Shown here: in pieces, positions 1 to 40,310 of the stretch
How positions within the stretch are numbered: the stretch's first letter is position 1
Layout: every line of letters begins with the position of its first letter
Source: an uncultured Pseudomonadota bacterium
GTDB lineage: Bacteria; Pseudomonadota; Gammaproteobacteria; Competibacterales; Competibacteraceae
Length of the DNA: 40,310 nucleotides
Direction: 5' to 3'
Assembly (NCBI GenBank): GCA_903844665.1
Contig: CAIMUS010000151.1
Coordinates: 1 to 40,310 of the forward strand
The notes under the pieces: generated by a model
Databases searched by the model: none
What the model was told of the DNA's origin: nothing
Seen by the model: only the letters and a program-made list of their open reading frames with translations
Made by a program: the position numbers and the translations under genes

Positions 1-86
1 CCCCTACTATCCAACCAAGAGAGCAACCACATCATGTAGGGGCGGTTCGCGAACCGCCCCTACTATCCAAGAACCGCCCCTACTAT
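1..86. repeat. REP-like palindrome cluster (GTAGGGGCGG... family)
   Basis: A perfect 28-bp palindrome lies at 36-63. It begins GTAGGGGCGGTTCG and its second half is the reverse complement. Partial right halves (CCGCCCCTAC type) occur at 1-7 and 71-83, so the cluster is several degenerate units. The same palindrome recurs at 20127-20233 and 37638-37665. It could form a strong hairpin between transcripts, but no T-tract follows. Confidence 0.85.
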
Positions 87-105
87 TCAATCAAGAGAGC
101 AAACC

Positions 106-405
106 ATGCGTACTTTACTGTTCGGCCTTTGTCTGCTGCTAAATCTGCCCACCGCGCTGGCCCAGACGGGGCGTTATCAGGCGGTGGCCATTCCGGAGGC
201 AGGGAGGAGCGGCCAGAATGCCAGTCTCGGTTCCAGAGTTTTGATTCTGGATACTGCGGAAGGGCATCTCTGGAGTTGGGGCGAAAATGAGGCGCTGTAC
301 GATCACAGCGGTAAGCCTCGTTTTGGCACTGCCCTGATTTATCAGGGGCGGATCAGAGCGGGAACCAAGATGGGTGAGGTGATCGAAACCACTGGCGATA
401 AATGA
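106..405 (+). CDS. small exported protein of unknown function
   Basis: This encodes 99 residues. Residues 1-19 form a good Sec signal peptide: a basic start (MRT), a leucine-rich core and an ALA-Q cleavage site. The mature part of about 80 residues has no transmembrane segment and no cysteine. It is rich in Gly and aromatic residues (HLWSWGENE). I do not recognise a family; a small periplasmic protein is the best reading. An A/G-rich stretch (GAGAGCAAACC) stands just before the ATG and serves as a weak ribosome site. It lies between repeat clusters and has no operon partner in the window. Confidence 0.6.
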   Translation: MRTLLFGLCLLLNLPTALAQTGRYQAVAIPEAGRSGQNASLGSRVLILDTAEGHLWSWGENEALYDHSGKPRFGTALIYQGRIRAGTKMGEVIETTGDK

Positions 406-422
406 TTGTAGCCAGCCTCGCT

Positions 423-497
423 GTCGGGTTACGGCGCGCCCGCCGGTTCATGCCATCTCCCACGGTTCGGTGGCAGGTGCGCCTAACCCGACCTACC
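423..497. repeat. 75-bp imperfect hairpin repeat (GTCGGGTTACGG... family)
   Basis: The stretch starts GTCGGGTTACGGCGCGCC and ends GGTGCGCCTAACCCGACC, so its ends are near-complementary and would fold into a long imperfect hairpin. A second copy is at 18176-18250. It lies just downstream of the small exported gene. Confidence 0.75.
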
Positions 498-569
498 CGG
501 CTTTGCGTTCTTTGCGGTTCAATAATATAGTCTCGCTAATCGTTATCCAGACATTCATTGCCACTGGCG

Positions 570-638
570 CCCTGGGAGCGCCGCACCCCAGTGCGGCCCT
601 TACTACAAATGCCGCACTGGGGTGCGGCGCTCCCAGGG
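570..638. repeat. inverted repeat with perfect 28-bp arms
   Basis: Arm 570-597 (starts CCCTGGGAGCGCCGCACC) is the exact reverse complement of arm 611-638, with a 13-nt loop. It sits between the small exported gene and the 3' end of pat on the other strand. It could end transcription from either side, or be a non-autonomous repeat. A similar GGGAGCGCCGG core occurs near 26718-26741. Confidence 0.8.
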
Positions 639-693
639 ATATCACTGCGTAGGTCCGGTTCTCAATTAGCTGAACTATACCCGCCGACACTAT

Positions 694-3411
694 TTATGCC
701 GCCATGACGTCAGGCGCCCTTACCCTTGACGGCAGGTCGACACTACCCGCACGCGAGAGAGGCAGGCTGACATGCATGACGTCGGGGTCTTCGGGATCGC
801 TGTCGATGGTGAAACCCAGGGCTTGGTCGAGCCTGAGCATGGCTTCGTTTTCCTGCAACACCTCGCCGAACACTTCGGTGATGCCGCGCTGCCGGGCGTA
901 GGCGATGATCTCCCGCATCAACAGGAAACCCAGCCCCCGGCCGGCCATGCTGCGGTCTATGGCGATGGCGTACTCGGCCTTATCCAGATCGGGATCGGCC
1001 GCCAGGCTGACTATGCCCCAGATATCCGCCTTGCCGGCCACGCCCGGTCCGGTCAGGACAAAGGTCATTTCCCGGTCATAATCCAACTGGGTCAGCCGGG
1101 CGGCCAGATCGTGAGTGAGTTGCTTTAGGGGTCGGAAAAAACGCAGGTAAACATCCTCCGGCGGCATCCGCTGCACCATCGCCTGTAGGGCCGGTTCGTC
1201 CTCGGGCAGGATCGGGCGTAGGTACAGGATGCGCCCGTCAGGCAGGGTGAGGCGCTGTTCCAGTTCCTTGGGGTAGGGACGGATGGCCAGCCGCTCATGG
1301 GCCGGACCGGTCGCCGCGGCGATACGAATGCGGGCGCTCAGGGCGACAATGCCTTCGGCGTCGACGCGCAGCGGATTGATATCCAACTCCACCAGTTCAC
1401 CCAGGTCGACGACCATTTGCGAGACCTTGACCAGGGTCAGGGCCAGGGCGTCCAAATCAACGGGGCGGCCCGGACAATTACGCAGGAGTGAATACAGGCG
1501 GGTGCGCGCCATCAGTTCATGGGCCAGATGCATGTTCAGAGGGGGCAGTGCATAGGCGATGTCATTGATCACCTGGGCTTCGGTGCCGCCATGGCCGAAG
1601 AACAGCACCGGTCCCGCCTTGAACTCGTGCCCGGTACGCACGCCGATGGTCACTTCATAGGCGCCCCGCCGGGGCTGCATCGGCTGTACCGCGAAGCCTT
1701 CGAGCACGGCCTCGGGGGCCAGTGTTTGCACCCGCCGGAACATGGCGGACGCCGCCACGAAGACCTCCCGCGGTCCCTCCAGGTCCAGGGCCACGCCGCC
1801 CGCGGCAGACCGGCTGTCGATATCCGGGGAAAGAATCTTCAGTGCCACAGTACCGCCCAGTTCTTCGGCCAGCCCGGCGGCAGCCTCGGGGGTGGGGGCA
1901 AACCGGGTGCTCACCATCGGGATCTGGTAGGCCGCCAGCAACTCGCAGGTGGCGGAAACATTCAATTGGTCTCTACCCGCCGCCAGCGCCGCGGCGATAA
2001 CCCCACGGGCCGTTTCGATGGCGGGGGTAAAGTCCTCGGGAATGGAGGGGGGCGTCTCCATCAATAGTTCCTGATTACGCCGGTAGGCCGCCATCTGCAG
2101 AAAGGACCACACGGCATCTTCGGGAGTAATGTAGGTCGGGATTCGGGCCTTCTGCAGCAACTGCCAGGCCGGTGTGGTCGGTATCGCCCCGACCCAACTG
2201 ACCAGCACCGGGCGGACGCTCTGGGTCGCGCGGGCAACGATGGCCTGGCCGCTGTCCCGGTCCAGATCCGCAGAAACCGGAATGTGCACGATCAGGACGC
2301 CATCCGCTTCAGGTTCCTCGAGCAGCAGTTCCAGCGCCCGGTCGTACTCCTTAAAGCCGGCGCTGCTGCCCAGGTCCACTGGATTGCCATGCTGGCAGCC
2401 CGGAGGAATGATCCTGGCCAGTTCGGCGCGGGTGGCGGCGCTGAGGGCGGCCAGGGCGCCACCCTCTCTCGTCAGCATGTCGCCGGCCAACAGACCGACG
2501 CTGTGGCTGTTGCCCAGGATAAGCAGACGGTTTTTGTGAACCGGTTTGCTGTTGGCCAGGGTCTTCACCGCATTGAACAGGTGCTCGATGGTATCGACCC
2601 GCAGGATACCCACCCGACGGGCGGCGGCGTCATAAACCGCCTCTTCTATCGCCCGGTTGCCATAGACCCGAGGCTTCAGGGCGATGACGGGCTTAAGGCG
2701 CGCGGCCACCCGGGCCGCCGACATGAACTGACGCGGATTACGGACGCTCTCCAGATAGAGCAGGATAGCGCGGGTCTGCTGGTCCTGGGCCAGATAATCC
2801 AGCAGATCGCTGAAGCCCACATCCACCCGGGCGCCCAAGGAAACCAGATGGGCAAATCCGATATTTCTGAGGTTTGCCCAGTGAATGATCGCCCGCAGCA
2901 GGGTGGAGGACTGGGTCACCACGCTGATAGAACCAGGGATCATGGGGGTATGACTGAGGGTGGCGTTGATACCGTTGATGGGTACCGCCATGCCCAGCCG
3001 GTCCGGTCCCAGAATGCGCAGCCGATAGGGTTTGGCCGCCGCCAGCAGGTCTTGCTTCAGGGTCTCGTCATCCTGGCAGCCATTCAGCCGCTCGTTACTG
3101 AGCAGCAGCACGGCCCGGGTCCCTCTGGCGCCCAAGGCGTCGATCAGGGCAGGACCCTCCGCCAGAGGCAGGGTGCTGATCGCCAGATCCGGGGTCTCCG
3201 GCAGGCTGGCCACGTTACGATAAGCGAGCACCCCGGCCACGGCATGACGATTGGGGTTGACCGGCAGCACGGGTCCCTTGAAACCGGCATCGATCAAATT
3301 ATGCGCCAATAGTGCAGCCGGGTCATCGTCCTGCTTACCCCGCCCGATGATGGCGATGGAGCGGGGGTTGAACATCGATTTCAGTGTCCGGATCGTCATG
3401 GATGCGTCCAT
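694..3411 (-). CDS. pat: Pat/PatZ-type protein lysine acetyltransferase (acyl-CoA synthetase-like + GNAT)
   Basis: This encodes 905 residues, close to the roughly 890 of PatZ (YfiQ/Pka). An NDP-forming acyl-CoA synthetase-like part with a CoA-binding Rossmann fold starts at MFNPRSIAIIGRG (about residue 13). It continues through succinyl-CoA-ligase-like and ATP-grasp-like regions to about residue 700. A C-terminal GNAT domain (about 730-880) contains the acetyl-CoA-binding segment MAGRGLGFLLMREI. Enzymes of this family use acetyl-CoA to acetylate lysines, classically silencing acetyl-CoA synthetase, so the gene fits the acetate-metabolism theme with ackA. The start is uncertain: MDASM and the next Met (MTIRTLKS) are both possible and neither has a strong ribosome site. 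A broken copy of its 5' end lies upstream at 3650-3812. Confidence 0.9.
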   Translation of the reverse strand: MDASMTIRTLKSMFNPRSIAIIGRGKQDDDPAALLAHNLIDAGFKGPVLPVNPNRHAVAGVLAYRNVASLPETPDLAISTLPLAEGPALIDALGARGTRAVLLLSNERLNGCQDDETLKQDLLAAAKPYRLRILGPDRLGMAVPINGINATLSHTPMIPGSISVVTQSSTLLRAIIHWANLRNIGFAHLVSLGARVDVGFSDLLDYLAQDQQTRAILLYLESVRNPRQFMSAARVAARLKPVIALKPRVYGNRAIEEAVYDAAARRVGILRVDTIEHLFNAVKTLANSKPVHKNRLLILGNSHSVGLLAGDMLTREGGALAALSAATRAELARIIPPGCQHGNPVDLGSSAGFKEYDRALELLLEEPEADGVLIVHIPVSADLDRDSGQAIVARATQSVRPVLVSWVGAIPTTPAWQLLQKARIPTYITPEDAVWSFLQMAAYRRNQELLMETPPSIPEDFTPAIETARGVIAAALAAGRDQLNVSATCELLAAYQIPMVSTRFAPTPEAAAGLAEELGGTVALKILSPDIDSRSAAGGVALDLEGPREVFVAASAMFRRVQTLAPEAVLEGFAVQPMQPRRGAYEVTIGVRTGHEFKAGPVLFFGHGGTEAQVINDIAYALPPLNMHLAHELMARTRLYSLLRNCPGRPVDLDALALTLVKVSQMVVDLGELVELDINPLRVDAEGIVALSARIRIAAATGPAHERLAIRPYPKELEQRLTLPDGRILYLRPILPEDEPALQAMVQRMPPEDVYLRFFRPLKQLTHDLAARLTQLDYDREMTFVLTGPGVAGKADIWGIVSLAADPDLDKAEYAIAIDRSMAGRGLGFLLMREIIAYARQRGITEVFGEVLQENEAMLRLDQALGFTIDSDPEDPDVMHVSLPLSRAGSVDLPSRVRAPDVMAA

Positions 3412-3649
3412 CTGTGATATTAGGCTACTACAACCAGTTTAGACATGCATTGAGTAAATTCGCTTCCATATAGCGTCTCATACTGTTAAGTCGACTCCAT
3501 TCCCGACGCTATACGAAGTTATGGTATCCCCTGTTCCTTGGGGTATCTCTGTCTCAGCCGTGGAACTCCTCTGAGTAAGCTAACAAAGACGTACTACAAT
3601 TTCTGTATTATTTTACGGATAGATTTTGTGAACTATTCCCCATCAAGCA

Positions 3650-3812
3650 GGCGAGCGGCCACGGCATGATGCTTGGGGCTGACCGCCGGCCCGGTCCCTT
3701 GAAACCGGCATCGATCGAATTGCCCTTCAGCAGAACAGCCGGATTATCGTCCTGGTTACCTCGCCCGATGATAGCGATGGAGCGGGGATTGAACATCGTT
3801 TTCAGTGATCGA
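3650..3812 (-). pseudogene. partial, frameshifted duplicate of the pat 5' end
   Basis: Read on the minus strand, the segment gives MFNPRSIAIIGRGNQDD, then an IDAGFKGP match, then loses frame. This matches residues 13 to about 60 of the intact pat gene, in the same orientation. At the DNA level it aligns with roughly 3225-3400. It is therefore a direct duplication of the pat start, 250-400 bp upstream of the real gene. It cannot encode a working enzyme. Confidence 0.85.
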
Positions 3813-3846
3813 AACTAATTGATTCGACTAACTAAAATTTGTCATA
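3803..3846. repeat. 44-bp dispersed repeat, copy 1
   Basis: CAGTGATCGAAACTAATTGA and the following bases match 12435-12478 at about 36 of 44 positions, in the same orientation. This copy starts at the edge of the pat fragment and runs into the end of the next small gene. The AT-rich ACTAAAAT core is the best conserved part. The role is unknown. Confidence 0.55.
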
Positions 3847-4073
3847 TTGATATTTTTGCCATACTGAGCCGGTACCCGGCAATGGAAAATGGCGCTTTCG
3901 GCCTCCGCCAGCGCCGCCGCTTTGATCGTGTCCAACAAGTCACCGATGACCAGCAGGGCCTGAGCAACCGTCAGATCGAACTCGTTGATCCGCACCTGTT
4001 CACCTACCCTGCTGATGACCAGCAGGGCCGGGGCATTGTGCAGCGCATCATGCACCACAATCCGGCTAGCCAT
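3828..4073 (-). CDS. small protein of unknown function
   Basis: Starting at the ATG at 4073, which has a strong ribosome site (GGGAGGTG, 4 nt upstream), this gives 81 residues beginning MASRIVVHDALHNAPALL. A longer reading from 4115 exists, but the ribosome site favours the shorter one. The protein is mixed hydrophobic and acidic, with an alanine-rich helical stretch (TIKAAALAEAESA). It has no signal peptide and no motif I recognise. It lies between the pat fragment and an AT-rich gap, so it could be a remnant. Confidence 0.45.
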   Translation of the reverse strand: MASRIVVHDALHNAPALLVISRVGEQVRINEFDLTVAQALLVIGDLLDTIKAAALAEAESAIFHCRVPAQYGKNINMTNFS

Positions 4074-4305
4074 GGCGCACCTCCCGGATGAACTGACAGC
4101 CTTCATACAGGGCAACGTAGCAATAATATCCGTCCATAATTATCTCCCGGAGAAAGTCAACTTCTAACAGGTTCACGCTAAAGATTAGTGCTTAGTTTAG
4201 AAAAAAAATATTATTTTTAAATATCACATTAGTCTTAATCCTTAAGTATAAACTCATTTTCTGACAACTAAAACCGGCTCTGTCATATATGGCCAAAGTT
4301 TTAAC

Positions 4306-4372
4306 TATATCCAATGGCCTATATCTTTTGTTCTATTGCCATCCTATAAGGGAGTTGATTCAATGTAGACGG
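4306..4372. repeat. 67-bp dispersed repeat, copy 1 (upstream of the histidine kinase)
   Basis: It matches 8610-8676 at 60 of 67 positions in the same orientation. Conserved core: ATATCTTTTGTTCTATTG. This copy lies about 200 bp before the kinase gene; the other lies about 270 bp before the GH31 gene. It may be a shared upstream control region or a small mobile repeat. Confidence 0.75.
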
Positions 4373-4396
4373 GCGTAACCAGTCGTCCGCTCACCT

Positions 4397-4467
4397 GTAG
4401 GAGCGAGCTTGCTCGCGAACACCGGGTTGCCGCCAACCGTTCCATTCGCGAGCAAGCTCGCTCCTAC
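4397..4467. repeat. REP-like hairpin (GTAGGAGCGAGCTTGCTCGC family)
   Basis: Arm 4397-4418 (GTAGGAGCGAGCTTGCTCGC and two more bases) is the inverse of the arm ending CTCGCTCCTAC at 4467. Each arm is itself palindromic (GCGAGCTTGCTCGC), the typical layout of paired REP units. Confidence 0.8.
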
Positions 4468-4574
4468 AGACGACGCCGGCAAAGGTTTAGGTATCGGTTT
4501 TAACTGCATCCCTATTCCGGTGCTGAACACCCTCTGAGCTATGATTAGGGCATTTGGGATAGCGTAAAGCCATC

Positions 4575-6626
4575 ATGAACTCAGATAACCAGCCTCTCCG
4601 CGCTGAAATCCAGGCGGAGCATATTCGCATCCTGTTTCGCCCACCCTTTATCATTATTATTTTTGCCCACATCATCGCGGGTGCCTTCCTGGTCTTCATC
4701 CTGTGGGACATGGCGCCGCACAATACCCTGCTCATCTGGCTGGCTGTTCTTTACAGTCTGGTGGCTGTTCGCTGGTTCTTCATCCGTGCCTATAGGCGGC
4801 ATCCACCCTCCCCTGAGATAGCGCCCCGTTGGGGATTGGCAACAGCGGCTTTGATGGCGCTCTTCGGCGTGGTTTGGGGTGGAGCCGCTATTCTTTTTCT
4901 GGACCCCGGACAGCCGGTGAGCTTGGCCACTGTATCATGTATTTTGATAGGAATGGGCATCGCGGGGGTGATGATTTTTGCGTCTTACCCACTGGCCTTT
5001 ATCACCTTTGTCGTACCCATCTTCACATCTCTGTTCACGGTATTACTGCTGCGCGGTGGTGAGGTAGGCGTGATAATCACCATACTGTGTGCCATGATGT
5101 TGGTGGTAACCTTGATCTATGCGAGCATCTTTCATCAGGTGCTCGATGATTCGTTGCGGCTGAGATTCGAAAACATCGCCCTGCGCCGGGAGACGGAAGA
5201 GAAGTCCGCTTTGCTGGAAACCACCTTGCAGAACATACGGCAGGGTATCAGCGTGGTTGACCGGGATGGCCGGCTGCGGATGTGGAACCAGCGCTTTCTG
5301 GACCTGCTTGGCCTTGGCCGCCGCCACGTGGATGATCATCAGCATCTGGATACGATTTTGCAGGCTGCCGACCCACCACTGCCTGAACTATCGAGAGAGC
5401 GGCTGGAGTACCGTCGCGCAGATGGCGCCGTCATCGAGGTTTTGCAAAACGCCATGCCGGATGGCGATCAGGTGTTGACCTATACCGATGTCAGCGACCT
5501 GAAGCGTCGGGAGGCGGCTCTGGAGCAGGCCAACGCCGCGAAGACCCGGTTCCTGGCCACCGCCAGTCACGATCTGCGCCAGCCCATCCATGCCCTGGGC
5601 TTGTTCTTCGCCACCCTGGCGGAGCAGGTGGGTAACGTCGAGACCACACTGCTTCTCAAACAGATCGGGGACTCGATCGACACCATCGACGCCATGCTCA
5701 ATGCCTTGCTGGATATCTCCAAGCTGGATGCCGGTGTAGTCCATCCCAAGATAGGTCCTGTGGCGGTAGCTGGATTGTTCCGGCGGCTGGAAACCGAGTA
5801 TCGACCCATCGCCCGGGAAACCGGCAACGCCCTGCGAATGCGCCCCTGCCAGGCGATCGTGCAAAGCGACGCCGCCATGTTGGAGCGGATGCTCAGAAAC
5901 CTGATCTCCAATGCTTTGCGCTATACGAAAAGAGGCCGCGTGCTGGTAGCCGCCCGCCGCCGCGGTGCCGGGCTGCGCTTCGAAGTGCATGATACCGGCC
6001 CCGGCATTCCGGCTGACAAACTGGATGACATCTTTCAGGAGTTCTATCAACTGGGCAATCCAGAACGGAACCGGCGTCAGGGCTTGGGATTGGGGCTGGC
6101 GATCGTCAAACGGGTGGCCGCCCTGCTGGGACATGATATTACCGTCCGCTCCCGGTTGGGGCATGGCTCCTGCTTTGCGATTACCGTGCCTCTGGCCCGT
6201 GAGCCACCCTCCCCTTTGCCATTCCCGGCGATGACGGCTCCCGGCCTGGAACTGAGAAACCACCGGGTGCTGGTGCTGGACGACGATCATGCCATCCTGG
6301 CGGCCATGGAAGGTCTGCTGAAGCGCTGGGGTTGCCAGGTCAGCACAGCGGCTTCGCTGGAAGAGGCGAAACGGAAAATAGCGGCAAACGCGCTGCCGCC
6401 GGAACTGCTGATCGTGGATTACCGTCTGCCTGGCCAGGCATCCGGCCTGGATGCGGCCTCGGCCCTGCAGGAGACTCTGGGCCACCAAGTACCGGTGCTA
6501 GTGATCACCGGCGACACCGCTCCCGACCGCCTGCGCGAGGCTCAGGCCAGCGGTTATCCGCTGCTCCATAAACCCGTGCAGCCGGCCAAGCTGCGTAGCA
6601 TCATGCGTCACCTAATCGGCCTCTAG
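4575..6626 (+). CDS. membrane hybrid histidine kinase with receiver domain
   Basis: This encodes 683 residues. About six transmembrane helices lie within residues 15-186, followed by a linker and a PAS-like domain (about 215-310). The HisKA domain carries the phospho-acceptor His332 in SHDLRQPIHAL. The HATPase domain (about 420-555) has NLISNALRY, DTGPGIP and GLGLGLAIVKR. A C-terminal receiver (about 570-683) has phospho-acceptor Asp615 in VDYRLPG. It should sense a membrane or cytoplasmic cue and pass phosphate on. Its likely partner is the LuxR-type regulator at 15489-16187: the last 25 bases of this gene and its 3' flank contain the tail of that regulator gene on the other strand, showing the two were once convergent and overlapping by 15 bp. 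The signal is unknown; the adjacent amylolytic genes suggest carbohydrate, but this is inference. Confidence 0.93.
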   Translation: MNSDNQPLRAEIQAEHIRILFRPPFIIIIFAHIIAGAFLVFILWDMAPHNTLLIWLAVLYSLVAVRWFFIRAYRRHPPSPEIAPRWGLATAALMALFGVVWGGAAILFLDPGQPVSLATVSCILIGMGIAGVMIFASYPLAFITFVVPIFTSLFTVLLLRGGEVGVIITILCAMMLVVTLIYASIFHQVLDDSLRLRFENIALRRETEEKSALLETTLQNIRQGISVVDRDGRLRMWNQRFLDLLGLGRRHVDDHQHLDTILQAADPPLPELSRERLEYRRADGAVIEVLQNAMPDGDQVLTYTDVSDLKRREAALEQANAAKTRFLATASHDLRQPIHALGLFFATLAEQVGNVETTLLLKQIGDSIDTIDAMLNALLDISKLDAGVVHPKIGPVAVAGLFRRLETEYRPIARETGNALRMRPCQAIVQSDAAMLERMLRNLISNALRYTKRGRVLVAARRRGAGLRFEVHDTGPGIPADKLDDIFQEFYQLGNPERNRRQGLGLGLAIVKRVAALLGHDITVRSRLGHGSCFAITVPLAREPPSPLPFPAMTAPGLELRNHRVLVLDDDHAILAAMEGLLKRWGCQVSTAASLEEAKRKIAANALPPELLIVDYRLPGQASGLDAASALQETLGHQVPVLVITGDTAPDRLREAQASGYPLLHKPVQPAKLRSIMRHLIGL

Positions 6627-6670
6627 CCCGGACTCGACGGGCGGTGGGATCAGACTCCGCCGGGAGGCTT
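6602..6670. repeat. 69-bp direct repeat, left copy (kinase 3' end plus regulator 3' end)
   Basis: It matches 15479-15547 at 64 of 69 positions, same orientation. On the plus strand it holds the kinase end (MRHLIGL-stop). On the minus strand it reads the last residues of the regulator (ASRRSLIPPPVESGLEAD-stop). The two copies bound the amylolytic cassette. Confidence 0.9.
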
Positions 6671-6685
6671 TCAACTAAAGTTATA

Positions 6686-8607
6686 GTTAGTGTCTGACCG
6701 AAAACCTATTGTTGCAAGCAAGAATTAACAACTTTAGGGTCGTTCAATTAAAAAAATCAGCATCTATTGATTTGTTTTCTGCATTCATCGCCCCTTATTT
6801 TAGCAAAAAACAGTTTGTAGAGGGTAACTGTTTACTTTTTTCCTCAGTTTCTCATTTTTGGCACAGATCTCTCTCTTGAGATCGATCATCTCCCTCCCGT
6901 AACGCCGACTACCAGGTTTCAGCTAAGCTGCTTTTAGATAAACTTCTGTTTCTTGCTCTTGCTCTTGCTCTTGACGTTGTAAATAACGGCCTAAGAGCTG
7001 AATATTTCTGGCGACTACCGCCAAGGCAACATAGCGTCGTAAGGCCGGTAAACCCCGGTCGGGGCAACGATCTAAACCGTGGACTTCTAACGCATGAATG
7101 GCTGACTCAATCGCCGCGTGTTGGCGCCGTCCCGCTACAAACTCGTCTGTCTGTTGCTGGGCCTGTTGCGCCTTGGACAGCCGACCTTTCTTCGGCAGAA
7201 TCACAGTGTCCAGTAACGGGGCTAAGTCGCGTTGATTGGCAGTGGAATGAAACCCCTGATCAAAGCTACAGGATGACAGCTCAGGAAACCGCGCTTGGGT
7301 TTCCTTTACCATCTCCACCGGAATGTCGACATCGACTTCCTGCAACATCAGCCGATGATGCAGAATAAACTGATGTTGATCTTCGACGATACAAGCCGCC
7401 ACTCCCAATTCCACCGGTACCCCCGCTTTACCTTTGCTCAACCATTCCGTATGGGGTTCAAAAATCGAAAATACTTTTTCCTGATGCGGGATGGTTTCAC
7501 CCTGAATGACACGGCGTTCAATCTGATTGATTTGGCGCCGGGCATGATTGATAAACTCTTCTATTTTCAATAGCTTACTTTTACTTTCCGGGTAATGTTG
7601 CCACAGTTTCCGCCAAGTCTTCTCCACCTGCTGCAGCAACACGTTCGCCTCCCGAAGATACTCTTGATGGGCCTCAACAATCGCCTGTTGACGGCGGGCT
7701 CTCTTGGCCTCATCTTTCGCCGAAGACGGCTTCAACCGTTGCAATTGACGCAGTATCTTTTTCAGCTCTCGAATCTGATCTTGACCCGTTTTCCAGTCGA
7801 GTAAGCCGACCGTCTTGCACTCCGCCATTAACAACTCAATCGTTTTCCGAACAGCCTCAAACAGTAAGCGGGTATCCGTAGGATACTCCACGTTGGTTTC
7901 CACAACAAAGGAATCACACCGTCCCTTGAGTTTGTCTTTAATGGGGGGTACTGCAGCTAACCTGTGACTGTCTTTTTGCAGGTTTTTTCTAATCAGTTGA
8001 TGCCCCGCTTTCACCACCGCTTGATTCACTTGATCGAGTATTTCCGGCGTGAACAGCACCACATTATCTTTCAGCGTCTGTAAGCTATAGCGTTTGCCAT
8101 CATCGACGTCACCATAACCTAATATCTGTCGAATCATCCGATGGTTATTGACCAAGTTATGGAGGCGATCATAATCACAGTTTAACCCTAATCGCAGCAC
8201 TCCAATCACTAATATGCTCCACAGATCCATCCCCGGTCGTCCATTGTCAAGATCGAGTTCTGGTGGAAACATACCTGTGAGGATTGCAAACACTTCTTGA
8301 CGGAGGAGTGGCGTCACAAAAATATAGTGTAATCCTTTAATTAACTGAGGAATATCATCACGCGAGTCGGGCTCCAGTTCCATCTTATCAATCTCCATTG
8401 CTTCGACCGGTTTATAGGTAAATTCGCGCATAATAACTTCCTGAGAAGGAGGGTAAAAGACGACCAGAATTTAGTAAAAGCATAGCACCAACAGTAGAAA
8501 TATACTAGAATTAATAGGAAAAAAGCCTTACTAGAATAAGATGATATCGTATGCCTATCTTTTAACTATTTGAATTTAAAAGAAAATTTTTTTTCGGCCA
8601 GACACTA
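6686..8607 (-). mobile_element. insertion sequence, ISNCY-like, about 1.92 kb
   Basis: The transposase gene is enclosed by terminal inverted repeats: TAGTGTCTGACCGAAAA at 6688 and its near-inverse TTTTCGGCCAGACACTA at 8591-8607 (one mismatch). GTTATA occurs just outside both ends (6680-6685 and 8608-8613), so a 6-7 bp target duplication is likely, although the left end has two extra bases that blur the exact boundary. The element landed between the 69-bp repeat and the 67-bp repeat, so it arrived after those were placed. Non-coding parts inside are AT-rich. Confidence 0.8.
6923..8431 (-). CDS. IS transposase (DUF772-type N-terminus, ISNCY-like)
   Basis: This encodes 502 residues. The N-terminal region (GMFPPELDLDNGRPGMD ... 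YGDVDDGKRYSLQTLKDNV) is typical of the InsH/DUF772-type transposase N-terminal domain. The later part has FDQGFHS, consistent with a DDE catalytic core, and a helical coiled-coil-like middle (residues 220-310). A Gln/Glu repeat near the C-terminus (QEQEQEQE) comes from a short CTTGCT-type tandem run near 6952-6972. The reading frame is intact, so the element may be active. Family assignment rests on overall resemblance, not on a search. Confidence 0.85.
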   Translation of the reverse strand: MREFTYKPVEAMEIDKMELEPDSRDDIPQLIKGLHYIFVTPLLRQEVFAILTGMFPPELDLDNGRPGMDLWSILVIGVLRLGLNCDYDRLHNLVNNHRMIRQILGYGDVDDGKRYSLQTLKDNVVLFTPEILDQVNQAVVKAGHQLIRKNLQKDSHRLAAVPPIKDKLKGRCDSFVVETNVEYPTDTRLLFEAVRKTIELLMAECKTVGLLDWKTGQDQIRELKKILRQLQRLKPSSAKDEAKRARRQQAIVEAHQEYLREANVLLQQVEKTWRKLWQHYPESKSKLLKIEEFINHARRQINQIERRVIQGETIPHQEKVFSIFEPHTEWLSKGKAGVPVELGVAACIVEDQHQFILHHRLMLQEVDVDIPVEMVKETQARFPELSSCSFDQGFHSTANQRDLAPLLDTVILPKKGRLSKAQQAQQQTDEFVAGRRQHAAIESAIHALEVHGLDRCPDRGLPALRRYVALAVVARNIQLLGRYLQRQEQEQEQETEVYLKAA

Positions 8608-8609
8608 GT

Positions 8610-8676
8610 TATATCCAACAGCCTATATCTTTTGTTCTATTGTCATCCTATAAGGGGAGTGATTCAATGTAGGCGG
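8610..8676. repeat. 67-bp dispersed repeat, copy 2 (upstream of GH31)
   Basis: It matches 4306-4372 at 60 of 67 positions. It begins at the right end of the insertion sequence; the bases to the left of that element (CTAAAGTTATA) continue the similarity weakly, so the element split or abutted the repeat. The 8677-8942 stretch to the GH31 start holds no gene. Confidence 0.75.
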
Positions 8677-8942
8677 TGCTTTCTGAATTGCAACATGGAA
8701 GTGTTCCTGAGATAGGATGAGGGTTCCCAGAAAACGCCGCTATGAGCTTAAATGTAGTCGTGATCATTTGGATGATCGGCCTTAGAGCCTATAAGCGTAA
8801 CTTCCAATCAACCTATGGAAAATGAGTATATGCAACTCAATCAACCCGAACGACATTTGTTGTGCCTCTGCATCGAGTCAATATCAAGTTGGCCGGTGAC
8901 GACCTTGGCAGATGTCCAGTGCGTAAGTAGTTTGGAGGAACT

Positions 8943-11900
8943 ATGAGAAAATCACTCAGTAAGAAACTGATAAGTGCCGTAGGGATTGGCGCTATATTCA
9001 CAGGGATGCTGGCCTTACCACAAACCACCCAGGCGGCTGACTGGCATGGGGTCAAGTTTCCGCAGTCAGGTACCAACAATTACCTGGTTGTGGAGTTCCC
9101 GCGGGATGACCTGGTGCACTTCGAGCTTTCCGGGATGGGACCCGGACCCGATGCCAGCAAAGCAATCTTCACCACCTCTCAGGTAGCCAAAACCGATTAC
9201 ATTGGACCGAGCAGCTTCGTGCGATCAGGGCCAGGGGGCAATACCTTGGATACGGCGGACATGAAGGTAGTGGTCAACACCGACCTCTGTATGACCGTGA
9301 CGAACAAGACCAAAGGCCAGGAATTGACCACGATCTGCCCCCTCAACTTGTCGCATGATTGGAAAGGGCTGACTGTTACACCAGGCGGCATGCAGCATGT
9401 GTATGGTTTGGGAGAACAGTTCATCACCGCGGGTGATGCCGATGGTGACTGGACAGGCCGGATACGTGAATCGACCCAAGATCCGTTCGGAAACCATATG
9501 GATGGTTTCAATAATGCCTGTTGTGCTGGCAATGCTCAGTTCCCGGTGATGTACGCTGTCGGCGCTAACAATGCCAACTACGCTCTGTTCCTGGACCATA
9601 TCTACAAACAACGCTGGGATTTCACGGTCAATCCGTGGAAAGTCGAGACCTGGGGTGACCAGATTCGCGGGTACCTGATGATCGGTGCCAATCTGCCGGG
9701 CTTGCGTCAGGCCTACATGGATTTGACCGGTCACCCGCCGGTACCGCCGAAGAAAATGTTCGGGTTATGGGTCTCGGAATACGGCTACAACAGCTGGGGG
9801 GAGATCGACGACAAGCTCAGCAAACTGCGCGCCGACAAGTTTCCGATTGACGGCTTTGTGCTGGACCTCCAGTGGTTCGGCGGTGTGCCGGCAACCAACA
9901 ACAAGCCGAGCCACATGGGCAGCCTGACCTTCGACGACAAAAACTTCCCTGACCCCGCAGGCAAGCTAAAGACCTATAAGGACCAAGAAGGCATCGGCAT
10001 CATGACGATCGAAGAGTCGTACATCGACGATGGAGCTGTAGAACATGACGACCATCACGACATGGAAAGCCAAGAATACTTGGTGAAACAATGCACAAAT
10101 GGCCCAAAAAATACCTGTAAGCCCGCGCTGGCGTGTCCCGCCGCCACTTGTCCTCCCATTGTGCTGCACCACGACGATTTTTGGGGTACCGGCGGGATGA
10201 TCGACTGGACACAGGAGGGAGCTGGCAATCACTGGCATGACAAGAAGCGCCAGCCGTTGATCGATAAGGGCGTGATAGGCCACTGGCTCGACCTGGGTGA
10301 GCCGGAGACATACGATCCCACGGACTGGGTGGCCGGGATCCTCCCTGGCAAGCATGCGCACGCCGACTACCATAACATGTATAGCTTCAAGTGGGCGGAG
10401 AGCGTCGCGCGCGGTTATGCGCGCCATGGGGTAACGCGCCGGCCGTTCATGATGGCGCGTTCCGGCGCCAGTGGCATCCAGCGGTTTGGTGTCAGCATGT
10501 GGTCGACCGACATCGGTTCCAAGCTGGCCAACCTAGCGGCACACGAGAATGCTCAGATGCATATGTCCATGTCGGGTATGGATTACTTCGGCGCGGACAT
10601 CGGCGGGTTTCATCGTGAGCAGATGGACGACGACCTGAACGACATGTTCACCCAGTGGTTCGCCAACGGCATAATGTTTGACGTGCCGGGGCGGCCTCAC
10701 ACGGATAATCATGAATGCCCATATCCACCTCCGAGTCCACTACCGGACAAGTGTAGAGAGACGGCACCTGATCTAATCGGTGACAAGGCAAGCAACTTGG
10801 CGAATCTCCACCAGCGTTACGAACTGAGTCCCTACCTGTACTCACTGGCCCATCGTGCCTATCTGGCTGGTGAGCCGGTGGTACCGCCGCTGGTCTACTA
10901 CTACCAGAATGACATGAATGTCCGTAGGATGGGTTGGGAAAAGCTGCTTGGCCGCGATCTCCTGGTCGGGGTCGTCGCTAAACCAGGCGAGGCAAAACCT
11001 GGCGCGGAGCCGCGCGACATCTATCTGCCAGCGGGTGACTGGGTCAACTATCACACCAACGAGTGGTTCCACAGCACAGGGCAAACCTTTACCGGGCAGC
11101 CCGTGTTCCAGGATGGCATCTTCCGGCTGCCAACCTATGCTCGGGCTGGCGCGATTATCCCCAAGATGTTCGTCGACGATAAGACGATGAACGTCGTCGG
11201 CAAACGGACGGATGGTTCCACCCGCAATGAGTTGATCGTTCGGGTATACGCTGCCAAAGTGCCCAGCAGCTTCACGCTCTATGAGGACGACGGTGAAACC
11301 ATCGCCTACCAGAGCGGCGTCGTGCGCACCACTGTCATTTCCCAGCAGCTCTCCACCGACGGCAAGAGTGAAACGGTCACCATCGCGGCTGCCAGCGGCA
11401 GCTACGACGGCGCGCCGACCAGCCGTGCCAATGTCGTTGAACTGGTGGTAGAAGACGGGCAGGCCGACAAGGATAAGGGTGTTACCCTGAATGGGGGCAA
11501 ACTGACCCAACTCGCCAGCCGTGAGGCATTCGATGCGGCCGACAGTGGCTGGTTTAATGCCGGCAACAATCTGATCCTGGCCAAATCTGGCAGCCTGACC
11601 GTCGCCGATAGCAAGACCTTTGGGGTTGCGCTGGTTCCTCCACCACCATTTGCAAAGTTTGTATGCAAGAACGGTGATACGGTATTAGGTCAATCAGTGT
11701 ATGTGGTGGGCGATGTTGACGTACTTGGCAACGGGAATCCTGCCAAAGCGGTGAAGCTCGATCCTAACGGCCCTTACCCGATCTGGACCGGTGTGATCAA
11801 GAACCTGCCACCGAGCAAGACCATTCAATGGAAATGCCTCAAGCGGTCGGAAACTGGTGACACCAGCCACGGCGAGTTGCAACCGGAGCCGAGTAATGTG

Positions 11901-12272
11901 CTCAAGACACCGGAAAAAGGAGATGCTGGTACGACTACCGGCGACTTCGCTCCTGATGGGGTTGTGTCTGTGTCATTTGTCTGCGACAACGGCACCACGG
12001 TAGTTGGTCAATCTGTGTATGTGGTCGGGAGTATTCCCGCTCTCGGCAACTGGACGCCTGCCAAGGCGGTGAAGCTCGATCCTACGAACTATCCGCGCTG
12101 GACCAAGACGATCTCCCCACTGCCGGCGAGCACCAAGGTCGAATGGAAATGCATCAAGCGGGCGGAAACTGGTGACACCAGCCACGCCGATCAATGGGAA
12201 AAACCGGCGGGCCCGAATAATGTGGTTACCACTCCCGCGTCGGGAAATGTCACGACCAACGGTAGTTTTTAA
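8943..12272 (+). CDS. secreted GH31 alpha-glucosidase with two CBM20 starch-binding domains
   Basis: This encodes 1109 residues. Residues 1-31 are a Sec signal peptide ending TTQA-A. A GH31 N-terminal beta-domain leads to a TIM barrel from about residue 270 (FGLWVSEYGYNSW). The likely nucleophile is Asp450 in HWLDLGEPE and the acid/base is Asp523 in MWSTDIGS (family WSGD motif with G to T). GADIGGF follows. Beta-sandwich domains lie at about 740-890. Two CBM20-like modules follow (about 904-998 and 1007-1105), each with GQSVYVVG, a WT turn and EWKC/QWKC. The enzyme should act outside the cytoplasm on alpha-glucans bound by its CBM20 modules. A GGAGG ribosome site stands before the ATG, and a hairpin terminator follows. 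Exact linkage preference (alpha-1,4, 1,6 or transfer) cannot be read. Confidence 0.92.
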   Translation: MRKSLSKKLISAVGIGAIFTGMLALPQTTQAADWHGVKFPQSGTNNYLVVEFPRDDLVHFELSGMGPGPDASKAIFTTSQVAKTDYIGPSSFVRSGPGGNTLDTADMKVVVNTDLCMTVTNKTKGQELTTICPLNLSHDWKGLTVTPGGMQHVYGLGEQFITAGDADGDWTGRIRESTQDPFGNHMDGFNNACCAGNAQFPVMYAVGANNANYALFLDHIYKQRWDFTVNPWKVETWGDQIRGYLMIGANLPGLRQAYMDLTGHPPVPPKKMFGLWVSEYGYNSWGEIDDKLSKLRADKFPIDGFVLDLQWFGGVPATNNKPSHMGSLTFDDKNFPDPAGKLKTYKDQEGIGIMTIEESYIDDGAVEHDDHHDMESQEYLVKQCTNGPKNTCKPALACPAATCPPIVLHHDDFWGTGGMIDWTQEGAGNHWHDKKRQPLIDKGVIGHWLDLGEPETYDPTDWVAGILPGKHAHADYHNMYSFKWAESVARGYARHGVTRRPFMMARSGASGIQRFGVSMWSTDIGSKLANLAAHENAQMHMSMSGMDYFGADIGGFHREQMDDDLNDMFTQWFANGIMFDVPGRPHTDNHECPYPPPSPLPDKCRETAPDLIGDKASNLANLHQRYELSPYLYSLAHRAYLAGEPVVPPLVYYYQNDMNVRRMGWEKLLGRDLLVGVVAKPGEAKPGAEPRDIYLPAGDWVNYHTNEWFHSTGQTFTGQPVFQDGIFRLPTYARAGAIIPKMFVDDKTMNVVGKRTDGSTRNELIVRVYAAKVPSSFTLYEDDGETIAYQSGVVRTTVISQQLSTDGKSETVTIAAASGSYDGAPTSRANVVELVVEDGQADKDKGVTLNGGKLTQLASREAFDAADSGWFNAGNNLILAKSGSLTVADSKTFGVALVPPPPFAKFVCKNGDTVLGQSVYVVGDVDVLGNGNPAKAVKLDPNGPYPIWTGVIKNLPPSKTIQWKCLKRSETGDTSHGELQPEPSNVLKTPEKGDAGTTTGDFAPDGVVSVSFVCDNGTTVVGQSVYVVGSIPALGNWTPAKAVKLDPTNYPRWTKTISPLPASTKVEWKCIKRAETGDTSHADQWEKPAGPNNVVTTPASGNVTTNGSF

Positions 12273-12374
12273 CCATAAGGCAGACAAGGGTGGAATGGGT
12301 GCAGCCGGCAGGGGTTAAAGCCTGCACTGCAAACATGCCAGGGAAGGCGTCTTAACCTGACCCGGCATTACAAG

Positions 12375-12403
12375 GGAGCGTGTTGAGGCACGCTCCTTTG
12401 TTT
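12375..12403 (+). terminator. rho-independent terminator after GH31
   Basis: An 8-bp perfect stem (GGAGCGTG / CACGCTCC) with a 6-nt loop is followed by TTTGTTTGTT. It lies about 100 bp after the GH31 stop codon, so GH31 and the next hydrolase are probably separate transcripts. Confidence 0.85.
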
Positions 12404-12434
12404 GTTGCTTGGGTAGTGCTCCAAGAGTGTTGCC

Positions 12435-12478
12435 CAGTGATTAAAACTTATTGATTTAACTTACTAAAATATGCCATA
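12435..12478. repeat. 44-bp dispersed repeat, copy 2
   Basis: It matches 3803-3846 at about 36 of 44 positions, same orientation. It lies about 125 bp before the next hydrolase gene. The rest of 12273-12603 holds only the terminator and no gene. Confidence 0.55.
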
Positions 12479-12603
12479 CCAACACTCCTGCAACATTACC
12501 GATGACCCATGCATAGCACTCGACTGGTTATACACTCTGCAAACTTGCTTTAACAGCAATTCCAGGAACTGAGCAATAAGGCTGTTCCTGGAGGAGATTT
12601 CAC

Positions 12604-15450
12604 ATGAAGAATCAGCAGTTGGCAACTTTCGGGCCGGTAAACGGCGGCGTGTCCGCTGGTGCGATGGCCGCCGATGTCCGATGGGTAGGTAATACCTATC
12701 ATTGGCCTTTTAACGGCAACATTACACCCTCCAGCGAGGTGTGGATCAATACCGAATCCTGGCCAATGGGCGCGGCAGTCGGCGGGAGAGTCGTTTACAG
12801 CACCGATTACGGCGCAACCTGCCATTCGGTCGACATGAGCAAGAACGGTACCGCCGGCAATAACGATCGGTGGCACGTCAACCTGGGAACATTTCCCTCT
12901 GGCACGACCATTCGCTATGCCGTCGAGGTAACCAGCCCCTCCAGGGGGGACAACAACGGTGGTCAGGATTACCATGCCACGGTCGGAGAGATTGGTTCCA
13001 ATTTCCTGAACTGGAACGGCAGTACCGCCAGTCTTGCCGTTTCCAATCCTGACAGCGATGCCCGCGGCTATACCTTGAATTCCAATGCGGTGCGACGCCC
13101 CGACCCCACCGTCGGCAATCCCCGTCATTACTCCGAGACGTCCGGCAAGCCGATTGTCCGAACCGGCAACAATCTGTTCGACGGCCTGTTCAGCCTGGCT
13201 TATGAAGAAATGACGAACACGCTTTCTGTCCCTCCAACGGGAACGGACGGCTGGTTCAAGGCCGGCGTGCTATGGCCCGACGTCTGGACGCGCGACAGTG
13301 CCTATTCGGTCGATCTCTCGCTCGCCCAGCTCGACCCCGTCCGGGCGATGAATACCTTGAACTTCAGAGTCTCCGACCGGCGCGGCAATCCGGGTAAGCC
13401 TGAAATCATGCAGGACACCGGTTCGGGCGGCAGTTGGCCGGTGAGCAGCGATCGGGTGGTCTGGGCGCGTGCGGCCTGGGAACTGCTCAAATACCTCGAT
13501 GGTAGCATCCGCACCCGTTTTCGTGATGCCGCCTGTAACGCCATCGTCAATACTGTCGAGAACGATCGGATCGCTCTCTATGACTCCCGGGACGGTCTCT
13601 ACCGCGGTGAGCAATCCTTCCTTGATTGGCGTGAACAGACCTATCCCTCCTGGACGGCCAACAGGGTGGTGCATATCGGCATGTCGAAGACCCTGTCCAC
13701 CAACGTCAATCATTGGAGGATCCTCGATGTGGCTGCCAGGCTAGCCGATGAGAAGGGTCTGACGGCGGTGCGGGACAAATACCGCGGCTGGGCGGATGCC
13801 TTGAAGACGGCGCTCGACGAGCAGTTGTGGCTGGTAAACACCGGGCTTTACAGCACGATGAAAACCACCGAACTGGATCCCTCTGCGATCAGGCGATACG
13901 ATTTGCTGGGCGAAGCGCTGGTTATCATCGACGGCATCGCCGATAACACCAAGGCGGCTTCGATTCTCCAAAAGTATCCACACACCGTGGCCGGCGCCCC
14001 GGTTTCCTGGCCGCAAATCCGGGACACCAAGATTTATCACAACCGCTCGATTTGGCCCTTCACGACGGCCTATTGGATGAAGGCTGCCGCTCTGGCGAAG
14101 AACGATCAGGTGGTGAACCACAACCTCAAGTCCCTGCTACGCGGCGCGGCTTTGAATTTGTCGAATATGGAGAATTTCGAGTTCATCAGCCTTTCCGCCT
14201 GGGTCAATGATCCCGATAACAAGGATGACGATGACGTAAAAGGTCATGGGCCGGATATCGACTCGGAGGCCCAGCTTTGGTCAGTGGCAGGTTATATGTC
14301 CGCGGTGCTGGATGTGATTTTCGGTCGGCAGGCGACCCAAACCGGCATCCGGTTCCAACCCTTCGTGACCCAGTATATGCGGAATACGTTGTTCCCAACC
14401 GCTTCCAGCATCAAACTCAACAACCTGCCTTACAAAGGTAAGATATTGAATGTCGAATTGCTGCTTCCGGCCAAAGGAACGGGTAACAACGGGTATTACA
14501 ATGTGTCCAGCGTGACGCTGAACGACACGACCGTGGCGAATGACACCTACTTTACTGCCACCAAACTGGCCACGACAAATCGAATCCAGATCCAGCTCGT
14601 GGACGCCAATGCTCCCGCTTCCAGTATGACAGTGATAAACGATACCGGTGACTACAAACGCTTCTGGGCGCCCAGAGAGCCCAACATCGTGAGCGTGACG
14701 CTCAACGGCGGATTATTGACAGTCAGCTTCGACACCAACGGTGAAAGTGGCGTGACTTACAACATCTATCGCAACGGCGTGGAAGTGGCAAGTGGCCTTA
14801 CCTCCACCAAGTGGACCGATCCCGATTCCGGAAATTGGGCGACAAAAACTCTGGGCTACAGCGTCGAGCAGAAATACACCGGAAGTTACCCGGTTGACAA
14901 CTATTCGCACCACTCCGATCCAGTGTGTTACTGGGAGGCAGCTGGCGCCTACACTGAGATCAATACCGGCAGTGGTTTAAACAGTCTGGATGGCGCTTCC
15001 ACAGCCCGGGATCACGACAGGTACCACTTCAACAATTGGGGGCGCCCGGACCAAGTTCTGGAAGCGACCTATAAACCTAGTGTGACAGGCAGGTACGCTA
15101 TCCAGACTATTTACGGCAACGCTTTCAATGGAGTCAACACTGGCATTACTGCCTGCGTGAAGATCATAGAAGTGGTCGACAGTTCCAATCAAGTCGTAGC
15201 CTCTGCGGTGATGATAATGCCGCACCTCCCCTCGATGGATCCGAAGAAACCGGATCCCTGGGATACCTGGGGGGATTCCAGTTTTGCCCAGGCTTCGCTC
15301 ACGGCGGGTGTCACCTACAAGATCCGCATCAAAGACTTCTACAACATGTCCTACCTTGCCAGCAACGCCAACTATGGCGGCGCCGGAGGTTCGAACGGGC
15401 CGATCAACCGGGCGAATATCTCCGGCCTCAAGATTCTGAGAATGGAGTAA
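12604..15450 (+). CDS. large (alpha/alpha)6-type glycoside hydrolase with accessory carbohydrate-binding-like domains
   Basis: This encodes 948 residues with a good ribosome site (GGAGGA, 7 nt before ATG). The N-terminal beta-domain (about 24-115; RWVGNTYHWP ... GTFPSGTTIRYAVEV) looks like a starch-binding or early-set domain. The middle (about 190-590) is all-helical and resembles a six-hairpin glycosidase, with WPDVWTRDSAYSVDLSLAQL, NRSIWPFTTAYW and DIDSEAQLWSVAGY as candidate active-site segments. A fibronectin-III-like part (about 680-760) and a C-terminal CBM-like beta domain (about 780-948) follow. An amylolytic or debranching role is inferred from the GH31 neighbour. The exact GH family is not certain. 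The N-terminus ends in AGAMA-A like a cleavage site but lacks a hydrophobic core, so export is unclear. Confidence 0.75.
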   Translation: MKNQQLATFGPVNGGVSAGAMAADVRWVGNTYHWPFNGNITPSSEVWINTESWPMGAAVGGRVVYSTDYGATCHSVDMSKNGTAGNNDRWHVNLGTFPSGTTIRYAVEVTSPSRGDNNGGQDYHATVGEIGSNFLNWNGSTASLAVSNPDSDARGYTLNSNAVRRPDPTVGNPRHYSETSGKPIVRTGNNLFDGLFSLAYEEMTNTLSVPPTGTDGWFKAGVLWPDVWTRDSAYSVDLSLAQLDPVRAMNTLNFRVSDRRGNPGKPEIMQDTGSGGSWPVSSDRVVWARAAWELLKYLDGSIRTRFRDAACNAIVNTVENDRIALYDSRDGLYRGEQSFLDWREQTYPSWTANRVVHIGMSKTLSTNVNHWRILDVAARLADEKGLTAVRDKYRGWADALKTALDEQLWLVNTGLYSTMKTTELDPSAIRRYDLLGEALVIIDGIADNTKAASILQKYPHTVAGAPVSWPQIRDTKIYHNRSIWPFTTAYWMKAAALAKNDQVVNHNLKSLLRGAALNLSNMENFEFISLSAWVNDPDNKDDDDVKGHGPDIDSEAQLWSVAGYMSAVLDVIFGRQATQTGIRFQPFVTQYMRNTLFPTASSIKLNNLPYKGKILNVELLLPAKGTGNNGYYNVSSVTLNDTTVANDTYFTATKLATTNRIQIQLVDANAPASSMTVINDTGDYKRFWAPREPNIVSVTLNGGLLTVSFDTNGESGVTYNIYRNGVEVASGLTSTKWTDPDSGNWATKTLGYSVEQKYTGSYPVDNYSHHSDPVCYWEAAGAYTEINTGSGLNSLDGASTARDHDRYHFNNWGRPDQVLEATYKPSVTGRYAIQTIYGNAFNGVNTGITACVKIIEVVDSSNQVVASAVMIMPHLPSMDPKKPDPWDTWGDSSFAQASLTAGVTYKIRIKDFYNMSYLASNANYGGAGGSNGPINRANISGLKILRME

Positions 15451-15478
15451 ACAATAGATAGAAATAAAGCATTATAAC

Positions 15479-15547
15479 CATGCATCACCTAATCGGCCTC
15501 CAGCCCGGATTCGACGGGAGGTGGGATCAGACCCCGCCGGGAGGCTT
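15479..15547. repeat. 69-bp direct repeat, right copy
   Basis: It matches 6602-6670 at 64 of 69 positions. On the plus strand it keeps a decayed kinase tail (HHLIGLQ, stop codon changed to CAG); on the minus strand it is the working end of the regulator gene. Confidence 0.9.
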
Positions 15548-16187
15548 CGATGACCGCATGAGTGCGGTTACCGGCATTCAACGCCCGCAAGATGGCCGTG
15601 ACATGCAGTTTCACGGTGCCTTCCGCCAACTCCAGGCGTTTGCCGATAACCTTGTTGGATAAACCCTGCCCCATCAGGCGCAGCACCTCCACCTGCCGTG
15701 GGGTCAGTCCGCCTTCACCGCCTTCTTCCAACTGAACCGGGGGTGTCTGGACCGAAACCAAGGGGGTCGAAGATGCAGGCAGGCTTGCCAGGGCAGCCAG
15801 CAAGGCCGGTGGGATATACACATCGCCCGCCAGCACGAGGCGCAGAGCGGTAATCATCTCGTGGCTGCTGCATGATTTCACGATATAGCCTGCCGCACCT
15901 GCATTCAAAGCGTGTTGCACAGTGGTCGGGTTCTCCGAGGCGGACAATATGACCAGGGGAACCGCGGGCGTCAGCCCATGCAGTTCAGGCAATACCGACA
16001 GACCGTCTCTGTCCGGCAGGGCCAGATCCAACAGGATCAAGTCCAGGTCCTGATAGTGGGCGGCCAGGTGCATGGCCTCCTTGGCAGTCGCTGCTTCGAT
16101 CACCACGGCGGTGTCATCGAATTGCTTGATAACGTGCAGGAGTGCTTCGCGAAATAAAGTATGGTCGTCAACAAGAAGAATACGCAT
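15489..16187 (-). CDS. NarL/LuxR-family response regulator
   Basis: From the ATG at 16187 it has 232 residues and starts MRILLVDDHTLFREALL; longer starts exist (to 16259), but a GGAG site about 10 nt upstream and the family length favour this one. The receiver domain has acidic Asp7/Asp8 and phospho-acceptor Asp54 in LLDLALPD. A variable linker of about 30 residues leads to a LuxR helix-turn-helix (LTPRQVEVLRLMGQGLSNKVIGKRL ends in a DNA-recognition helix). It should bind DNA when phosphorylated. Its probable kinase is encoded at 4575-6626, separated from it by the amylolytic cassette. Targets are unknown; the cassette genes are candidates. Confidence 0.9.
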   Translation of the reverse strand: MRILLVDDHTLFREALLHVIKQFDDTAVVIEAATAKEAMHLAAHYQDLDLILLDLALPDRDGLSVLPELHGLTPAVPLVILSASENPTTVQHALNAGAAGYIVKSCSSHEMITALRLVLAGDVYIPPALLAALASLPASSTPLVSVQTPPVQLEEGGEGGLTPRQVEVLRLMGQGLSNKVIGKRLELAEGTVKLHVTAILRALNAGNRTHAVIEASRRGLIPPPVESGLEAD

Positions 16188-16230
16188 GGATTTTGGCTCT
16201 CCGCTAACTTGCATTGATCGTAACGGACGC

Positions 16231-17079
16231 TCAGGTTGCGCGCCGCAGTCGCCGCACACTGTCGATGGGCAGACCGGTCTTGGCAGCGATCAACGCATCG
16301 TCGTCGGTCATATCCAGCAGGGCCTGGGCAATCCGCAGCCGTTCTTCCTGCTTGCCTTTTTCCATGCCTCGTTGTTCGGCCAGGGTGATGGCGCCGCGCT
16401 GATCCTGGATGAATATCTCCCGTCGCTCCTGATCCTCCAGTTCTTCCGGCGTCAGCCCGGCTTTATTGGCGATCTCGAACGCCTGCACAATCGCCGGCTC
16501 CACTTGCAAACTGGCCGGCGCCGACTCCAGGTCGCCGGCGTGTTTCAGAAAAAAGAACCAGCGGTCCAGCACCGTCTCCAGGTCCTGTTCGGTCTTGGTG
16601 AACTTGGGTAATTCGGCGAACACCAGTTCCAGATCGTCGCTATAGAGCCGTCCCGTTTCCGCCAGCAGATGGAATTTGTTGACGATGGCGGGCAGGTCCT
16701 CGAACATCACGAAGTCGGTGATGGTGATGGCGATGACATCGGTCAGCAGGTGGTAGTCCTCGCCTCGCTGGATCTGGCCGGAGTAGGCTTTACAGGCGTT
16801 GTAAAGCACCCGCTTTTCGAAGGCGGCGACGTTGAGCACCTGCATTTCGATGATATACCACTGGCCCTGTTCATCGCGGGCGCGGACGTCCAGGTAGGTG
16901 TCTTTCATCCCCTGGATTTTGGGGGCCAGGTAGGGATCGAGCAGGGTGAGATCGACGATCCGGTAGGGCGATTGCAGCCCCAGAATGGCGTTGAGGAAGC
17001 TTAACAGGATATCGTGGCTGCGCTCGGAGCCGAAGATCCGTTTGAAAGCGAAGTCGGTTTTGGGATTGAGGAAGCGCAT
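16231..17079 (-). CDS. Rpn-family recombination-promoting nuclease / PD-(D/E)XK putative transposase
   Basis: This encodes 282 residues with the family's usual start (MRFLNPKTDFAFKRIFGSE) and nuclease core (YLDVRARDEQGQWYIIEMQV), where Asp in DVRA and Glu/Gln in EMQ are the predicted catalytic residues. The C-terminal part is helical and charged (QRGMEKGKQEERLRIAQALL), as is usual. Family members are DNA endonucleases that promote RecA-independent recombination. It appears intact and full length. It ends 44 bp before the regulator's start codon on the same strand, so the two could be co-transcribed. Confidence 0.85.
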   Translation of the reverse strand: MRFLNPKTDFAFKRIFGSERSHDILLSFLNAILGLQSPYRIVDLTLLDPYLAPKIQGMKDTYLDVRARDEQGQWYIIEMQVLNVAAFEKRVLYNACKAYSGQIQRGEDYHLLTDVIAITITDFVMFEDLPAIVNKFHLLAETGRLYSDDLELVFAELPKFTKTEQDLETVLDRWFFFLKHAGDLESAPASLQVEPAIVQAFEIANKAGLTPEELEDQERREIFIQDQRGAITLAEQRGMEKGKQEERLRIAQALLDMTDDDALIAAKTGLPIDSVRRLRRAT

Positions 17080-17102
17080 GGTAGAACGGGTTCCGCGGAT
17101 GG

Positions 17103-17360
17103 GTGGAGTGTTCGCAGGTTATCAGATTGGCTCCTTCCAGGGTATACTTGCCGCGTTCAGATCAGGCAGCGCGTAAGGCGGATGCCAAAAGGGCGATCCG
17201 TCGTATCGAGAAAAACATTCGGAGACCACCTGCGGTGTTCCGCCTTAAGAGCTACGAGCTGCATATTTCGCCGTTTGGCGAATGGGATAAAGACAGGGAA
17301 CACATGGGCGAGCAATTGGCACAATATGGAATGATCAATTATGGCTTCCGAAGCGAATAG
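17103..17360 (+). CDS. small basic protein of unknown function
   Basis: The open frame runs up to 85 residues from a GTG at 17103, but the real start is unclear. The C-terminal two thirds (from about RSDQAARKADAKRAIRR) look coding: basic and helical, then KSYELHISPFGEWDKDREHMG. Its stop overlaps by 20 bp the original start of the next gene (ATG at 17341), so the three small genes 17103-18038 form an overlapping cluster. No family recognised. It is divergent from the Rpn gene. Confidence 0.5.
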   Translation: MECSQVIRLAPSRVYLPRSDQAARKADAKRAIRRIEKNIRRPPAVFRLKSYELHISPFGEWDKDREHMGEQLAQYGMINYGFRSE

Positions 17361-17809
17361 CCCGGTAACACTGGTGTCCAGTAACCGTTCAGACCCCCCA
17401 CCCCAACCCTCCCCCACAAGGGGGGAGGGAGTTATTGCAAAACAGCTACTTAGCGTATTCCCCCTCCCCTTGTGGGAGGGGGCTAGGGGGAGGGGGGTGA
17501 ACGCTTACGGTGTCCAATGCTTATGAGGTTGCAAAGGCGGGCGGAAAGTATTCGGGCTGGTTGAAACAGCAGCGTATCTTGCCGGTGCATTTACTCGAAA
17601 AAGCGATTCGTTCGTTTGAGAAATTAATTGCAGAACATGAATCCTGGCTGGAAGACCCGGCCCGCAAGATTCCTGATTTTTATTGCTTGCATCTCAACCA
17701 GCAGAAGCATTTGTTGGAGAAGCATTGGCCGGATGATATCCAACGCAACCGGGATTACGTGACTATTCTGAAAGGCATTTTGCAGGAGAAAAGGCATGGC
17801 GATGAGTGA
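17341..17809 (+). pseudogene. small unknown gene split at its 5' end by a MITE
   Basis: The original gene can be rebuilt by removing the 128-bp element and one 8-bp target copy. It then reads from the ATG at 17341, MASEANSPVTLVS, straight into NAYEVAKAGGKYSGW and on to the stop at 17807, giving about 110 residues. Today the first 13 codons are separated from the rest by 136 bp that shift the frame. A GTG at 17510, inside the target duplication, could still start a 99-residue product, so the protein may survive with a shorter N-terminus. It is rich in charged helical residues (LLEKAIRSFEKLIAEHESW). No family recognised. It overlaps both neighbours. Confidence 0.75.
17381..17508 (+). mobile_element. 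128-bp MITE with 8-bp target duplication, copy 1
   Basis: The element starts GTAACCGTTCAGACCCCC and ends GGGGTGAACGCTTAC, so the ends are imperfect inverted repeats (GTAASCGTTCA). It is flanked on both sides by the perfect 8-bp repeat GGTGTCCA (17373-17380 and 17509-17516). The C-rich and G-rich arms make it nearly palindromic, and it has no coding capacity. GTAA ends plus 8-bp duplications are hallmarks of IS66-family elements, so a full-length IS66 relative probably mobilised it. The second copy is at 29102-29229, inverted. Confidence 0.93.
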
Positions 17810-18038
17810 TCGGTACGCATCTATCTTGAATACGGTATTGGAAATTGCGAAAACTCGGGGCTTGGAGGAACCGGGCAGCGAGGTTGCGAACGTGTGCTAC
17901 GAACTGATCGAGGCTGCATTGGCGGAAGCATCGGTTTGGGAAGTGTCGCCCGATGAGATGGGTCTAGCAGGGTTTGATCCGGCGCAGTTGCTTCAAGCCC
18001 GCAAGCCCGCTCGGTTGCCACTTACTCAGGAGGCATAG
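17796..18038 (+). CDS. small acidic protein of unknown function
   Basis: This encodes 80 residues (MAMSDRYASILNTVLEIAKTRG...). It is mostly acidic and helical, with no signal peptide. Its start overlaps the end of the preceding gene by 14 bp, a sign of translational coupling, and a second ATG two codons in is also possible. It closes the cluster of three small genes. No family recognised; co-occurrence with the two genes before it is the best clue to its role. Confidence 0.6.
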   Translation: MAMSDRYASILNTVLEIAKTRGLEEPGSEVANVCYELIEAALAEASVWEVSPDEMGLAGFDPAQLLQARKPARLPLTQEA

Positions 18039-18175
18039 GCCGGGCTGAGCTTGCGAAGCTCGACATGATGAGCATTCGGTATTTATAAAACGGTTGGGGA
18101 ATGCGACGTTGTAGACACTTCAACGGTCATGCTTTTCAGAAAGAAGCACCCCCAGGGATGAAAATCGGCCACCAT

Positions 18176-18286
18176 GTCGGGTTACGGTGCGCCCGCCAAG
18201 TTTCTGCTATCTCCAGGCTTGGTGGAAGGGCGCACCTAACCCGACCTACGGGATTTTCACGGTAACCCGACCTACGGGGATTTTCA
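18176..18286. repeat. 75-bp hairpin repeat plus a short tandem duplication
   Basis: 18176-18250 is the second copy of the GTCGGGTTACGG family seen at 423-497. It is followed by a roughly 28-bp tandem duplication (ACCCGACCTACGGG-ATTTTCACGG twice, 18237-18290). The 18039-18465 gap holds no gene; pyrG control signals must lie in it, but no clear promoter boxes are seen. Confidence 0.7.
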
Positions 18287-18435
18287 CGGCAACCTAAGAA
18301 TGTTGGACAAACGCGCAGCACTGCCTAACCTGATTTTCATGCACAGGGGCGATGGATAATCGCCATGACCGTTGTTAGTTTCGTAGTGGGCATGATGAAA
18401 CAGTCGCTCAGAAAGCGTTTGTCTGGTATCTTTAA

Positions 18436-20094
<1,659 letters not shown>

Positions 20095-20126
20095 ACGAGG
20101 GTCCGCCGCCATTCTGACGCCGTTGA

Positions 20127-20233
20127 GTAGGGGCGGTTCGCGAACCGCCTCGATAACATCTGCCTGTAGGGGCGGTTCGCGAACCGCCTCGATAACATCT
20201 GCCTGTAGGGGCGGTTCGCGAACCGCCCCTACT
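20127..20233. repeat. three REP-like palindromes in 39-bp tandem
   Basis: Units start at 20127, 20166 and 20205. Each holds the palindrome core GTAGGGGCGGTTCGCGAACC; the first two end in CGCCTCGATAACATCTGCCT, the third has the full CGCCCCTAC arm. It fills the pyrG-kdsA gap and may modulate read-through or mRNA stability. Confidence 0.88.
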
Positions 20234-20264
20234 AATACCCATCCCCCGACAGGGGAGGCCCATC

Positions 20265-21098
20265 ATGAAACTATGTGAATTCGAAGTCGGCCTGGAACAT
20301 CCGCTGTTTTTGATCGCCGGGCCGTGTGTGATCGAAAGCCGGCAGTTGGCGCTGGACACCGCCGGCGCGCTCGAGGAAATGACCCGGCGCCTGGGGATTC
20401 CTTTTATCTACAAATCGTCCTTCGACAAGGCCAACCGTTCTTCCTGCGAGAGCTATCGCGGTCCCGGTCTGGAGGAAGGGTTGCGGATTCTGGAGACGGT
20501 CAGGCGCGAGATCGGGGTGCCGGTGCTCACCGACGTCCACGAGGATACGCCGCTGGCGGAAGTGGCCGCCGTGGTGGATGTGTTGCAGACCCCGGCGTTT
20601 CTCTGCCGGCAGACCAACTTTATCCAGAACGTGGCCCGCCAGGGCAGGCCGGTCAATATCAAGAAGGGCCAGTTCCTGGCCCCCTGGGATATGGCCAACG
20701 TGGTCGACAAGGCCCGTGCCGTCGGCAACGACCAGATTATGGTATGCGAACGGGGCGTGAGCTTTGGTTACAATAACCTGGTATCCGATATGCGCGCCCT
20801 GGCGGTGATGCGCGCCACCGGCTGTCCGGTGGTGTTCGACGCCACCCATTCGGTGCAGTTGCCGGGCGGGCAGGGTACGGCCTCCGGCGGCCAGCGGGAA
20901 TTCGTCCCGGTGCTGGCGCGGGCGGCGGTGGCCGCCGGGATCGCCGGCCTGTTCATGGAGACCCATCCGGATCCCGACCGGGCTTTGAGCGACGGTCCCA
21001 ATGCCTGGCCGCTGGGGATGATTGCAGAGTTGCTGGCCACTCTGAAAGCCCTGGACGATACGGTAAAAAAACATGGTTTTTTAGAGGCGGAATTGTAG
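20265..21098 (+). CDS. kdsA: 3-deoxy-8-phosphooctulonate synthase (KDO-8-phosphate synthase)
   Basis: This encodes 277 residues, normal for the family. Motifs: [30 protein letters not shown], and [13 protein letters not shown]. It condenses arabinose-5-phosphate and phosphoenolpyruvate in the cytoplasm, the first committed step of KDO for lipopolysaccharide, so the host is Gram-negative. A strong ribosome site (GGGGAGG) precedes the ATG. The last codons (FLEAEL-stop) are duplicated just downstream at 21144-21181. Position between pyrG and eno is the usual one. Confidence 0.97.
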
Positions 21099-21181
21099 AA
21101 TAAGGGGCGTATTCCTAACCACAAACCACCAGCCACTAAACACTTTTTAGAGGCGGAATTGTAGAATGATGGGCGCATTCC
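21078..21181. repeat. direct repeat of the kdsA 3' end
   Basis: A 38-bp block at 21078-21115 (TTTTTAGAGGCGGAATTGTA, then GAAT...GGGCG.ATTCC) spans the kdsA stop. It is repeated at 21144-21181 with three mismatches, 66 bp on. The second copy carries the tail LEAEL-stop out of context. Confidence 0.85.
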
Positions 21182-21246
21182 GCCGCTGATATTTATCCAT
21201 GCCGGCCGATCCGGTTATGTGTGACCCGATTGGCCGGTCGTTATAA

Positions 21247-22557
<1,311 letters not shown>

Positions 22558-22631
22558 GACCGTCGTAGCAAAATAGAGGGGCGGCCGGTGCGGTCGCCCC
22601 ACTGCGCACAACCACTGGCAAGAATAATTTC

Positions 22632-23249
22632 ATGCGCATCGTGATCCTGATCCTGCTCATCTTGGTGGCGGTTTTGAACCACCGCTTATGGTTATCGGAT
22701 GGTGGGGGTTTTCAGAAAGTCTGGCTCCTGCAAGACGCTATCAAGGCTCAGGATGGCGAAAACAAATCTTTGAAAGAGCGCAATGAAACCCTGGACGCAG
22801 AAGTCAAGGATTTGAAAGAGGGTTTTACCGCCGTTGAGGAGCGTGCCCGGTTGGAGTTGGGCATGATCCGGCAGGGCGAGACCTTTTTTCAGATACTCGA
22901 AGGTCTGCCTCCCTCTGTCTCCACGCCGGCGGGTCAGAAGCCTCCTATCCAGCAGCAAGTCGTGCAAAAGCAGGCGCTTAAACAGGCTGGACGGCAACCC
23001 GCCGCGCACAAGCAGTCGTCGAAACCGGCTGGGCGACAGCAAACCGCGCAGAAACAGCCATCGAAACCGGCTGGGCGACAGCAAACCGCGCAGAAACCAC
23101 CGCAGCAGCGAGAGCAACCGCAAAAACCACTCGGGCAACGGCAGGTGGTACAGGTGGCGCAGAAACCAGCCGTGCAGAAACCAATCACTCAGAAGCCGGC
23201 GCGAAGCCAGCCAGTGCAGGGACCCCGTCTGACCAAACACGATGACTGA
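22632..23249 (+). CDS. ftsB: FtsB-like cell division protein with a long Gln/Lys/Pro-rich tail
   Basis: This encodes 205 residues; FtsB is usually near 90-105. Residues 1-16 form the single N-terminal membrane helix, then a coiled coil (about 25-75; [20 protein letters not shown]) and the family's [18 protein letters not shown] end. The segment has the FtsB position (between eno and ispD) and layout. FtsB with FtsL and FtsQ links the divisome to septal wall synthesis. The added tail (about 90-205) is low-complexity, rich in Gln, Lys, Pro and Ala, with a 14-residue repeat ([12 protein letters not shown]..). The last 8 bp overlap ispD, so the frame is genuine to its end. Tail function unknown. 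Confidence 0.85.
23019..23098 (+). repeat. 42-bp tandem repeat inside ftsB
   Basis: Two near-identical 42-bp units start at 23019 and 23061 (TCGAAACCGGCTGGGCGACA...). A more diverged unit precedes them. The period is 14 codons, so copy number could change without breaking the frame. Confidence 0.85.
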
Positions 23250-23943
23250 ACCGCGCTATTGGGCGGTGGTTCCGGCCGCCGGCGTAGGAAAACGCATGGG
23301 TAGCGCGATTCCAAAGCAATACCTGCCACTAGCGGGCTTAAGCGTCATCGTCCGTACCTTGGATACTTTATTGAGCCATCCGCGCATCAGCGGCGTGGCC
23401 GTGGCGATCGGCGCTGACGATCTCTGGTGGAACAGCATTCGCCTGGATACCGGCAAACCCCTGCTCCGGGTAAATGGCGGCGAGGAGCGCTGTCACTCGG
23501 TATTGAATGCGCTGTACGGGTTGCGGGAACGGGCCGCTGCGGAGGATTGGGTGCTGGTGCATGACGCGGTGCGTCCCTGCCTGCGGAGCACCGATCTGGA
23601 TGTTCTGATGGAGACCTTGAAAGACGATCCGGTGGGCGGTCTGCTGGCGGCGCCGGTGCGCGATACCATGAAACGCGCCGATGCCGACGGGCGGGTGAGC
23701 GCCACCGTGGACCGCGCCGCGCTCTGGCATGCATTGACTCCGCAGATGTTTCGCCTGCATGTTTTGTTAAATGCGCTGGAGCAGGCCCTGGAACAGGGCC
23801 TGCTGGTCACCGACGATGCGGCGGCGGTGGAAGCGCTGGGGCTGGCGCCCCGCCTGGTGGAAGGTCGCGCCGATAATATCAAGATTACCCGGCCTGAAGA
23901 TCTGGCGCTGGCGGAATTTTATCTGACACATTCTTTGGGCTGA
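23242..23943 (+). CDS. ispD: 2-C-methyl-D-erythritol 4-phosphate cytidylyltransferase
   Basis: This encodes 233 residues, normal length. Motifs: [11 protein letters not shown] and PKQYLPL (CTP-binding), LVHDAVRPC, and [11 protein letters not shown]. It makes CDP-methylerythritol in the MEP isoprenoid pathway. The start overlaps ftsB by 8 bp (translational coupling). ispF, which often follows, is missing here: a remnant of the moeA 3' end begins 2 bp after the stop, so the original neighbour was convergent moeA, now pushed 9 kb away by the island. Confidence 0.97.
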
Positions 23944-23944
23944 T

Positions 23945-23969
23945 GTTGACTACATTAACCCCTCGAACG
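23945..23969. repeat. island boundary direct repeat, left copy (moeA 3' remnant)
   Basis: GTTGACTACATTAACCCCTC and the following GAACG match 33005-33029 at 24 of 25 positions. On the minus strand it reads the last moeA residues (FEGLM-stop). It sits 2 bp after the ispD stop. Confidence 0.85.
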
Positions 23970-24003
23970 CGACCTATTCCGCCCTACACGAGCCGGATGT
24001 CTT

Positions 24004-24357
24004 TCAATCATAAGGTCCTAAAAAGCGAATTCCATTAAAGTGAATAAGATGATCGGAGGCTTCCGCCACCCAAACTTCAGTTTCCCAGGATATTTCAGAT
24101 AAATGGCGCGCCATTTCAGTCCGGCTTGGAAAAGCGGTCACATATACCAGCCCTGCCGTTGCATTGCGAAATAAATACGCCAATTCATCACGGCGCTTCG
24201 GATTCACAGGACCATGACTGGTCACCGCCTCAATAAGCAGCAACCAATTTTTACCAGGTAAATAAATTGCTGTATCGGGCATCTTACCATGAGCGTCACT
24301 TTGTACGCCCAATCCTTTTAACATACCCTCATCTTGATTGAGATCGGGATTACTCAC
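24004..24357 (-). CDS. truncated BsuBI/PstI-type restriction endonuclease (C-terminal part)
   Basis: This encodes 117 residues from a GTG 3 nt after the methylase stop. The sequence HGKMPDTAIY, LLLIEAVTSHGPVNPKRR, YVTAFPSRTE and WETEVWVAEASDHLIHFNG matches the C-terminal catalytic part of BsuBI/PstI type II endonucleases. Full-length members have about 310-330 residues; about 200 N-terminal residues are missing. Since the gene directly follows its methylase, the deletion probably removed the start of the endonuclease gene. The product probably cannot restrict DNA, though the PD and E of a nuclease core are still visible. Recognition of a PstI-like site is inference only. Confidence 0.8.
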   Translation of the reverse strand: MSNPDLNQDEGMLKGLGVQSDAHGKMPDTAIYLPGKNWLLLIEAVTSHGPVNPKRRDELAYLFRNATAGLVYVTAFPSRTEMARHLSEISWETEVWVAEASDHLIHFNGIRFLGPYD

Positions 24358-24360
24358 TGC

Positions 24361-25920
24361 TTACTCAAGCTCCCTCTCCAGCAATGCATCGATTTCATCC
24401 TGGCGTGGAAAAACATCAGCGCTCACATGGCTTCCCAATCTTTCTAAAATGGCTTGCCCTGGATAACGTAGCATTCGCAAATCGCTGGCATTGACCTGGG
24501 TATGTCCGTTGAATTGGCGGAAATAGACATCGACAAGCGTAGAGTTTAGATAAACCGCCAAGCCTTTGGCCAGCAAAGGTGGTAATCCGGCGCCCCGCCT
24601 GTGAAAGATATTAAGATGATTTTCAAATCCAATGTTTTCACCTATTACCTGCATTGGATCATGAACGGCAGCCACCACCCGCCGCCGTTCCTCTTTTGCG
24701 GAAAAGCGTCGCACTACGGTGTAATAACCGTTCGGCATTAACCATTTATGCGAGATCTCCGTATCCAGAATGGCATTAGGCTTACGGCTGTCGGATTTGG
24801 GCCAAATGATAAAATTATGTCGAAAATGTGTCGGATAAATAAGAGGAACCGTACCGGGTTCTGGGCTGGCGCGCAAACATTCCTTGAGCCGGAAGTCCAC
24901 CACCGGACCAGTCGATACTTGAATTCCCAACTCATCCAGGCTGTACCTGAATTTCCCCATGCGCTCCACCAAGTTCCGGTTGACGGCGTTGGTGGCGATA
25001 TGAATAAAGCAATCGGGATCGTCGGGTTTGATGACGGTTGTGTAAGCGACTTCCTGAATGCTCATGTCGGCAATATCCAGGCCACGGCTGACGGAGATAG
25101 TAACATCACCGCGACCGGCGCCCTTGATAGCATGGAAAATAATGTTTTCCTGTAATACCTCATCCTCTTTAAAAGCCTGATCACGCTCCTCAAAGACGTG
25201 GATGCGCCTCAGTGTCATTGTATTCAGGAATAGCGTGCGGAACGGTTTGAAGTAAGGCCCATTGCAAAAACTTCGGGGTGTGATAGCCACCAGTTCACCG
25301 CCCGTTTCCAATAACTTTATGGCAATCGCCAGAAAAGCGGTATAGAGATTGCTGGTCTCCACGCCAATAGCGCGCAACCGCAGGCGGTGATCGGAAAGAC
25401 TGTGTATCTTTTTATAAGGCGGGTTGAGGATGACGTGGGTGTATAAAGATTCCTCACCGGCATTCGAGAAAAGGTCATGGACTAAGCGTTCACTGCCCGC
25501 ATGGATGAAGTCCTCCTGCAGCAATTTCGAGATGAAATGAATGCCGACTGATTGACAGGTTTGCCGGCAGGCTTCGAGGGTATTGTCAAGATAACCGATC
25601 AGGGCCGGTTCCAGTTCATAGACCGTGCTCCCTATCCTGTCAGGATGGGTAGAATGCTGACAGATTTCCGCAATGAAGGCGGCGGTTAGCGATCCTACGC
25701 CGGCGCCGGCATCGAGCAGTCGCATCTTGTTACCGCTCCAGTCACCGAACAGCGACGCCATGAAACGGGCAACCGGTTCGGGTGTCATGAACTGTCCGAG
25801 TGCAGACCGCCGCTGGGGGTCCAGCTTGCGGCTGGCTTCCAGCCGATAGTTATCGACTTTCTGCGATAAATTCATTGCAGTAGTAAAGCTGCGGTAATCC
25901 ATTCTCATAGGTCGAGACAT
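24361..25920 (-). CDS. N6-adenine DNA methyltransferase, BsuBI/PstI type
   Basis: This encodes 519 residues, near the roughly 500 of M.BsuBI. An SAM-binding motif I lies in LLDAGAGVGSLTAAF and the catalytic NPPY motif in ILNPPYKKIHS. The remainder is a target-recognition region. The early RRSALGQFMTPEPVARFM is typical of this methylase group. It should methylate adenine in a short palindrome and protect host DNA. It is followed by the truncated endonuclease, so it may now be a solitary methylase. The start is uncertain by a few codons (several Met near MSRPMRMDYR). It lies in the island. Confidence 0.9.
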   Translation of the reverse strand: MSRPMRMDYRSFTTAMNLSQKVDNYRLEASRKLDPQRRSALGQFMTPEPVARFMASLFGDWSGNKMRLLDAGAGVGSLTAAFIAEICQHSTHPDRIGSTVYELEPALIGYLDNTLEACRQTCQSVGIHFISKLLQEDFIHAGSERLVHDLFSNAGEESLYTHVILNPPYKKIHSLSDHRLRLRAIGVETSNLYTAFLAIAIKLLETGGELVAITPRSFCNGPYFKPFRTLFLNTMTLRRIHVFEERDQAFKEDEVLQENIIFHAIKGAGRGDVTISVSRGLDIADMSIQEVAYTTVIKPDDPDCFIHIATNAVNRNLVERMGKFRYSLDELGIQVSTGPVVDFRLKECLRASPEPGTVPLIYPTHFRHNFIIWPKSDSRKPNAILDTEISHKWLMPNGYYTVVRRFSAKEERRRVVAAVHDPMQVIGENIGFENHLNIFHRRGAGLPPLLAKGLAVYLNSTLVDVYFRQFNGHTQVNASDLRMLRYPGQAILERLGSHVSADVFPRQDEIDALLERELE

Positions 25921-25965
25921 ACAAAGCGTTTCCAGCCGGCTTGCTCTGAAAATACCGGGAACGGC

Positions 25966-26274
25966 CTACGACTGATCCTCACTCCTGTCTTCCCGACTGT
26001 GCCAGACGTGGACGATAATTACTAATGGTCCGACCAAGCGGTAACGCAGCACATAATTACCACTCCCAAATGGAATCAGCAAATCCCGGACCTCAGACAA
26101 TCCTTTGACCAGGCGCCCAGAGACGGGATATTCCTGAAGTCGTTTGGCAGCCGCTTTAATACGTTGGGCAGCGCGCCGGGCAGCAGTTGGATTGTGAGGC
26201 TGGATAAATTGCCGTAACCGCTGAATGTCAGCTAAAGCTTCCGGCAACCAGATCAGCCGCGCGGGACCGGGCAT
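25966..26274 (-). CDS. ParE/RelE-superfamily toxin
   Basis: This encodes 102 residues with the family layout: LIWLPEALADIQRLRQFI, then a helix rich in Ala/Arg, EYPVSGRLVKGLSEVRDL, YVLRYRLVG, and VHVWHSRED. The fold matches ParE (gyrase-directed) more than RelE, but substrate cannot be read. The gene overlaps its antitoxin by 22 bp downstream of it, the normal toxin-antitoxin order. Confidence 0.9.
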   Translation of the reverse strand: MPGPARLIWLPEALADIQRLRQFIQPHNPTAARRAAQRIKAAAKRLQEYPVSGRLVKGLSEVRDLLIPFGSGNYVLRYRLVGPLVIIVHVWHSREDRSEDQS

Positions 26275-26537
26275 TCAACTTCCTCGTCAGTTCCCCAGGT
26301 ATCCAGCCAGGCCATGACTGCCTCATTGTCGATATGCTCACCCGTAGCTTGGTAGCGTTCCCAACGCTCCAGAGTTTCACGATCATGGCGTTCCGAAGCT
26401 TCTTCACGCTCAACATACTCGCGGATGGCTTCGCGCATCAGCCAATGGACAGAACGTTGCCTAAGATTACCCAGCGCTTTCAGGCGCTCGCGCAGTCCAG
26501 GGTCTAATTTGACCCCCATCGTTGGGTTAGTGGACAT
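26253..26537 (-). CDS. ribbon-helix-helix (CopG/ParD-like) antitoxin
   Basis: From the ATG at 26537 (MSTNPTMGVKLD) the product has 94 residues; an upstream Met at 26558 is possible, but the chosen start has a GAGAATGG stretch before it. The N-terminal part (VKLDPGLRERLKALGNLRQRSVHWLMREAIREYV) is a ribbon-helix-helix DNA-binding domain. The acidic C-terminal tail (WDT-type) should wrap the toxin. It probably represses its own operon. Confidence 0.88.
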   Translation of the reverse strand: MSTNPTMGVKLDPGLRERLKALGNLRQRSVHWLMREAIREYVEREEASERHDRETLERWERYQATGEHIDNEAVMAWLDTWGTDEEVECPVPRG

Positions 26538-26823
26538 GCCATTCTCTAACGGTTGCAATCATTACAACCATTTTAGCATGCCGGTTTGGCACTTTTGGCG
26601 CTGTTCTCCTGGTTCGACACCCAGATCGACCCAGGTGAAGCCTGTCAGGAACAGCGGCAGTGTTGGATGCCCCTGGAGGTGTAGCTTTGCAGAGTATCCT
26701 GACTTCAACTGTCCCCTGGGAGCGCCGGCGTCCTCGCCGGCTGACAAACGAGCAGGTCGAGCATAAGCGCCGCATTGCCCGACCTTGCCCCACCTTGCCC
26801 GAATTCGTCACCGTGCATTCCAG

Positions 26824-27123
26824 TCAGATTCGTGCCCGACCTACCTGGCTCATCACATACTTGAACGCCTCCGGATCGCCGGCAATCTGTCGCGCCGTCC
26901 GCTCCAGGGAAGCTTCCCACTCCTCTACGGAGATGGCAGGCTCAAACGGATCGCCGAACCAAGTGACACTATCCTTTAATTCCGGCGGTGGCTGCCGGCC
27001 CTTGCGTGGGGCAGTCGTTTCAATCAATACCGTAACGATGACTCGCGCCGTTTCGATCACAGGGGCATCGCCCAACCATTTCAGGTGTCCCCGATCATAA
27101 ATCGCCTCGTAACTCTTCAGCAT
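26824..27123 (-). CDS. antitoxin-like small protein without a visible toxin
   Basis: This encodes 99 residues with a strong ribosome site (GAGGAGG, 5 nt before ATG). The start (MLKSYEAIYDRGHLKWLGD ... RVIVTVLIE) looks like AF2212/DUF104-type antitoxins, beta-strands that begin many antitoxins. The C-terminal half is acidic and helical (SVEEWEASLERTARQIAGD). No toxin gene adjoins it; the next sequence upstream is a fragment of an oxidoreductase. It may be an orphan antitoxin. The 26538-26823 gap holds only a small GC hairpin (26724-26741) and no gene. Confidence 0.65.
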   Translation of the reverse strand: MLKSYEAIYDRGHLKWLGDAPVIETARVIVTVLIETTAPRKGRQPPPELKDSVTWFGDPFEPAISVEEWEASLERTARQIAGDPEAFKYVMSQVGRARI

Positions 27124-27161
27124 GCAACCTCCTCAAAAATCAGCGAAGAAGCAAAACCCAC

Positions 27162-27347
27162 TCACAGCCTGTTCAACACCCGCTCCGCCGCCAGCACCCC
27201 CCGATACTGTGCCTCTTCGAATATCGAATAACCGCTTAAATCGGAATGAGCGAAATGAATGCGGCTCTGCCGATCCAATACCCGCCGGCGCGCTTCGCTC
27301 CAGATAAAGCCGACACGGGGACGGACCATGGCATGGCCCCAGCGGAT
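27162..27347 (-). pseudogene. C-terminal fragment of an FAD-dependent (amine-oxidase-like) oxidoreductase
   Basis: Read on the minus strand from 27347 to the stop at 27162, the frame gives IRWGHAMVRPRVGFIWSEA, then RIHFAHSDLSGYSIFEEA, QYRGVLAAERVLNRL and a stop. This resembles the end of flavin-containing oxidoreductases, where FAHSD and the EEA.YRG.RAA segment close the FAD site. No start codon and no N-terminal part is present. It is about 62 codons of a protein normally several hundred residues long. Confidence 0.75.
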
Positions 27348-27399
27348 GATAGTGTATTAAATTGTCTCCATCACTGAAAAATTTACAGTAAGATAAAAA

Positions 27400-27434
27400 T
27401 TGACCGGTCATTTATTTGTTAGTACAATAAAAAC
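27400..27434 (+). promoter_or_regulatory. sigma70-type promoter giving a leaderless brnT mRNA, with palindromic operator
   Basis: TTGACC (27400-27405) and TACAAT (27423-27428) are separated by exactly 17 bp. The expected transcription start is the A of the brnT ATG (27435), and no ribosome site is present. A perfect 10-bp palindrome TGACCGGTCA (27401-27410) covers the -35 box and is a good operator candidate for BrnA. Confidence 0.75.
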
Positions 27435-27713
27435 ATGATCACCTGGGATGAGCCGAAGCGCCAGAGCAATATCAAAGACCACGGCTGGGACTTCGTGGGT
27501 TGCGATGCGGTCCTCGACTACCCCGTGATCGGCGAGGAGGACACGCGCGAGGCTTACGGCGAGCAGCGCATTAACCCGATCGGCTGGCTGCGTGAGTCTA
27601 TCGTTCACATGACCTACACCGAGCGTGGCGAGGAGCTGCATGTGATCTCGCTACGGAAGGCAACGCCCCATGAAATCAAACGATACCGGCAAGCGATTTC
27701 CCGTCACCGATAA
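27435..27713 (+). CDS. brnT: BrnT toxin (type II toxin-antitoxin ribonuclease)
   Basis: This encodes 92 residues. The start (MITWDEPKRQSNIKDHGWDF) is the BrnT signature, followed by YGEQRINPIG, VHMTYTERGEELHVISLRKA and a closing helix. BrnT is a RelE-like ribonuclease that slows translation under stress. It is followed by brnA, overlapping by 44 bp. The promoter lies directly at the start codon, predicting a leaderless transcript, which is unusual for a toxin gene. Confidence 0.92.
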   Translation: MITWDEPKRQSNIKDHGWDFVGCDAVLDYPVIGEEDTREAYGEQRINPIGWLRESIVHMTYTERGEELHVISLRKATPHEIKRYRQAISRHR

Positions 27714-28032
27714 GGATTGGGAGGAGCTGATTAAGCAAGCCCGTGACCACGTAGACGATCCGGAGTGCCCCTACGACCCCAACGACCCCGAAGCCGTTGA
27801 CGCGTTCTGGAAAGACGCTGTGGTGACCCACGGCGGAGGTCCCCAGGCCGTGCGCCAAGCGCTCGATGAGCGCCGGCGGCGCCGCGGCCAGCGCGGCCCG
27901 CAGAAGGAGCCGACCAAAGTCCTGACGACGATCCGGCTGGACGCCGACGTGATCGAGCACTTCAAGGCCCAGGGACCGGCTTGGCAGACGCGCATCAACG
28001 ATGCCTTGCGTAAAGCCATGGGTGAATCGTGA
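27670..28032 (+). CDS. brnA: BrnA antitoxin
   Basis: This encodes 120 residues. The C-terminal part (TTIRLDADVIEHFKAQGPAWQTRINDALRKAM) is the ribbon-helix-helix DNA-binding domain of BrnA. The acidic N-terminal part (DDPECPYDPNDPEAVDAFW) should bind the toxin. A GGAAGG ribosome site precedes the ATG inside brnT, so the antitoxin can be made by itself from the polycistronic message. It likely represses the promoter at 27400-27434. Confidence 0.9.
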   Translation: MKSNDTGKRFPVTDKDWEELIKQARDHVDDPECPYDPNDPEAVDAFWKDAVVTHGGGPQAVRQALDERRRRRGQRGPQKEPTKVLTTIRLDADVIEHFKAQGPAWQTRINDALRKAMGES

Positions 28033-28182
28033 CGGCCTAACTTCGCGCTCCAGGCGACGACCTGCCGGCCGCGCCTTAGCTTGGCCCGTTCAACTCGCAG
28101 CGAGGAACCCATCAGTTCATTGTGCTGCAAGACCCGGAAGGAAGCCTCCTGCTCTTTGTGGTGGTGGCATCTGAAGTATCGA

Positions 28183-28611
28183 TCAGATGAATTCTAGATT
28201 GGTTTTGCCGGCGTTCGGTACTGCGGCCAGCGGGACCGCTCGATCAAGGGTGACCAGCCGCCCGCCTCGGCGCACCGCCAGCGCCAGCAGGTAGACATCG
28301 GTTAACTGGCGGGAGCCGAGCACATGCTGCCAATCCACGCATCGCGGCTCGAGCAGGCTCAGGTCATCGGGCCAGAATTCGTGCCAACGCGTCCCGATCG
28401 CCTCCGCCAGCCGGGCAGCGATCGCCGCAAGCGGCTGCGCGCCCGGATAGGCTGATTGGGACAGGATACGGATACAGCCGTTCTGGGTCAGCGGGCAGGA
28501 GGCCCACCCTTGCTCGATGTTGGCCTCGAGCCAGGCGCGGGCATTGCAGTGATGAACGTGCGCGGCATCCAGCAGCGCGATCAACACGTTCACGTCGAGC
28601 AGCGCCTGCAT
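28183..28611 (-). CDS. vapC: VapC-type PIN-domain toxin
   Basis: This encodes 142 residues. PIN-domain acidic residues are visible: Asp6 (LLDVNVLIAL), the middle Glu region, DVYLLALAVRRGG and TLDRAV. VapC toxins cut RNA, often tRNA. The start overlaps the stop of the antitoxin gene by 1 nt (ATGA), the typical coupled order. 28033-28182 between it and brnA holds no gene. Confidence 0.93.
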   Translation of the reverse strand: MQALLDVNVLIALLDAAHVHHCNARAWLEANIEQGWASCPLTQNGCIRILSQSAYPGAQPLAAIAARLAEAIGTRWHEFWPDDLSLLEPRCVDWQHVLGSRQLTDVYLLALAVRRGGRLVTLDRAVPLAAVPNAGKTNLEFI

Positions 28612-28856
28612 CAGATGCCCTCCTCCTCGCGCAGGCGCTCGACGATCTGGTTGCTTACGACTCTGCCCTCGGGAGGAAACGGGTGGAAACCATAGAACGG
28701 CCTCGGCGCGGACGCCGCCTGCTGCTCCGGCGCGGTCTGCGTCAAAGCCCGGCGCGCCAACTCCGAGATCACCGCTCCAGCCGTTCTGCGCTGACGGCGC
28801 GCAATCTCCTTGGCGGCATCCAGGACTTCATCGTCGATATCCAGCGTTGTGCGCAT
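28611..28856 (-). CDS. vapB: VapB-type antitoxin
   Basis: This encodes 81 residues: MRTTLDIDDEVLDAAKEIARRQRRTAGA is a ribbon-helix-helix start, and the C-terminal GFHPFPPEGRVVSN plus an acidic end (REEEG) bind the PIN toxin. It leads the vapBC operon. The next 230 bp (28857-29091) hold only a hairpin repeat. Confidence 0.92.
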   Translation of the reverse strand: MRTTLDIDDEVLDAAKEIARRQRRTAGAVISELARRALTQTAPEQQAASAPRPFYGFHPFPPEGRVVSNQIVERLREEEGI

Positions 28857-28965
28857 ATAATGCCCCTATCAATTGATGAATAAATGCTAGTGCATCAGAT
28901 GCGCCATGGCAAGTCGCACACCGCGCCCGGGGGCGGAAATCGGGCGGGGGCGGAAATCGGGGACG

Positions 28966-29004
28966 GACCACGTTTTCCATTTCCGTTCGCCGGAAACCGT
29001 GGTC
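28966..29004. repeat. hairpin repeat with preceding short tandem
   Basis: GACCACGTTTTCC (28966-28978) pairs with GGAAACCGTGGTC (28992-29004) with one mismatch. Just before it GGGGGCGGAAATCGGG is repeated twice. Possibly a REP-like unit. Confidence 0.6.
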
Positions 29005-29091
29005 TGTCTCCTATTCCCTGGCATGATAAACTTGCAAGACCTGCGTTGCGTCCCAATCGAATTTTTGGTTTGAACCTTTTAGCTGATTAAG

Positions 29092-29521
29092 ATGAACAGA
29101 CGTAAGCGTTCACCCCCCTCCCCCTAACCCCCTCCCACAAGGGGAGGGGGGATACGCTAAGTAGCTGTTTTGCAATAACTCCCTCCCCCCTTGTGGGGGA
29201 GGGTTGGGGAGAGGGGTCTGAACGGTTACGAACAGACAGTTGTCGTTAGAGAGACCATTGGAATCAAAGGCTCCGATTACTCGTGAACTGAGGTTTATTT
29301 CGGAGCAAACCGGAGAAGATGAGCTGACCCTGCTTAGCCGTGCACTGCATCTTGGCCTCAATTTCCTCTATCGCCAAGCCGTTGAACAAGCCTACATTGA
29401 CGGTAACCTGGCGCGCCCAAACGCCGTGGAGACACTGGGCGCCGAACGCGTCGATGAGATCGACTATGCTAAGCAAGCTCTTGCCCAAGATGTTGCTCGC
29501 GGGTTGAGTTCTGTAGGTTGA
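29092..29521 (+). pseudogene. small unknown gene split at its first codons by a MITE
   Basis: Removing the 128-bp element and one target copy joins ATGAACAGACAG to TTGTCGTTAGAG in frame: MNRQLSLERPLESKAPITRELRF onward to the stop at 29521, about 97 residues. Today the 5' end is split; a TTG at 29240 could still start a 93-residue protein. The product is acidic and helical (EDELTLLSRALHLGLNFLYRQA). The closing SVG-stop lies in the arm of the inverted repeat that begins at 29513, so the natural C-terminus may have been altered. I do not recognise a family; size and context suggest a toxin-antitoxin part. Confidence 0.75.
29102..29229 (-). mobile_element. 128-bp MITE with 8-bp target duplication, copy 2 (inverted)
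   Basis: The sequence is the reverse complement of the copy at 17381-17508 with only a few mismatches and the same length. Ends: GTAAGCGTTCACCC and GGTCTGAACGGTTAC. The perfect 8-bp repeat GAACAGAC flanks it (29094-29101 and 29230-29237). The two copies have different target repeats, proving separate insertions. Confidence 0.93.
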
Positions 29522-29603
29522 GGTGAGCGCTAGCGAACCCCAACGGCCTCCGCGCGAAGGGAGGGCGTCATGTTGGGGTTCGCTAGCGCTCACCCCAACC
29601 TAC
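29513..29603. repeat. inverted repeat with 32-bp arms
   Basis: Arm 29513-29544 (starts GTAGGTTGAGGTGAGCGC) and arm 29572-29603 are inverse copies with one mismatch and a 27-nt loop. The core AGCGCTAGCG is itself palindromic. The left arm carries the stop codon of the preceding gene. Confidence 0.88.
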
Positions 29604-29627
29604 GACCTACTTGCCGGGAAATAGGGG

Positions 29628-29756
29628 ATGGTGGTAGAAAGCGCACTTGAATGGGTGGCCGCGCGTAACGTAAACGAAATCATCGGCAAATTCGGCGGCG
29701 CGGTCCAGTTCCGCAACGCCGTCAACCAACTCCAATCGCCGCTGTCTGCGGCGTGA
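29628..29756 (+). CDS. 42-residue reading frame before the WD40-TIR gene
   Basis: An ATG at 29628 opens 42 codons (MVVESALEWVAARNVNEIIG, then KFGGAVQFRNAVNQLQS) and stops 6 bp before the large gene. The composition looks like a helical protein, not noise. It could be a remnant of a longer gene, or a short leader whose translation couples to the next gene. No ribosome site stronger than AGGGG is seen. Confidence 0.35.
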   Translation: MVVESALEWVAARNVNEIIGKFGGAVQFRNAVNQLQSPLSAA

Positions 29757-29762
29757 AACACT

Positions 29763-32700
29763 TTGAACCGTATGGCTACGAAAGAACCGGAAGAGCAATT
29801 GCTGCGGGCGGACGAAGAGCTGCAGGAGAAGCTGCCGCCGGGCGTGAAGCTGCTCCGCACGCTCGAAGGGCACCAAGGCCGGGTGTTTAGCACGGCGTTT
29901 GATCCGCAGGGTGGGACGCTGGCCAGCGGGGGTAGGGACAACACGGTGAAGCTCTGGGAGGTTTGCAGCGGCAAGTTGCTCCGCACGTTCAAAGGGCACG
30001 AGAACTGGGTCGCGAGCGTGGCCTTTGATCCACGGGGCGGAACGCTGGCTAGCGGGAGTCATGACAACACGGTGAAACTCTGGGAGGCGCGAAGCGGCAA
30101 GCTGCTCCGCACGCTTGAAGGGCACCAGGCCGCCGTCCATAGCGTGGCGTTTGATCCGCCGGGCGGGACACTGGCCAGCGGAAGTGAGGACAGCACAGTG
30201 AAGCTCTGGGAGGTTTGCAGCGGCAAGTTGCTCCGCACGCTCGAAGGGCACAGGGACAAAGTCTATAGCGTGGCGTTTCATCCCAAGGGCGAGACGCTGG
30301 CCAGCGGGAGTGCTGACAGCACGGTGAAGCTCTGGGAGCCGCGAAGCGGCAAGCTGCTCCGCACGCTCGAAGGGCACGAGAACTGGGTCTTGAACGTGGC
30401 GTTTGATCCGCAGGGCGGGACGCTGGCCAGCGGGAGTGGGGACAACACGGTGAAGCTCTGGGAGGCGCGCAGCGGCAAGTTGCTCCGCACGCTCGAAGGG
30501 CACATCTCGTGGGTCAATCACGTCGCCTTCTCCCCGGACTGGCGTCTGCTGGCCTCGAATAGCAGCGATCACACGATCCGCCTGTGGAGCTGCGAGACCT
30601 GGGAGACGGTCGTGGTCATCCCTGAGCCCACAAATCCAGACTATTTGATTCCCGCGCTCGCCTTTCATCCGAAGCTGCCGCTGCTGGCCACCGCCGGCTC
30701 GGAGCCAAGCACGCCGGAGCGCGAGCGATCCCAGCTGATCCACCTCTGGGAGTTGGACCTCGACGTGCTGATGGGCCAGCGCGCCGGCGTGGCGGCGGCC
30801 GCGCGGGCGGTCCATCACACGACGGGTAAGATCGTGCTGGTGGGCGATCACAGCGTGGGCAAATCGGCGCTGGGCTATCGCCTGATCCACGGCGCCTTCA
30901 AGGAGCAGGCTTCGACGCACGGGCAGCAGTTCTGGGTGTTTCCCGCCTTGGGCAAACACCGCGCGGACGGGACGGACTGCGAGGCGATCCTCTGGGACTT
31001 CGCGGGCCAGCCCGACTACCGGCTGGTCCACGCGCTGTTCGTGGATAACGCCGACCTAGCGCTGGTGTTGTTCGATGCCTCGGACCTCCGCGACCCGCTG
31101 CACGGTGTGGGTTTCTGGCTCAAGCAACTCCAAACGGGGCAAAGTCGCTGCCCCATTCTCCTCGTGGCCGCTCAGACGGATCGCGGGAGCTGTACGCTGA
31201 CGCCGGAGGAGTTGAACGCGTTCTGCCACAGGCACGGCATCGTGGGGCCGATCACGACCAGCGCCTTGACGGGCGTTGGCGTCGACGAACTGCTCCAGCG
31301 CATGCAGTCCATGATCCCCTGGGATGACAAGCCTGCGACGGTCACGACCACGACCTTCAAACGGATCAAGGACTACGTCCTCGGCCTCAAGGAAGCGGAA
31401 GCGGACGGCCAAACCATTGTCACGCCCGAGGAACTCCGCGGCCGTTTGGAGAGGGCGTTCCTCCTCACCCCGGTCCTCTCCCCCGAGGGGGGCGAGGGAG
31501 AGGAGAAGTGGCGTTTCACCGACGCCGAGATGCTGACCGCCGTGGGCCACCTGGAAAACTACGGCTATGTGAAACGGCTGCGGACCTCGAAGGGCGAGCA
31601 GCGCGTCCTGCTCCAACCGGAACGGCTCAACAATCTGGCGTCGTCGTTCGTGCTGGAGGCGCGGCGGAATCCGAAGGGGCTGGGTGCGCTGGAGGAGAAA
31701 CGGCTGCTGGCCGGCGACTACAACTTTCCGGAACTGGCGGACTTGTCCGAGGACGAGCGTGACGTGCTCCTGGACTCGGCGGCCTTGCTGTTCCTGGAGC
31801 ATAACGTCTGTTTCCGCGAGACCGACCCGCTGCGGATGGAGCCGTATCTGGTCTTCCCGGAACTGATCAATCTGAAGAAGCCGCCAGAGGAGGAGCAGGC
31901 GACCGAGGATGGCGTGGCCTATACGGTGAGCGGTCCGACGGAGAACGTGTTTGCCTCGCTGGTGGTGCTGCTGGGCTATACGCACACCTTCACGCGCACG
32001 AGCCAATGGCAGAACAACGCCCGCTACGAGGTGGGCGACGGCCTGGTGTGCGGCTTTCGGCAGGAGGCCGAACGCGACGGCGAACTGGACTTCGTGCTCT
32101 GCTTCCGTCCCGATATCGGCCCGCCGGTGCGGACACTATTCCAAGGGCTGTTCGAGAGCTTCCTTGCCCGGCGAAATCTCACTGTGATGCGCTACGAGCC
32201 GGTACGTTGCAGCAATGCGTCGTGCGGCCACTTGCTGGACCGATCGGTCGTGCGCCAGCGGATGAAGGAAGGAAAGACCTTTGCCTTCTGCAACGAATGC
32301 GGCGAGAAGCTGATGTTGCCGAAGATGGCGGATCCGATCCAATTGACGCTGGAAGTGCAGGCCGAGGTGGAATCGCAACGCCACGCCGCCGAACAGCGGA
32401 CGCGTTTCGAGCAGGCCGTTTTCCGGGTGCGCGCCTACGTGGACGAGCAGGAGATCCCACCGCCGGAGTGCTTCATCAGCTATGCCTGGGGCGTGCCGAA
32501 GCATGAACGCTGGGTCGAGAAACGGCTGGCGACGGATCTGCAGAAGGCGGGGATCGAGATCGTCTATGATCGGAAAGACAACCAGTTCGGCGACAGTCTT
32601 ACGCGCTTCATCAGCCGGATACCGTACTGTGCCAGCGTGGTGGTAGTCGGCACTCCATTGTACTTTCACAAGTTCGAGAATCGGCTCTCCAGCACAGGCA

Positions 32701-32969
32701 GTGTCGTTGCTGCAGAGGTGGACCTGATCAGCCAGAGGCTGATTGGCGCTCAGGAAGAAAAACGCACCGTCAAGACTCTGCTTTTGGCCGGGGAGAAGAA
32801 GACTTCACTGCCTCCGCTGATGTGGGATGGAATCCATGCCGACTTCCGTGACGAATCCGCGTACTTCACAACTGCCTTCGATCTCATCCTGAGCCTTTAT
32901 CAGTTCCCGCCGAATCGTCCCGCCGTGGCTGACCTGCGCGAGTCGCTGCGCGGGCCGGAGATGAGGTAG
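29763..32969 (+). CDS. WD40 - Ras/Roc-like GTPase - COR-like - zinc ribbon - TIR protein (NLR-like, putative defence or signalling)
   Basis: This encodes 1068 residues. Seven WD40 blades lie at about 30-335, six of them nearly identical (LEGH..WV..VAFDP ... TVKLWE). A Ras/Roc-like GTPase follows: P-loop GDHSVGKS 361-368, G3 DFAGQ at 412, and AAQTDRG as G4. After it come a winged-helix/COR-like stretch (about 585-810), a zinc ribbon (Cys816, Cys821, Cys843, Cys846), a coiled coil and a TIR domain (from ECFISYAW at 902 to about 1045). The layout is sensor, NTP switch, effector. TIR domains in such proteins often break down NAD or signal; the catalytic Glu cannot be fixed by eye. It lies in the island beside restriction and toxin genes, supporting but not proving phage defence. 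An odd 14-codon segment at 567-580 looks like an inserted repeat. Ribosome site weak. Confidence 0.88.
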   Translation: MNRMATKEPEEQLLRADEELQEKLPPGVKLLRTLEGHQGRVFSTAFDPQGGTLASGGRDNTVKLWEVCSGKLLRTFKGHENWVASVAFDPRGGTLASGSHDNTVKLWEARSGKLLRTLEGHQAAVHSVAFDPPGGTLASGSEDSTVKLWEVCSGKLLRTLEGHRDKVYSVAFHPKGETLASGSADSTVKLWEPRSGKLLRTLEGHENWVLNVAFDPQGGTLASGSGDNTVKLWEARSGKLLRTLEGHISWVNHVAFSPDWRLLASNSSDHTIRLWSCETWETVVVIPEPTNPDYLIPALAFHPKLPLLATAGSEPSTPERERSQLIHLWELDLDVLMGQRAGVAAAARAVHHTTGKIVLVGDHSVGKSALGYRLIHGAFKEQASTHGQQFWVFPALGKHRADGTDCEAILWDFAGQPDYRLVHALFVDNADLALVLFDASDLRDPLHGVGFWLKQLQTGQSRCPILLVAAQTDRGSCTLTPEELNAFCHRHGIVGPITTSALTGVGVDELLQRMQSMIPWDDKPATVTTTTFKRIKDYVLGLKEAEADGQTIVTPEELRGRLERAFLLTPVLSPEGGEGEEKWRFTDAEMLTAVGHLENYGYVKRLRTSKGEQRVLLQPERLNNLASSFVLEARRNPKGLGALEEKRLLAGDYNFPELADLSEDERDVLLDSAALLFLEHNVCFRETDPLRMEPYLVFPELINLKKPPEEEQATEDGVAYTVSGPTENVFASLVVLLGYTHTFTRTSQWQNNARYEVGDGLVCGFRQEAERDGELDFVLCFRPDIGPPVRTLFQGLFESFLARRNLTVMRYEPVRCSNASCGHLLDRSVVRQRMKEGKTFAFCNECGEKLMLPKMADPIQLTLEVQAEVESQRHAAEQRTRFEQAVFRVRAYVDEQEIPPPECFISYAWGVPKHERWVEKRLATDLQKAGIEIVYDRKDNQFGDSLTRFISRIPYCASVVVVGTPLYFHKFENRLSSTGSVVAAEVDLISQRLIGAQEEKRTVKTLLLAGEKKTSLPPLMWDGIHADFRDESAYFTTAFDLILSLYQFPPNRPAVADLRESLRGPEMR
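31461..31503 (+). repeat. in-frame repeat insertion within the WD40-TIR gene
   Basis: The segment encodes LLTPVLSPEGGEGEE between the GTPase and the winged-helix part. Its DNA (CCTCTCCCCCGAGGGGGGCGAGG) is C-rich then G-rich, partly palindromic, and its composition matches a dispersed repeat rather than the surrounding codons. It keeps the reading frame. Confidence 0.6.
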
Positions 32970-32979
32970 TAGTTGTAGG

Positions 32980-33000
32980 GTGGGCAGCTTGTCTGCCCAC
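32980..33000. repeat. hairpin between the WD40-TIR gene and moeA
   Basis: GTGGGCAG (32980-32987) and CTGCCCAC (32993-33000) form a perfect 8-bp stem with a 5-nt loop, 10 bp after the stop codon. No T-tract follows on the plus strand, so it is a weak terminator candidate. It abuts the right island boundary. Confidence 0.6.
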
Positions 33001-33004
33001 GCGG

Positions 33005-33029
33005 GTTGTCTACATTAACCCCTCGAACG
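33005..33029. repeat. island boundary direct repeat, right copy (native moeA 3' end)
   Basis: It matches 23945-23969 at 24 of 25 positions. The moeA stop codon (33010-33012) lies in it. The pair bounds 9.0 kb. Confidence 0.85.
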
Positions 33030-34275
33030 GCTGCACATCCACCAATCTGCCGGCTTCCACATTGCCACAGTCTTCCGGCAGGACGATAAAGCAATTGGCC
33101 CGGCTCATGGTGCTTAAGATCCCCGAACCCTGGTCACCGGTAGCATGCACCACGAAGCCGCCGTCCGGCAGCCGTTCCAGAATGCCGCGCTGAAATTCCA
33201 TCCGGCCGGGACGTTTCTTCAAGCGGGTCGCGCAGGGGACTTTTACCGTCACCACGGCCGTCTCCCGCTGCCCCATCATCCGTTTCAAAGCCGATTGCAC
33301 GAATTCGTAGAAAGTCACCATCACCGATACCGGATTGCCCGGCAGCCCGAAGAACACGGCGTTGCCGATTTTGCCGAAAGCCATGGGACGGCCCGGCTTC
33401 ATGGCGATCTTCCAGAAATTGACCTCGCCCAGCGAAGTCAGAATATCCTTGACGAAATCCGCCTCACCCACCGACACGCCGCCGGAAGTGATCACCGCAT
33501 CGGCATTGGCGGCGGCGGTGCGAAAAGCTTCCTGCAAGTCCTCCTGCCGATCCCGCACCACGCCCATATCGATGGTTTCGACGCCCAACCGGGTCAGCAT
33601 CCCGTACAGGGTATAGCGGTTGCTGTCGTAAATCTGGCCTTCGGTGAGTAACTCACCGATAGCGCGCAATTCATCGCCGGTGGAGAAGAAAGCCACCCGC
33701 AGCCGTCGCCAGACCCGTACCTCGGCGAAACCGAGCGACGCCAGCACGCCCAGATCCGCCGGCGTAAGCAAGCGCCCCGCCTCCAGCACGGGCGCGCCCG
33801 TGGCCAGATCCTCGCCGGCCTGACGGATATTCTGTCCCGCCTTGTTGCCCGGCCCGATGCGTACCTTATTCTCCTCCCGCCCGGCGCGCTCCTGCATCAC
33901 CACGCAATCGGCTCCCGGCGGCAATACCGCCCCGGTCATGATGCGCACCGCCGTTCCCGGCTCCACTTTCCCGTCGAACGGCGTCCCCGCCCACGCCGTA
34001 CCGACCACCACGAGTTCGGCGCTCCCTTCCACCTCAGGCAGATCGGCCGTGCGCACGGCATAGCCGTCCATCGCCGAGTTGGTATGGGCAGGCACATCGA
34101 TAGGTGAAGAAAGGGTCTCCGCCAACACCCGGCTCAAGGCGCTGCGCAGGGCCACTTTCTCGAAGCCGGTGATGGGAACGGCGACCTGGTCGATGCGTTG
34201 TAGCGCCTCCGCCACCGACAGGGAATCGGGATCGTAATCGTCGGCGCAGCTCGGTTGGGTGTGGAGTTGGGTCAT
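33010..34275 (-). CDS. moeA: molybdopterin molybdenumtransferase
   Basis: This encodes 421 residues, normal length. It has ALSRVLAETL and NSAMDGYAVR at the N-terminus, then MTGAVLPPGADCVVMQE, TSGGVSVGEADFV, KPGRPMAFG and FGLPGNPVSVMVTF of the molybdopterin-binding domain. MoeA inserts molybdate into adenylylated molybdopterin, making Moco. No other Moco gene lies in the window. The 3' end abuts the island; the original convergent neighbour was probably ispD. A GGTAGAG-like ribosome site lies before the ATG. Confidence 0.97.
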   Translation of the reverse strand: MTQLHTQPSCADDYDPDSLSVAEALQRIDQVAVPITGFEKVALRSALSRVLAETLSSPIDVPAHTNSAMDGYAVRTADLPEVEGSAELVVVGTAWAGTPFDGKVEPGTAVRIMTGAVLPPGADCVVMQERAGREENKVRIGPGNKAGQNIRQAGEDLATGAPVLEAGRLLTPADLGVLASLGFAEVRVWRRLRVAFFSTGDELRAIGELLTEGQIYDSNRYTLYGMLTRLGVETIDMGVVRDRQEDLQEAFRTAAANADAVITSGGVSVGEADFVKDILTSLGEVNFWKIAMKPGRPMAFGKIGNAVFFGLPGNPVSVMVTFYEFVQSALKRMMGQRETAVVTVKVPCATRLKKRPGRMEFQRGILERLPDGGFVVHATGDQGSGILSTMSRANCFIVLPEDCGNVEAGRLVDVQPFEGLM

Positions 34276-34355
34276 GGTTCGATCTCTACCAGGATGATCA
34301 CTGACTGGGAGTGTAGAGGCATTTCGTCCAACTGTCCAAACCCATAAGAAGCCGC

Positions 34356-36239
34356 CTAAAAATGCAGGGCCCGCAGGCGGGTGAACTTCTTCTGCTGATG
34401 CTCCTGCATCCGCGAGAGAATATCGCCCAGGACTTCCACTGCATCAAGTACATAAGGGCCTTTGTTCAGCATCACGCACTCGGCCCGCACGCTGGAGGCC
34501 GCATCGGTGATTTCCGGACGGGAGACCTGCCCTTTTTTGGCCAGCGACTCCAACACCTGGGTCGCCCAGATCACCGGAATATGGCCCGCCTCGCACAGCC
34601 ACAGGATTTCCTCCTGGATTTCCGACATCCGCACGCTGCCCAGCTCGACCGCCAGATCCCCGCGGGCGATCATGATTCCCAGGCTGTGCCGGCCGATCGT
34701 GCCCAGGATAATCTCCGGCAGATGCCGGAAGGCCCGGTTGGTCTCGATCTTGGCGATGATGGTCAAGTTGGCCGCATTGCGCTCCGCCAGCGCGTTCATC
34801 AAATATTCCATGTCATCGACGGTTTCCACGAACGAGAACCCCACCATATCCGCCTCCTGGCAGACGAAATCCAGATCGTCCAGGTCTTTGTCACTGAGCG
34901 GCGGCAGATTCAGGCGGGTCTCGGGCACGTTGATCCCCTTGTCGCTGCGGATCATCACCCCTTTGGGGCCGGCATGGGTGATTTTCAGCAAAGCCCCCTC
35001 CTCCGTGATCGCTTCCACCTGGGTCCCGAGTTTGCCATCGTCGATCCAGACCGGCGCCCCAGGCTGCAAATCATCGATCAGTCCGGTATAGGTGCAACTG
35101 ATGCGGGCCGGCGAGATCAGGCGACCGCTGGCCTCGTCGCGGCAGGCCGGCTGACCGGGCAGGGCGTCCCGTGTCAGCATCAGCAGATCGCTCTTATGCA
35201 GGCGAATCACCAGCGGCTCGCCATCGAACAGCGAGAAGGCAAAAGTCCCCAGCGTCTGATAGGCGCCGCTGGTGGTGCGGCGCTGCCAGTTCACCGGCGT
35301 ATCCGCCGCCAGATAGGTGCTGTCCAGACACTGGGCCAGCCAGTAATGGGTCGAGATCTGCGCCGTGATTTCCAGATAGCGCTTCTTGCCGCGGCTTTCG
35401 GTGAAATATAAACGGTCCCCCAAAACCAGTTGCCGATGTAGTTCTTGCGGCACGGTAAAGTGATAATCCACCAGTTCCGGCAGAGTGACGCCGTGCCCCC
35501 CGGTATCGGTATCCGCCGCGAGCAGGATCTTGGTCGGGGCGATCATATTGCCGTAGACATCCCGCCGCACTTTGACATGGGTGATGGCGGGCGCGGTGGC
35601 GATCGGCCCGGTGCGGACTTTGTGACCGGCCAGGTCGACCAGGATTTTGCAGGCGCGACCGCTCTTGGCCACGGCCCGGCGCACATTGTCCACCATGGCC
35701 TTCCAGGTGGCCCGATCGTCATGGGCGCAGTTGATCCGGGCGCAATCCATCCCCCGCTCCAGCAGCGCCTGTACCAGCGGATAGTTCCAGGCGGCTTCGC
35801 TGGGCAGGGTCACCATGATCCGCACCAGCCGCTGCTCGGGCCGCGGGCCGAACAGCGCCTCAGTGCGTTGCGTCAGCAACTGCGCCGCTTCTCCTTCGGT
35901 TGCCGCGCCCGTCTCCGGCTCGACATCCTGAGCATCCAACCCGACGGCGAGTTGCAACAACCGGATCACCCGATTCAGGTTGGCGAGCACATTGGCCTCA
36001 CCATGACCGAAGGAAGACAGGCCCACGTCCGCCAGTCGATCCTGCAGCGGCCGCAGATCCCGCCGGCGCAAGGCCAGATAGTGCGCCAGGTTGAGCGCAC
36101 TGGGGCTGAACTGACCGTCGGGGTAATAGGGCTGATAGCGCTCCAGTTCCTGGGCGGCGCTGTGGATGACATACTGCCGTAATTGCAACACATCGTCCAA
36201 CAGGGTTTGCAATTCGGCGACCGGGACATCGGCTGGCAT
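34356..36239 (-). CDS. pyk: atypical long pyruvate kinase
   Basis: This encodes 627 residues, against about 470-480 in the common form. An added N-terminal helical domain (1 to about 130; LQTLLDDVLQLRQYVIH, ALRRRDLRPLQDRL, SFGHGEANVL) precedes the catalytic barrel. Core motifs: ARINCAHDD, ILVDLAGHKVRTG (family DLxGPKIRTG with P to H), IIAKIETNRAFRHL, IARGDLAVELG, and IWATQVLESLAKKG. The inserted B domain is long. After the barrel the chain stops at about residue 627 with no room for the usual C-terminal regulatory domain. It should make pyruvate and ATP from phosphoenolpyruvate, but allosteric control by the missing domain is unlikely. CGAGG precedes the ATG. It is divergent from ackA. Confidence 0.9.
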   Translation of the reverse strand: MPADVPVAELQTLLDDVLQLRQYVIHSAAQELERYQPYYPDGQFSPSALNLAHYLALRRRDLRPLQDRLADVGLSSFGHGEANVLANLNRVIRLLQLAVGLDAQDVEPETGAATEGEAAQLLTQRTEALFGPRPEQRLVRIMVTLPSEAAWNYPLVQALLERGMDCARINCAHDDRATWKAMVDNVRRAVAKSGRACKILVDLAGHKVRTGPIATAPAITHVKVRRDVYGNMIAPTKILLAADTDTGGHGVTLPELVDYHFTVPQELHRQLVLGDRLYFTESRGKKRYLEITAQISTHYWLAQCLDSTYLAADTPVNWQRRTTSGAYQTLGTFAFSLFDGEPLVIRLHKSDLLMLTRDALPGQPACRDEASGRLISPARISCTYTGLIDDLQPGAPVWIDDGKLGTQVEAITEEGALLKITHAGPKGVMIRSDKGINVPETRLNLPPLSDKDLDDLDFVCQEADMVGFSFVETVDDMEYLMNALAERNAANLTIIAKIETNRAFRHLPEIILGTIGRHSLGIMIARGDLAVELGSVRMSEIQEEILWLCEAGHIPVIWATQVLESLAKKGQVSRPEITDAASSVRAECVMLNKGPYVLDAVEVLGDILSRMQEHQQKKFTRLRALHF

Positions 36240-36373
36240 AGGGGAACCTCGACAAACAAGATGAAAACAAGGGATGGTGAATGGAGGCTATTAACAAAAC
36301 ATAAATTTGTTTCAAGTATTATATTCTTACTGCTGTGCCATCACCTGCGTCCCCGACTCGAGGAGGACAAGCA

Positions 36374-37558
36374 ATGAACGAAGGTATTCTGGTCATCAAC
36401 ACCGGCTCGTCCAGCATCAAATTCTCGCTGTTCGAGCGGAAGGCAGCGACGGATTTTGCACTCCAGGCGAAGGGCCAGGTGGAAGGGATCGGGACTCAGC
36501 CGCATTTCATCGCCAAAACGGCCGGCCGGATACTGGCTGAAAAGTATTGGGAAGATGAGACGGTGGAACGCGACGTGCTGCTGGGTTATTTGTCGAACTG
36601 GATTCGGGACTATCTGGGGGAAGGCCCGTTGCGGGCGGTAGGCCATCGGGTGGTGTTCGGCGGTGAGATCTATCGCACCCCGGTGCGGGTGACGGCCGAG
36701 GTCATGGCGGTGCTGACCGACCTGATCCCGTTGATGCCCTTGCATCTGCCCGCCAACCTGGCGCCGATCGAGGCTATCGCCCGGGTCAATCCCGATCTGC
36801 CTCAGGTGGCTTGTTTCGATACCTCCTTCCATCACACCATCCCCCGACTGGCGCAGCTTTATGCCCTGCCGCGCGCCCTCACCGACGAAGGGCTACACGG
36901 TTATGGCTTCCACGGCCTGTCCTACGAATACATCGCCGGCCAGTTGCAGCAGATCGATCCTGATGCGGTGGCGGGTCGTGCGGTCGTGGCCCATCTCGGC
37001 AGCGGGGCCAGCCTGTGCGCCCTGGTGGGTGGCCAAAGCGTGGCCTGCACGCTGGGGTTCGGCGCCCTGGATGGTCTGGTCATGGGCGCCCGACCGGGCC
37101 GGTTGGACCCTGGGATTCTGCTCTATCTCCTCCAGGCCAGAAAGATGGATGCCCGCGCGCTCGAACAACTGCTGTACCAGGAGTGCGGCCTGTTGGGGGT
37201 CTCCGGCATCAGCAATGACCTGCGCGACCTGCAGGCCAGCGACAGTCCCCATGCCAGGGAAGCCATCGCTCTGTTCTGCTACCGGGCGGCACGGGAGTTG
37301 GGCTCGATGGTCGCCGCCGCCGGCGGTTTGGATGCCTTGGTGTTCACGGCGGGGATTGGCGAACATAACCCGGAAGTCCGCGCCGGCATCTGCGCGCAAT
37401 CCGCCTGGCTGGGGATCAGGCTGGATGAGGAAGCCAATCGCAACGGCAATCTCTGCATCAGTACCCCTGCCAGCACCGTCAGGGTCTGGGTGATTCCCAC
37501 CGACGAGGAACTGATGATCGCCCGGCATACGGGAGCGGTCATTGCCGGTATTGCATAG
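36374..37558 (+). CDS. ackA: acetate kinase
   Basis: From the ATG at 36374 the protein has 394 residues; a longer reading from 36335 exists, but GGAGGA lies 7 nt before this ATG and the family begins ILVINTGSSSIKFSLF. Further motifs: GHRVVFGG, FDTSFHHTIP, YGFHGLSYEYI, HLGSGASLCAL, MGARPGRLDPGI, and FTAGIGEHNPEVR. It interconverts acetyl-phosphate and acetate with ATP. It pairs with pyk (divergent, shared 130-bp spacer) and functionally with the Pat acetyltransferase. No pta is present in the window. Confidence 0.96.
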   Translation: MNEGILVINTGSSSIKFSLFERKAATDFALQAKGQVEGIGTQPHFIAKTAGRILAEKYWEDETVERDVLLGYLSNWIRDYLGEGPLRAVGHRVVFGGEIYRTPVRVTAEVMAVLTDLIPLMPLHLPANLAPIEAIARVNPDLPQVACFDTSFHHTIPRLAQLYALPRALTDEGLHGYGFHGLSYEYIAGQLQQIDPDAVAGRAVVAHLGSGASLCALVGGQSVACTLGFGALDGLVMGARPGRLDPGILLYLLQARKMDARALEQLLYQECGLLGVSGISNDLRDLQASDSPHAREAIALFCYRAARELGSMVAAAGGLDALVFTAGIGEHNPEVRAGICAQSAWLGIRLDEEANRNGNLCISTPASTVRVWVIPTDEELMIARHTGAVIAGIA

Positions 37559-37637
37559 GTGCGTTGGCACTGGTTTGGTACGCTCTCATGCATCCGGGAT
37601 AAATTCAACCCATTTAGGAGTTACGCAGTTCAGGCAT

Positions 37638-37665
37638 GTAGGGGCGGTTCGCGAACCGCCCCTAC
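37638..37665. repeat. 28-bp palindrome of the GTAGGGGCGG family
   Basis: It starts GTAGGGGCGGTTCG and is a perfect palindrome identical to 36-63. It lies between ackA and the Pcm-like fragment. Confidence 0.88.
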
Positions 37666-37726
37666 CAGGTACTCCTAACTGCTCGCCTATCAAGTTTTTT
37701 TCCCTTGACAGGACCAGAACATGCTG

Positions 37727-37942
37727 TTCATGCCGCGGCACGGCGCCCAGCACTTGCAGGACCCGCTCGTCCAGAGTTGGCTTGCCCAATTCGTCGCGGG
37801 TCAACCGGACCTCCACGGCGATCTCCTCCACCATCCGCGCGCGCAACGGCGTAAAATCCACCGCACCGGCAGGGACAGCCAGCGCCAGGAGCAGGACCGT
37901 GAGGAGCCTGCGGGTGAGGAGATGCCAACGGTGTGGGTGCAT
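37727..37942 (-). pseudogene. N-terminal fragment of a Pcm-like (protein-L-isoaspartate methyltransferase) gene with signal peptide
   Basis: From the ATG at 37942 the frame gives a signal peptide (RRLLTVLLLALAVPAGA) and then FTPLRARMVEEIAVEVRLTR, DERVLQVLGAVPRHE, which is the conserved N-terminal helix pair of isoaspartate methyltransferases ending at PRHE (normally PRHEFVP). After residue 72 the match ends and the frame runs into unrelated sequence to 37586. The SAM-binding core is missing, so the product cannot be active. Confidence 0.72.
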
Positions 37943-38066
37943 GATAGCCAGGATCGGTTGGAAGGATGATAATATCGTTATTGTAGCGGTTCCTGTCCGC
38001 CGTGACCTGGTTGTCCAGCGAGCAACCGTCTCCTCGATAGGCAGCCAATTTCCTGACTGAATTGCT

Positions 38067-38750
38067 TTGTTTTATCGATGGGATTTCCAACTCCAACCAC
38101 TCACCGTCATCGACGATTACTTGAAAGATATACCTGTAAGCAAACAAGGCGGCGTGGTCTTCATCGGCGGCGCCACCGGCGCCGGCAAGACCACTTTGGC
38201 GTGGCATTTGATCCGCGACCAGGGTTTCACGGCGTTGGTTTCGGTCGATTACATCCGCGAAGCACTCCGCGCCCCATCGCTGTGGCCCGACGGCAAAGTG
38301 CCCGTCGAGCTCCGGGAATCCTCTTATGTTTCCGCTGATTTTCTCTCACAGAGTGGCTACCTGGTGGAATCGATCGGTCGAATTGCCGAGCGCATGTTGA
38401 AAAAGGGGGAAACCGGGGTAATCGAAGGCGTGAATCTGGTCCCCTCGCAACTCAGCGGACTGCTCGCCGGACCGCTGCAGGACAGGCACCTGTTTATTAT
38501 GCTGACGCTGGACCTGGAGAGTCACCATCGGGAACGTCTCGGCACGCGCGGAAAAAGGTACCTCGATCATGCGCCTACCATTACGACGATTGGAAGGCTG
38601 CTGCGTGCGGACGCCGAAACGCTCATGCGGAACGCGCCGGACCTCAACATCGTCTGCATCGACGCCTCGGGTTCGGTCACCGCTACCGCGCAGGCGATAC
38701 GGCAATATCTCAAGCGCTGGCAAGCGGGCTTGTCCCTTAAGCCCGCGTAG
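38067..38750 (+). CDS. P-loop kinase, 2-phosphoglycerate-kinase/zeta-toxin-like
   Basis: From a TTG at 38067 this gives 227 residues; the first in-frame stop is 7 codons upstream, so the N-terminus is uncertain and may be truncated. Walker A is GGATGAGKTT (34-43). SVDYIREALRAP, SSYVSADFLSQSGY, GVIEGVNLVP and HHRERLGTRGKRY follow, as in 2-phosphoglycerate kinases and related P-loop kinases. These phosphorylate a small substrate with ATP; 2-phosphoglycerate to cyclic-2,3-bisphosphoglycerate precursor is one family reaction, but the substrate is not readable. It stands alone. Confidence 0.65.
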   Translation: MFYRWDFQLQPLTVIDDYLKDIPVSKQGGVVFIGGATGAGKTTLAWHLIRDQGFTALVSVDYIREALRAPSLWPDGKVPVELRESSYVSADFLSQSGYLVESIGRIAERMLKKGETGVIEGVNLVPSQLSGLLAGPLQDRHLFIMLTLDLESHHRERLGTRGKRYLDHAPTITTIGRLLRADAETLMRNAPDLNIVCIDASGSVTATAQAIRQYLKRWQAGLSLKPA

Positions 38751-38751
38751 A

Positions 38752-38776
38752 GCGCAATAGCGTTAGTGTATTGCGC
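38752..38776. repeat. short hairpin after the P-loop kinase gene
   Basis: GCGCAATA (38752-38759) and TATTGCGC (38769-38776) form a perfect 8-bp stem with a 9-nt loop, 2 bp after the stop codon. It may act as a weak terminator. 38777-38964 is AT-rich with no gene. Confidence 0.65.
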
Positions 38777-38964
38777 CGTAAGGGGGCAATAATGTGAATA
38801 TTTCACTGCCACATCCGCTGTTGACCGTTATAATATTGAATCGGATGAAAAATACTATGATTGAATTAAATTTTACAATTTTTAATCATATTTTTTAAAT
38901 CAGTAGCTTAGACTTAATATATAACTAAGTGGAAGTCATAGAGGGTTTGTTCGAGGATATCGCC

Positions 38965-39189
38965 ATGATGACCGGAACCGATTATGTAGTCACCCAGCCT
39001 TTCTTCAGCAGTAACGGGGCCAGTGGGATCGTCGAATTTCTCCCCGGCGATCACCTGTTCCTGCTCGGCCCAGGCTATGATCCGGGCTTGCTCCGTGCGC
39101 TGCTGTCGCGCGGAACAACACGACAGGTGATCCTTTTCTTTAAGCGCTCGGATGTGCAACAGTTTGTGCGCAAGTTCCGTCAGGTTTGA
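38965..39189 (+). CDS. small protein of unknown function
   Basis: From the ATG at 38965 it has 74 residues and a GAGG site 8 nt upstream; a GTG at 38929 would add 12 residues. It starts MMTGTDYVVTQPFFSSNGAS and contains FLPGDHLFLLGPGYDPGLL and a basic C-terminus. No signal peptide, no family recognised. It is isolated between AT-rich and repeat sequence. Confidence 0.5.
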   Translation: MMTGTDYVVTQPFFSSNGASGIVEFLPGDHLFLLGPGYDPGLLRALLSRGTTRQVILFFKRSDVQQFVRKFRQV

Positions 39190-39197
39190 CGCCTCCC

Positions 39198-39290
39198 GGG
39201 TGGTGTTTCAGAACTGGATATGATGTTTAACACGGCATCGCTCTACCGCACCTCAGAAAACGACTCATATCCACGTTTGGAACACCACCC
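39198..39290. mobile_element. 93-bp miniature inverted-repeat element (GGGTGGTGTT ends), copy 1
   Basis: The left arm GGGTGGTGTTTCAGAACTGG and the right arm ending GGAACACCACCC are inverse over about 26 bp with five mismatches (shared core GGATATGA). No coding capacity. A similar unit is at 40158-40246. Clear target duplications are not seen. Confidence 0.65.
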
Positions 39291-39379
39291 CCCAGTGAAC
39301 TGGTTGAGTCGCTAACACCGAAGCGTCAGCCAACGCGCCGGGAGAAGTGACAGGAAGTCACCTTATCCCGGCGCGAGTC

Positions 39380-39437
39380 GGGGACTCGACACGATATACA
39401 ATGCGCCGGGAAACTCGATGCGAAGGGGCCTGATCAT
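39380..39437 (-). pseudogene. N-terminal fragment of a REP-associated (RAYT/Y1) transposase
   Basis: From the ATG at 39437, the minus strand reads MIRPLRIEFPGALYIVSS. This is the typical beginning of IS200-like REP-associated tyrosine transposases (xRPLRIEFPGALYHVTSRG). The frame then leaves the family. No catalytic HUH or Tyr motif remains. Confidence 0.7.
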
Positions 39438-39503
39438 GCAGAAGCTTGGCCCTAACCATGGTGAAAAAAGACCTGACCCCACTGTTGCGTTCCAGAGGAA
39501 CCC

Positions 39504-39689
39504 ATGTACATTCATACTGCTAAACAAGATGCCATCGCGGCCATTCAGCGCCTGCCGGATACCGCCGACATGGAAGAGATCATGTACCGACTCTATGTGC
39601 TGGAGAATATCCGGCGCGGACAGGAAGATGCTGCACAGGGCAAAACCGTACCCGCCGAGCAAGTCTTGAAAGACATTCAGGCATGGTAA
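39504..39689 (+). CDS. antitoxin of a ParE-type pair
   Basis: This encodes 61 residues (MYIHTAKQDAIAAIQRLPDTADMEEIM...) with GAGGAA just before ATG. Short, acidic and helical, with the order and size of an antitoxin; the gene overlaps the toxin by 7 bp. The DNA-binding domain type is not clear. Confidence 0.75.
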   Translation: MYIHTAKQDAIAAIQRLPDTADMEEIMYRLYVLENIRRGQEDAAQGKTVPAEQVLKDIQAW

Positions 39690-39982
39690 AGTGGACCGAT
39701 CACGCCAAAGCCCAGCTTCGCGATATCCACAAGTATATTGTGCGAGATTCCACGCTTTACGCCAAGCGTGTAGCTGAAGCCTTGGTCAGCAAAACCATTG
39801 GCCTCGATGATCTGCCGCGCATCGGCCACATCGTGCCGGAATTCAACGAGGAGACTGTCCGCGAGCTGTCGCTTTATTCCTACCGTATTTTGTATGAGAT
39901 CAAACCCACCTATATTGAAGTGTTGGCCGTAATCCATAAACGCCGCGACTTACGGCCAGAAGACATTCCGAGAGAACCGTAA
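39683..39982 (+). CDS. ParE/RelE-superfamily toxin
   Basis: This encodes 99 residues: VKWTDHAKAQLRDIHKYIV, IGHIVPEFNEETVRELSLY, SYRILYEIKPTYIEVLAVIHKRRDL are the family's successive blocks. It follows its antitoxin with overlapping ends. ParE toxins inhibit gyrase; RelE toxins cut mRNA; which applies is not decided. Confidence 0.92.
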   Translation: MVKWTDHAKAQLRDIHKYIVRDSTLYAKRVAEALVSKTIGLDDLPRIGHIVPEFNEETVRELSLYSYRILYEIKPTYIEVLAVIHKRRDLRPEDIPREP

Positions 39983-40157
39983 AAAAACGGGAGAATCAGG
40001 TCGTTGTACGATGATCGCCTTGTAACGACCTTGGAATACATGCCCGACGCGGCTATGCTGACGATTAAAATGTTGGGTGTAGACCCGAATGGCACTAACT
40101 TTTCATATAACTTTTTGATTTGTATTAGTATTTATGCCACTTTGAGGTATCATAACC

Positions 40158-40246
40158 GGGTGGTGTTACGAAAGTGTTGGCATGAAAAAATTAAGTTATT
40201 CAAACAGTTGATTATAAATGATGAGCAACTGTTTTGGAACACTACC
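40158..40246. mobile_element. 89-bp miniature inverted-repeat element (GGGTGGTGTT ends), copy 2
   Basis: GGTGGTGTTACGAAA at the left and TTTTGGAACACTACC at the right are imperfect inverse arms (11 of 15). The size and left end match the element at 39198-39290. A further small palindrome (AAACAGTTG...CAACTGTTT, 40202-40233) lies inside. No gene is supported in 39983-40310. Confidence 0.5.
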
Positions 40247-40310
40247 GTCAATTTAAAGCCAAGCTGGTGGCCTAAAAAATAGCGGAATCAATAGGTTACG
40301 TGAAAAGTTA

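Follow-up and report, generated by a model that had tools for sequence, protein, structure and literature searches.

The locus described here raises the question of how the genes for a hybrid sensor kinase and a response regulator, whose 3' ends occur together in each of two direct repeats, came to stand 9 kb apart with two carbohydrate-active enzymes and an insertion sequence between them. Throughout, the window means the whole 40,310-nt stretch of DNA that was analysed, and positions are window positions unless another contig is named. The parts follow each other in the order D8a, kinase, D6a, D8b, cassette, and D6b with the regulator, and the foreign cassette stretch spans 8677-15478. The arrangement is known from one genome, which alone represents its genus in our sample. 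The features are as follows.

4295..4372, plus strand: D8a, upstream repeat of the first unit, 5' of the kinase (aligned without gaps to D8b, insertion sequence omitted)
4575..6626, plus strand: hybrid sensor histidine kinase of the NahK/ErcS family (Pfam; NCBIfam NF041832)
6602..6670, no strand: D6a, left 69-bp repeat, kinase 3' end with a relic of the regulator 3' end
6671..6676, no strand: 6-nt filler from D6a to D8b, the proposed duplication junction (alignment)
6677..6688, plus strand: D8b left of the insertion sequence, 9 of 12 nt matching D8a, the final 4 nt being the AGTT target duplication
6689..8606, minus strand: insertion sequence, 1918 bp (NCBIfam ISNCY_1; ends and AGTT duplication)
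8611..8676, plus strand: D8b right of the insertion sequence (repeat alignment)
8943..12272, plus strand: GH31 glycosidase with two CBM20 stretches (Pfam; sequence)
12604..15450, plus strand: second glycoside hydrolase-like protein, predicted six-hairpin (alpha/alpha)6 and beta domains (weak Pfam, family matches, model, Foldseek)
15479..15547, no strand: D6b, right 69-bp repeat, kinase stop codon lost (sequence)
15489..16187, minus strand: NarL/LuxR-type response regulator (Pfam, NCBIfam; start from relatives)

D6a (6602-6670) and D6b (15479-15547) are direct repeats identical at 64 of 69 positions. This is the best match that D6a has elsewhere in the window, and the maximum reached in 100 first-order Markov resamples of the window was 38. 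The repeat corresponds to the final 25 nt of the kinase and the final 59 nt of the regulator, so that our alignment bears out the sequence-only reading, which had described each copy as holding both gene ends. Its further observations on the repeats also held: the kinase stop codon survives in the left copy alone (TAG in D6a, CAG at the same place in D6b), and the regulator stop maps to 6612-6614 of the left copy, which implies an ancestral overlap of 15 bp between the convergent kinase and regulator. Read in the regulator frame, D6a ends in ASRRSLIPPPVESGLEAD followed by a stop, while the true regulator ends in ASRRGLIPPPVESGLEAD and a stop; judged by sequence, the former is a relic of the latter. 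A genome search with 6560-6720 returned the query itself, D6b, and a paralogous kinase on C6, this last up to the kinase stop codon. Each of the other 22 matches covered at most 29 nt of the query; the insertion-sequence end accounts for 21 of these, and the last is 16 nt long and lies elsewhere.

The kinase was searched for in 96 genomes at E<=1e-60, with no more than 12 candidates scored per genome, and at least 21 gave a match, its own included. Regulator matches were taken at E<=1e-8 by tblastn, and the distances given lie between the projected end of the kinase and the end of that match. A convergent regulator was observed within 105 nt of the kinase match in 13 of the 20 other genomes, at 524 nt in one and at 1063 nt in one. 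Four of the 20 (G074, G058, G003 and G081) had no convergent regulator in about 1.5 kb downstream, G003 showing a regulator-like match on the opposite side of the kinase, and in the remaining one (G022) the contig ends within the kinase. Two of the 15 genomes with a convergent regulator carry an extra kinase match without such a neighbour (L020, L026), and one kinase match (L036) was left unclassified in this respect. In all four of the closest relatives with complete ends (G016, G029, G037 and G035), whose kinases are 60-67% identical to that of the window, the pair is uninterrupted; by ORF coordinates the two genes overlap by 4 nt in three of them and are separated by 27 nt in G035. Since the closest four have an uninterrupted pair, the split in the window genome is the derived state, and the earlier suggestion that a native convergent pair had been opened here stands. 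Among the closest relatives we found neither a uniformly split arrangement nor a different adjacent regulator. Three flanking genes were tested (acyl-CoA ligase, PD-(D/E)XK and pyrG), and none was found on the examined contigs of five relatives; the ancestral locus was therefore reconstructed from the pair alone.

The flanks have features of their own. At 3656-3807, about 420 bp upstream of the acyl-CoA ligase-like gene (694-3411), is a degraded duplicate (84-85%) of that gene's own 5' end, and stretches related to the same 5' end occur on two other contigs (81% on C59, 72% on C296). Adjoining the regulator, 16231-17079 holds a gene of the Rpn/PD-(D/E)XK nuclease family. Further away, 17381-17509 and 29101-29229 form a 129-nt inverted repeat, 97% complementary with 11.6 kb between its arms, and a tandem array with a 126-nt period and five listed copies occupies 29842-30629 within a long plus-strand ORF (29763-32969).

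A second repeat, the D8 pair, was overlooked in the earlier note. The stretches 4306-4372 and 8610-8676 are identical at 60 of 67 positions, against a best value of 35 in 100 resamples. With the insertion sequence and one AGTT omitted, the repeat extends without gaps to 68 of 78 positions (4295-4372 against 6677-6688 plus 8611-8676), and D8b therefore starts 6 nt past the end of D6a. The entire D8 has just two matching places in the 4.9-Mb genome; elsewhere no more than the final 12 nt of D8a is found. Judged on position alone, D8b would begin so close (within 7 nt) to the left edge of an insert of about 6.9 kb with a chance of about 0.1%; when nothing but the part right of the insertion sequence is counted, the chance is about 0.3%. 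No counterpart of D8 was found upstream of five other kinases (four in relatives and the C6 kinase; 236-970 nt each, one of the five stretches being a neighbouring ORF), and D8 is thus not demonstrable as an old part of the kinase unit. Its interpretation as an old kinase promoter was rejected on these comparisons and on a scan of D8 that revealed no sigma-70-like site. The interval between D8a and the kinase contains a 25-bp perfect inverted repeat with a 25-nt gap (CTGTAGGAGCGAGCTTGCTCGCGAA; 4395-4469), parts of which are found on many contigs. A palindromic repeat, GTAGGGGCGGTTCGCGAACCGCCCCTAC, occurs at 36-63, 20127-20243 and 37638-37665, two of these copies being partly degenerate, and it is also present upstream of the C6 kinase.

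The insertion sequence at 6689-8606 has inverted-repeat ends (AGTGTCTG[A/G]CCGAAAA), an AGTT duplication and a transposase ORF (6923-8431) that scores 482 bits against a cut-off of 325 for NCBIfam ISNCY_1. It was its own sole match in the genome at E<=1e-5, with the best 40 of 49 candidates scored. Because it splits D8b it came after the duplication, and with its AGTT duplication it fits the description of a late arrival already given by the sequence-only reading. Three short elements of about 90-250 nt (L006, L081 and L083) share its terminal inverted repeats; two have flanking duplications, AGCT and AATT, and one has no clear duplication. From their sequences these are probably non-autonomous relatives of the ISNCY-type element.

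We then considered what the cassette encodes. The GH31 enzyme joins a catalytic family active on starch to a starch-binding domain: Pfam identifies two CBM20 stretches, and the N-terminus, judged by eye, resembles a signal peptide. A role of the cassette in starch use is accordingly predicted from CBM20 and GH31. The second hydrolase gave a weak MGH1-like Pfam match, below the cut-off. Among 22 aligned members of its family, at E<=0.01, 18 matched the MGH1-like model, 17 the six-hairpin rhamnosidase model and 15 the amylo-alpha-1,6-glucosidase model. Its structural model (pLDDT 78, pTM 0.83, residues 1-126 unreliable) has as Foldseek neighbours GH94 phosphorylases (best E 6.9e-14, TM-score on query 0.35), rhamnosidases, GH63 enzymes and invertases. 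A search of solved structures with the protein sequence by itself yielded nothing useful, and the same search with a family profile yielded weak matches to six-hairpin enzymes. Based on the family-model matches and the Foldseek neighbours, the protein is likely to be a six-hairpin glycosidase or phosphorylase. One plasmid relative is annotated as an amylo-alpha-1,6-glucosidase. Relatives often start with a lipoprotein-like or export-like signal (by eye, at mechanically chosen starts), which the window protein does not have.

Neither GH31 nor the second hydrolase was detected in any of the 38 other genomes of the family (E<=1e-60 and E<=1e-10, respectively). This absence strengthens a foreign origin of the cassette and agrees with the inserted segment proposed earlier. 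In 274 genomes drawn from the class, its own included, the second hydrolase occurred in one and GH31 in two. Composition gave no sign of foreign origin, the cassette having 54-60% GC like its flanks, and no near relative was found as a donor. The best 80 of at least 587 relatives of the second hydrolase are at most 47% identical and come from, for example, Phyllobacterium, Halomonas, Myxococcota and rumen bacteria; five records in the plasmid collection match it at 34-40%, all below 60%. GH31 has a 56% identical match in Nonomuraea (an 11.9-Mb record in the plasmid collection) and one of 52% in a single genome of the class. Among the best 80 loci, many of them shortened by contig ends, a full-length GH31 with CBM20 lies beside the second hydrolase in two, L139 (Bdellovibrionales) and L166 (Silvanigrellales), and five others have weaker GH31 matches of 22-26% identity. 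As in the window, the genes of L139 and L166 are adjacent (GH31 38-40% and second hydrolase 35-37% identical); they are on the same strand in L139 but divergent in L166. At E<=1e-20 the window regulator found no counterpart in either locus, and L139 has a generic kinase match (31%) about 4.6 kb before the second hydrolase. Since the two genes adjoin in two such distant bacteria, they plausibly belong together functionally, and on the same comparison they may have been acquired as a pair.

The window kinase contains PAS, HisKA, HATPase_c and a C-terminal receiver (Pfam), and Pfam identified no N-terminal SLC5 symporter domain of the SLC5-STAC type found in CrbS/MxtR. It resembles the NahK/ErcS hybrid kinases in passing the cut-off of their NCBIfam subfamily domain (NF041832, near_NosP_CTERM; 413.2 bits, cut-off 400), and it stays below that of the NahK model NF041831 (381.8 against 1500). 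The C6 paralogue (L039, 7291-9369) is 76% identical to it. Both carry ASHDLRQP and LLIVDYRL, which we take to be the phospho-accepting His motif and the receiver Asp motif. The 3' end of the C6 kinase matches D6a only as far as the stop codon; D8 and the regulator relic are both absent from it, and a search of 1.5 kb revealed no convergent regulator beside it. The four relatives have 338 invariant columns in common; 287 of these are retained by the window kinase and 294 by the C6 kinase. In HisKA the figures are 55 and 59 of 61, five family-invariant residues being kept by C6 and lost in the window kinase and one the other way round; in the receiver they are 72 and 70 of 81, with none and two, respectively. 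These differences are too few to decide on partner choice. The two kinases share 18 of their final 20 codons, compared with 349 of 520 conserved residues overall. Gene conversion between the 3' ends was considered and rejected, the 95% identity over the last 66 bp being, by our estimate, unremarkable once selection of the best window is allowed for.

The regulator ORF is open up to a GTG at 16259; its start is most likely the ATG at 16187, since three relatives share the residues that begin there. Like the ErdR/CrbR (NarL-LuxR) regulators it matches the NCBIfam NarL, MadR and ErdR models, all below cut-off, and it differs from them in missing that of ErdR (NF041830; 124.6 bits against 390). 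It has a single match in its own genome at E<=1e-25. The earlier note predicted that the kinase at 4575 and this regulator are cognate. By ancestry this is likely, and signalling between the two in trans probably continues. It is not secured, however, since the genome has a second kinase and one matching regulator, so that ancestry alone leaves cognacy unsettled; the orphan C6 kinase may share the single regulator or may have taken it over. If our reading is true, the locus is a natural case of a two-component pair persisting 9 kb apart beside a second kinase, in which partner choice can be tested.

Scans for sigma-70-like and ACTU sites gave no sign that the regulator controls the cassette. 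The ACTU matrix was built from nine distinct CrbR sites in the accessible portion of PMC5715377, with training scores of 17-23, and the regulator here may use another site. With this CrbR-derived matrix no convincing CrbR-type site was found before the kinase, before GH31, in D8 or between the enzymes. The best score was 13.0 in the gap between ligase and kinase (9 of 200 shuffles as good), followed by 9.6 in 8607-8942 before GH31 (22 of 200), 3.7 in D8a (52 of 200), 1.9 between the enzymes (170 of 200) and -2.3 before the regulator (109 of 200). The accessible part of the MxtR/ErdR paper (PMC8402216) offers no binding site usable for the present locus.

Returning to the question of origin, we consider the best explanation, and a reasonably probable one, to be that the kinase unit was duplicated in tandem and that its second copy carries the cassette. 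The ancestor, as its relatives show, would have had a convergent hybrid kinase and LuxR-type regulator with 3' ends meeting or overlapping. A unit of about 2.4 kb, approximately 4295-6670, from just upstream of the kinase to 59 nt into the 3' end of the regulator, would then have been doubled in tandem; we infer this doubling because D8a, kinase and D6a directly precede D8b and, beyond the cassette, D6b. In the second unit the GH31 and second-hydrolase cassette (8677-15478) would occupy the position of the kinase body. The first unit would retain the intact kinase and the last D6 would be part of the intact regulator, leaving kinase, regulator and new enzymes as three functions all whole, and the insertion sequence would subsequently have landed in D8b. 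The nearest route is probably a merodiploid, in which captured or taken-up DNA integrated beside the resident copy and did not replace it. In favour of duplication, the ends of the unit are doubled in the same order and orientation, and the start of the second copy adjoins the end of the first within 6 nt; against it counts the shortness of D8b left of the insertion sequence, 12 nt with 9 matching.

The earlier note had the overlap duplicated by insertion of the cassette. The pair was indeed opened, but the duplication exceeds the overlap, a D8 copy standing 6 nt past the left repeat, and a plain duplication of the overlap in the manner of a target site is set behind because it leaves D8b unexplained. 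The same objection applies to a single insertion into a break in the overlap unless template-switching repair copied D8 and the overlap at the junctions, in which case a second kinase never existed. With template switching this makes a reasonable rival, since no kinase remnant was found in the second unit (the 266 nt 5' of GH31 and the 28 nt 3' of the second hydrolase match kinases over no more than 10 nt) and D8 has no counterpart before other kinases. It would also suit the shortness of the copied stretches, 78 and 69 nt, and the 6-nt filler between D6a and D8b. Templated junction patches of that length are unusual in bacteria, and we hold the single event to be possible but rather unlikely. 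That two older tandem kinase-regulator pairs lost regulator 1 and kinase 2 through deletion and insertion of the cassette is very unlikely: the 7-13% difference between copies, above that of a fresh duplication, and the presence of a second kinase in the genome would agree with it, yet the loss of regulator 1 must end exactly at the D8 copy, its relic stops after 59 nt, and the C6 kinase has neither D8 nor the relic.

Direct repeats at the 3' end of a gene, with the end restored on one side, resemble island attachment sites, as if D6a and D6b were halves left by a lost or decayed island that used and rebuilt the kinase 3' end. The three large ORFs scanned are the ISNCY-type transposase, GH31 and the second hydrolase, with no integrase among them, and D8b would again lack an explanation; attachment sites were rejected on the former ground, and site-specific integration is highly improbable, even more so than the older tandem pairs. 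An assembly error in which the repeats bridged unrelated pieces might be suspected in a draft genome of 348 contigs, but with 5 of 69 and 10 of 78 positions differing between the copies, the exact words they share are short, and we give this the lowest probability of all. Tandem duplication of the kinase unit is therefore the reading we retain. A more specific form of it, which we regard as doubtful, is a fossil merodiploid of two lineages, with a donor allele of D8b, cassette, D6b and regulator placed in tandem behind the resident D8a, kinase and D6a. If it were true, the 7-13% differences would represent the divergence of donor and recipient, and a carbohydrate cassette would have been gained without loss of the kinase.

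The locus is a readable rearrangement in one genome, unusual yet of an ordinary kind, and no new molecular system. If the duplication is true, the locus exemplifies, on a small scale and in fixed form, the gain of genes next to a resident one by tandem duplication, with the junctions and the later insertion sequence still readable. For comparison, according to the accessible portion of PMC3784515, transformation of Streptococcus pneumoniae yields merodiploids in which an intact copy and one bearing a cassette lie in tandem; those duplications are laboratory-made and span about 100-900 kb, and the first of them to be described was bordered by IS861 repeats. The present unit differs from what is described there in being about 2.4 kb long, in the divergence between its copies, in having no border repeats that we could find and in a second copy without a kinase. 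The likeness lies in the tandem arrangement of an intact and a cassette-bearing copy, through which the target gene is retained, and by this analogy the pneumococcal merodiploid would be the closest known kind of event that we found.
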